In this document: piece by piece, positions 1 to 39,384 of the stretch
How positions within the stretch are numbered: position 1 is the first letter of the stretch
Layout: each line of letters begins with the position of its first letter
From: Rubellimicrobium roseum
Lineage (GTDB): Bacteria > Pseudomonadota > Alphaproteobacteria > Rhodobacterales > Rhodobacteraceae
Reading direction: 5' to 3'
Assembly (NCBI RefSeq): GCF_006152145.1
Contig: NZ_VDFV01000037.1
Coordinates: forward strand, 1-39,384
DNA length: 39,384 nt
Notes under the pieces: generated by a model
The model's input: only the letters and a program-made list of their open reading frames with translations
Database searches by the model: none
Told to the model about the DNA's origin: nothing
Made by a program: the position numbers and the translations under genes

Positions 1-123
1 GAACCCATGGAGGCCATCGAAGGCGTTCTCGGAGGGTCGGCCAAGGACATGCTCGACCAGGTCGCCTGGTACGCGAAGGTCCTGAAACAGGCCCGCCAGG
101 CCGAGACGCGGCAGGCCGCCTGA
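1..123 (+). CDS. 3' end of a probable NAD(P)H-dependent flavin reductase (5' part outside window)
   Basis: The frame is open from the first base and ends at a TGA at 121-123, giving the last 40 residues of a protein. The tail contains a helix of the form DMLDQVAWYAKVLKQAR, which resembles the C-terminal helix of small NADPH-dependent FMN reductase or flavodoxin-fold oxidoreductases. No nucleotide-binding motif is inside the window, so the family call rests on this helix only and is weak. The next gene begins 82 bases downstream on the same strand, so the two could be co-transcribed. Confidence 0.4.
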   Translation, partial: EPMEAIEGVLGGSAKDMLDQVAWYAKVLKQARQAETRQAA

Positions 124-205
124 CCAGCGTCCACTCGGCCCGCCCCGCGATCCCAGGGACGACTGACCGCCGCACGGCCGACCATTCCAGCAACGGAGTC
201 CGAAG

Positions 206-526
206 ATGCAACTTCCTCCAGCTATCGACGCCTTCTTCGAGGCCGAGACGCGCAACGACGTATCCACGGTCGAGGCGGCCTTCTCGCAGGACGCCACCGT
301 CAAGGACGAAGGGGCGGAACATTCGGGATCCGAGGCCATCGGTGCCTGGTGGCGGGCCGCCAAGGCCAAGTACCGGCATGTGGCCGAACCACTCGACGCG
401 ACCGCCACGGACGGCCGGACCGTGGTGCGCGCCCGTGTCACCGGACAGTTCCCCGGAAGCCCGGCGACGCTGACCTTCGCCTTCACGCTCGCGGACGACC
501 GCATCGCCCGGCTGGAGATCGGGTGA
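206..526 (+). CDS. NTF2-like / SnoaL-like fold protein
   Basis: This 106-residue protein has the size and layout of a single NTF2-like (cone-fold) domain. It opens with a helix ([16 protein letters not shown]), followed by a segment with the family's usual 'A.F..DA.V.D' pattern near residues 25-34 and a 'G..AI..WW' helix near residues 42-50. The second half alternates short beta strands and ends in RIARLEIG. Members act as small enzymes or binding proteins, and no catalytic residues can be assigned here. A GGAG element lies upstream of the ATG. The stop overlaps the ATG of a broken short-chain dehydrogenase (TGATG); intact NTF2-like/dehydrogenase pairs like this are common, so the protein probably once worked with that enzyme. 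Confidence 0.8.
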
Positions 527-663
527 TGCAGGGCTTCCTTTCCCTGGCTGGCAAGCGTGCGCTCGTCACCTCCGGCACGAGGGGCGCGGGCGCGGCGACC
601 GTGGGTCTCTTTCGCGAGCTCGGGGCGCAGGTGCTGACAACGGCGCGCTCGCGCCGGACCTGA
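526..663 (+). pseudogene. Truncated short-chain dehydrogenase/reductase (N-terminal Rossmann segment only)
   Basis: The ATG overlaps the stop of the preceding gene (TGATG). Only 45 residues are encoded before a TGA at 661-663. They read as the first beta-alpha-beta unit of an SDR enzyme: [16 protein letters not shown] holds the TGxxxGxG-type nucleotide-binding loop (here with S after T), and a second strand with [10 protein letters not shown] follows. An intact SDR has about 250 residues and a YxxxK catalytic motif, and none is present downstream. A frame shifted relative to the dehydrogenase continues to a stop at 720-722 ([14 protein letters not shown] and a few more residues), possibly the remains of the 3' end after an internal deletion. 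The gene is very probably dead. Confidence 0.7.
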
Positions 664-849
664 CGCGATCGATCGTGCATTGGGTCGAGGAGATGTGTCC
701 CAGCGCCCTGGAGCCCACCTGAATGCCGGCGATGGCTGCGCCGGATCGGTGCGACGGTTGCAGGACTCGCCCGGCGCGGGGGCGCACCCCTCCACCTCCT
801 GTCCGACGAGCCTCGCCTGCTCTGACGACACCGACCGGCTTTGCGATCC

Positions 850-3834
850 TCATGAGATTCGGCCCGCAGAGACACGGCGCAGCACGCGCGACAGGTCCTC
901 GACCGCATAGGGTTTCTGGAGCAGCTCGAACCCGTGCCGGCCCTCGTCGGCCAGCACCTCGCTGTAGCCTGACGTGAGCACGATCGGGAGGCCAGGGTAG
1001 CGGCGTCGGATCTCATGCCCGAGCTCCATGCCACTCATCCCGGGCATGACCACATCGGAGAACACGACGTCGAAGCCGCCACCGTTCTCGGCCAGGCGAG
1101 CCAGTGCCTCTTCGGCATTCACGGCCCAGGTGGTCTCGTAGCCAAGATCCTGGAGAAGCTGCGTCGAGAAGGTGCCAACCTCCGTGTTGTCCTCGACCAC
1201 CAGGATCCGGCGGCCCTGGCCCTGCTCGGCCGCGTCAGCCCGGCGGGTCTCGGCCGGACCTGTGACCTCCCCATGCTCGACCTGCGGCAGGTACAAGGTG
1301 AAGCTGGTGCCGCGCCCGAGCTGACTCGTCACCCGCAGGTCGCCACCAGACTGCTTGGCGAAGCCGTAGACCTGCGACAGGCCGAGGCCGGTGCCCTTGC
1401 CCACGTCCTTGGTCGTGAAGAAGGGCTCGAAGATGCGAGAAAGATGCTCGGGCGGGATGCCGGCGCCCGTGTCCGTGATGGACATGGTGACGAACGCCCC
1501 GGTCTGGCCGCTTCGCTCCCCATCGGCCGGCACAGCGGACACGCGCTCGACCCGGACCGTCAGCCTGCCTTCGCCGTCCATCGCGTCGCGGGCGTTCACC
1601 GCCATGTTGACCAGCGCGGTTTCGAACTGGCCGACATCGGCCTCGACGAGGCAACGCTCGGGGCTGACCTCGGTCACGACCTGGATCCTCCCGCCCAGGA
1701 TCGTGCGAAGCATGTCGTTGAGCGCCTGCACCCGTTCGGACGCGTCGAACACCTCGGGCTTGAGCGCCTGGCGACGTGCAAAGGCCAGAAGCTGCCCCGT
1801 GAGCTTGGCGGCCCGGTCCACCGTGTCCGAGATCGCGTCCAGGTAGATGCGCCGCCGTTCATCCGCGAGGTCGGGCCGGCGCAGAAGGCCGGCCGAGGAG
1901 CGGATGACGGTCAGGAGGTTGTTGAAGTCGTGGGCCACGCCGCCCGTGAGTTGGCCCACCGCCTCCATCTTCTGCGCCTGGCGCAGGGCTTCCTGGGCGG
2001 CCTCAAGCGCCTCTTGGGCCCGAACCCGATCGGAGACGTCGTAGGCCGTCTGGAAGGCCCCGACCCGGTTGCCATTCCGGTCGCGCAACACGTTGAAGCG
2101 GACCTCGTAGCTCACCCGCTCGTGGGCGGCATCGCCGAACTCCTCGACGATCATGAACTCCTCGCCGGCCAGCGCGCGATCCCAGTTCCTGGCCACCTGC
2201 GCCTGATGCTCCGGCAGATCGGCGATCAGGTCGAGAAGGTGGTCCCCGAGCTTGGGCCGTCTGCCGTAGACCCGCTCGAGCTCGGCGGCGTTGGCCCTGT
2301 TGATGGCCAGGATACGATAATCGAGGTCGCAGGCCAGGACGGCGGCCTTGGTGCTCTCCACCACGTCGGCGAGCACCTGGCGCGCGGCGAGGGCATCGGC
2401 GACGCGCTCCTCCAGGGTCTCGTTCAGGTCGCGCAGCGCCGCTTCGACGCGCTTGTAGGCATCGATGTCGACCACGACGCACAGCGCGCCGATGACCTGC
2501 CCGGCTGCATCGCGCAACGGGACCCCGCTCACGCGGGTCCAGGTCTCTCGGCCGCCCGGCGCCTGGTGGAGGTATTCGGCATCCCGGACCAGTTCGCCGC
2601 GGAGCGCCCGTGCGCCGGGGTACATGTTGGGTCGGATCCGCTGGCCCTGTTCGTCGTATCCGATCCACCGCTCCTGCGCGGCGGGGAGGCGTGACGGGAT
2701 GACAGCTTCGGGCACGATCTGGCCGTAGGCCGAGTTGTGCATCAAGGGCTGCGCGTCCCGGTCCACGACGATGACCCCCACCGGCAGATGCTCGACCAGA
2801 GTCGCCAGCACGGCCCGTTCCCGGGCGAGGCGCTCCTCGCTCTCCCGCAACGCCGTTTCGGCCTTCGCGCGCTCGACGGCGTCCCAGGTGCGTGCGGCGA
2901 CCTCCTCGATCAGCGCCACCTCCTCTGGCGACCAGTTACGGACCTCGCGGAAGTTGACATAGAAGGAAGCCGTGAAGCGGCCGTCGCGGACGAGCGGCAC
3001 CGATACATAGGACCGGGTCTCGATCGCGGCCCAGGTCGCCTGAACCTGTCCCGGGTCGGCCTGAACGTCGGCGCAGATCTCGGTCCGTCCCTTCCGCTGG
3101 CGCATGATGCTGTCGGAGCCGAACTCCGCCAGCGAGAACCGGCCCAGGATCGGCTCGACGCCGTCGGCGTAGCAGGCCTCGCACAGGATGGTCTCGTCGT
3201 CGTCCTGCACCTCACTGTAGCCCGCCCGGATGGCTCCCAGATGTCGACCGAGCGCCTCGACGGCCGCCGACATGATGGCACGGGGGCTGCTCAGGCCCCG
3301 CAGCCGCTCCTCGAACCCCAGCCAGAAGGCCTGCTGCCGGTCAGCGAGCACCTGCCGGGTCGTTTCGGTGCAAACGCAGAACATGCCTGCCACACGCCCA
3401 TGCGTGTCGCGCACGGGCGAGTAGGAGAACGTGAACCAGGTCTGCTCGTCGAAGCCCTTGCGGTTCATGAGGAGCGGCAGGTCCTCACGGTAGGTGGCCT
3501 CGCCGGCCAAGGCCGCGTCGATCAGGGGGGCGATGTCGGGCCAGATCTCGGACCAGATGTCGCGGAAGCGCGCGCCCAGAGCATGGGGGTGCTTGGCCCC
3601 GAGGGTCTCGGCATAGGCGTCATTGTAGAGGAAGCCCAACTCCTCCCCCCAAGCCACGAACATCGGAAAGCGCGAGCCGAGGAGCAGGCCCACCACCGAG
3701 CGCAACGACTGCGGCCAGGTCTCGGGGTGGCCCAGGGGTGATGTGGACCAGTCATGGGCCCGCATCAACGCGCCCATCCGGCCACCATCTGCGAGGAAGC
3801 CGAGGCCCGTCCCGGCGCCGACGCTACCGTGCAT
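850..3834 (-). CDS. Hybrid sensor histidine kinase (PAS-GAF-PAS-PAS-HisKA-HATPase-REC)
   Basis: A cytoplasmic hybrid two-component kinase of about 994 residues with no membrane segment. Domains in order: PAS about 55-165, GAF about 170-325, PAS about 340-462, PAS about 490-605, HisKA with phospho-acceptor His635 in GGVAHDFNN, HATPase with an N box ([10 protein letters not shown]) and G boxes ([16 protein letters not shown]), then a receiver domain with phospho-acceptor Asp927 in [11 protein letters not shown] and the conserved Lys in LLQKPY. A short coiled coil joins the last PAS to HisKA. The start at 3834 is preferred because AAGGA sits 8 bases upstream; an ATG at 3882 would add 16 residues. 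The start overlaps the end of the ParD-like gene by 11 bases. No separate response regulator lies nearby, so the output partner is unknown. The ligand or light signal cannot be read from the sequence. Confidence 0.93.
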
Positions 3835-4018
3835 GATGCTGATCCTTTGCGAAGGCGCTCGTCCGTCGCTCGTCTCGGCCATGCTGCCGTTGCAGCCGGC
3901 GCAAGCCGGCGCGAACGGCCTCGCCGGCGGTCCGGTGCCGGCCGGAGGCGACCTGCGTTCGGATGAACGAATTCAGCTCGGCCGTGAGGGACAGGTTGCG
4001 GGTCTGGTCCGTGAACAT
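3824..4018 (-). CDS. Orphan ParD/CopG-like antitoxin, probably truncated
   Basis: A 64-residue protein whose first 45 residues match the ribbon-helix-helix region of ParD antitoxins: a strand NLSLTAELNSFI, then TQVASGRHRTAGEAVRAGLRRLQ, the usual 'V.SGR..SA.E.VR.GLR.L' pattern. ParD proteins are normally about 80-95 residues, with a C-terminal tail that wraps the ParE toxin. Here the tail is short, basic and unlike the family ([16 protein letters not shown]). No ParE gene follows: the next gene, overlapping by 11 bases, is the hybrid kinase. An in-frame GTG at 4033 would add five residues. It is either a decayed toxin-antitoxin remnant or a small DNA-binding protein now tied to expression of the kinase. 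Confidence 0.6.
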   Translation of the reverse strand: MFTDQTRNLSLTAELNSFIRTQVASGRHRTAGEAVRAGLRRLQRQHGRDERRTSAFAKDQHHAR

Positions 4019-4192
4019 CCCGCTACGTTCCACGAAGCCCGAGGGCTGTCAAAGACAGGTTATGATTGCCCCCGTGTCTTCGACGGATCGCTCACCGGAC
4101 TCCTCGGCCCCGTCCTGGGCCGGCCATTTCGGACCGACTGGAAGGTTATTCGATGGTTCAAGACCTCTGGCGGTTGCAGGAAGCGCTGATCC

Positions 4193-4672
4193 TTATCCCC
4201 GCCGGGCCGCCTCGATCGCGGCGACGTCGATCTTGCGCATGGTCATCATGGCCTCGAAGGCGCGCTTCGCCTCCTGCCCACCCAAGGCCAGGGCCTCGGT
4301 CAGCACGCGCGGCGTGATCTGCCAGTTCACGCCCCAGCGGTCCTTGCACCAGCCGCAGGCGCTCTCTTGGCCGCCGTTGCCGACGATGGCGTTCCAGTAG
4401 CGGTCGGTCTCCTCCTGGTCCTCCGTCGCGACCTGGAAGGAGAACGCCTCCGTGTGCGGGAAGACCGGCCCCCCGTTGAGGCCGAGGCAGGGGATCCCCA
4501 GCACCGTAAACTCGACGGTGAGGACATCACCGGCCTTGCCGGACGGAAAGTCGCTGGGCGCGCGATGGACGGCGCGGACCGAGCTGTCGGGGAAGGTCTC
4601 GGCGTAGAAGCTGGCCGCCGCTTCGGCGTCCTTGTCGTACCACAGGCAGATCGTGTTCTTGGGGGTGGTCAT
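4193..4672 (-). CDS. VOC-family protein, PhnB/3-demethylubiquinone methyltransferase-like
   Basis: This protein of about 159 residues has the PhnB-type vicinal-oxygen-chelate fold. It opens with NTICLWYDKDAEAAASFYAETFP, has the family's GIPCLGLNGGP strand near the middle, and the 'Y.N.IVGNGG.E..CGWCKDRWGVNWQI.P' block near residues 95-120. The last 25 residues form the usual helix (AKRAFEAMMTMRKIDVAAIEAA). Members are often annotated as methyltransferases, but most are metal-free or have unknown function, so no reaction is assigned. The start at 4672 follows AGGAGG by seven bases. It is the last gene of a likely three-gene minus-strand group with the hydrolase and the second VOC gene. Confidence 0.9.
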   Translation of the reverse strand: MTTPKNTICLWYDKDAEAAASFYAETFPDSSVRAVHRAPSDFPSGKAGDVLTVEFTVLGIPCLGLNGGPVFPHTEAFSFQVATEDQEETDRYWNAIVGNGGQESACGWCKDRWGVNWQITPRVLTEALALGGQEAKRAFEAMMTMRKIDVAAIEAARRG

Positions 4673-4740
4673 CGTGTCCTCCTGAAGTCGCATGGCGCGC
4701 GGCCAAGGCAGTCCCCGGCTTCTCTGGCGAGCGGTAACTC

Positions 4741-5589
4741 TCAGTCGAACATGCCCTTGGGAGTCTCGCCCTGCAGAAACGGCTCGATCAGCATGTGCAG
4801 GAGCTCAGGCTGGCTCATGACCGCCGTGTGCGAGGTGGCGGGCAGCACGGCCAGACGCGAGGCGGGGAGGGGCTGGCCCATGTCGCCCATGTCGCCTCCG
4901 CCCAGACGGCGCAGCATGGCCACGGCGTGCTCCAGCGTGACCACGTCGGCGTCGCCCACCATCAGGAGGACAGGCGCCTGAAGGTTCCGAACGTCCTCGT
5001 CCCAGTTCATGGGCTCGTGCTCGAGCGCGATCATGCGCTCCGCAAAGGCGCGGAAGCCCTCCGGGTTGGGCGACATCTCGCGAAACGAGGCCTCCATGGG
5101 CGTGCCCGCGAACATCTCGGGCGTCATCTGCGGGATCATGGCCACCATCTCCGGCTGCCAACCGCTCTCGTCGTAGGAGATGGAAGCCAACGCAAGCTGG
5201 TCCACCTTCTCGGGGTGGCGGATGGCGAGTTGCAGCCCCACGCCGGCTCCCATGGAATAGCCGAACACATCGGCCCGCCCGAGGTCCACCGCCTCCAGGA
5301 AGGCCGCGACGTCATCGGCGAGCGCCTCGTAGGTGATGGGCCGGTCGATGTCGTTGGTACGCCCGTGTCCCTGCATCTCGACGGCATAGACCTGGTGCGT
5401 CTCGGCCAGCATGGGGATGATCGGGCCCATGGCAGGGATGTTCATGTAGGCGCCGTGCAGCACGATCAGCGGCTCGCCCTCGCCTGAGACCTCGTAGTAC
5501 ATCCGCAGGCCGTTGACCTCCGCGATCTCGGCTCGAGCCAGCGTGGCCGGGGTGGTCAGCAGGACTGCGGCAAGGGTGCTTCGGATCAT
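4741..5589 (-). CDS. Exported alpha/beta-hydrolase
   Basis: A 282-residue alpha/beta-hydrolase with a Sec-type signal peptide (about residues 1-20, cleavage near LARA/EIAE). It is therefore probably periplasmic, which is less usual for this family. The oxyanion region is VLHGAY at about 43-48, the nucleophile is Ser112 in GYSMG, the acid is Asp213 or Asp215 in MVGDADVV, and the base is His254 in ATSHTAVM. The substrate cannot be inferred; proline-iminopeptidase-like and epoxide-hydrolase-like enzymes share the layout. GGAGA precedes the start. The gene sits between two VOC-fold genes on the same strand, with gaps of 76 and 68 bases, and is probably controlled with them by the divergent HxlR-type gene. 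Confidence 0.9.
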   Translation of the reverse strand: MIRSTLAAVLLTTPATLARAEIAEVNGLRMYYEVSGEGEPLIVLHGAYMNIPAMGPIIPMLAETHQVYAVEMQGHGRTNDIDRPITYEALADDVAAFLEAVDLGRADVFGYSMGAGVGLQLAIRHPEKVDQLALASISYDESGWQPEMVAMIPQMTPEMFAGTPMEASFREMSPNPEGFRAFAERMIALEHEPMNWDEDVRNLQAPVLLMVGDADVVTLEHAVAMLRRLGGGDMGDMGQPLPASRLAVLPATSHTAVMSQPELLHMLIEPFLQGETPKGMFD

Positions 5590-5665
5590 CGATCATCTCC
5601 GTGAAGAAGGACGTTTGTCGGTGGGGCGCCTCCCTCGGGCGGCGGATCGAGGGAGCACGATCGTG

Positions 5666-6103
5666 TCAGGCGGCCACGCCCCAGGCCTTCATGGCGCGTT
5701 CGACATCCATCCACATGATCTCGAGGACGTTGCCGTCGGGGTCCGAGACGGAGCGGCCGTACATGAAGTCGCCCATCTCCTGCGTGTTGTCGTTGTCGGT
5801 GCCCCCATGGGCGAGGGCGCGCTCCACGAAGGCGTCCACCTCGGCGGCCGAGGTCCGGGACAGGCACACGAGCGCGCCGACCGTGCCTTCGGGCGCCACG
5901 GGGCGGGGTGAGAAGCCTGCGAATCTTTCGCGGTCCAGGATCATGAGGTGGATGGCATCGGACACGCTCACCATGAGGGTATCGGGTCCGCAGAACCGTT
6001 CGTCGAAGGCGAAGCCCAAGCCCGCATAGAAGGCGCGGGCGCGGGCGATATCGATCGAGGGCAGGTTCACGAAGATCATCTGGGGCGGGATGGCTGCGGT
6101 CAT
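5666..6103 (-). CDS. VOC-family (glyoxalase/extradiol-dioxygenase fold) protein
   Basis: A protein of about 145 residues with two beta-alpha-beta-beta-beta modules. The first opens MIFVNLPSIDIARARAFYAGLGF, the usual glyoxalase-like start. The second ends in DFMYGRSVSDPDGNVLEIMWMD, the 'D.F.D.PDGN..E..W' signature of the family. The 'GGTDNDNTQEMGDFMYG' region is typical of the subgroup annotated as lactoylglutathione-lyase relatives of unknown function. The start at 6103 is preferred because AGGAG lies a few bases upstream. It is the first gene of the minus-strand group that runs on to the exported hydrolase, and it is divergent from the HxlR-like regulator, whose operator lies 64-89 bases upstream of this start. 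Confidence 0.9.
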   Translation of the reverse strand: MTAAIPPQMIFVNLPSIDIARARAFYAGLGFAFDERFCGPDTLMVSVSDAIHLMILDRERFAGFSPRPVAPEGTVGALVCLSRTSAAEVDAFVERALAHGGTDNDNTQEMGDFMYGRSVSDPDGNVLEIMWMDVERAMKAWGVAA

Positions 6104-6166
6104 GACGGGCTCCTGTGGATTCGAGGCGGGTCGAGATCGTGCTTGCAGGCTGCGCCATGTTGTCTC

Positions 6167-6192
6167 ATATTGCAATCACTAAGTTGCAATAT
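6167..6192. promoter_or_regulatory. Divergent operator: 9-bp perfect inverted repeat plus a third half-site
   Basis: ATATTGCAA at 6167-6175 and TTGCAATAT at 6184-6192 form a perfect inverted repeat with an 8-base spacer. A further ATGCAAT follows at 6191-6197. This AT-rich block stands out in very GC-rich surroundings and lies between the divergent VOC and HxlR-like genes. Winged-helix HxlR proteins bind dyads of this kind as dimers. On the minus strand TTGCAT and CAATAT, about 18 bases apart, could be the -35 and -10 elements, so a bound regulator would block the VOC/hydrolase promoter. The binding protein is inferred from position. Confidence 0.65.
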
Positions 6193-6218
6193 GCAATTAA
6201 AATGGCTGGAGGTCGTCC

Positions 6219-6893
6219 ATGGACCGCAAACGGAGCTACGACGACGGTTGCGCCTTTGCCCAGGCGCTGGACCTCGTCGGCGAGCGCTGGGCGCTTCTCG
6301 TCATGCGCGAGCTCATGTTCGGGCCCAGGCGCTTCACGGACCTGAAGGAAAGCCTGACCGGCATCGCCACGAACGTGCTGACCCAGCGCCTGGCCGGGCT
6401 GGAGGCAGCAGGGATCGTCCGGCAGGTCGACCTGCCCCGGCCCGCGCGCGGCAAGGCCTATGCGCTGACCCCCTGGGGCCAAGCCTTCCGCGAGCCTTTG
6501 CGGGTCATGGGAGCCTGGGCCTCGAGGTCGCCGCTCCTGCGCCTTGACCGGCCGCTCAGTGCGGCGGCGGCCATGCTGTCCTTGGGCAGCATGTTCGAGC
6601 CGGCGAAAGCAGGGAACCTGCGCGTCGCCGTGGACCTGCGCCTGCCGGACGGGGATTTCGCAGTGCGGGTCGAGGCGGGTCGACTCTCGGTCGAGCCGGG
6701 GCGCCACCCCGATCCCGACGCGGTGGTCAGGGGGGATCAGAATGCGCTCCTGCCCGTGCTGTATGCGGGCCAGCCCGTGGCAGAGGCGGTGGCGGGTGGG
6801 GCGATGACGATCGAGGGAGATGCAACGGCGCTGGAGCGCCTCGCGCAGGCGTTCCGGAGTCCGGAGCCGATGGGAGAGGACATCAAGGCCTGA
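6219..6893 (+). CDS. HxlR-type winged-helix regulator with SCP2-like C-terminal domain
   Basis: This 224-residue regulator has an N-terminal HxlR winged helix (about residues 1-95): DGCAFAQALDLVGERWALLVMRELMFGPRRFTDL holds the usual 'A.D.VG.RW..L..REL..G.RRF..L' pattern, followed by GIATNVLTQRLAGLEAAGIV (recognition helix) and the wing. From about residue 110 a second domain resembles SCP2 sterol-carrier-like ligand domains, with strands LRVAVDLRLPDGDFAVRVEAGRLSV and an 'I.GD..AL..L...F' ending. Typical HxlR proteins lack this second domain and are about half the size, although HxlR-SCP2 fusions are known. It is divergent from the VOC/hydrolase group and probably represses it and itself through the dyad at 6167-6192. 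Confidence 0.88.
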   Translation: MDRKRSYDDGCAFAQALDLVGERWALLVMRELMFGPRRFTDLKESLTGIATNVLTQRLAGLEAAGIVRQVDLPRPARGKAYALTPWGQAFREPLRVMGAWASRSPLLRLDRPLSAAAAMLSLGSMFEPAKAGNLRVAVDLRLPDGDFAVRVEAGRLSVEPGRHPDPDAVVRGDQNALLPVLYAGQPVAEAVAGGAMTIEGDATALERLAQAFRSPEPMGEDIKA

Positions 6894-7385
6894 GGATCAG
6901 GGACGCGGTCCAAGTGGCCCGGCAGCGGACCGACCGGCGGGTTGCGGGTCTGCTGTAAATATGCATCGAGGCGGCGTGGCTTTGCGGTTGGTTCTGGATG
7001 CCGCGTCGCGATCAGTTCGGATCTTTGGCGGCGCCGGTTCGGCGCGGTCGGCCGCCTTGCCGGTCTGAAGGTGGCTCCGGGCCTCTGTTCCTGCTCGACT
7101 GCCAGCTTTCCTTGCGCGCCGGAACTCTCCAGTGAACTCCTGGCAGGATCGGGCTTCAAAGGCGGGATGTCACTGCGGGCCTGACGTTCCCCACGCCTCC
7201 GGACGGTCGCAGGGCGGGATCGGTGGTCACCCGAAGCCTGGCGCGCTGGAACAGGCACCCCCGTTCGAAGGGAACACGTGCAGATTGAGCGTTTACGGTG
7301 GCTACGCAATCCTACAGGGTGATGAGCGCCGGCCTTCGCGAAAAAGGCGACGGCACGAAGGAAATGTCAGCAAGGACGCCGGACA
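6894..7385. other. Intergenic stretch with no recognised gene
   Basis: This 492-base stretch separates the HxlR-like gene from the secreted hydrolase. Open frames in it are short, lack a convincing ribosome-binding site and resemble no family I know. It must hold the promoter of the gene starting at 7386, but no clear -35/-10 pair stands out. Confidence 0.5.
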
Positions 7386-8684
7386 ATGCCTTTCATTCCG
7401 ATCTCGAAACAGCTTCTCGCCACAACTGCGTTCTCGATGCTTCTGGCATCCGGCACTCATGCCGATCACTGGGCGGAAGCCCCGCCGGCGCAGCTTGGCG
7501 TGTCTGCGGAGCGGCTCGATCGCCTGACGGAGGTGATGCAGGGCTATGTCGATGATGGCGTCCTGCCCGGCATGGTGATCCTCGTCGCCAAGGATGGCCA
7601 GATCGCTTATCAGAGAGCGTTCGGTCACCAGAACATTGAGTCCCGGACGCCGATGGCCATGGACACGATCTTCCGCATCGCCTCCCAGACCAAGGCCATC
7701 ACATCGGCCGGTGTCCTGCTTCTCCAGGAGGAAGGCAAGCTGCTCCTCGACGATCCGGTGGGCAAGTACATGCCGGAATGGATGGAGACGACGGTCGCCG
7801 TCGCGAACGAGGAGGGCGGCTACTACGAGGTGCCGGCCAAGCGGCCGATCACCATCCGCGACCTGCTGACCCATACCTCGGGCATTCCCTACGGCGCCTG
7901 GCTCAACGGGCTGACCGACGACGCCTGGCAGGAGGCGGAGATCACCGGCTGGTACTTCGCCAGCGACGAGGAGCCGATCCGCGAGATCGTCCGACGGATG
8001 GCCGACCTGCCGATGATCGCCCAGCCTGGCACGGAATACCTCTACGGCAGCAACACCGACATCCTCGGTGCGCTGATCGAGGTCGTGTCGGGCCAGCCGC
8101 TGGACGAGTTCTTCCAGAGCCGTTTCTTCGATCCGATCGGAATGACCGACACGCACTTCTTCCTGCCCCAGGCCAAGGCGGACCGGCTCGCCACGGTCTA
8201 CGACATGACCGAGAACGGCCTGACTCCGGCAGGCGAGGCCGGCGCGATGTGGGACCAGGGCGACTACGTCGTAGGGCAGGGGCCCAACGTCACCTTTTCG
8301 GGTGGTGCGGGGCTGGTGTCGACGGCGCACGACTACGCCGCCTTTCTCGAGATGCTGCGGCAAGGCGGCCTCGCGCCAGACGGGGAGCGCATCCTGTCGC
8401 CCATGACGGTGACCCTGATGACGACCGACCACCTGGGCGGCATCGAGTTCAGCCCGGGCGCGGGGTTCAGCTACGGCTTCCAGGTTGCGCTCGACCCGGG
8501 AACACTTGGCTACCCGGTCAACGAGGGGGAGTTCGGTTGGGGAGGGGCATATCACTCCACCTACTGGGTCGACCCGGAAGAGGGCATGGTGGTGACCTAC
8601 TTCACCCAGCTCGGCGAAGACACGATGGACGTCGACGACCATGGCAAGCTCCGTGCCCTGATCTATCAGGCGATGGTGGAGTAG
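7386..8684 (+). CDS. Exported beta-lactamase-fold serine hydrolase (class C/EstB-like)
   Basis: A 432-residue serine hydrolase of the beta-lactamase/penicillin-binding-protein-like superfamily, with a signal peptide (about 1-26, cleavage near THA/DHW). The nucleophile and general base are Ser100 and Lys103 in the SQTK motif (RIASQTKAIT). The second motif, usually YxN, appears as Tyr-Gly-Ser in PGTEYLYGSNTD near residues 217-222, as in EstB-type esterases. The third motif region is GWGGAYHSTYWVDP near residue 385, with GGA in the place of the KTG triad. ITIRDLLTHTSGIP, a hallmark of the family, is near residues 155-168. The substitutions favour an esterase or peptidase over an antibiotic-degrading beta-lactamase, but the substrate is unknown. 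The gene stands alone, convergent with the esterase gene downstream. Confidence 0.92.
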   Translation: MPFIPISKQLLATTAFSMLLASGTHADHWAEAPPAQLGVSAERLDRLTEVMQGYVDDGVLPGMVILVAKDGQIAYQRAFGHQNIESRTPMAMDTIFRIASQTKAITSAGVLLLQEEGKLLLDDPVGKYMPEWMETTVAVANEEGGYYEVPAKRPITIRDLLTHTSGIPYGAWLNGLTDDAWQEAEITGWYFASDEEPIREIVRRMADLPMIAQPGTEYLYGSNTDILGALIEVVSGQPLDEFFQSRFFDPIGMTDTHFFLPQAKADRLATVYDMTENGLTPAGEAGAMWDQGDYVVGQGPNVTFSGGAGLVSTAHDYAAFLEMLRQGGLAPDGERILSPMTVTLMTTDHLGGIEFSPGAGFSYGFQVALDPGTLGYPVNEGEFGWGGAYHSTYWVDPEEGMVVTYFTQLGEDTMDVDDHGKLRALIYQAMVE

Positions 8685-8944
8685 CCTGCTCGGTCCAGCG
8701 ATCTCCTCGGGTCACAGGCGAAGGCGCCGAGGGATCGCGTGTCTGGACGGTGTTGCCGTGACCGCCCCCACTCGCTCGGCGGAAGGGGCTGCGAAACCCT
8801 CGTGCCAGCGGCCTTGGCCGTGACCCTGGGTCCGTCGGGCGCTGGCCGGGGCATCCACTTTGTGCAGGGCGTGAGGGGGCGGTGACACGCTCCGGTCGGA
8901 GTGAGCCGGCCTCGACGCCCTCGTCACCAGCGGAAGGAATGAAA

Positions 8945-8970
8945 ACAGCGGCAGTTGTCCCTGCCGCTGT
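8945..8970 (-). terminator. Rho-independent terminator of the SGNH esterase gene
   Basis: ACAGCGGCAG (8945-8954) and CTGCCGCTGT (8961-8970) form a perfect 10-bp stem with a 6-base loop. Read on the minus strand the stem is followed by TTTCATTCC, a short T-run. It lies 28 bases past the esterase stop. The rest of the 8685-8997 gap, between two convergent genes, shows no other feature. Confidence 0.75.
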
Positions 8971-8997
8971 CGTGGCCCTGCCGGAGGCCTTCTCAGG

Positions 8998-10428
8998 TCA
9001 CTGGCTCACGCCCAGCAATCCAAGATCGATGGACTGGGCCATGGCCTCGTAGCCCGCGTCGTTGGGATGCAGGTGGTCGCCCTTGTCGAACTGGGCCTGG
9101 ATGCGGCCCGGGTTCTGCGGGTCCTCCACCACCTTGTCGAAGTCGATCACGCCGTCGAAGGCGCCGCTCGTGCGGATCCACTCGTTGACGGCTTGCCGCT
9201 TCGCTTCCTTCTCCTCGTTGTAGTAGCCTTCGAGCGGTCCGCCCTCGAAGGCGTTGTTGAAGGGCGTGAGCGTCGCGCCGATGATCCTCAGGTCATGGGC
9301 ATGGGCGCGATCTATGAGTTGCTGGTAGCCCTGGATGACCTGTTCGGCCGTCGGAGCGGGCTCGCCTTCGGGCACGAGCGCGCTGTCAGGCCAGCCGATG
9401 TCGTTGATCCCCATCATCAGCACCACGGTGTCGACGCCCGGATGGCTCAGCACGTCGCGGTCGAAGCGGGCCAGGGCGTTCTCGCCCATGCGGTCACGCA
9501 GCACGCGGGCGCCCGAGATGCCCTCGTTCAGGATCGTCACCTCGGCTCCCGTGGGGATGATCCGCTCGGCCAACTGATCCGGGTAGCGGTTGTCGGCATC
9601 CAGCGTGGACCCGTCGCCGTCCGTGATCGAGTCGCCGAAGAGCACGATGGAGCGCGTCTCGGGCGAGGCGTCGATCGCGATGCCGCTGAGCCATATACGA
9701 GACGGAAAGGTCTGCGTGACTTCGAATGCATCGTCGTCCGCGACGTTGCCGGCGCCGATGTAGGCGGTCTGCCGGGCATCGTTGTGCCAGGTCGTGGTGG
9801 GCGCGACCTCGGGCAGGTAGAGGCTGACGGCAACGCTTCCGAGATCCTCCACGGCGAGATCGACGGGATCGCTCCAGACCGGCGCGCCGGGGGGCACGAC
9901 GATGCTGGGCTCGCCGCCGAACGTGAGGGCTCTGCTGGAGCCGGTCTCGATGGCCCCGTCCTCGCCAGCCAGAGCCACATGCGCCTCGCCGATCACCAGC
10001 GGGTGCTCGCCATACTCGTTGGAGAACTCGATCCGGATTCGGTCACCACCCTGGCTCACCCGCGCGACCTGCCGGATCGTCTGATCGCGAAGCGAGCGGG
10101 GAATGCCGGCCGCCGCGAAGAAGTCGTCCCCCCAGTCCTGCTGCGGGCTCGCTGTCCAGGTGTCGATCCAGTTGCCGGTCCTCGCACCACCACCTGCTTC
10201 GGCGGAGATCGGTTCCTGTTGTTCGGCGCCGGTCGTCTGGTCCGCGCCGGTCGCCTCGACTCCGGTCTCGGGGTTGGTCGCTTGGTTCCCGGACCCGGTC
10301 GTGGCCTCTTGGGCGGCCGCCAGAAAGGGCTGCATTCCAAACAGGGCAGCGATCGTGACGAACGTCAGGGCTCGGCAGGGCCGCACCGTTGAGAGAGCCG
10401 CGGAACGGCCCAGCGTTGCGTTGAACAT
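8998..10428 (-). CDS. Exported SGNH/GDSL hydrolase (probable carbohydrate esterase)
   Basis: A 476-residue exported esterase. A signal peptide (about 1-40, ending in FLAAAQ) is followed by a Thr/Gly/Glu/Gln-rich linker (about 41-85). An N-terminal beta-rich domain (about 87-255) starts NWIDTWTASPQQDW, a common opening of two-domain GDSL esterases. The SGNH domain follows: block I GDSITDG with Ser267, block II with Gly in NEGISGARVL, block III GIND with Asn342, and block V DHLHPND with Asp451 and His454. All four catalytic-block residues are present, so the enzyme is probably active, most likely removing acyl groups from sugars or small esters. GGGAGGAGG precedes the ATG at 10428. It is divergent from the exported GH43 gene, suggesting joint action on an acetylated plant polysaccharide. 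Confidence 0.9.
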   Translation of the reverse strand: MFNATLGRSAALSTVRPCRALTFVTIAALFGMQPFLAAAQEATTGSGNQATNPETGVEATGADQTTGAEQQEPISAEAGGGARTGNWIDTWTASPQQDWGDDFFAAAGIPRSLRDQTIRQVARVSQGGDRIRIEFSNEYGEHPLVIGEAHVALAGEDGAIETGSSRALTFGGEPSIVVPPGAPVWSDPVDLAVEDLGSVAVSLYLPEVAPTTTWHNDARQTAYIGAGNVADDDAFEVTQTFPSRIWLSGIAIDASPETRSIVLFGDSITDGDGSTLDADNRYPDQLAERIIPTGAEVTILNEGISGARVLRDRMGENALARFDRDVLSHPGVDTVVLMMGINDIGWPDSALVPEGEPAPTAEQVIQGYQQLIDRAHAHDLRIIGATLTPFNNAFEGGPLEGYYNEEKEAKRQAVNEWIRTSGAFDGVIDFDKVVEDPQNPGRIQAQFDKGDHLHPNDAGYEAMAQSIDLGLLGVSQ

Positions 10429-10769
10429 GTATCCTCCTCCCGGACGGGTCAGGCCTGTTGGCCAGCCTGTCGTCTCCGTCCGGGCTAAGTTGTAGCTGGG
10501 TCGGGGGCCGCGTCGAGCCGCACGAAACCGGGCCGACGTTGACATCCGGTCCATGCTGCCTGGCCTCGTGCGGCACGCAAGATGGCGGATGAGGAGAGAT
10601 CGCCCTTGTGGAGGTCAGCTCCATCAGGCGGATTTTGCCCTCGGCAGGGGGCGAGGGGCAGGCGATGTACTTCCCAATCTGGAGTTGTGTCCGGTTGCCG
10701 CTTTCGCCTCGGACGCTAGGCTCCCAGAGCGCCTTGCAGATCGGACCAAGGTTCAGGGAGGACGTCGGT
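10429..10769. promoter_or_regulatory. Divergent intergenic region between SGNH esterase and GH43 genes
   Basis: This 341-base region must contain the promoters of both divergent genes. A TTGACA at 10539-10544 has no good -10 partner, and TTGCCG (10695-10700) with TAGGCT (10717-10722) is only a weak candidate for the GH43 promoter. No inverted repeat strong enough to call an operator was seen. The GH43 frame stays open upstream of its chosen start, but no signal peptide would result there. Confidence 0.4.
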
Positions 10770-12635
10770 ATGCGCCTTGCAGGTCGTTGGCTCCTGGGGG
10801 CCCTCCTCGGATGGGTGACAGGCACTGCACCCGTGCTGGGGCAGGCCGACCCGGACCGGAGTCCCGCGACCTTCTCGAATCCGCTGCCAGTCGAGGCGAA
10901 CGGCACGTCGGTCGACAGCTGCGCTGATCCGTCGGTTATCGAAGAGCTGGGGCAGGATGCGGGCTGGGTCATGTACTGCACGACCGATCCGCTCTCGGGC
11001 GAGGACCGCGACGCGACCGGCGACCTCCGCTTTCGCCTCCTGCCCATGTTCCAGTCCGATGATCTGGTCGGCTGGACCTACCGGGGCGACGCCTTCGATC
11101 GCGATGCGGAGACGGACACCCCTGCGCCGCCGGCCTGGGCTGCACCCTCTGCGCTGCTGTGGGCGCCCGAGGCGGAGGTGATCGGTGATCGATACTACCT
11201 GCTCTTCGGGGTCACGGACGTCATCGAGCAAGCGGGGGGCGAGCCGGGCTGCGCCACCGACGGGGCGATCGGCTACGCCGTCTCCGACAGCCCGTTCGGC
11301 CCTTGGGAGCCCTCATCCGAACCCCTTGTCGAGCCCCGCCGCAGCGCGCCGGGATGCGACTTTCTGTGGACCTACGATCCGGAGGTGATCGCCACACCCG
11401 ACGGACGGCACTTCCTGTATTACGGCAGCTACCATGGCGGCATCGAGGTGCGTGAACTCGCCGTCGCTCCCGACGGGGTGTTGAACGCTGACCCCGCCAC
11501 AGCCCGGCCAGTGGCGATCCCGAACCGCTACGAAGGAGCCGAGGTCATCCACCACGACGACGCCTACTGGCTTTTCGTCTCGGCCTCCAACTGCTGCAAC
11601 GGCCCGCAGACCGGCTATTCGGTGTTCGTCGGTCGCGCGACCAGCCCGACGGGTCCTTTCCTTGACCGTGACGGCGCATCGCTGCTCGACGCGCGGGTCG
11701 GCGGCACGCCCGTGCTGACGCAGAACGGCAACGGCTGGGTGGGGCCCGGGCACAACACGGTGCTCCAGGATCGGGCAGGCCAGTGGTGGACACTGTATCA
11801 CGCCATCGAAGAGGCCGACCCCTACTTCGCTGGCGAAGTGGGCTTCACGAGGCGGCCCGTCCTGCTTGACCGTCTGGACTGGGTCGAAGGCTGGCCCGTC
11901 GTGATCGGAGGGCCATCGACGGAGCCCCGCCCGGCTCCCGTCGTCCAGGCCGGTCAGGCTGGCGCGAAAGAGGCCCAGGTCGACCGCGCGGGGGGACCGC
12001 CGGGCGGTGCCCGGATCGCCGGCGTTTTGGACGAGTTCAACGGACCGGCGCTGGCGAGCGGGTGGGCTTGGGTGCGCGAGTCGCCAGAGGAGGAGATCGG
12101 CCTGGAAGGGGGCAGTCTCGGCCTTGGGACCACGGACACGGACCTTTACGGAGATCGCGACGATGCTCCTCTGCTCCTGAGGGAAGCGCCGGCCGGCGAC
12201 TACGTGCTGGAGACCAGGGTGGCCCTGGACGTTCCGGCCGACGGCTGCTGCCACAACTACGTGCAGGCCGGACTGGTCGTGCGCGGGGACGACGACAACT
12301 ACCTCAAGCTGGTGGTGGTCTCGATCTGGGAAACGCGCCAGACGGAGTTCGCCCGAGAGATGGCGCCGGTGCCGGAGGGCTTCCCCCACTACGGCAGCAG
12401 CGTGGCGGGGCCGCCGGGCGGGGAGTGGACCTGGCTGCGCCTGGCGGTGAGCCGGATCGGGGAGGGTGAAAGCTATACCGCCTATACGAGCCGGGATGGC
12501 GAGAGATGGGTGCAGGGCTCGACCTGGACCCACGATCTCGGGCCGGAGGCGCAAATCGGCCTTGCCTCAATGGGCGGGCCAGGGGACTTCATGGCGCGGT
12601 TCGACTACCTGCGCGTCCTTGACGTTGACGGTTGA
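10770..12635 (+). CDS. Exported GH43-type glycosidase with C-terminal beta-sandwich domain
   Basis: A 621-residue exported five-bladed beta-propeller glycosidase of the GH43 type. The signal peptide (about 1-24, VLGQA) fixes the start at 10770, with GGGAGGA upstream; a longer in-frame start would bury it. The catalytic triad is visible: Asp53 in SCADPSVI (base), Asp203 in WTYDPEVI (pKa modulator) and Glu258 in YEGAEVIHHDD (acid). The family cleaves alpha-L-arabinofuranosyl or beta-xylosyl linkages in arabinan and xylan. From about residue 415 a second domain (DEFNGPALASGWAWVRE start) resembles the concanavalin-like module found behind many GH43 domains. Two vicinal cysteine pairs (NCCNG, GCCHN) could form disulfides in the periplasm. 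Divergent neighbour: the SGNH esterase. Confidence 0.9.
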   Translation: MRLAGRWLLGALLGWVTGTAPVLGQADPDRSPATFSNPLPVEANGTSVDSCADPSVIEELGQDAGWVMYCTTDPLSGEDRDATGDLRFRLLPMFQSDDLVGWTYRGDAFDRDAETDTPAPPAWAAPSALLWAPEAEVIGDRYYLLFGVTDVIEQAGGEPGCATDGAIGYAVSDSPFGPWEPSSEPLVEPRRSAPGCDFLWTYDPEVIATPDGRHFLYYGSYHGGIEVRELAVAPDGVLNADPATARPVAIPNRYEGAEVIHHDDAYWLFVSASNCCNGPQTGYSVFVGRATSPTGPFLDRDGASLLDARVGGTPVLTQNGNGWVGPGHNTVLQDRAGQWWTLYHAIEEADPYFAGEVGFTRRPVLLDRLDWVEGWPVVIGGPSTEPRPAPVVQAGQAGAKEAQVDRAGGPPGGARIAGVLDEFNGPALASGWAWVRESPEEEIGLEGGSLGLGTTDTDLYGDRDDAPLLLREAPAGDYVLETRVALDVPADGCCHNYVQAGLVVRGDDDNYLKLVVVSIWETRQTEFAREMAPVPEGFPHYGSSVAGPPGGEWTWLRLAVSRIGEGESYTAYTSRDGERWVQGSTWTHDLGPEAQIGLASMGGPGDFMARFDYLRVLDVDG

Positions 12636-12654
12636 CGGAGCGGCACAGGCTCCG
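12636..12654 (+). terminator. Weak hairpin directly after the GH43 stop
   Basis: CGGAGC (12636-12641) and GCTCCG (12649-12654) form a 6-bp stem with a 7-base loop immediately after the stop codon. No T-run follows, so it may only stabilise the transcript end. Confidence 0.25.
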
Positions 12655-13226
12655 GGCGCTGATGCTGAAGCTCCGGGCCTCGCTGACAGCCACCCACGCG
12701 ACGTCCTGAAGGTTCTTGGTCGGCCGATGGTTCGAGTGGACCTGGACCGTGCGCGCGAGCCGGTGGAAGGCGAGGGGGCCAGCAGACAATCGGGTCCGTT
12801 CTGGGCCTTCAATCCGAGATGGCGGAGCGCACGGATGAGGTGCACCGACCGGTGCTGGCAATCACGACGACAGATGCTGTCTGTCGGTGGCTGACTCGTG
12901 GGCCAAGGCTCGGCCCATTGCCGGCGCTCGCCCATCGCACCGCCGTGGACGGCCTGAGCCCGTTTCGGAATTCTCAGCTATGAGCGTTCAATGTGGGCTA
13001 AGGCCATAGAAGTCCCCCATCGGGCGAGCCGGCACATTACCCGATGCGAACCGAACGGGGCGCTCTCTCTTCTGCGATGCCGCTACAACGAACGACGGGA
13101 CCGCTACTGGCGGGTGGTCGGGCGCAGGCTGGCCCGGCTCAACCGCTTCCACCGCCTCGCCATCCACGGAGCCTTCGTCCTTTTCCGATGCGCCTACATC
13201 GGCCGCAACCGGATCGGAAGGTGCCG
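12655..13226. other. Convergent gap with no recognised gene
   Basis: About 570 bases between the GH43 gene and the Crp/Fnr-type gene, which converge here. A short plus-strand frame (12991-13230) is rich in Arg and His but resembles no family and overlaps the 3' end of the regulator; it is not called. No terminator with a T-run was seen. Confidence 0.45.
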
Positions 13227-13976
13227 TTAGTCACCTCCGTCGGGGGCAAAGTCGCGCCCGGACACCTTGATGAGCGCCGGAAGGTTGACGACGTCGAACC
13301 TGTATGGGTCGGTGATGTGGATGATGCCCTTGTCGGCCAGTTCATGGAACGCCCGACTGAGGGTCTCCGGGCGAGTGCCCAGGTAGGAGGCCAGGTCCTC
13401 GCGGGAGAGCGGCACCTGAAGCGTCATGGGGGCTCGTGCGTCCGGGAGCCCGCCTCCGTGCCGACTCATCAGCAGGATGAGGAACGAGGCCACTCGCTCG
13501 ATGACCTTGGAGCCGTTGAGCAGGAGGACCCACTCGCGAGCTATGTCCAGCTCGTCGAGGACGTGGGTCAGCAGGACACGTTCCACCTCCGCGTCCTTGG
13601 CCACAAGAGCCTCGAAGTGCGCTCGGTCGAAGCAGATCAGGCGCGCCTCGGACAGTGACTCGACATGGTGCCGGGAGCGACCGCTGAAGATCCGCCCATA
13701 CATGTCGGTTGGCGCCAGCAAGCCGCTGATCTGCGCTCGGCCGCTCGGGAGGAATCTGGTCAGGGCCAGGATGCCGCTCAGCACGAAGCCTATCTCGTTC
13801 GGCCGCTCTCCCTCGCGCACCAGAACGGTCTTGGCGGGCACGGTCCGGACACGGGCCATTCCGTCCAGCCGTGCCCTGCTCTCGGCCGAGAAGGTTTCCA
13901 GCAGGAGCGACAGGTACCCGCCGGCGGGGACGAAGGGGTCGATACCCTGACCGGCATGGGATGTGGTGCCCCGCAT
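13227..13976 (-). CDS. Crp/Fnr-family regulator, FixK/Dnr-like (no iron-sulfur cysteines)
   Basis: A 249-residue transcription factor. The N-terminal cyclic-nucleotide-type beta roll (about 25-140) includes VLVREGERPNEIGFVLSGILAL and a degenerate sugar/phosphate cassette. A long dimer helix (about 135-165) follows, then a winged HTH (about 185-235). The recognition helix REDLASYLGTRPETLSRAFHEL contains E204, S207 and R208, the E--SR pattern by which FNR and FixK proteins read TTGAT half-sites. The N-terminal cysteine cluster of oxygen-sensing FNR is missing, so it is more like FixK, Dnr or NnrR, which act downstream of another sensor or sense NO through haem. AAGGAGG lies 7 bases before the ATG at 13976; an ATG at 13979 is also possible. 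A perfect FNR-type box lies 111 bases upstream. Confidence 0.9.
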   Translation of the reverse strand: MRGTTSHAGQGIDPFVPAGGYLSLLLETFSAESRARLDGMARVRTVPAKTVLVREGERPNEIGFVLSGILALTRFLPSGRAQISGLLAPTDMYGRIFSGRSRHHVESLSEARLICFDRAHFEALVAKDAEVERVLLTHVLDELDIAREWVLLLNGSKVIERVASFLILLMSRHGGGLPDARAPMTLQVPLSREDLASYLGTRPETLSRAFHELADKGIIHITDPYRFDVVNLPALIKVSGRDFAPDGGD

Positions 13977-14086
13977 CATCCGGCCTCCTTGCAACCCACA
14001 CGCTCGGAGGCCCTCCCGGGCACGAGCAGAACCACCTACATGGGACAACTCTAGCACGAACGGAGGACGCTTTCGCGCCTCTTCTC

Positions 14087-14100
14087 TTGATGACCATCAA
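14087..14100. promoter_or_regulatory. Perfect FNR/FixK-type box (TTGAT-N4-ATCAA)
   Basis: TTGAT (14087-14091), GACC, then ATCAA (14096-14100) match the FNR/FixK consensus exactly. The site lies in the divergent region between the Crp/Fnr-type gene and the small exported-protein gene, about 97 bases before the latter's ATG. The neighbouring regulator carries the matching E--SR recognition residues, so autoregulation, control of the small protein, or both are likely. Confidence 0.8.
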
Positions 14101-14190
14101 TGCGTGCCGCGGACGGGCGTGGCAGGCTGGCGGCGGTCCGAAACCCTGAGGGTGACGAGGACCAGTGCACCTCATGGAGAGGGGGTTATC

Positions 14191-14520
14191 ATGAACAAGT
14201 TACTCGTCCTGGCCGCCGCGGCCCTGGTTGGGTCCGCGCCGGTCGCATCCGCCGAGAACCACTTTTCGCTCTCGAACGTGCAGGACCGCAATCACACCGC
14301 AGTGTTCCAGACGATCAGAACCGACGGTCCCGGAAGGATCGAGGTCTACAGCCTCCAGACCGGAAAACAGGGCGTCCTGCTCGGCTCCAGAGCCCTGCGC
14401 CATGGCATAAACACCGATGTCAGGGTCCCCTTGATGGGGCACTCCGCCGACAAGGGTCTGGCTGTCCTCTCGGTGGAGGGCGAGGTCGTCGCGATGCAGG
14501 AGGTCCGCTTCCGTAACTGA
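14191..14520 (+). CDS. Small exported protein of unknown function
   Basis: A 109-residue protein with a clear Sec signal peptide (MNKLLVLAAAALVGSAPVASA, cleavage at ASA/EN). The mature part, about 88 residues, is beta-rich: NHTAVFQTIRTDGPGRIEVYSLQTGKQ, then a strand pair ending LAVLSVEGEVVAMQEVRFRN. It has no cysteine and no membrane segment, so it should be soluble in the periplasm. I do not recognise the family. A GAGAGGGGG stretch precedes the ATG, and a perfect FNR-type box lies about 90-104 bases upstream, suggesting expression under low oxygen or nitrosative stress. A strong hairpin follows the stop. Confidence 0.8.
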   Translation: MNKLLVLAAAALVGSAPVASAENHFSLSNVQDRNHTAVFQTIRTDGPGRIEVYSLQTGKQGVLLGSRALRHGINTDVRVPLMGHSADKGLAVLSVEGEVVAMQEVRFRN

Positions 14521-14553
14521 CGGAATCGAACCCTGCGCCTATGTCACCGTGCG

Positions 14554-14581
14554 GCGGGCGTCAGCTAGGTCTGGCGCCCGC
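14554..14581 (+). terminator. Terminator-like hairpin after the small exported-protein gene
   Basis: GCGGGCGTCAG (14554-14564) pairs with CTGGCGCCCGC (14571-14581): an 11-bp stem with one G-T pair and a 6-base loop, 33 bases past the stop codon. Only a weak T content follows (TCCGTTGTAT). It could also serve the convergent LacI-type gene. Confidence 0.5.
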
Positions 14582-14761
14582 TCCGTTGTATACCCAGGTG
14601 GACGGATCGATCTGACACGCAAGCGGACCGCTCCGGGTCGGCCTGAGTCGCATGTGGCGGGGGCAAGGAGGTGGGATGGTGCTGCGAGACACACTCGAAC
14701 TCTCGACCTCACCCTTGGCGGGGTTCGAGATGCGCCGGAGCAATCCGCCTTTCATCCGGAC

Positions 14762-15862
14762 CTATCCAAGCGCTGGTTCCTCGACAGGCAGCCGGCCTAA
14801 ACGATCCGTGCTCTTGCGGAAGGATACCTCCGTTCCAAGATCGACGATTGGCTCGGAGTTGGGCTGACCTTGCATGGCGGCAAGCGCCTCTTCAACAGCG
14901 CGGAGCCCGATCTCGTAGCGCGGTGTACGAAGGCTCGTGAGACTGGGATGCGCGCCCATTATCATGTAGCTGTCGTTGAAGCCGGCAATTCCAAGGCTCT
15001 CGGGCACCCGCAATCCCTGGGCGATGGCCTCGAACAGCACTCCTAGCGCTAAGGGGTCGTTGTTGCAGAACACCGCATCGACCTTCGGACTGAGATCAAG
15101 AAGCTTCCGAAGCGCTGCGCGGGCATGGAGAGGGGTGACCACCTCGCCACGGTGATGGCGCTGCTCACCATCCTGACCCAAGTCCGCCTGGGTCACCAGA
15201 AGGGAAGGGTCGAACAGGCCCGCTTCCTCGAGAGCTTGCTGCCAACCTTGCAGGCGTCCTGCGGACCTGGTGTTCATCCAGCCGACCAGGAACATGTAAC
15301 CGATGCGTCGGTAGCCTTGGTCGATGAGATGGCGGGTCATCTTGTATCCGGCTTCCACATGCGAGAAGCCGACGACTCGGTCGATGGGATCGGGGGTAAG
15401 GTCCATGATCTGGACGACCGGACAACCTGCATCGGCCAGCATGCTGCGCGCCAGAGGGCTTTGATCGACGCCCGAGACGATCATCGCAGCCGGCTTGTGC
15501 CTCAGGAACTCGCCGATGAGGCGCTCCTCCTCCGCCGGGTCGTAATGGGTGTTGCCCAGGTGAACGCGCAGGGACGTGGGCTGCACGGCGTCGTACACGC
15601 CCCGGAGGACATCGCTGAAGATGTGCTGGGCGAGCGACGGCACGATGACGCCGACCACATGCGTCCGGGTCGACGCCAGGGCTCGTGCGTTCAGGTTCGG
15701 ACGATAGCCGAGCCGCTCGACGGCGGCCATGACCCGCTCGCGAAGGTCGGCGGACACGACGCCGGGAGTGTTGATGGCTCGTGAGGCTGTGATCGGGCTG
15801 CAATGCGCCATCCGGGCAACGTCCGTGAGGGTCGGTCGTTTGTCTGCTCTCGTGCTGCTCAC
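14762..15862 (-). CDS. LacI-family regulator of cassette 1
   Basis: A 366-residue LacI/GalR-type regulator. The N-terminal HTH is at about 10-33 (TLTDVARMAHCSPITASRAINTPG), with the hinge helix near 55-65 (NLNARALAS). The periplasmic-binding-protein-like effector domain runs from about 68 (VVGVIVPSLAQHIFSDVLRGV) to about 345 (FCNNDPLALG, GIAGFNDSYM). It resembles the GntR-type subgroup that senses sugar or sugar-acid inducers. The start is a GTG at 15862; no ATG is in frame upstream and the ribosome-binding site (AGGA one base away) is poor, so expression is probably low, as expected for a repressor. It is divergent from the binding-protein gene of cassette 1 and faces two LacI-type operators. 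Confidence 0.93.
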   Translation of the reverse strand: MSSTRADKRPTLTDVARMAHCSPITASRAINTPGVVSADLRERVMAAVERLGYRPNLNARALASTRTHVVGVIVPSLAQHIFSDVLRGVYDAVQPTSLRVHLGNTHYDPAEEERLIGEFLRHKPAAMIVSGVDQSPLARSMLADAGCPVVQIMDLTPDPIDRVVGFSHVEAGYKMTRHLIDQGYRRIGYMFLVGWMNTRSAGRLQGWQQALEEAGLFDPSLLVTQADLGQDGEQRHHRGEVVTPLHARAALRKLLDLSPKVDAVFCNNDPLALGVLFEAIAQGLRVPESLGIAGFNDSYMIMGAHPSLTSLRTPRYEIGLRAVEEALAAMQGQPNSEPIVDLGTEVSFRKSTDRLGRLPVEEPALG

Positions 15863-15912
15863 GTCCTGACATCCCGTCTGCCACGTCCAGTTGGTAGCAT
15901 GAGCCTTTATTG

Positions 15913-15942
15913 TTGACCAACCAGATATGACAGCGCTACCAT
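15913..15942 (+). promoter_or_regulatory. Candidate promoter of cassette 1
   Basis: TTGACC (15913-15918, 5 of 6 with the -35 consensus) and TACCAT (15937-15942, 4 of 6 with the -10) are 18 bases apart and point to the binding-protein gene. The first LacI-type operator covers the spacer and most of the -10, a typical repression layout. Confidence 0.5.
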
Positions 15943-15962
15943 TTCAGATGACAGCGCTACCA
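15927..15962. promoter_or_regulatory. Tandem LacI-type operators, 21 bp apart
   Basis: The 15-base word ATGACAGCGCTACCA occurs twice, at 15927-15941 and 15948-15962. Each copy is an imperfect palindrome around a central GC (TGacAGCGCTacCA), as LacI-family proteins require. The 21-base repeat puts both sites on the same face of the helix, two turns apart. A further half-site TGGTAGC lies at 15892-15898, near the start of the regulator gene. The adjacent LacI-type protein is the obvious ligand. Confidence 0.8.
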
Positions 15963-16048
15963 AGAAACGAATCGGGTCCGGTGCAAAGGCCGGCCACGAT
16001 GCGCGAAGCCGACCCGGAGGAGGGGCGGCACCCAAGGGAGGAAAATCG

Positions 16049-17668
16049 ATGACGCTTACTCGTCGGGCCTTCGTCGGAAGGTCGGGAGCGGTCCTTGCCG
16101 CGTTCGGACTATCTTCATCATTCGCCGGGAGAGCCATCGCCCAAGGCTCGGATACCCTGCGGATCGCTCTCTCGGCCCGCGGCTTCCGGACGCTGGACCC
16201 GGCCCGCTCCATTCAGGGCGCCGACGAATGGGCGATCATCCACATGTTCGACACGCTGGTGGACATCCCGCTCGGCCGCTTCCCCGAGAGCGTGGACGAG
16301 GTCCAGCCGAGCCTCGCCGAGAGCTGGACGGTCAGCGAGGACAGCCGCACCTGGACGTTCAAGCTGAGGCCGGACGTCCAGTTCCACAAGGGATACGGGC
16401 CGCTCACGTCAGAGGACGTCAAGTTCAGCTTCGACCGCCTGCTCAATCCCGAAGAGCTGGGCGTGCGGTCGGCCCTTTACGAGAACCTGGAGAGCGTGAC
16501 GGCCGATGCGCCCGACACCGTGACGTTGCAGCTCAAGCTGCCGGATCCGCTGTTCATCATGGGCACGCTGTTGCACCATTCGGCCTCGATCATCTCGAAG
16601 AAGGCCTATGACGAAAAGGGCTCCGAGGCGTTCGAGCGCGATCCGATCGGCACCGGGCCCTATCAGCTCGAGAGCGTCGCGGAGGATCCGAGCCAGGGCG
16701 TCCTCCTGACGGCGAACCCGGACTACTGGGGCGAGGCCCCGGTCATACCCAACCTTCAGACCATGTACATCGCCGACACGACGGCCCGCACCCTGGCCCT
16801 CATGTCCGGCGACATCCACATGATGGAGGGCGTGCGCGCGCCCGGGTGGGTTCCATCGATCCAGTCGCAGTCGCCCGGCCTCCATTTCGACGTGGCCTCG
16901 CCCGGTTCCTTCTTCACCATCTCCTTCAGCCTTGCGACGCCACCGTTCGACGATCAGCGGGTCCGGCAGGCCATCGCCTACCTGATCGACCGCGGCCAGA
17001 TCGCCGAAGCCATGGCGCCCTTCGGCCAGCGGACATGGGGCATGAACCCGCCCTCCTTCCCTGGCGGCTTCACGGCCGAGACGATCCCGGAGGAGATCCG
17101 CTACGAGCGGAATGTCGAGAAGGCGAAGGAGCTGCTCGCCGAGGCGGGCCACCCGGACGGGTTCTCCTTCAAGGCCTACACCTCGCAACGCGAGGACTAT
17201 TCCTCGATCATGCTGATGATCCAGCAGCTCCTGAGGGAAGGTGGTGTGGAGATGGAGCTCGAGCTCCGGGACCACACGGCCTTCCATGCGGACCAGGCCA
17301 CAGGCACGAACACCGTCTATCAGCGCTCGGCGGCCTATCCCCCGGTGCCGACGCAAGCCATCTCCGAGCAGCTCGCCGCCACGTCCGAGGTGAAGCCTGA
17401 CTCCTCGGGCGGGCCCAACTTCTCCCGCTACGGTGTCGTCATCCCCGGCATCGACGAGATGCTGGCGGCGACCATGGCGGAGCCGGACCTTGAGAAGCGG
17501 CTCGAACTGGTCCGCGACATGGAGGTCAAGATCCTGACGGATCTGCCGCTCCTGCCGATCGTCACCAACGGCTACATGATGGTTCGGGCCGCCGAGGTCG
17601 ATCTCGGCTACGAGGTCGAGTCCGGCTACGCCCACTGGCGGCTGACGAAGGCCAGCTTCGCCAGCTGA
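16049..17668 (+). CDS. ABC transporter substrate-binding protein, Opp/Dpp family (Tat-exported), cassette 1
   Basis: A 539-residue solute-binding protein of the dipeptide/oligopeptide/nickel type (SBP_bac_5). It opens with a twin-arginine signal (LTRRAFVGRSG, then a hydrophobic stretch to RAIAQ), so it is probably exported folded through Tat. Family landmarks are LRIALSARGFRTLDPARS at the mature start, LAESWTVSEDSRTWTFKLRPDVQFHKG near residues 90-115, and GTGPYQLESV near 205-215. AAGGGAGGA precedes the ATG. It leads the operon, right behind the operator-promoter block. Although the family is named for peptides, many members carry oligosaccharides; the two glycosidases in the same operon point to a glycoside ligand. 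A strong hairpin follows the stop. Confidence 0.93.
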   Translation: MTLTRRAFVGRSGAVLAAFGLSSSFAGRAIAQGSDTLRIALSARGFRTLDPARSIQGADEWAIIHMFDTLVDIPLGRFPESVDEVQPSLAESWTVSEDSRTWTFKLRPDVQFHKGYGPLTSEDVKFSFDRLLNPEELGVRSALYENLESVTADAPDTVTLQLKLPDPLFIMGTLLHHSASIISKKAYDEKGSEAFERDPIGTGPYQLESVAEDPSQGVLLTANPDYWGEAPVIPNLQTMYIADTTARTLALMSGDIHMMEGVRAPGWVPSIQSQSPGLHFDVASPGSFFTISFSLATPPFDDQRVRQAIAYLIDRGQIAEAMAPFGQRTWGMNPPSFPGGFTAETIPEEIRYERNVEKAKELLAEAGHPDGFSFKAYTSQREDYSSIMLMIQQLLREGGVEMELELRDHTAFHADQATGTNTVYQRSAAYPPVPTQAISEQLAATSEVKPDSSGGPNFSRYGVVIPGIDEMLAATMAEPDLEKRLELVRDMEVKILTDLPLLPIVTNGYMMVRAAEVDLGYEVESGYAHWRLTKASFAS

Positions 17669-17680
17669 GGCCGGCCCACT

Positions 17681-17723
17681 TCGGCGCGGGCGCGCCGAGA
17701 CTCCGCAACCACCGCGCCCGCGC
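17681..17723 (+). other. Intercistronic hairpin after the cassette 1 binding-protein gene
   Basis: GCGCGGGCGCG (17684-17694) and CGCGCCCGCGC (17713-17723) are perfectly complementary over 11 bp; an alternative local stem is TCGGCGC with GCGCCGA (17681-17698). It begins 13 bases past the binding-protein stop. There is no T-run, so it probably protects or partly attenuates the transcript, raising the binding protein over the rest of the operon. Confidence 0.5.
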
Positions 17724-17756
17724 TTCCTCTGGAAACGTGATCAGGACCGCTCGCCC

Positions 17757-20294
17757 ATGCCCCACCAACCGGATCTCCGGATCGACGACCCCGCCGGACT
17801 CGCCGTCGCCGGCGCCCCTGCCTGGGCCTGCGAGAATCTGCGCCGGGCCTTCCAGGATCGCCAGTCGAGCGCCGGCCTCCCGATCAGGCTAGTCGCGGAC
17901 GGCACCGGCGCCCCCGTCGAATGCCCGGACGCGCCCGAGGCCTTCGCGATCTGGCGGAGCGAGGAGGCGATCTCGGTCTGGGGCCACGACGCGCGCGGGC
18001 TGGTCTATGCCCTGACCGAGCTTGCGGACCGCGCCCGGCACGCCGAGGGGGACGATCCCTTCGCCGGGCCGTTCCCGCTCGTCGAGCGGCCCTCTGCCCG
18101 GATCCGGTCCATCGCCCGCCTCTTCTGCTCCGAGTCCGAGGACCTGGGGTGGTTCCACGACCGGGACGGCTGGCGCGACTACCTGACCATGTTGGCCACG
18201 AACCGGTTCAACCGCTTCAGCCTGACCCTGGGGATGGGCTACAACTACCCCTATCACAACGCCTGGATCCGGGACGTCTACTTCTACTTCCCTTATCCGT
18301 TCCTCCTGGCCATCGACGGCCACGACGTGCGCGTGCCCGAGCTCCCGGATGAGGAGCGCGACCGCAATCTGGAGACCCTCAGGTTCATCGGGCGGGAGGC
18401 GGCCCGGCGCGGGCTCGACTTCCAACTGGCGCTCTGGACGCAGCGCTACGACTTCGACGACGTCCCGAACGCGAACTATACCGTCGAGGGCGTCACCAAG
18501 GCCAACCTCGCGCCTTACTGCCGGGCCGCCATCACCCGGCTCCTGGCCGAGGTGCCGGAGATCACCGGGCTGACCTTCCGCGTCCACGTCGAGGGCGGCA
18601 TCGCCGAGGGCGAGTACGGCTTCTGGGAGGCGGCCTTCGCAGGCGTCGCGGATGCCGGGCGACCCATCGAGATCGACATGCACGGCAAGGGCCTGGACCA
18701 CACCACGCTGGAGCTGGCCCGCCGCTCCGGCATGCCCTTCACGGCCTCGCCCAAGTACATGGCCGAACACATGGGGCTGGCCTACCACCAGTCCTCGATC
18801 CGTGAAAAGGAATATCCGCCCGAGCAGGCCCGCAGCGAACGCGAGCAGCTTTCCGAAGGGTCGCGCAAGTTCCTGCGCTACAGCTACGGCGACCTTCTTC
18901 GGAAGGACAAGGATTACTCGGTCCTGTACCGCATCTGGGCGGGGACGCAGCGCATCCTGCTGTGGGGCGATCCGGCCCTGGCGGGGGGCTACGGACGCCT
19001 CTCGATGTTCGCCGGGAGCGACGGGGTCGAGTGGTGCGAGCCGCTGAGCTTCAAGGGCCGCATGGGCACCGGCGTGCCGGGCCAGCGCTTCAACTATCAG
19101 CAGGAGGGGCTGGCGCCCCGGCGCGATTGGGAGAAGTACCTGTACCAGTATCGGGTCTGGGGGCGCGGCCTCTATGCCCCGGACGGGCCGGCCGATGGCT
19201 GGCAGCGGCACCTGCGCCGGCATTGCGGCGATGCCGCCGAAGCCTGCGAGAAGGGCCTCGCCAGCGCGAGCCGGGTGCTTCCCCTGGTGTCGCTGACCCA
19301 CGGCCCCTCGGCTTCGAACAACCATTACTGGCCCGAGGTCTACTCCAACCTCGCCCTGATCGACGGCATGGGGCGGCTGAACTACACCTTCGACATGCCG
19401 GCGCCCGTTCGCTTCGGCAACGCGCCCACCTTCGACTCCGAACTTTTCGCGACCGCCCGCGAATGGGTCGAGAAGCTTCTCGCCGGGCAGTCGGAGCACC
19501 GCTACACCCCCCTCGACGTGGCCGACTGGCTGACCGACCTCGCCCGGAGCTGCGAGCAGGCCCTCGTCTCCGCCAAGGATGCCCGGGACTACCTGCGGCC
19601 CGAGACGCAGCGCATCCTCATCGACGTGGAGATCTGCGCCGGTCTGGCCCGCTTCTTCGCGGAACGCTATCGCGCCGCCGTCTGGGCGGAGCTCTTCGTC
19701 GCCACCAAGGCCTCGGCGCTCTTCGACCGGGTGCTCGATCACGCCCGCCGCTCCACCATGGCGTGGGATCGCATCGCCGACCTGTCGCGCGACGTCTATC
19801 ACGACGACCTCACCTATGGGCCCCAGGGCTGGCTGCGCGGCTCCTGGCAGTCGCGCCAGGCCGAGATGCGCAACGAGCTCCTCGATCTTCAATCGCTCCG
19901 GGGCGGGGGGCGGACGGAGAGCCTGGCCCTCTCGCCCGAGGCGGAACGGGCGGCGGCGGCCATCGAGGCGCGCCGCCCCGTCACGGCAGCCGGCGGGCTG
20001 GAAGTTCCCGAGACCTTCCTCAGGGGCGAGGACCTCACCATCCGCTACTCCGGCCCGTCGGATGCGGCGCCGGTGCTCCGGTACCGCGTCGTGGACCAGT
20101 CCAAGCGGTGGCGGGCCGATCCCATGCGGGCCGACGGCAACGGCTACATCGCCGTCATTCCGGGAGACTACCTCGACACGCCGTTCCATCTCCAGCTCTT
20201 CGCCAACGCCACGGTCTCGGGCGCGCCCGTCCTTGTGCCCGGGCTCGCGGGCGATCTGGCGAACCAGCCCTACCATGTGGTGATGCAGGCCTGA
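17757..20294 (+). CDS. Large cytoplasmic glycoside hydrolase of uncertain family (GH67/GH20-like N-terminal domain)
   Basis: An 845-residue protein without a signal peptide. Residues about 1-100 resemble the non-catalytic domain in front of GH67 alpha-glucuronidases and GH20 hexosaminidases (FAIWRSEEAISVWGHDARGLVYALTELADRA). A barrel-like region follows (about 115-480), beginning RSIARLFCSES and containing TNRFNRFSLTLGMGYNYPYH. Candidate catalytic acids are Glu279, Glu284 and Glu286 in RVHVEGGIAEGEYGFW; a His/Trp-rich stretch follows, and FLRYSYGDLL is near 375. The C-terminal 110 residues form a beta domain. I cannot place it in a numbered family. Its place between the binding protein and the permeases, with no export signal, suggests it cleaves the imported oligosaccharide. 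Best-guess substrates are uronate- or acetamido-containing glycans, but this is an inference. Confidence 0.75.
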   Translation: MPHQPDLRIDDPAGLAVAGAPAWACENLRRAFQDRQSSAGLPIRLVADGTGAPVECPDAPEAFAIWRSEEAISVWGHDARGLVYALTELADRARHAEGDDPFAGPFPLVERPSARIRSIARLFCSESEDLGWFHDRDGWRDYLTMLATNRFNRFSLTLGMGYNYPYHNAWIRDVYFYFPYPFLLAIDGHDVRVPELPDEERDRNLETLRFIGREAARRGLDFQLALWTQRYDFDDVPNANYTVEGVTKANLAPYCRAAITRLLAEVPEITGLTFRVHVEGGIAEGEYGFWEAAFAGVADAGRPIEIDMHGKGLDHTTLELARRSGMPFTASPKYMAEHMGLAYHQSSIREKEYPPEQARSEREQLSEGSRKFLRYSYGDLLRKDKDYSVLYRIWAGTQRILLWGDPALAGGYGRLSMFAGSDGVEWCEPLSFKGRMGTGVPGQRFNYQQEGLAPRRDWEKYLYQYRVWGRGLYAPDGPADGWQRHLRRHCGDAAEACEKGLASASRVLPLVSLTHGPSASNNHYWPEVYSNLALIDGMGRLNYTFDMPAPVRFGNAPTFDSELFATAREWVEKLLAGQSEHRYTPLDVADWLTDLARSCEQALVSAKDARDYLRPETQRILIDVEICAGLARFFAERYRAAVWAELFVATKASALFDRVLDHARRSTMAWDRIADLSRDVYHDDLTYGPQGWLRGSWQSRQAEMRNELLDLQSLRGGGRTESLALSPEAERAAAAIEARRPVTAAGGLEVPETFLRGEDLTIRYSGPSDAAPVLRYRVVDQSKRWRADPMRADGNGYIAVIPGDYLDTPFHLQLFANATVSGAPVLVPGLAGDLANQPYHVVMQA

Positions 20295-20328
20295 CGGGGC
20301 CTGGCGTCATGCAACGGGAGATGCAGCC

Positions 20329-21264
20329 ATGACCCGCTACATCGTCGTCAGACTCCTCGACGCGATACCGACCGTCCTGCTCGTCCTGACCCTGGTGTTC
20401 GTCGCGATGCGGATCCTGCCCGGGGATCCCGCCGTCGCCGCGCTGGGCGACTTCGCCACGCCGGAGCAGCGCGAGGCCTTCCGGGAGAAGATGGGTCTCA
20501 ACGCGCCGCTGTGGCAGCAGTACCTGACCTTCGTCGTCAGCTCGCTCACGCTCGACTTCGGCGTGTCGATGATGAACGGTCGGGACGTCCTCGGACTCAT
20601 CGCCTACAACCTTCCCTACACGATCGAGCTGACCATCGCGTCCGTCCTTCTGGGCGTCGTCATCGGCGTCCCGTTCGGGGTCTGGGCGGCGACGAACCCG
20701 AACCGGGCGCCCGACTCCGCGATGCGAGGCTTCTCGCTCATCGGCTATGCCGTGCCCGACTTCTACCTGGGGGCCCTGCTTCTGATCGTCTTCTCGCTGA
20801 ACCTCGGCTGGTTCCCCATCAACGGGGGAGGGGAGGGGTTCCTCGACCGAATGCATCACGTCTTCCTGCCGGCCCTGACCCTGGCCTTCATCAAGGCGGC
20901 CTTCCTCGGCCGCCTCACGCGGACCGCCCTGCTCGAGGTGATGGGGCGGGACTACATCCGCACCGCCCGGGCCAAGGGCGCGCGCGAGCCCCGGGTGATC
21001 TACCGCCACGGGCTCCGGAACGCGCTGCTGCCGCTGACGACGGGCCTGGGCCTCACCACGCTCACCGCCCTGTCGGGGTCGGTGGCCATCGAGCTCGTCT
21101 TCAATCGGCCCGGCCTGGGCAAGCTCCTGATCTCCGCCATCGCCGAGCGCGACTATGCCGTCATCCAGGGGGGCATCGTGGTCTTCGCCCTCTTCGTGGT
21201 CGCCATCAACCTCGCCATGGACCTCGTCTACGTCCTGGTCGATCCCCGGATCCGCGTGTCATGA
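20329..21264 (+). CDS. ABC transporter permease, DppB-like, cassette 1
   Basis: A 311-residue inner-membrane permease with about six hydrophobic segments. The first is IVVRLLDAIPTVLLVLTLVFVAMRILPGDPAV, which ends in the family's GDPA motif. The EAA loop that contacts the ATPase is DYIRTARAKGAREPRVIYRHGLRNALLPL near residues 205-233. The protein ends LVDPRIRVS, as is usual for DppB/OppB proteins. It starts 34 bases after the glycosidase and its stop overlaps the start of the second permease (ATGA), indicating translational coupling. It should form the translocation channel with the next gene product. Confidence 0.95.
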   Translation: MTRYIVVRLLDAIPTVLLVLTLVFVAMRILPGDPAVAALGDFATPEQREAFREKMGLNAPLWQQYLTFVVSSLTLDFGVSMMNGRDVLGLIAYNLPYTIELTIASVLLGVVIGVPFGVWAATNPNRAPDSAMRGFSLIGYAVPDFYLGALLLIVFSLNLGWFPINGGGEGFLDRMHHVFLPALTLAFIKAAFLGRLTRTALLEVMGRDYIRTARAKGAREPRVIYRHGLRNALLPLTTGLGLTTLTALSGSVAIELVFNRPGLGKLLISAIAERDYAVIQGGIVVFALFVVAINLAMDLVYVLVDPRIRVS

Positions 21265-22142
21265 CTGCTTCCATCGATCCCGCGCTTCAGCTGCGACCGC
21301 AGCCCTCGGCGTTCACGACGCTTCGCCGCGTCATCCTCGATCGACCGGCGACCATATTCGCGCTCATCATCGTGATCCTGTTCGTCCTCGTGGCTGTGCT
21401 GGCCCCATGGATCGCTCCGCACGATCCGCTGGCCCAGAGCATCCTCGACGTCAACAAACCGCCCTCGGCGGTCCATCCCGTGGGCACCGACCAGTTCGGG
21501 CGCGACGTGCTCTCGCGCCTTATCTATGGTTCCCGCAACTCGCTCATCTTCGGGTTCGTCTCTCCGGTTCTCGCTGCGATCCTCGGAACCTCCTTGGGCG
21601 TGATCGCCGGCTACTTCGGCGGCATTGCCGACCGCATCATCAGCCGGGTCATCGACCTCCTCCTGGCCTTTCCCGAGCTGCTGCTGGCGATCCTCATCGC
21701 CGCGGTCCTGGGGGGTGGCTTCTGGAACGTCGTGGCGGTCCTGACGGTGGCCTTCACGCCTGGGTTCGCGCGCGTGGCCCGCGCCTCGACCCTCGCCGTC
21801 AAGCAGGAGCCCTACATCGAGGCGGCGGTGGCCGTCGGGCTTCGGACGCCCATGATCATCCTGCGCCATGTGGTGCCCAACATCGCCGCGCCGATCGTGG
21901 TCTTGACCACCCTCTGGATCGCCTCGGCAATCCGCCTCGAAGCCTCGCTGAGCTTCCTCGGGATCGGGACCCAGCCACCGAACCCGTCCTGGGGCAACAT
22001 CATCCGCGATGGGCTGAACAACTTGTTCGGCTCGCCTTGGCCGATCATCGGCGCGGGCACCCTCATCACGCTGGTGGTGCTGGCCTTCAACCTCATCGGG
22101 GACGCGGTCCGCGATGCCCTGGACCCGGAGGCGTCGAGATGA
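21261..22142 (+). CDS. ABC transporter permease, DppC-like, cassette 1
   Basis: A 293-residue permease whose ATG overlaps the previous stop. A cytoplasmic N-terminus leads into TM1 (ATIFALIIVILFVLVAVLAPWIAP). Then come the DppC/OppC landmarks HPVGTDQFGRDVLSRLIYGSRNSL (residues about 72-95) and an EAA loop around EPYIEAAVAVGLRTPMIILRHVVPNI. It ends NLIGDAVRDALDPEA, the family's common C-terminus. It pairs with the DppB-like permease, and its stop overlaps the start of the first ATPase gene. Confidence 0.95.
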   Translation: MTASIDPALQLRPQPSAFTTLRRVILDRPATIFALIIVILFVLVAVLAPWIAPHDPLAQSILDVNKPPSAVHPVGTDQFGRDVLSRLIYGSRNSLIFGFVSPVLAAILGTSLGVIAGYFGGIADRIISRVIDLLLAFPELLLAILIAAVLGGGFWNVVAVLTVAFTPGFARVARASTLAVKQEPYIEAAVAVGLRTPMIILRHVVPNIAAPIVVLTTLWIASAIRLEASLSFLGIGTQPPNPSWGNIIRDGLNNLFGSPWPIIGAGTLITLVVLAFNLIGDAVRDALDPEASR

Positions 22143-23134
22143 GCCAAGATCTTCTGCGGCTGACCGATGTCACCATCGAGTTCGGCCCCCCGAAGAAGCC
22201 GATCCGGGTCGTCGAGGGGGTGGGCTTCTCGGTCGCCAAGGGCGAAAGCGTGGGCCTCGTCGGGGAGAGCGGGTCCGGGAAGTCCGTCACCTCGCTGGCG
22301 ATCATGCGGCTGATCGGCGGGCGCGTGGTCCAGGGACGCATCGAGCTCGAAGGGCGCAACCTTCTGGACCTTCCCGCGTCCGCCCTGCCGGAAATCCGCG
22401 GCCGCGACATCGCGATGATCTTCCAAGAGCCCATGTCCTCGCTGAACCCGCTGATGACCATCGGCGACCAGATCGGCGAGGCGCTGCTGCTGCATGGGTG
22501 GCGCGACCGCACCGCCCGGCGCGACCGCACCATCGAGATGCTGCACCTCGTCGGCATCCCGAACGCCGAGGGCCGGCTGGGGGCCTATCCGCACCAGTTC
22601 TCGGGCGGCATGCGGCAGCGCGTCATGATCGCGATGGCCGTGGCCTGCGCGCCCAAGCTCCTGATCGCCGACGAGCCCACGACCGCCCTCGACGTGACCA
22701 TCCAGGCGCAGGTCCTTGACCTGATGAAGAAGGTCCGCCGCGAGCTCGGCATGGCGATCCTGCTGATTTCGCACGACCTGGGCGTCATCGCGGACGTGTG
22801 CGAGCGGGTGATCGTCATGTACGCCGGCCGGGTCGTGGAGGAAGCGGACATCCGCACCATCCTGACGCGCCCGCAGCATCCGTACACCCGGGGGCTCCTC
22901 CGCAGCGTCCCGCGGCGCAACCACGAGGCCGAGCGCCTTTACCAGATCCCAGGGTCCGTGCCGCCCGCCGGATCGGTCCGTCAGGGCTGTCCGTTCCGCG
23001 ACCGCTGCGAGCTTTCCGTGTCCCGCTGTGCCGAGGAGATGCCTCCCATGTTCCGTTTCGGTTCGTCGCAATCGGCCGCCTGCTGGGTCACCGCGGCCGC
23101 CGAAGGCGTCGCCCAGGCGGGAGCCGCGGCATGA
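22139..23134 (+). CDS. ABC transporter ATP-binding protein, DppD-like, cassette 1
   Basis: A 331-residue ATPase. Walker A is GESGSGKS (about 42-49), the Q-loop [11 protein letters not shown], the signature FSGGMRQRV (about 154-162), Walker [13 protein letters not shown] (about 178-188) and the switch His is in LISHDLGVI. The C-terminal oligopeptide-type extension, with Cys-containing GCPFRDRC, is present as in DppD/OppD. It should form a heterodimer with the product of the next gene. Its ATG overlaps the stop of the second permease gene and its stop overlaps the next ATG (both ATGA). Confidence 0.95.
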
Positions 23135-24129
23135 CGGCGCTGATCCGGGCCGAGAACCTCGGCAAGACCTTCGGCGCCACCGGCGGCTGGTTCAGGGGCG
23201 CTTCCGATCAGGTGCGAGCCGTGGACGGCGTCACCTTCGACGTGGAGGCCGGCGAGACCCTGGCTCTCGTGGGCGAGTCCGGCTGCGGCAAGAGCACGCT
23301 GGGGCGCCTGCTCCTGCGGCTGATCGATCCGACGGATGGCACGATCCGGTTCGATGGGCAGGACGTGACCCGGCTGTCCTCGGCCGAGATGCGCATGATG
23401 CGCCAGCGCATGCAGATCATCTTCCAAGACCCCTTCGGCTCTCTCTCGCCCCGGCGCACCATCGGGCAGATCATCGGGGAACCGCTCGAGATCTTCGGGC
23501 TGGCCCGCGGACGGCAGGCCCGCCGTGACCGGGTGGCCCAGCTTCTCGATCAGGTGGGCCTGCCGCCCGCCTACATGGATCGTCTGCCCCGGCAGTTCTC
23601 GGGGGGGCAGCGGCAGCGGGTCGGCATCGCCCGCGCGATCGCCGTGAACCCGTCGTTCATCGTCGCGGACGAGCCCGTCTCGGCGCTGGACGTCTCGATC
23701 CAGGCGCAGATCATCAACCTGATGCAGGACCTGCAACGCGACGCGGGCTTTTCCTACCTGTTCATCGCCCATGACCTGGCCGTCGTGCGCCACATCGCCG
23801 ACCGCGTCGCGGTCATGTACCTGGGACGGATCGTGGAGGTCGGCCCCAAGCGCCAGATCTACGACGCGCCCCAGCACCCCTACACGCAGGCTCTATTGTC
23901 GGCGGCTCCCGAGCCGGAGGTCGACACGGTCTCGCGCCGCATCATCCTGAAGGGCGACGTCCCGAGCCCGTCGAACATCCCGCCCGGATGCTCGTTCCAT
24001 ACCCGGTGCCCCATCGCGCAGGAGATCTGCCGCCGGGACCGGCCGCCCCTCGCGCAGGTCGCTCCCGGCCAGCTGGCCGCCTGCCACTTCGCGCGACCGA
24101 ACCCGATCCCCCTCGGCGACGCGGCCTGA
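23131..24129 (+). CDS. ABC transporter ATP-binding protein, DppF-like, cassette 1
   Basis: A 332-residue ATPase. Walker A is GESGCGKST (about 48-56), the Q-loop [11 protein letters not shown], the signature [10 protein letters not shown], Walker [13 protein letters not shown] and the switch His is in [10 protein letters not shown]. The C-terminal oligopeptide-type domain has [16 protein letters not shown]. Together with the DppD-like protein it completes one importer in this operon. A short 43-base gap with an AAGGAA ribosome-binding site leads to the second glycosidase gene. Confidence 0.95.
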
Positions 24130-24172
24130 GCGCCGCCGACGCAGGCCCGATCTTACCCACAAGGAATTTCCC

Positions 24173-26359
24173 ATGGACCATGCTCCCTGGTATCGCACGA
24201 CGCTGCGCTGGGCCCAGACCAACCTGACCGAGATCGACCCGACCCGGTACGACGGCGCTTTCTGGCGGGAGCACTGGCGTCGCACCCGCATCCAGGGCGT
24301 CATCGCCAACGCGGGCGGCATCGTCGCCTACTACCCGAGCGAGATCCCGTTCCATCATCAGGCCGAAACCCTCGACGGGCGCGACCTTTATGGGGAGATT
24401 GTGGCCGCCGCCCGCGAGGAGAACCTGGCCGTCATCGCGCGGATGGATTCCAACCGGGTCGTCCGGGAGCTCTATGAGGCGCATCCCGACTGGATCTGCG
24501 TCGACGCGGAAGGGCAGCCCTATATGCAGGCCGACAAGTTCGTCACCTGCATCAACTCGCCCTACTACTCCGATCACCTGCCCCAGGTGATGCGCGAGAT
24601 CATCGCGCGTTCCAGCCCGGATGGATTTGCCGACAACTCTTGGGCCGGGCTGCCCCGGACCAAGATCTGCCACTGCCTCAACTGCCGCCAGCGCTTCGCG
24701 GCCGAGGGCCATGACCTCCCCCAACGCGAGGACTGGGACGACGAGGCGTACCGCGCCTGGGTGGCCTGGAACTACCGCAGGCGGACCGAGCTCTGGGACT
24801 TCAACAACGCCGTCACGATGGAGGCGGGCGGGCCGGACTGCCGCTGGATGGGGATGCTCTCGGGCGAGGTCCTCAACAACTGCAACCGGTTCATCGACCT
24901 GAGGGAGATCCTGGCCCGCTCCGAGATCGTGATGCTGGACCACCAGCGGCGGACGCCCGAGGACGGCTTCGAGCAGAACACCGAGGCCGGCAAGCGGCTC
25001 CACGAACTCTTGGGATGGGACAAGCTCATCCCTGAAAGCACGCCGCAGTACCAGCTCGGCTCTCCGGCCTTCCGGCTGTCCTCGATGCCGGCGGCAGAGG
25101 TGCAGCTCTGGACCCAGGCGGCCTTCGCCGGCGGCATCCAGCCCTGGTGGCACCACATCGGCGCCGCGCACGAGGACCGCCGGCAGTACCGGACGGCCGA
25201 GCCGATCTTCCGCTGGCACGAGGCGAACCGGGACATTCTCGTGAACCGGACGCCGCTGGCCCGGATCGGCGTCGTCTGGAGCCAGGCCAACCACGACCTG
25301 CATGGCCGCGACCGCCCGGAGCAGCGCACCCTCGATCCCTATCGCGGGATGGTGCGGGCGCTGTCACGCGCCGGGCTCGACTGGCTGCCGGTCGAAGCGA
25401 AGGACATCGCCCGGGCGAAGGGACGGTTCGACGTCCTCGTCCTGCCCAACCTCGTGGTGATTGACCGGGAGACGGAGGCGGCGCTCAGGGATTACGTCGC
25501 AGCCGGAGGATCGCTGATCGCCACCGGCGAGACCGGCAGGAGGGATGGCCAGGGCCAGTGGCGCCAGATACCCGCCCTGTCCGACCTCTTCGGCCTCGTG
25601 CCCGACGGCGAGGCTCTGGGGGCCGATACCACGCCGGACCCCAGCATCGAGATCCCGTTGCGCCACTCCTACCTGCGCTTGGCCCCCGAGCGGCGCCACG
25701 ACGTCTATGGTCCCCGGGACGAGGAAGCGCCTTCCGAGGTCCTTCCGCGTCATCCCATCCTGGACGGCTTGGACGACACCGACACGCTGCCGTTCGGCGG
25801 CCTTCTCCCTTCCATGCGCGCTGGGCCGGACACCTCGGTCTTGGCCACCTTCATCCCCGAGTTCCCGATCTACCCACCCGAGACGTCATGGATGCGGACG
25901 CGGCGGACGGAGATCCCGGCCATCACCGTTCGCGAAGGTCCAAACGGCTCGCGCCTTGCGTTCATCCTGGCCGACTTGGACCGCTGCTATGCCCGTGAGG
26001 GCGCGTTCGAGCATGCCCAGGTCCTGTCCAACGCCGTACGTTGGGCCCTTCACGGGAGTCCTCCAGTGGAGGTCAGCGCGCCCGGCGGCCTGGTTGCGGC
26101 CACGGCCTATGCTCAGGAGGGGCGCTGGATCGTGCATCTGACGAGCCGCATCGTCACGGCCCCTGTTCCTGGCCGACAGGATCACGTGATCCCCATCGGG
26201 CCCGTCGAGGTCAAGATCGATGCAAGCCGTCTGACCGGCTCCGGCGTGCGACTGCGTGTCTCCCAAGGCCAGCCGTCGCTCGCTGTGGATGGCACGAACC
26301 TGACCATCTCGATCGATCGGGTCGTCGGCCACGAGGTGGTCGTCATGGACGCCCGGTGA
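24173..26359 (+). CDS. Cytoplasmic GHL6/GH42-like glycoside hydrolase with trimerisation-type domain
   Basis: A 728-residue protein without a signal peptide. The first 300 residues look like a TIM barrel of the hypothetical glycosyl hydrolase 6 (GHL6) group: GAFWREHWRRTRIQGVIANAGGIVAYYPS, then REENLAVIARMDSNRV and HPDWICVDAEGQPY. A CxCxxC cluster (Cys166, Cys168, Cys171 in KICHCLNCRQRF) follows the FADNSW segment, as in GH42-related enzymes, where it can bind zinc. Residues about 365-480 resemble the GH42 trimerisation, Rossmann-like domain (RIGVVWSQANHDL, DVLVLPNLVVIDRETEAALRDYVAAGGSLIATGETG). The C-terminus is beta-rich. The substrate is unknown; a beta-galactosidase-like role is only suggested by fold. 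It is the last gene of the cassette 1 operon. Confidence 0.78.
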   Translation: MDHAPWYRTTLRWAQTNLTEIDPTRYDGAFWREHWRRTRIQGVIANAGGIVAYYPSEIPFHHQAETLDGRDLYGEIVAAAREENLAVIARMDSNRVVRELYEAHPDWICVDAEGQPYMQADKFVTCINSPYYSDHLPQVMREIIARSSPDGFADNSWAGLPRTKICHCLNCRQRFAAEGHDLPQREDWDDEAYRAWVAWNYRRRTELWDFNNAVTMEAGGPDCRWMGMLSGEVLNNCNRFIDLREILARSEIVMLDHQRRTPEDGFEQNTEAGKRLHELLGWDKLIPESTPQYQLGSPAFRLSSMPAAEVQLWTQAAFAGGIQPWWHHIGAAHEDRRQYRTAEPIFRWHEANRDILVNRTPLARIGVVWSQANHDLHGRDRPEQRTLDPYRGMVRALSRAGLDWLPVEAKDIARAKGRFDVLVLPNLVVIDRETEAALRDYVAAGGSLIATGETGRRDGQGQWRQIPALSDLFGLVPDGEALGADTTPDPSIEIPLRHSYLRLAPERRHDVYGPRDEEAPSEVLPRHPILDGLDDTDTLPFGGLLPSMRAGPDTSVLATFIPEFPIYPPETSWMRTRRTEIPAITVREGPNGSRLAFILADLDRCYAREGAFEHAQVLSNAVRWALHGSPPVEVSAPGGLVAATAYAQEGRWIVHLTSRIVTAPVPGRQDHVIPIGPVEVKIDASRLTGSGVRLRVSQGQPSLAVDGTNLTISIDRVVGHEVVVMDAR

Positions 26360-26417
26360 CGTGTTCGGACCAGGCTCTCAAGGTCTGGTGCTTCGACAGC
26401 AAGAGAGAGAATCGACG

Positions 26418-26855
26418 ATGATGACAGTGACCCGGCTCGATGTCGCGGATGCGCGACATCTGATTGAAGGTGCAGCGGCGCGCGCTGCAACGATCGGCGT
26501 TCCCATGTGCATCGCAGTCACCGATGAAAGCGGCCAGCTCGTCGCCTTCGAACGGATGGACGGCGGCAAGGTGACCTCCATCACCATCGCCATCGACAAG
26601 GCCTTCACGGCCAGCGCAGCGCGCAAGGCCACGCACGAGTATGGCGAGGCGAGCCAGCCGGGCGCTCCGGCTTATGGCATCGCCAGTGCCATCGGGGGGC
26701 GGCTGATGGTCATAGGCGGTGGTCTTCCTGTGACTGTCGACGGTGTCGTGGTCGGAGGTATTGGCGTCTCCTCTGGCACGCCGGCGCAGGATCGCGACGT
26801 GGCGCAGACTGGGATCGACTTCTTCTTGGGACAGCGTTCCGATGGCGCCGCATGA
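26418..26855 (+). CDS. GlcG/HbpS-like family protein
   Basis: A 145-residue protein of the GlcG/HbpS (haem-degrading-like) family. It has VADARHLIEGAAARAATIGVPMCIAVTDESGQLVAFERMDG near the start, then SIDKA-type helix residues (IAIDKAFTASAARKATHEY), and ends with the family's GGxPV.VDG.VVGGIGVSSGTPAQDRDVAQTGI block. HbpS from Streptomyces binds haem and senses redox stress, while GlcG-like relatives often sit in catabolic operons with no known activity. No signal peptide is present. Two ATGs are adjacent (26418, 26421) behind a weak AGAGAGA. It stands 58 bases past cassette 1 on the same strand, so read-through is possible. The 272 bases between it and the convergent AraC-type gene hold nothing I recognise. 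Confidence 0.85.
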   Translation: MMTVTRLDVADARHLIEGAAARAATIGVPMCIAVTDESGQLVAFERMDGGKVTSITIAIDKAFTASAARKATHEYGEASQPGAPAYGIASAIGGRLMVIGGGLPVTVDGVVVGGIGVSSGTPAQDRDVAQTGIDFFLGQRSDGAA

Positions 26856-27127
26856 CCTGACACGTAAGTTCGCGTGAGGACGGGGCCAGACTTGCTTCTT
26901 GCACCCTGTGCTGTCAGAGCGATGCGGCCTGAGCGAGGGCAGGGCCAGCGACCCTAACCGGCATGACCCATCGCGGCGCCTTTCGGTACTTTCGCCCTGA
27001 CAACCAAGCCGACCTTTCGGCTCGGCGGCGTCATCGCCTTCGCCAGCGCAGCCAGACCGATCGCGCTTGCCGTCCTGGACAGCTATCCGACGGCGGCATC
27101 GACCTGAACGGCCCGGCGTCTGGGTGA

Positions 27128-28003
27128 TCAGCTCCGGTTGTGGCGCAAGGCCTGAGGTGTCACACCGTAGGCACGGACGAAGTGGTCGTAGAACTGGCTG
27201 AGCGAGGGAAAGCCCGCCTGAGCCGCCACCGAGGCCACGGTGGCGTTGCTCTCGAGAAGGAGCGCCCTGGCGCGCAGCAGGCGCATCCGAATGATGAAGC
27301 GCCGCATCGGCATCCGGACCACCTGGGTGAAGAGCGAGAGCGCGTAGGTCTCGTGCAGGCCGGTGACGCGCGCCACGTCGGCGTTGGTCATGGGCTGGGC
27401 CAGGTTCTCCAGGATGAAGCGGAGCATCGTCACCACATGGGCCACGCGCGTGCGCTGGGGATGCTCGGCCCCCTCCGGGTTGCCCATGGGCACGCGCAGC
27501 GTGTCGAGCGGCTGGAGCAGGGAACGGCGCAGAAGGGCGTTTAGCTCCATGTAAAGGATCTCGCGCCGCTCGGGCTGGCCGGAGCGGTAGTCGCGATACC
27601 AGGCCTCCACCTGGCCCGCAGGCAGGAGGTCGGGGTCGAGAATGACCATGCCGCCCGACAGCAGCACCACCTGGAGCCGGGCGATGTGCGGCATGAACAG
27701 GAACACGTCGAGCGGTAGATAGATGTTGGCGAGGCGGAGCGGCTCCTCGCCGGTGGGAGAGAGCCGGACGAGCTGGTGGGGGATGTTGGCCCAGAAGAGA
27801 ACGAGGCGGCCGGGCGGAATCTCGATCTCCTGGTCCTCGACCCGGTAGGTCATCGAGCCGCCCGTCAGCACGTTGCCCTCGACGTGCCCGTGCCAATGGG
27901 GGGTCGGCATCAGGCGCGGCTCGAAGAGGCGCATCCCGAATCGGCCGATTGCGCGGTCCTCGGCGTAAAAGCGGCGTTCGGGCCGGGGCGTGGGGGCGGG
28001 CAT
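27128..28003 (-). CDS. AraC-family regulator of cassette 2 (AgpT-like)
   Basis: A 291-residue AraC/XylS-type regulator. The N-terminal cupin-like sugar-sensing domain includes FEPRLMPTPHWHGHVEGNVLTGG (metal-like His pattern) and IEIPPGRLVLFWANIPHQL. The C-terminal pair of HTH motifs is NADVARVTGLHETYALSLFTQVVRMPMRRFI and ATVASVAAQAGFPSLSQFYDHFVRAYGVTPQALR. The start at 28003 is supported by AAGG nearby and by the usual family opening (TPRPERRFY); in-frame ATGs further upstream (for example 28072) would run through likely promoter DNA. It is divergent from an AgpA-like binding-protein gene, just as AgpT, an AraC-type activator, accompanies the alpha-galactoside genes of Sinorhizobium meliloti. 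Activation by an alpha-galactoside is a reasonable inference. Confidence 0.88.
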   Translation of the reverse strand: MPAPTPRPERRFYAEDRAIGRFGMRLFEPRLMPTPHWHGHVEGNVLTGGSMTYRVEDQEIEIPPGRLVLFWANIPHQLVRLSPTGEEPLRLANIYLPLDVFLFMPHIARLQVVLLSGGMVILDPDLLPAGQVEAWYRDYRSGQPERREILYMELNALLRRSLLQPLDTLRVPMGNPEGAEHPQRTRVAHVVTMLRFILENLAQPMTNADVARVTGLHETYALSLFTQVVRMPMRRFIIRMRLLRARALLLESNATVASVAAQAGFPSLSQFYDHFVRAYGVTPQALRHNRS

Positions 28004-28016
28004 AAGGACCTTGGGA

Positions 28017-28043
28017 TTCCGGACTAGAAAATGACCTTTCCGG
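28017..28043. promoter_or_regulatory. Candidate AraC-type direct repeat
   Basis: TTCCGG at 28017-28022 recurs at 28038-28043, 21 bases apart, in a locally AT-richer stretch just upstream of the AraC-type gene. AraC-family dimers commonly bind directly repeated half-sites with this spacing. The shared word is only six bases, so the call is tentative. The site is about 170 bases before the divergent binding-protein gene. Confidence 0.35.
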
Positions 28044-28215
28044 TATTGCTCCGAAGCAGGCCCGAGGTCCATCCTTCCCTTATCGCGAAGCCCTGACAAA
28101 GGGACGCGGAGAACGGCCCGGACGGGAGGTGAGGCGCCGGCAAGCGCGCCGGTCCTTGCCATCCGGGAACAGCCAGGCCGGGCCCGCACCGGGTCCGAGG
28201 GGAGGACATAGACCG

Positions 28216-30300
28216 ATGAGACCGCAATCGCGCGCCATGACGGCTGCGCTGCTGATGGGTGTTGCGCCCGTGGCCCTTTGGGCGCAGGTCGTCGAACCCA
28301 CGACGCCGCCCGCGCCGCCCGAGTTCGCCGCGCAGGGCGAGCCCGTCTTCGTCAATCGCGACGAGATCTACACCTACCGCGCCCTGCCCGAATATCATGA
28401 GCCGGAGTTCGTGACGGCCTTCGTCGAGGCGGGCAAGCTGCCCCCCGTCGCCGAGCGCCTGCCGGCCGAGCCGCTGGTCTACGAGGCGGGCAACATGCCC
28501 GACGGGATCGGCGTCTATGGCGACGTGATGCGCCATGTGATCGGCGGCCGCCCCGAAGGTTGGAACTACGTCGGCGGCCAGAGCCAGGGCTGGGGCGGCA
28601 TCGACATCGGCCTTTACGAATGCCTGACCCGGACCGGCCCGCTGTTCCAGGTGAACCCGGAGGACCTGCAGCCGCTGCCGAACCTCGCGCGGTCCTGGGA
28701 ATGGTCCGAGGACGGGATGTCCCTCACGGTCAACCTGATCGAGGGCGCGAAGTGGTCCGACGGCGACCCCTTCGATACCGAGGACATCGAGTTCTACTGG
28801 AACGACGCGGTCGTGGACCCCGAGGTGACGCCGCTCAACGGCGCGAGCCCCGAGACCTTCGGCGTGGGCACGACGCTCGAGGTGCTGGGGCCCTACCAGT
28901 TCCGGTTCAACTTCGCGACGGCCTTCCCGGAGCAGGTGCTTTACGCGATGGCCTATGGGACCTTCTGCCCGGGGCCGAGCCATGTCCTCAAGCCCCAGCA
29001 CCCGGCCCATGGCGGCCAGTCCTATGAGGCGTTCCGCAACGCCTTCCCGCCCGACTACATGAATTTCCCGGTGATGGGGGCCTGGGTGCCGGTGGAGTAC
29101 CGGCCCGACGACATCGTGGTGATGCGGCGCAACCCCTACTACTGGAAGGTGGACTCCGAGGGGAACCAGCTGCCCTACCTCGACGAGATGCACTACCGCC
29201 TGAGCACCTGGGCGGACCGCGACGTGCAGGCGGTGGCGGGGACGGGCGACTTCTCGAACCTCGAGCAGGCCGAGAACTTCGTCGAGTCGCTGCGGCGCTC
29301 GGCCGATCCCGAGGCGCCCGCGCGGCTGGAGTTCGGGCCGCGTATCATCGGCTACTCGCTTTATCCGAACCTTTCGGGCAACGGCTGGGGCGCGCCCGAC
29401 GCGCGCGCCCAGGCCATCCGCGATCTGAACCGGAACGAGCACTTCCGCATGGGCGTGACCCAGGCCATCGACCGGCAGCGGCTGGGCGAAAGCCTCGTGA
29501 AGGGGCCCTTCATCGCGCAGTACGCGGGCGGCCTCTATCCAGGGACGGCCTACTATGACGAGGCGTCGACGGTCTTCTACCCCTACTCCCTCGAGAGCGC
29601 GAAGGCGCATTTCGAGGCGGCGGGCCTGACCGACACCGACGGGAACGGCTTCCTGAACCACCCGGCCGAGGTGCTGGGCGGCGCCGACGTGCAGATCACC
29701 CTGCTCGTGAACGGCGACTACGAGACCGACAAGAACCTTGCGTCGGGCGTGGTGGCCATGCTCGAGGAGGCCGGCATCCAGGTCGCGTTGAACCAGCTTT
29801 CGGGCAACGACCGCGACGCCACGCGCGACGCGGGGACCTGGGACTGGCAGGTGTTCCGCAACCCGACCGAGATCATCACGGTCGTGCAGAACACCACCCA
29901 GCTCGCGCCGACGGGGCCCACGACCTCGTGGAACCACCGCGCGAACGAGGCGGGCGAGCTCGACCTTCTGCCGTGGGAGCAGGAGATGGTGGACGTCGTG
30001 AACCGCTTCATCGCGAGCCGCGATCCCGCCGAGCGGACCGAGCTGATGAAGCAGTACCAGCGGCTCTACACCGAGAACCTTTATGGCGTCGGGCTGGTGA
30101 ACTACCCGGGCGCGCTGGTCGTCAACAAGCGCTTCGCCAACATCCCGCCCGGGGCGCCGATCTTCCAGTTCAACTGGGCCGAGGACAACATCATGCGCGA
30201 GCGGGTCTTCGTCCCCGAGGACCGGCAGCAGGACCACGAACTGCACCCCGACACGCTGCCCGGCGCGCCCGGCAGCGCGGGGCCGGCGACCGCCTCGTGA
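28216..30300 (+). CDS. Large ABC transporter substrate-binding protein, AgpA-like, cassette 2
   Basis: A 694-residue exported solute-binding protein. A Sec-type signal peptide (MRPQSRAMTAALLMGVAPVALWAQ) fixes the start, with GGGGAGGA upstream. It is longer than ordinary 500-550-residue members; the size and layout match the AgpA type that binds alpha-galactosides such as melibiose and raffinose. Family landmarks are LPNLARSWEWSEDGMSLTVNLIEGAKWSDGDPF (near residues 155-190), MRRNPYYWKVD (near 305), FRMGVTQAIDR (near 412) and VEAGLTDTDGNGF-like repeats (AAGLTDTDGNGFLN). The gene opens the operon and is followed by a stable hairpin. Substrate assignment rests on the AraC and MelA-like neighbours, not on identified binding residues. 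Confidence 0.92.
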   Translation: MRPQSRAMTAALLMGVAPVALWAQVVEPTTPPAPPEFAAQGEPVFVNRDEIYTYRALPEYHEPEFVTAFVEAGKLPPVAERLPAEPLVYEAGNMPDGIGVYGDVMRHVIGGRPEGWNYVGGQSQGWGGIDIGLYECLTRTGPLFQVNPEDLQPLPNLARSWEWSEDGMSLTVNLIEGAKWSDGDPFDTEDIEFYWNDAVVDPEVTPLNGASPETFGVGTTLEVLGPYQFRFNFATAFPEQVLYAMAYGTFCPGPSHVLKPQHPAHGGQSYEAFRNAFPPDYMNFPVMGAWVPVEYRPDDIVVMRRNPYYWKVDSEGNQLPYLDEMHYRLSTWADRDVQAVAGTGDFSNLEQAENFVESLRRSADPEAPARLEFGPRIIGYSLYPNLSGNGWGAPDARAQAIRDLNRNEHFRMGVTQAIDRQRLGESLVKGPFIAQYAGGLYPGTAYYDEASTVFYPYSLESAKAHFEAAGLTDTDGNGFLNHPAEVLGGADVQITLLVNGDYETDKNLASGVVAMLEEAGIQVALNQLSGNDRDATRDAGTWDWQVFRNPTEIITVVQNTTQLAPTGPTTSWNHRANEAGELDLLPWEQEMVDVVNRFIASRDPAERTELMKQYQRLYTENLYGVGLVNYPGALVVNKRFANIPPGAPIFQFNWAEDNIMRERVFVPEDRQQDHELHPDTLPGAPGSAGPATAS

Positions 30301-30343
30301 TCTCCGGCGAGCGGCTCTCGGGCCGCCCCCATCCCCACCCGCC

Positions 30344-30362
30344 GGCGGAGGATGCCTCCGCC
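30344..30362 (+). other. Intercistronic hairpin after the cassette 2 binding-protein gene
   Basis: GGCGGAGG (30344-30351) and CCTCCGCC (30355-30362) form a perfect 8-bp GC-rich stem with a 3-base loop. It lies 43 bases past the binding-protein stop and 27 bases before the permease start, with no T-run. It probably stabilises the upstream message, as in cassette 1. Confidence 0.5.
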
Positions 30363-30389
30363 CCCGGCCGCTCCTGAAGGACAGGCCCC

Positions 30390-31418
30390 ATGCTCCGATT
30401 CCTTTCCTTCCGCCTGCTCCAGGCCATCCCCGTCCTCTTCGTCATGAGCGTGATCACCTTCGCGATCATCCAGGCGCCGCCGGGTGACTTCGGCGACTTC
30501 ATCAAGTCCAACATGATCTCGCAGGGGGGCGCCTCGGTGGCCGCCGCCGAGGCCGCCGCCGAGGAGTACCGCGAGCGGCACGGCCTCAACGACCCGCTGG
30601 CCCTCCAGTACGTCCGCTGGATCACCGGGATCGTCACCCGAGGCGACTTCGGCTTCTCCTACTTCTACAACAAGCCCGTGGCGGACGTGGTGGCCGAGAG
30701 GCTGCCGCGCACGATCATGCTGGCGCTGGTCTGCCACTTCCTCGCGAGCCTCCTGGGCATCGGCTTCGGCATCCTGGCCGCGACGCGGCAGTATTCCTGG
30801 GTGGACACGGCCCTGTCGTTCCTGGCCTTCCTGGGCATGACGATCCCGCGCTTCCTGCTCGCGCTCATCATCCTCTACGTGCTGGCCTTCCGGCTGAACG
30901 TGCAGGAGCTGGGCAGCTTCTATTCGAGCCGCTACGGCGGGCAGCCCTACTGGCTCGGGCCCTTCGACTTCAACTGGGCCAAGCTTTGGAACCTGATCCA
31001 GCACGTCTGGCCGGTGGTCTTCATCGCGACCCTGGGGGGGCTGGCCTACAACATGCGGGTGATGCGGGCGAACCTGCTCGACACGCTGAACGCGCAATAC
31101 GTGGAAACGGCCCGCGCCAAGGGCCTGAGCGAAGGGCGCGTCATCATGCGCCACGCCGTCCCGAACGCGCTCCACCCCCTCGTGGCCTACCAGGGCGTCG
31201 TGCTGCCCTACATGCTGACCGGCGAGATCGAGGTGGCCATCGTCTTCTCCCTCGCCACCGTGGGGCCAGCCATCGTGGGCTCCATGGGCATCGGGGACGT
31301 GTACGTCACGGCGACGCTGCTCCTCGTGCTGGGGGCGACGCTCATCATCGGCAACATCATCGCGGACCTGGCGCTCGCGCTGCTCGATCCGCGCATCCGA
31401 GTGGGAGCCACGGCATGA
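30390..31418 (+). CDS. ABC transporter permease, DppB-like, cassette 2
   Basis: A 342-residue inner-membrane permease. TM1 is LLQAIPVLFVMSVITFAIIQAPPGDF. A periplasmic loop with the LNDPLALQYVRWI segment follows, then four or five further hydrophobic segments. The EAA loop is NAQYVETARAKGLSEGRVIMRHAVPNALHPLV near residues 235-266, and the C-terminus LLDPRIRVG is typical. It differs from the cassette 1 permease by a longer region between TM1 and TM2 (SQGGASVAAAEAAAEEYRER), common in the AgpB-like subgroup. Its stop overlaps the next start (ATGA). Confidence 0.95.
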   Translation: MLRFLSFRLLQAIPVLFVMSVITFAIIQAPPGDFGDFIKSNMISQGGASVAAAEAAAEEYRERHGLNDPLALQYVRWITGIVTRGDFGFSYFYNKPVADVVAERLPRTIMLALVCHFLASLLGIGFGILAATRQYSWVDTALSFLAFLGMTIPRFLLALIILYVLAFRLNVQELGSFYSSRYGGQPYWLGPFDFNWAKLWNLIQHVWPVVFIATLGGLAYNMRVMRANLLDTLNAQYVETARAKGLSEGRVIMRHAVPNALHPLVAYQGVVLPYMLTGEIEVAIVFSLATVGPAIVGSMGIGDVYVTATLLLVLGATLIIGNIIADLALALLDPRIRVGATA

Positions 31419-32677
31419 CCGACGCTACAGGTTCCAGCCTGCCGCCGCGCCGCGCCGGCGCCGCCGACCCCACGGCCCCGCGCGACCCCCGCGCCACGCT
31501 GCTGCCCGCCGCCGGACCCGGCACGGCCGCCGTGGAGGCGCCGGCCGGCGACCTCGGGCCGGAGGTCCTGGACAGCCGCGCCTCGACCGTCTCGACCCGC
31601 AGCCAGAGCTATGGCGCCCTGGTCTGGCGCCGGCTCCGGAGGTCCGTGCCGGGGATGCTGGGGCTCGTCCTCGTGACGCTCCTCATCCTCGTGGCGATCT
31701 TTGCCGACTTCGTGAGCCCGGTGGACCCGAAGGCGCGCAACGTGTCCTTCGCCCCGCCGGACAAGGTCTCGTGGTACGTCCCGGGCGACGGGCCCGAGGC
31801 GGGCTGGCGGTTCCTGCCGGTCGTCTTCCCCGTCGTGGAGACGGACGAGTTCGATCCCGTCACCTTCCAGCCCATCGTGGGGCCGGATTTCGAGAACCCG
31901 CGGCCCATCGTGCTCTTCGCGCCGGGCTGGGAGTACAGCTTCCTGGGCATCCGCATGAGCCGGCACCTCTTCGGGGTCGCGGACGGCTCGCCCTTCCATC
32001 TGCTAGGCACCGACACGCTGGGGCGCGACATCTTCTCGCGCGGGGTGGTGGGGAGCCGGATCTCGCTGACGCTGGCCCTGGTCTCGATCGCGCTCATCAC
32101 CATCATCGGCACGCTGGCGGGGATCGCCTCGGGCTATATCGGCGGGCGCTTCGACGCGTGGTTTCAACGGTTCGTGGAGATCATCCTCGCCTTCCCGCAA
32201 CTGCCTCTCTACCTCACGCTCGCCACGCTGATCCCGGTCACGGCGCCGTCGGGGGTCTTCCTGACCTTCGTCGTCGTGGTGATCGTGGCGCTGGGCTGGG
32301 CGCAACTCTCGCGCGAGGTGCGGTCCAAGACCATGGCGCTGCGACAGGTGGACTATGTCCGGGCGGCGCTGGCGGTGGGGGCCTCGGACGGGCGGATCAT
32401 CACCCGGCACATCCTGCCCAACGTGATGAGCCACATCATCGTCTCGATCACGCTGGGGATCCCCACCATCGTGCTCCTCGAATCCTTCCTGGGCTTCCTG
32501 GGCTTCGCGGTGAAGCCGCCGCTGATCTCCTGGGGGCTCATGCTCCAGGACGCGGGGACCTTTTCCGTGATCGGTTCCTATCCCTGGATCCTGAGCCCCG
32601 TGGGCTTCGTGCTCCTCACCGTCTTCGCCTTCAACGCCCTGGGCGACGGCCTTCGCGATGCCATCGACCCCTACTGA
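31415..32677 (+). CDS. ABC transporter permease, DppC-like with long N-terminus and periplasmic insert, cassette 2
   Basis: A 420-residue permease, about 120 residues longer than the cassette 1 counterpart. An Ala/Pro-rich cytoplasmic N-terminus (about 1-70) leads to TM1 (VPGMLGLVLVTLLILVAIFADFVSP). A periplasmic insert of about 100 residues (PDKVSWYVPGDG to GIRMSRHLFG) precedes the conserved LLGTDTLGRDIFSRGVVGSR. The EAA loop is around QVDYVRAALAVGASDGRIITRHILPNV, and the end is NALGDGLRDAIDPY. The insert is normal for the AgpC-like, large-binding-protein subgroup and may dock the large binding protein. The next gene follows after 10 bases. Confidence 0.94.
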   Translation: MTDATGSSLPPRRAGAADPTAPRDPRATLLPAAGPGTAAVEAPAGDLGPEVLDSRASTVSTRSQSYGALVWRRLRRSVPGMLGLVLVTLLILVAIFADFVSPVDPKARNVSFAPPDKVSWYVPGDGPEAGWRFLPVVFPVVETDEFDPVTFQPIVGPDFENPRPIVLFAPGWEYSFLGIRMSRHLFGVADGSPFHLLGTDTLGRDIFSRGVVGSRISLTLALVSIALITIIGTLAGIASGYIGGRFDAWFQRFVEIILAFPQLPLYLTLATLIPVTAPSGVFLTFVVVVIVALGWAQLSREVRSKTMALRQVDYVRAALAVGASDGRIITRHILPNVMSHIIVSITLGIPTIVLLESFLGFLGFAVKPPLISWGLMLQDAGTFSVIGSYPWILSPVGFVLLTVFAFNALGDGLRDAIDPY

Positions 32678-32687
32678 GGCCGGACCC

Positions 32688-34316
32688 ATGACCGAGATGA
32701 CCCCTATCCAAGGCCCCCTGATCGACGCCCGCAACGTCGCCGTCACCTTCAAGGTCGAGGGCGGCACCGTGGAGGCCGTGCGCGACGTGTCCTTCGCCGT
32801 CTGGCCCGGCAAGACCACCGCGCTGGTGGGCGAATCCGGGTCGGGCAAGTCGGTGACGGCGCGGGCCGTCATGCGGCTCCTCAGCAAGCGGGCGACCGTG
32901 TCCGACCGGACGCGCATCCTGTATGCCGGAAAGGACATGGCGCATCTGTCGGATCGCGAGATGCGGCGGCTGCGGGGCAACCGCATCTCCATGATCTTCC
33001 AAGAGCCGATGTCCTCGCTGAACCCGGTCTACACGATCGGGGCGCAGATCAGCGAAGGGCTGATCCTGCACCAGAGGATGACCCGCAGGGCCGCCTGGGC
33101 GCGGGCCATCGAGCTTTTGGAAGAAGTGCAGATCCCCGATCCGGCGGCGCGGGTGAACCAGTATCCGCACCAGCTTTCGGGCGGGCAGCGGCAGCGCGTG
33201 ATGATCGCAATGGCGCTGGCCAACCGGCCCGATGTGCTGATCGCCGATGAGCCCACGACGGCGCTCGACGTCACGGTGCAGGCGCAGATCCTACACCTGA
33301 TCGACGACCTGAAGACGAAGTACGGGATGGGGGTCATCCTCATCACCCACGACCTGACGGTGGTGCGGCAGTTTGCGGACCATGTGCATGTGATGCAGCA
33401 CGGCGAGATCCGCGAATCCGGTCCGACCGAGCAGATCTTCACCGCGCCCGAGCACCCCTACACCCGGCGCCTCCTAGCATCGGAGCCCCGAGGGCAGGCC
33501 GACCCCGCGCAGGTCCACCCCGAGACGGTGCTGAAGGGCGAGAGGGTGCGGGTCGCCTTCATGCTGCGCCGCGGGGGCTTCTTCAAGGGCAGCTATCATC
33601 CGCTCGTCGCGGTGGACGACCTGTCGCTGGACCTGAAGCGGGGCGAGACGCTGGGCCTTGTGGGCGAGTCGGGGAGCGGCAAGACCACCTTCGGGCAGGC
33701 CCTGATCCGGCTCATCAGGAACGACGGCGGGCGGATCACCTTCGCAGGCGACCGGATCGAGGACAAGGACCGCAAGGCGATGCGGCCTTACCGGTCCCGG
33801 ATGCAGATCGTGTTCCAGGACCCCTTCGCGTCCATGAACCCGCGCCTGTCGGTTCGCCAGATCATTGAGGAAGGGTTGGTGGTGAACGGCATCGGCCGGA
33901 CCTCGCGGGAGCGGTTCGAACGGGTGCAGCAGGCGCTCCGCGACGCCGGGCTGCCCGACACCATCAGCCACCGCTTTCCGCACGAGTTCTCGGGCGGGCA
34001 GCGGCAGCGGATCGCCATCGCGCGGGCCATCGCGCTCGAGCCCGAGTTCATCCTGCTCGACGAGCCCACCTCGGCGCTCGACCTGTCGGTGCAGGCGCAG
34101 ATCATCGAGCTCCTGCGCAAGCTCCAGCGCGAGAAGGGGCTGAGCTACCTGTTCATCTCGCACGATCTCAAGGTCGTGCGGGCGCTGTGCCACCGCGTGA
34201 TGGTGATGCAGCACGGCAAGATCGTCGAGGAGGGGCCTGTGGACCAGGTCCTGGTCGACCCCAAGACCGACTACACCAAGCGGCTCGTGCGCGCGGCGTT
34301 CGAGATCGCGGCCTGA
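32688..34316 (+). CDS. Fused double ATPase of the Opp/Dpp type (DppD-DppF fusion), cassette 2
   Basis: A 542-residue protein with two complete nucleotide-binding domains. Domain 1 has Walker A GESGSGKS (about 48), signature LSGGQRQRV (about 163) and Walker [12 protein letters not shown] (about 184). Domain 2 has Walker A GESGSGKTT (about 325), signature FSGGQRQRI (about 434) and Walker B LLDEPTSALD (about 455). Switch histidines are in LITHDLTVV and FISHDLKVV. This one chain replaces the two separate ATPases of cassette 1; such fusions occur in GsiA/YejF-type transporters. The oligopeptide-type C-terminal extensions are reduced. The start at 32688 has GAGG upstream; an ATG at 32697 is an alternative. 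Confidence 0.94.
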   Translation: MTEMTPIQGPLIDARNVAVTFKVEGGTVEAVRDVSFAVWPGKTTALVGESGSGKSVTARAVMRLLSKRATVSDRTRILYAGKDMAHLSDREMRRLRGNRISMIFQEPMSSLNPVYTIGAQISEGLILHQRMTRRAAWARAIELLEEVQIPDPAARVNQYPHQLSGGQRQRVMIAMALANRPDVLIADEPTTALDVTVQAQILHLIDDLKTKYGMGVILITHDLTVVRQFADHVHVMQHGEIRESGPTEQIFTAPEHPYTRRLLASEPRGQADPAQVHPETVLKGERVRVAFMLRRGGFFKGSYHPLVAVDDLSLDLKRGETLGLVGESGSGKTTFGQALIRLIRNDGGRITFAGDRIEDKDRKAMRPYRSRMQIVFQDPFASMNPRLSVRQIIEEGLVVNGIGRTSRERFERVQQALRDAGLPDTISHRFPHEFSGGQRQRIAIARAIALEPEFILLDEPTSALDLSVQAQIIELLRKLQREKGLSYLFISHDLKVVRALCHRVMVMQHGKIVEEGPVDQVLVDPKTDYTKRLVRAAFEIAA

Positions 34317-34330
34317 TTGCGAGGATTTCC

Positions 34331-35695
34331 ATGACCGTCATCACCTTCATCGGGGCGGGTAGCACCGTCTTCACCAAGAACATCGCGGGCGACCTCCTGC
34401 ATCGAGAGGCGCTGAAGGGCGCCACGATCCGCCTGATGGACATCAACCCCAGGCGGCTGGAGGAGTCCGAGGTCGTCGTGGGCAAGCTCGCGCAGACCCT
34501 GGGCGGGCGGGCCAGGGTCGAGACCTACACCGACCAGCGCCGTGCGCTGGAGGGCGCGGACTTCGTGGTCGTCAGCTTCCAGATCGGCGGCTACGAGCCC
34601 GCGACGGTGACGGACTTCGAGGTGCCCAAGCGGTTCGGCCTGCGCCAGACCATAGCCGACACGCTGGGCGTGGGCGGGATCATGCGGGGGCTGCGGACGG
34701 TGCCGCACCTGTGGTCGATCTGCGCGGACATGATGGAAGTCTGCCCCCGGGCCATCATGCTCCAGTACGTGAACCCCATGGCGATCAACACCTGGGCGAT
34801 CGGGGCGAAGTTCCCGGAGATCCGGCAGGTGGGCCTGTGCCATTCGGTGCAGGGCACGGCTGAGGAGCTGGCGCGCGACCTCGACATCCCGATCGAGGAG
34901 ATCCGCTACCGGGCGGGCGGCATCAACCACATGTCGTTCTACCTGAACTTCGAGCACCGCCAGCCCGACGGGTCCTACGTGGACCTTTATCCGGCGCTGC
35001 GGCAGGGCTACCGGGACGGCCGCTTCCCCAAGCCCTCGTCGTGGAACCCGCGCTGCCCCAACAAGGTGCGCTATGAGATGCTGATGCGGCTGGGCTACTT
35101 CGTGACCGAGTCGTCGGAGCACTTCGCCGAGTACACGCCCTGGTTCATCAAGCGCGACCGCCCCGACCTGATCGAGAAGTTCGGCATCCCGCTGGACGAG
35201 TACCCCAAGCGCTGCGTGGAGCAGATCGCGCGGTGGGACAAGCAAGCGCAGGAGTATCGCGACGCCGAGAAGATCGTGGTGAAGCCGTCGCACGAATATG
35301 CCTCGGCCATCGTAAACTCGGTGGTCACGGGCGAGCCGTCGGTGATCTACGGCAACATCCGCAATCGCGGCTTCATCCCGCAACTGCCCGACGGCTGCGC
35401 GGTCGAGGTGCCGATTCTCGTGGACGACAACGGCCTTCAGCCGACGACGGTGCAGGACATTCCGCCCCAGCTCATCGCGCTCCAGCGCACCAACATCAAC
35501 GTGCAGGAGCTGACGGTCGCCGCGCTCATGACCGAGAACCGCGAGCACATCTATCACGCCGCGATGCTCGACCCGCACACCGGGGCGGAGCTGGACCTCG
35601 AGCAGATCTGGTCGCTGGTGGACGACCTGCTGGACGCGCACGGCGAGTTCACGCCGGAATGGGCCCGGCCCGAACCGCGCCGGAAGGCCTCGTGA
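34331..35695 (+). CDS. melA: GH4 alpha-galactosidase-like glycosidase (MelA type)
   Basis: A 454-residue family GH4 enzyme. GH4 glycosidases need NAD+ and a divalent metal (usually Mn2+) and work by oxidising C3 of the sugar, followed by elimination. Visible are the Rossmann loop FIGAGSTVFTKNI (about 4-17), DINPRRL, the NPMAINTWAI strand, the metal-binding motif CHSV (Cys170, His171) and GINHMSFY with His200. The CHSV variant is the one I associate with alpha-galactosidases such as MelA. No signal peptide: cytoplasmic. GAGGA precedes the ATG. With the AgpA-like binding protein and the AraC-type regulator it completes an agp/mel-like alpha-galactoside module. Its stop overlaps the start of the flavoprotein gene (TGATG). 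Confidence 0.9.
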   Translation: MTVITFIGAGSTVFTKNIAGDLLHREALKGATIRLMDINPRRLEESEVVVGKLAQTLGGRARVETYTDQRRALEGADFVVVSFQIGGYEPATVTDFEVPKRFGLRQTIADTLGVGGIMRGLRTVPHLWSICADMMEVCPRAIMLQYVNPMAINTWAIGAKFPEIRQVGLCHSVQGTAEELARDLDIPIEEIRYRAGGINHMSFYLNFEHRQPDGSYVDLYPALRQGYRDGRFPKPSSWNPRCPNKVRYEMLMRLGYFVTESSEHFAEYTPWFIKRDRPDLIEKFGIPLDEYPKRCVEQIARWDKQAQEYRDAEKIVVKPSHEYASAIVNSVVTGEPSVIYGNIRNRGFIPQLPDGCAVEVPILVDDNGLQPTTVQDIPPQLIALQRTNINVQELTVAALMTENREHIYHAAMLDPHTGAELDLEQIWSLVDDLLDAHGEFTPEWARPEPRRKAS

Positions 35696-37200
35696 TGGCA
35701 GCGGCGGGCTGGCCGGAACGGATCGTCGTCGTGGGCGGCGGCACGGCGGGCTGGCTCGCCGCGATGATGCTGTCGGACGTGGCGGGTAAGAAGTCCCCCG
35801 GCACCTCCGTGACCGTCATCGAGTCCTCCAAGATCGGGGTCATCGGGGTGGGGGAGGGCTCGACGGCCGTCTTCCGCCAGATGCTGCGGCGCTTCGGGCT
35901 CGACGAGGAGGAGTTCCTTCGGGAGACCGGGGCCACGATCAAGTTCGGCATCCGGCACCGGGACTGGCGGAGGCTCGGGCACCATTACGACGGGCCGATC
36001 GACGACCCCCATCTCGTGGCGCCGGGCATTCCTCTCGACTGCTATGCGGTCGCGGCAGGCAAGCCGGTGCAGGAGGCGCACCTCTTCCAGCACCTGATCT
36101 GGAAGAGGCGCGGGCCCTTCGCGGAGGTGGACGGGAGGCGGGTGCCGGCGGGGCCGTTCCATCACGCCTTCCACTTCGACCAGGCGCTGGTGGGCCAGTG
36201 GCTGCGGAAGAAGGCCCGTGGCATCCGGCATATCGACGATCAGGTGACGGGGGTCGAAAAGGGCGGCGAGGGGATCGTCGCCCTGCATCTGGAAGGCGGG
36301 CTGCGCATCGAGGGCGACCTGTTCATCGATGCCTCGGGCTTCCGGCGCAGGCTTGTGTCCGAGATGCCGTTCGACTGGATCAGCTTCTCGGACATGCTCC
36401 CCAACAATCGGGCGCTGCCCTTCTGGCTGGACCTGAAGGACGGGGAGGAGATCGACCCCGTGACCGGGGCTTGGGCGCAGGGCCACGGCTGGATGTGGCA
36501 GATTCCCACCCAGGGGCGCTTCGGCTGCGGCTATGTCTACTGCGACGCCTACATCACCCCCGAGGAAGCGCAGGCCGAGATCGAGCGGACGCTGGGGCAC
36601 CCCATCGAGCCACGCGGCGACATCCGCATCAACCCCGGGCGGCAGCGGGATGTCTGGGTCGGCAACGTCGTGGCCGTGGGCCTCGCGTCCTCGTTCCTGG
36701 AGCCATTGGAGGCGACCTCGATCCACGGAACCATCGGGCAGCTCATCTGCCTGACGGAATGGCTCGGTCAGCCGGGAGGCAAGGCACGCTACAACGCCAC
36801 CGCCGCGCGGCAGGTGGACGACTTCCGCGATTTCGTGCGGCTCCATTATGTGAGCGAGCGGCGCGACACGGCCTACTGGCGGGACGTGACCGCCTCCCAT
36901 CCGCCCGTGGTGACGGAGCGGCTGGAGAAGTGGTCGCGCAAGTTCCCGTCGCGCGAGGACTTCGAGCCGTTCCCGCTCGGCCTCGCCCATGTGCAGGAGC
37001 AACTTTACGTGCCCGTGCTCAACGGGCTCGGCCTCCTGAACCAGGACCTCGCGCGCGCCGAGATGGCCCGCGACCCGAAGCTGCGCCAGAAGGCGCGCGA
37101 AACCCATGCGAGCCTTGTCGCGGAGTATTTCCGAGCGGCCGAGAGATGCCTGCCGCACCGCGCCTGGCTCGAGTCCCTTCACAAGGAATTGGCGGCATGA
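35695..37200 (+). CDS. Flavin-dependent tryptophan-halogenase-like protein
   Basis: A 501-residue FAD protein of the tryptophan-halogenase superfamily. The FAD motif GGGTAGW is at 14-20. GVGEGST (about 52-58) precedes Lys83 in ATIKFGIRHRDW, which matches the catalytic lysine (Lys79 of PrnA). The halogenase hallmark WxWxIP is intact (Trp266 and Trp268 in GWMWQIP), as is FLEPLEATSIH with Glu336/Glu339, near the glutamate partner of the lysine. The key residues of a true halogenase are therefore present. No flavin reductase lies in the cassette. The start overlaps the MelA-like stop (TGATG) and the stop overlaps the second GH4 start (ATGA), so translation is coupled on both sides. Relatives occur in glycan-use loci of Caulobacterales and sphingomonads with unknown roles. 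The substrate is unknown; a glycoside aglycone or sugar is possible. Confidence 0.88.
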   Translation: MAAAGWPERIVVVGGGTAGWLAAMMLSDVAGKKSPGTSVTVIESSKIGVIGVGEGSTAVFRQMLRRFGLDEEEFLRETGATIKFGIRHRDWRRLGHHYDGPIDDPHLVAPGIPLDCYAVAAGKPVQEAHLFQHLIWKRRGPFAEVDGRRVPAGPFHHAFHFDQALVGQWLRKKARGIRHIDDQVTGVEKGGEGIVALHLEGGLRIEGDLFIDASGFRRRLVSEMPFDWISFSDMLPNNRALPFWLDLKDGEEIDPVTGAWAQGHGWMWQIPTQGRFGCGYVYCDAYITPEEAQAEIERTLGHPIEPRGDIRINPGRQRDVWVGNVVAVGLASSFLEPLEATSIHGTIGQLICLTEWLGQPGGKARYNATAARQVDDFRDFVRLHYVSERRDTAYWRDVTASHPPVVTERLEKWSRKFPSREDFEPFPLGLAHVQEQLYVPVLNGLGLLNQDLARAEMARDPKLRQKARETHASLVAEYFRAAERCLPHRAWLESLHKELAA

Positions 37201-38690
37201 CCTTCAAGATCTGCATCATCGGCGCGGGCAGCGTCGGCTTCACGAAGAAGCTCGTCTCGGACCTGCTCAAGGTGCCCGAGTTCGAGGACGTGGAGTTCGC
37301 TCTGACGGACATCAACGCGCACAACCTCGACATGATCGCGCAGATCATCCGGCGCATCGTCGAGGTGAACGGGCTTCCAGCGAAGGTCACCGCCACCACC
37401 GACCGTCGCGCGGCGCTGGAGGGCGCGCGCTATGTGATGAACGTGGTGCGGATCGGGGGGCTGGAAGCCTTCGCCGACGACATCCGCATCCCGCTCAAGT
37501 ACGGCGTGGACCAGTGCGTGGGCGACACGATCTGCGCGGGCGGCATCCTCTATGGCCAGCGCGGCATCCCGGCGATGATGGAGTTCTGCCGCGATATCCG
37601 CGAGGTGGCGGAGACGGACGCGCTGCTCCTCAACTACGCCAACCCCATGGCGATGATGACCTGGGCGGCTATCGACCATGGCAAGGTGCGGACCGTAGGC
37701 CTGTGCCACGGCGTGCAGAACGGCCACAGGCAGATCGCGCGGGCGCTGCGCGTGCCCATGGAGGAGCTGGACATCGTCTGCTCCGGCATCAACCACCAGA
37801 CCTGGTACGTCGACCTGCGCCACAAGGGACGGAGGATCGGCAAGGACGAGATGATCGCCGCCTTCGAGCGGCATCCGGTCTTCTCCGAGCAGGAGAAGGT
37901 GCGGATCGATGTGCTCAAGCGCTTCGGCTATTATTCGACCGAGTCGAACGGGCACCTGTCCGAATACCTGCCCTGGTACCGCAAGCGGCCCGAGGAGATC
38001 ACGCGGTGGATCTCCATGGACGACTGGATCCATGGCGAGACGGGCGGGTATTTCCGCTACACGACCGAGAACCGCAACTGGTTCGAGACGGATTTCCCGG
38101 TGTTTCTTGAAGAGGCGGGCAAGCCGCTGTCGGACTACGAGCGCACCGACGAGCACGCGTCGCACATCCTCGAGGCGCTGGAGACGGGGCGCGTCTATCG
38201 CGGGCACTTCAACGTCAAGAACGGCGGCACGATCACCAACCTGCCCGCTGACTGCATCATCGAATCGCCCGGGTTCGTGGACCGCTTCGGGATCAACATG
38301 GTCGAGGGGATCACGCTGCCGCTGGCCTGCGCCGCCACCTGCAACGTGTCGGTCAGCGTCCAGCGGATGAGCGTGGAGGCGGCGATGACCGGCGACCTCG
38401 ACCTGCTCAAGCAGGCCGTGCTGCATGACCCGCTCGTGGGGGCGATCCTGAACCCCGAGGAGGTCTGGCAGATGGTGGACGAGATGGTGGTGGCGCAGGA
38501 GAAGTGGCTGCCCCAGTACGTCCACGCCATCGCCGAAGCGCGCGAGCGCCTGAAGAACCCGAAGGTTCGAACCCGCGAGTGGGCTGGTGCCGCGCGGCTC
38601 GATGTACGGTCGGTGGACGAGCTGCGGGATGCCAAGAACAAGAAGGCGGCCGGCGAGGGTCATGGGCTCGGTACCAAGGTTATGGGCTGA
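37197..38690 (+). CDS. Second GH4-family glycosidase with a CHGV active-site motif
   Basis: A 497-residue GH4 enzyme. The Rossmann loop is IIGAGSVGFTKKL (about 6-18), followed by DINAHNL, NYANPMAMMTWAA, CHGV with Cys170/His171, and SGINHQTWYVDL with His200. The key residues have exactly the same numbers as in the first GH4 enzyme, but CHSV is replaced by CHGV. A CHG-type motif is, as I recall, typical of GH4 alpha-glucosidases and alpha-glucuronidases rather than alpha-galactosidases, so a second sugar linkage is likely. The protein has about 40 extra residues at the C-terminus (TREWAGAARLDVRSV to the end). It should be NAD+ and Mn2+ dependent and cytoplasmic. It is the last gene of the cassette; no clear terminator follows. 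Confidence 0.88.
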   Translation: MTFKICIIGAGSVGFTKKLVSDLLKVPEFEDVEFALTDINAHNLDMIAQIIRRIVEVNGLPAKVTATTDRRAALEGARYVMNVVRIGGLEAFADDIRIPLKYGVDQCVGDTICAGGILYGQRGIPAMMEFCRDIREVAETDALLLNYANPMAMMTWAAIDHGKVRTVGLCHGVQNGHRQIARALRVPMEELDIVCSGINHQTWYVDLRHKGRRIGKDEMIAAFERHPVFSEQEKVRIDVLKRFGYYSTESNGHLSEYLPWYRKRPEEITRWISMDDWIHGETGGYFRYTTENRNWFETDFPVFLEEAGKPLSDYERTDEHASHILEALETGRVYRGHFNVKNGGTITNLPADCIIESPGFVDRFGINMVEGITLPLACAATCNVSVSVQRMSVEAAMTGDLDLLKQAVLHDPLVGAILNPEEVWQMVDEMVVAQEKWLPQYVHAIAEARERLKNPKVRTREWAGAARLDVRSVDELRDAKNKKAAGEGHGLGTKVMG

Positions 38691-39384
38691 GAAAGCATGC
38701 GGACGGACCAGCCAGGAGCGACGCGGCTCGGCATGAAGGAGACAGACAAGGCAACGACCCATCTCACCGGTTGCGGCGTGGCCTTGATGAAGGCGCCCGT
38801 CAGCGGCCGGATCGCATCTTGGGCAGATCTTCCTCGATAAGCGCCTCCACATTCCGTACGCCAAGCTGGCGTGAGGGAGTGGCTTCTAGCCTGCTGCTGT
38901 TCCTGTGGCGGCGGCAGACCGCTGCGGTCGACATGTCAGCTTTCTGCTCCCGCAGGATCCTGCCATCCGCTCCTCGGTGACCTCAGTGTATGACCAAGCG
39001 CAGCCTGTTCTATTGCTTGCGAGCCAGCCCCGTGAACATTCGGTCGCCCGTGGAGCTTCGCATTCGTCCTTCGTTGGGTGAGTGTGCAAACGAGTCCCGC
39101 CCAAGAGAAGGTTCGACGCCAGTCTCGTCCGCTCCGCCGTCCTGCTTGACTGATGTACTGACGAGGTCGGACTCTTCTGGGCAAGTTGACTCTTGTCCCC
39201 CCACTTACCGAAGCCAGTCCGGGCTGCCTGTCGCCCGCCATGAGCGTTGATGGTGTGACCGCCCCCCGACGGCATCGGTGTGCCAAAGTGGCTCTGCGAC
39301 GACCCGCAAGGGAGGTGAACTGGCCCCTGTTTCGACCGGACACCTGGGCATAACCATGGAGGCTTAGGCATAGCCCTAAGCACG
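38691..39384. other. Stretch without a recognised gene at the right end
   Basis: About 690 bases follow the last glycosidase. Frames on both strands are short or low in recognisable motifs; one minus-strand frame runs to the window edge (38886-39383) but looks like an antisense shadow, with no family resemblance or ribosome-binding site. No terminator with a T-run and no repeat was seen. Confidence 0.4.

What the first reader, a model, noticed from the sequence alone, without database searches (positions are those of the whole stretch)
34331..38690. Flavin halogenase-like enzyme translationally coupled between two NAD-dependent GH4 glycosidases
Seen: the order GH4 (CHSV) - FAD protein with intact WxWxIP and Lys83 - GH4 (CHGV), joined by TGATG and ATGA overlaps. 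Known: GH4 enzymes pass through a 3-keto sugar using NAD+ and metal, and halogenase-fold enzymes use FADH2, chloride or bromide and O2 on aromatic rings. Inference: the three act on one compound, perhaps an aromatic glycoside whose aglycone is modified, or a sugar oxidised by the flavoprotein. I know of no described pathway with this arrangement. No flavin reductase is in the cassette, which a true halogenase would need from elsewhere.
Basis: partly seen in the sequence, partly recalled or inferred. Interest (0 to 1): 0.8.

Follow-up and report, generated by a model that had tools for sequence, protein, structure and literature searches.

The report
Halogenase-like enzyme in galactoside-uptake operon
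A Rubellimicrobium-like bacterium carries a halogen-attaching type of enzyme in an operon that looks made to import and cut alpha-galactose sugars, and relatives keep it with one kind of sugar importer, but what it halogenates, if anything, is unknown.

Summary
GH4 (34331-35695), a Trp_halogenase-family protein (HAL, 35695-37200) and a second GH4 (37197-38690) overlap as TGATG and ATGA. They end a longer operon: divergent AraC, SBP5, OppB, OppC, fused OppDF. The compared proteins match the Sinorhizobium meliloti agp/mel alpha-galactoside locus, which lacks HAL; so the GH4 pair is known and HAL is the addition. The order is not chance: of 79 loci found by HAL, 68 have GH4a, 67 part of the Opp importer, 22 the directly adjacent triple. 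In 69 family genomes with GH4a, HAL is in the locus in 13 of 15 with the Opp importer and 0 of 54 without it; so HAL tracks the importer more than the glycosidase. HAL is one clade; Lys83, Glu339 and WxWxIP are kept in 85 of 85, but the His/Phe that stack on tryptophan are Gly/Ile, with clade-fixed His88, Asp103 and Asp284. A 1.6-Mb genome (locus 31% GC) has OppDF and HAL overlapping. Likely a flavin halogenase acting on a polar, non-tryptophan compound tied to this importer; substrate unknown. The aromatic-glycoside idea is neither shown nor excluded.

The parts
27143..27991 (-). AraC-type regulator, divergent from the operon (agpT-like position); ends approximate (extent of the tblastn match)
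   Evidence: tblastn 55% to the AraC gene of relatives; Pfam HTH_18, AraC_binding
28153..30300 (+). SBP family 5 solute-binding protein (AgpA-like); start codon uncertain, ORF opens at 28129
   Evidence: Pfam SBP_bac_5; 65% to the S. meliloti protein
30390..31418 (+). OppB-type permease (AgpB-like)
   Evidence: Pfam BPD_transp_1
31415..32677 (+). OppC-type permease (AgpC-like); start uncertain
   Evidence: Pfam OppC_N and BPD_transp_1; 67% to the OppC of relatives
32658..34316 (+). fused OppDF ATPase (AgpD-like)
   Evidence: Pfam ABC_tran, two stretches; 72% to the S. meliloti protein
34331..35695 (+). GH4a, NAD-type alpha-galactosidase family, CHSV
   Evidence: PF02056 and PF11975; NCBIfam PRK15076 656 bits, cut-off 486; 78% to the second GH4 of the S. 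meliloti agp locus
35695..37200 (+). HAL, flavin-dependent halogenase-family protein, 501 aa
35941..35943 (+). codon of Lys83, the conserved catalytic lysine position
   Evidence: 85 of 85 in the HAL clade
36490..36507 (+). codons of WMWQIP (WxWxIP motif, residues 266-271)
   Evidence: 85 of 85 at W, W, I and P
36709..36711 (+). codon of Glu339, conserved active-site glutamate position (role recalled)
   Evidence: 85 of 85
37197..38690 (+). GH4b, NAD-type alpha-galactosidase family, CHGV; orthologue of the GH4 in the melA position
   Evidence: PF02056 and PF11975; NCBIfam PRK15076 580 bits, cut-off 486; 75% to the GH4 in the S. meliloti melA position

Best explanation
Shown: the three genes are the 3' end of an operon orthologous to the agp/mel alpha-galactoside uptake and hydrolysis locus, and HAL belongs to one clade of flavin-dependent-halogenase-fold enzymes kept with the Opp-type (SBP5) importer of that locus. 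Inferred: HAL is a cytosolic two-component flavin halogenase. FADH2 from a reductase encoded elsewhere reacts with O2 to the flavin hydroperoxide, this oxidises chloride or bromide to HOX, and HOX is delivered by Lys83/Glu339 to a polar substrate that is not tryptophan. The most likely substrate is a small electron-rich compound that enters through this importer, alone or carrying galactose, so that HAL and the galactosidases process what one importer brings in. HAL is not needed for plain melibiose/raffinose use, since S. meliloti does without it in this locus.
For: Locus identity: orthology to the S. meliloti agp locus and PMC4254191 passages (melA promoter beside agpT; melA and downstream genes required for alpha-galactosides); genes that look like GH36 or the galactonate pathway beside HAL in some loci. 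Linkage to the importer: 13 of 15 against 0 of 54; the other way round, all 14 of 14 family-sample genomes with HAL of this clade have the Opp-type GH4a locus (in G165 the two lie on different contigs); neither this importer nor HAL found in the scattered GH4a rows L150, L151, L152, L156; OppDF followed directly by HAL in L143 and L219. Clade and constraint: 98 support, quick tree; dN/dS 0.12 and 0.22. Catalysis: Lys83, Glu339, WxWxIP 85 of 85 and in L219. Fold. Altered substrate side: Gly100, Ile102, His88, Asp103, Asp284.
Against: Seven Rhizobiaceae-type agp loci carry the same importer without HAL (L112, L113, L214-L217, L220), so the importer does not require it. G094 (L196) also lacks HAL; G165 has it on another contig (L144). 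L079 and L102 carry HAL with no agp genes in the stretch held, and so does L097, where the match lacks the first 84 residues and lies in an oversized ORF. No substrate is known; no activity is shown; Lys/Glu conservation does not prove halogenation. Melibiose and raffinose offer no obvious halogen acceptor. The CUT1 loci form nearly one clade, so the Fisher p (2.7e-12) overstates the independent evidence. An open pocket is not established: loop 1 is short, but the loop-2 stretch is longer in this clade (median 34) than in the outside homologues (28-31).
Confidence: 0.45

Rival explanations
1. HAL modifies a peptide or protein, for example an importer subunit or an imported peptide, as has been proposed for BrvH and Xcc4156 by analogy with MibH.
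For: Open-pocket halogenases are suggested to take peptides (PMC7336383, passages); HAL has a short loop 1; HAL follows the importer; distant homologues sit beside TonB receptors.
Against: No AgpA residue is fixed (95% or more) in 57 HAL+ proteins and absent from 7 HAL- proteins (weak test, as a target residue need not be absent from HAL- proteins). AgpA has a Sec-like signal by eye, so it would leave the cytosol unfolded.
Confidence: 0.2
2. HAL is a halogenase-fold oxygenase that oxidises a sugar or a 3-keto/enol intermediate of the GH4 reaction, without halide.
For: Frequent company of sugar genes; polar clade-fixed residues; the monooxygenase QhpG has a halogenase-like structure (PMC7876137, passages).
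Against: The halogenase lysine, glutamate and WxWxIP are all kept; HAL is missing from the 44 CUT1-type GH4a loci; the QhpG model scores 34 bits against a cut-off of 240.
Confidence: 0.12
3. HAL makes hypohalous acid or a halogenated signal to inactivate a toxin, antibiotic or competitor signal encountered through the importer.
For: Presence tracks the importer and HAL is dispensable in Rhizobiaceae-type loci.
Against: Nothing positive points to it; the neighbours were not searched systematically for defence or resistance genes.
Confidence: 0.1
4. One reading: an aromatic galactoside is imported, halogenated on its aglycone and deglycosylated.
For: Compatible with the operon and with halogenase chemistry; a special case of the best explanation. 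In one S. meliloti strain phenylacetate-degradation genes lie next to the HAL-less agp locus, which may be chance.
Against: Both GH4s are orthologues of melibiose/raffinose-locus enzymes; the residues that stack on the aromatic ring in tryptophan halogenases are replaced.
Confidence: 0.1
5. Chance insertion of an unrelated gene.
For: HAL is absent from the Rhizobiaceae-type agp loci examined.
Against: Conserved order, clade and selection; kept in a 1.6-Mb genome.
Confidence: 0.03

Closest known systems
Sinorhizobium meliloti agpT / melA / agpABCD alpha-galactoside locus
   Same: AraC divergent regulator, SBP5 binding protein, permease(s), fused ATPase, two GH4s; 65-78% identity for the four proteins compared
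   Different: No halogenase there; the GH4b orthologue is first in the operon there, last here
Flavin-dependent halogenases BrvH and Xcc4156 (native substrates unknown, PMC7336383)
   Different: 29-30% identity; HAL clade has Gly/Ile at the His/Phe places and its own fixed His88, Asp103, Asp284; it lies in the operon of an ABC sugar importer
Tryptophan halogenases SttH, AbeH, Th-Hal, PyrH, PrnA, RebH
   Different: Trp-stacking His/Phe replaced, loop 1 about 22 residues shorter than in SttH and Th-Hal; a sugar-uptake neighbourhood
QhpG flavoprotein monooxygenase (acts on a protein Trp)
   Same: Halogenase-like fold (PMC7876137, passages), weak NCBIfam hit
   Different: 34 bits against a cut-off of 240

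Membership tests
Flavin-dependent halogenase (Trp_halogenase, PF04820) | Pfam match over the curated cut-off | tested here: met
   343 bits, cut-off 21
Flavin-dependent halogenase (Trp_halogenase, PF04820) | GxGxxG, WxWxIP, catalytic Lys and Glu | tested here: met
   Lys83, Glu339, W266, W268, I270, P271 in 85 of 85; Gly14 and Gly16 in 83 of 85, the other 2 gaps
Flavin-dependent halogenase (Trp_halogenase, PF04820) | halogenase fold over the whole chain | tested here: met
Flavin-dependent halogenase (Trp_halogenase, PF04820) | halogenation of a substrate with FADH2, O2 and halide | not testable with these tools
   needs enzyme assay
Tryptophan halogenase in the strict sense | His and Phe around Pro (HPF) that stack on the indole (role recalled) | tested here: not met
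   Gly100 in 85 of 85; Ile102 in 84 and Leu in 1 of 85, against HPF in SttH
agp/mel alpha-galactoside locus | AraC regulator, SBP5, OppB, OppC, fused OppDF and two GH4 orthologues | tested here: met
agp/mel alpha-galactoside locus | supports growth on melibiose or raffinose | not testable with these tools
   needs growth tests
GH4 glycosidase | both GH4 Pfam domains and a CHxV motif | tested here: met
GH4 glycosidase | NAD+ and metal dependent activity | not testable with these tools
   needs assay
QhpG monooxygenase | NCBIfam equivalog cut-off | tested here: not met
   34.1 bits against 240

The most novel reading that the evidence does not exclude
A catabolic, importer-linked class of flavin halogenases exists: halogenation chemistry used in sugar uptake rather than in natural-product biosynthesis, on a substrate class not described before.
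Probability: 0.35. Interest if true: 0.8.

Novelty: new variant of a known kind. Interest (0 to 1): 0.6.

Why it matters
The native substrates of some flavin halogenases found from genome data are unknown (stated for BrvH and three Xanthomonas enzymes in PMC7336383, passages). This clade gives a precise lead: one importer, one operon, a fixed set of residues, named hosts (for example Rubellimicrobium, Devosia, Kaistia and Limimaricola strains) and a natural control (Sinorhizobium and Rhizobium with the same importer and no halogenase in the locus). That makes the open question of what such enzymes are for directly testable.

Tried and rejected
Protein-target test: looked for AgpA residues fixed in 57 HAL+ and absent in 7 HAL- proteins; none (65 of 93 loci gave a usable protein, one of them, L195, set aside as ambiguous). 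It is a weak test. Chance insertion rejected. Neighbours of HAL outside the named genes were not annotated systematically, so defence, resistance or aromatic-degradation genes there are not excluded.

Literature: nine of ten searches used. No paper in the held library had both 'tryptophan halogenase' and 'alpha-galactosidase', or all of halogenase, N-acetylglucosamine, TonB-dependent and regulon. The rows shown (20 of 85; 2 of 2; 12 of 6,946; 4 of 4; 15 of 154; 20 of 76) named no halogenase in such a locus by title and start of abstract; the rest of those lists was not seen. Papers seen as passages only: PMC4254191, PMC7876137, PMC7336383, PMC8269204, PMC4207669. PMC12247023 gave no passage for the stacking residues, so their role is recalled.

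The substrate tunnel could not be measured, as no model coordinates were in the box. Families not listed are not excluded by it.

Limits and rows dropped. One search kept the best 80 of 81 relatives (79 loci) and may leave out genomes very near the window; 119 loci, 116 gave a stop-free HAL, 110 of these longer than 430 aa were aligned with the window's: 85 core (six pairs are identical copies, so 79 different) and 26 others. Trees are the quick ones, with midpoint roots; the careful GH4a tree did not finish. In one search one listed Opp+HAL row was too short and dropped, and the L085 row is the wrong GH4 (a GH4b cross-hit) on a very long branch. Of the 10 other genomes with GH4a in the class sample I looked at three loci: G055, G453 and G601.

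Full report
1. The observation. GH4a 34331-35695, HAL 35695-37200, GH4b 37197-38690. The cassette is the end of a longer run of genes on the same strand: SBP5 (28153-30300), OppB (30390-31418), OppC (about 31415-32677), fused OppDF (32658-34316), with a divergent AraC gene at about 27143-27991. That they form one transcript is inferred. The window is contig C82 of a 4.85-Mb genome; the nearest named relative found is Rubellimicrobium rubrum (HAL 92%).

2. What the GH4s are. Both pass the NCBIfam alpha-galactosidase subfamily cut-off. Against S. meliloti plasmid pMl9 (L113), GH4b is 75% identical to the GH4 beside the AraC gene, GH4a 78% to the GH4 at the other end, the binding protein 65% and the ATPase 72%. 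[quoted passage not shown] HAL was not found at E 1e-5 in any of eight agp stretches without it: L112 and L113 (S. meliloti), L114 (Qingshengfaniella), L214 (Rhizobium leguminosarum), L215 (Martelella), L216 (Ensifer), L217 (R. lusitanum), L220 (R. etli), all of which have GH4a, GH4b, SBP5 and OppDF. In the plasmid collection 274 records have GH4a at 60% identity or more, but one record, Sulfitobacter mediterraneus, has HAL at 60% or more, and it has the full GH4a-HAL-GH4b order. So the GH4 pair is known and HAL is the extra part.

3. Conservation of the arrangement. A HAL search of genome contigs gave 79 loci (capped at the best 80 relatives), chosen by HAL, many cut by contig ends. By tblastn 68 of 79 have GH4a, 67 of 79 part of the Opp importer, 52 of 79 GH4b at 60% or more, 46 of 79 all three, 36 of 79 in the order a-HAL-b on one strand, 22 of 79 with less than 200 bases between HAL and GH4b; 5 of 79 show none of the partners (L079, L089, L097, L100, L102; L089 and L100 are short contigs). 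Other layouts: HAL convergent to GH4a in Kaistia, Bosea and Bauldia, HAL after GH4b in Devosia. HAL against R. rubrum has dN/dS 0.12, its neighbours 0.08-0.12; against L034 it is 0.22, its neighbours 0.15, so HAL evolves somewhat faster but under constraint.

4. HAL follows the importer. In a family sample of 295 genomes, 69 including the window have GH4a at E <= 1e-100. I fetched the loci of the other 68 (G287 gave two pieces) and typed the importer by tblastn. Opp/SBP5 type: 13 of 15 have HAL in the locus or, for G287, on a second contig piece; the two others are G165, whose HAL is on another contig (L144), and G094, which has none. CUT1 type: 0 of 44. Neither type seen: 0 of 10; some of these stretches are cut by contig ends. 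Read the other way, 14 genomes of the sample have HAL of this clade (43 of 295 have any HAL-family match at 1e-30), and 14 of 14 have the Opp-type GH4a locus. Fisher p 2.7e-12, not corrected for kinship. In a quick GH4a tree nearly all CUT1 loci form one clade, so they count as about one event; but L150, L151, L152 and L156, where neither this importer nor HAL is found, are scattered among Opp+HAL rows, which suggests several more joint losses (L152 has another Opp set, 44% to OppDF, some 5 kb off). Against this, HAL was lost or never gained with the importer kept in the Rhizobiaceae-type loci and G094. Most CUT1 loci carry the same downstream galactonate-pathway-like genes as some HAL loci, so importer and HAL look like a swapped pair around GH4a. 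Names of pathway genes are by sequence look, not by family search.

5. A distant check. In the class sample HAL at E <= 1e-100 is in 2 of 385 genomes, the window's and G453. G453 is a 1.6-Mb genome; its locus is 31% GC. There the order is GH4b-SBP5-OppB-OppC-OppDF-HAL, HAL and OppDF sharing a base, with GH4a nearby. All 22 positions checked in HAL are identical to the window's. In the phylum sample only the window and G242 of 398 passed 1e-85, so the clade is sparse outside the family.

7. Mechanism. Best reading: a two-component flavin halogenase, served by a reductase encoded elsewhere (three PF01613 proteins in the genome), acting on a polar compound that comes in through the AgpABCD-type importer. 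Steps shown: gene order, fold (predicted), catalytic residues, linkage to the importer. Steps inferred: HOX chemistry, substrate, order of action. The protein-target reading is the main rival.

8. Known or new. Flavin halogenases and agp loci are known; their union was not found in the searches made, within their limits. Homologues also sit beside TonB receptors, with sugar genes near, in four of the six regions of distant plasmid hits that I read (the other two, lie by nif genes), so a wider link of halogenases with sugar uptake is possible, but six picked regions are no survey. I rate it a new variant of a known kind, interest 0.6.

Noticed in passing
window 10608-26359: A second carbohydrate block: GH43 (10608-12635), LacI regulator (14762-15862, -), another SBP5 (16049-17668), an 845-aa protein weakly like alpha-galacturonidase (17757-20294, 41 bits against cut-off 1300), Opp genes and a GHL6/GH42M protein (24173-26359).
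   Followed up: no
L071:2484-3512, L085, L087, L089, L146:11718-12596, L219:1840-2667 and 14032-14763: PhyH-type (Fe/2OG dioxygenase) genes near HAL in several distant lineages (Pfam run on four of them); a second O2-dependent enzyme might act on the same compound.
   Followed up: partly
L102:9842-11638: Mesorhizobium sp. L-8-3 has a divergent HAL between genes that look like nrdR and ribD (by eye), with no agp genes in the stretch held.
   Followed up: no
L117:7977-9497, L122:8028-9455: A very divergent halogenase-family gene in the nif region of two Sinorhizobium plasmids, with Asp for the second Gly of GxGxxG and Asp at the Glu339 place.
   Followed up: no
L118-L121: Halogenase-family genes beside TonB receptors with sugar genes near, on Sphingobium, Asticcacaulis, Hirschia and Sphingomonas plasmids.
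   Followed up: partly
L037, L043, L053, L054, L103, L104: A further gene, taken by eye as a GH36 alpha-galactosidase, lies between OppDF and GH4a.
   Followed up: no
L123-L142: Halogenase-family genes at about 31-36% to HAL in Rhodobacteraceae, in the outputs seen mostly not beside sugar loci (output partly cut).
   Followed up: no
L113:12420-21329: In S. meliloti ml66 phenylacetate-degradation genes (paa) follow the HAL-less agp locus.
   Followed up: no
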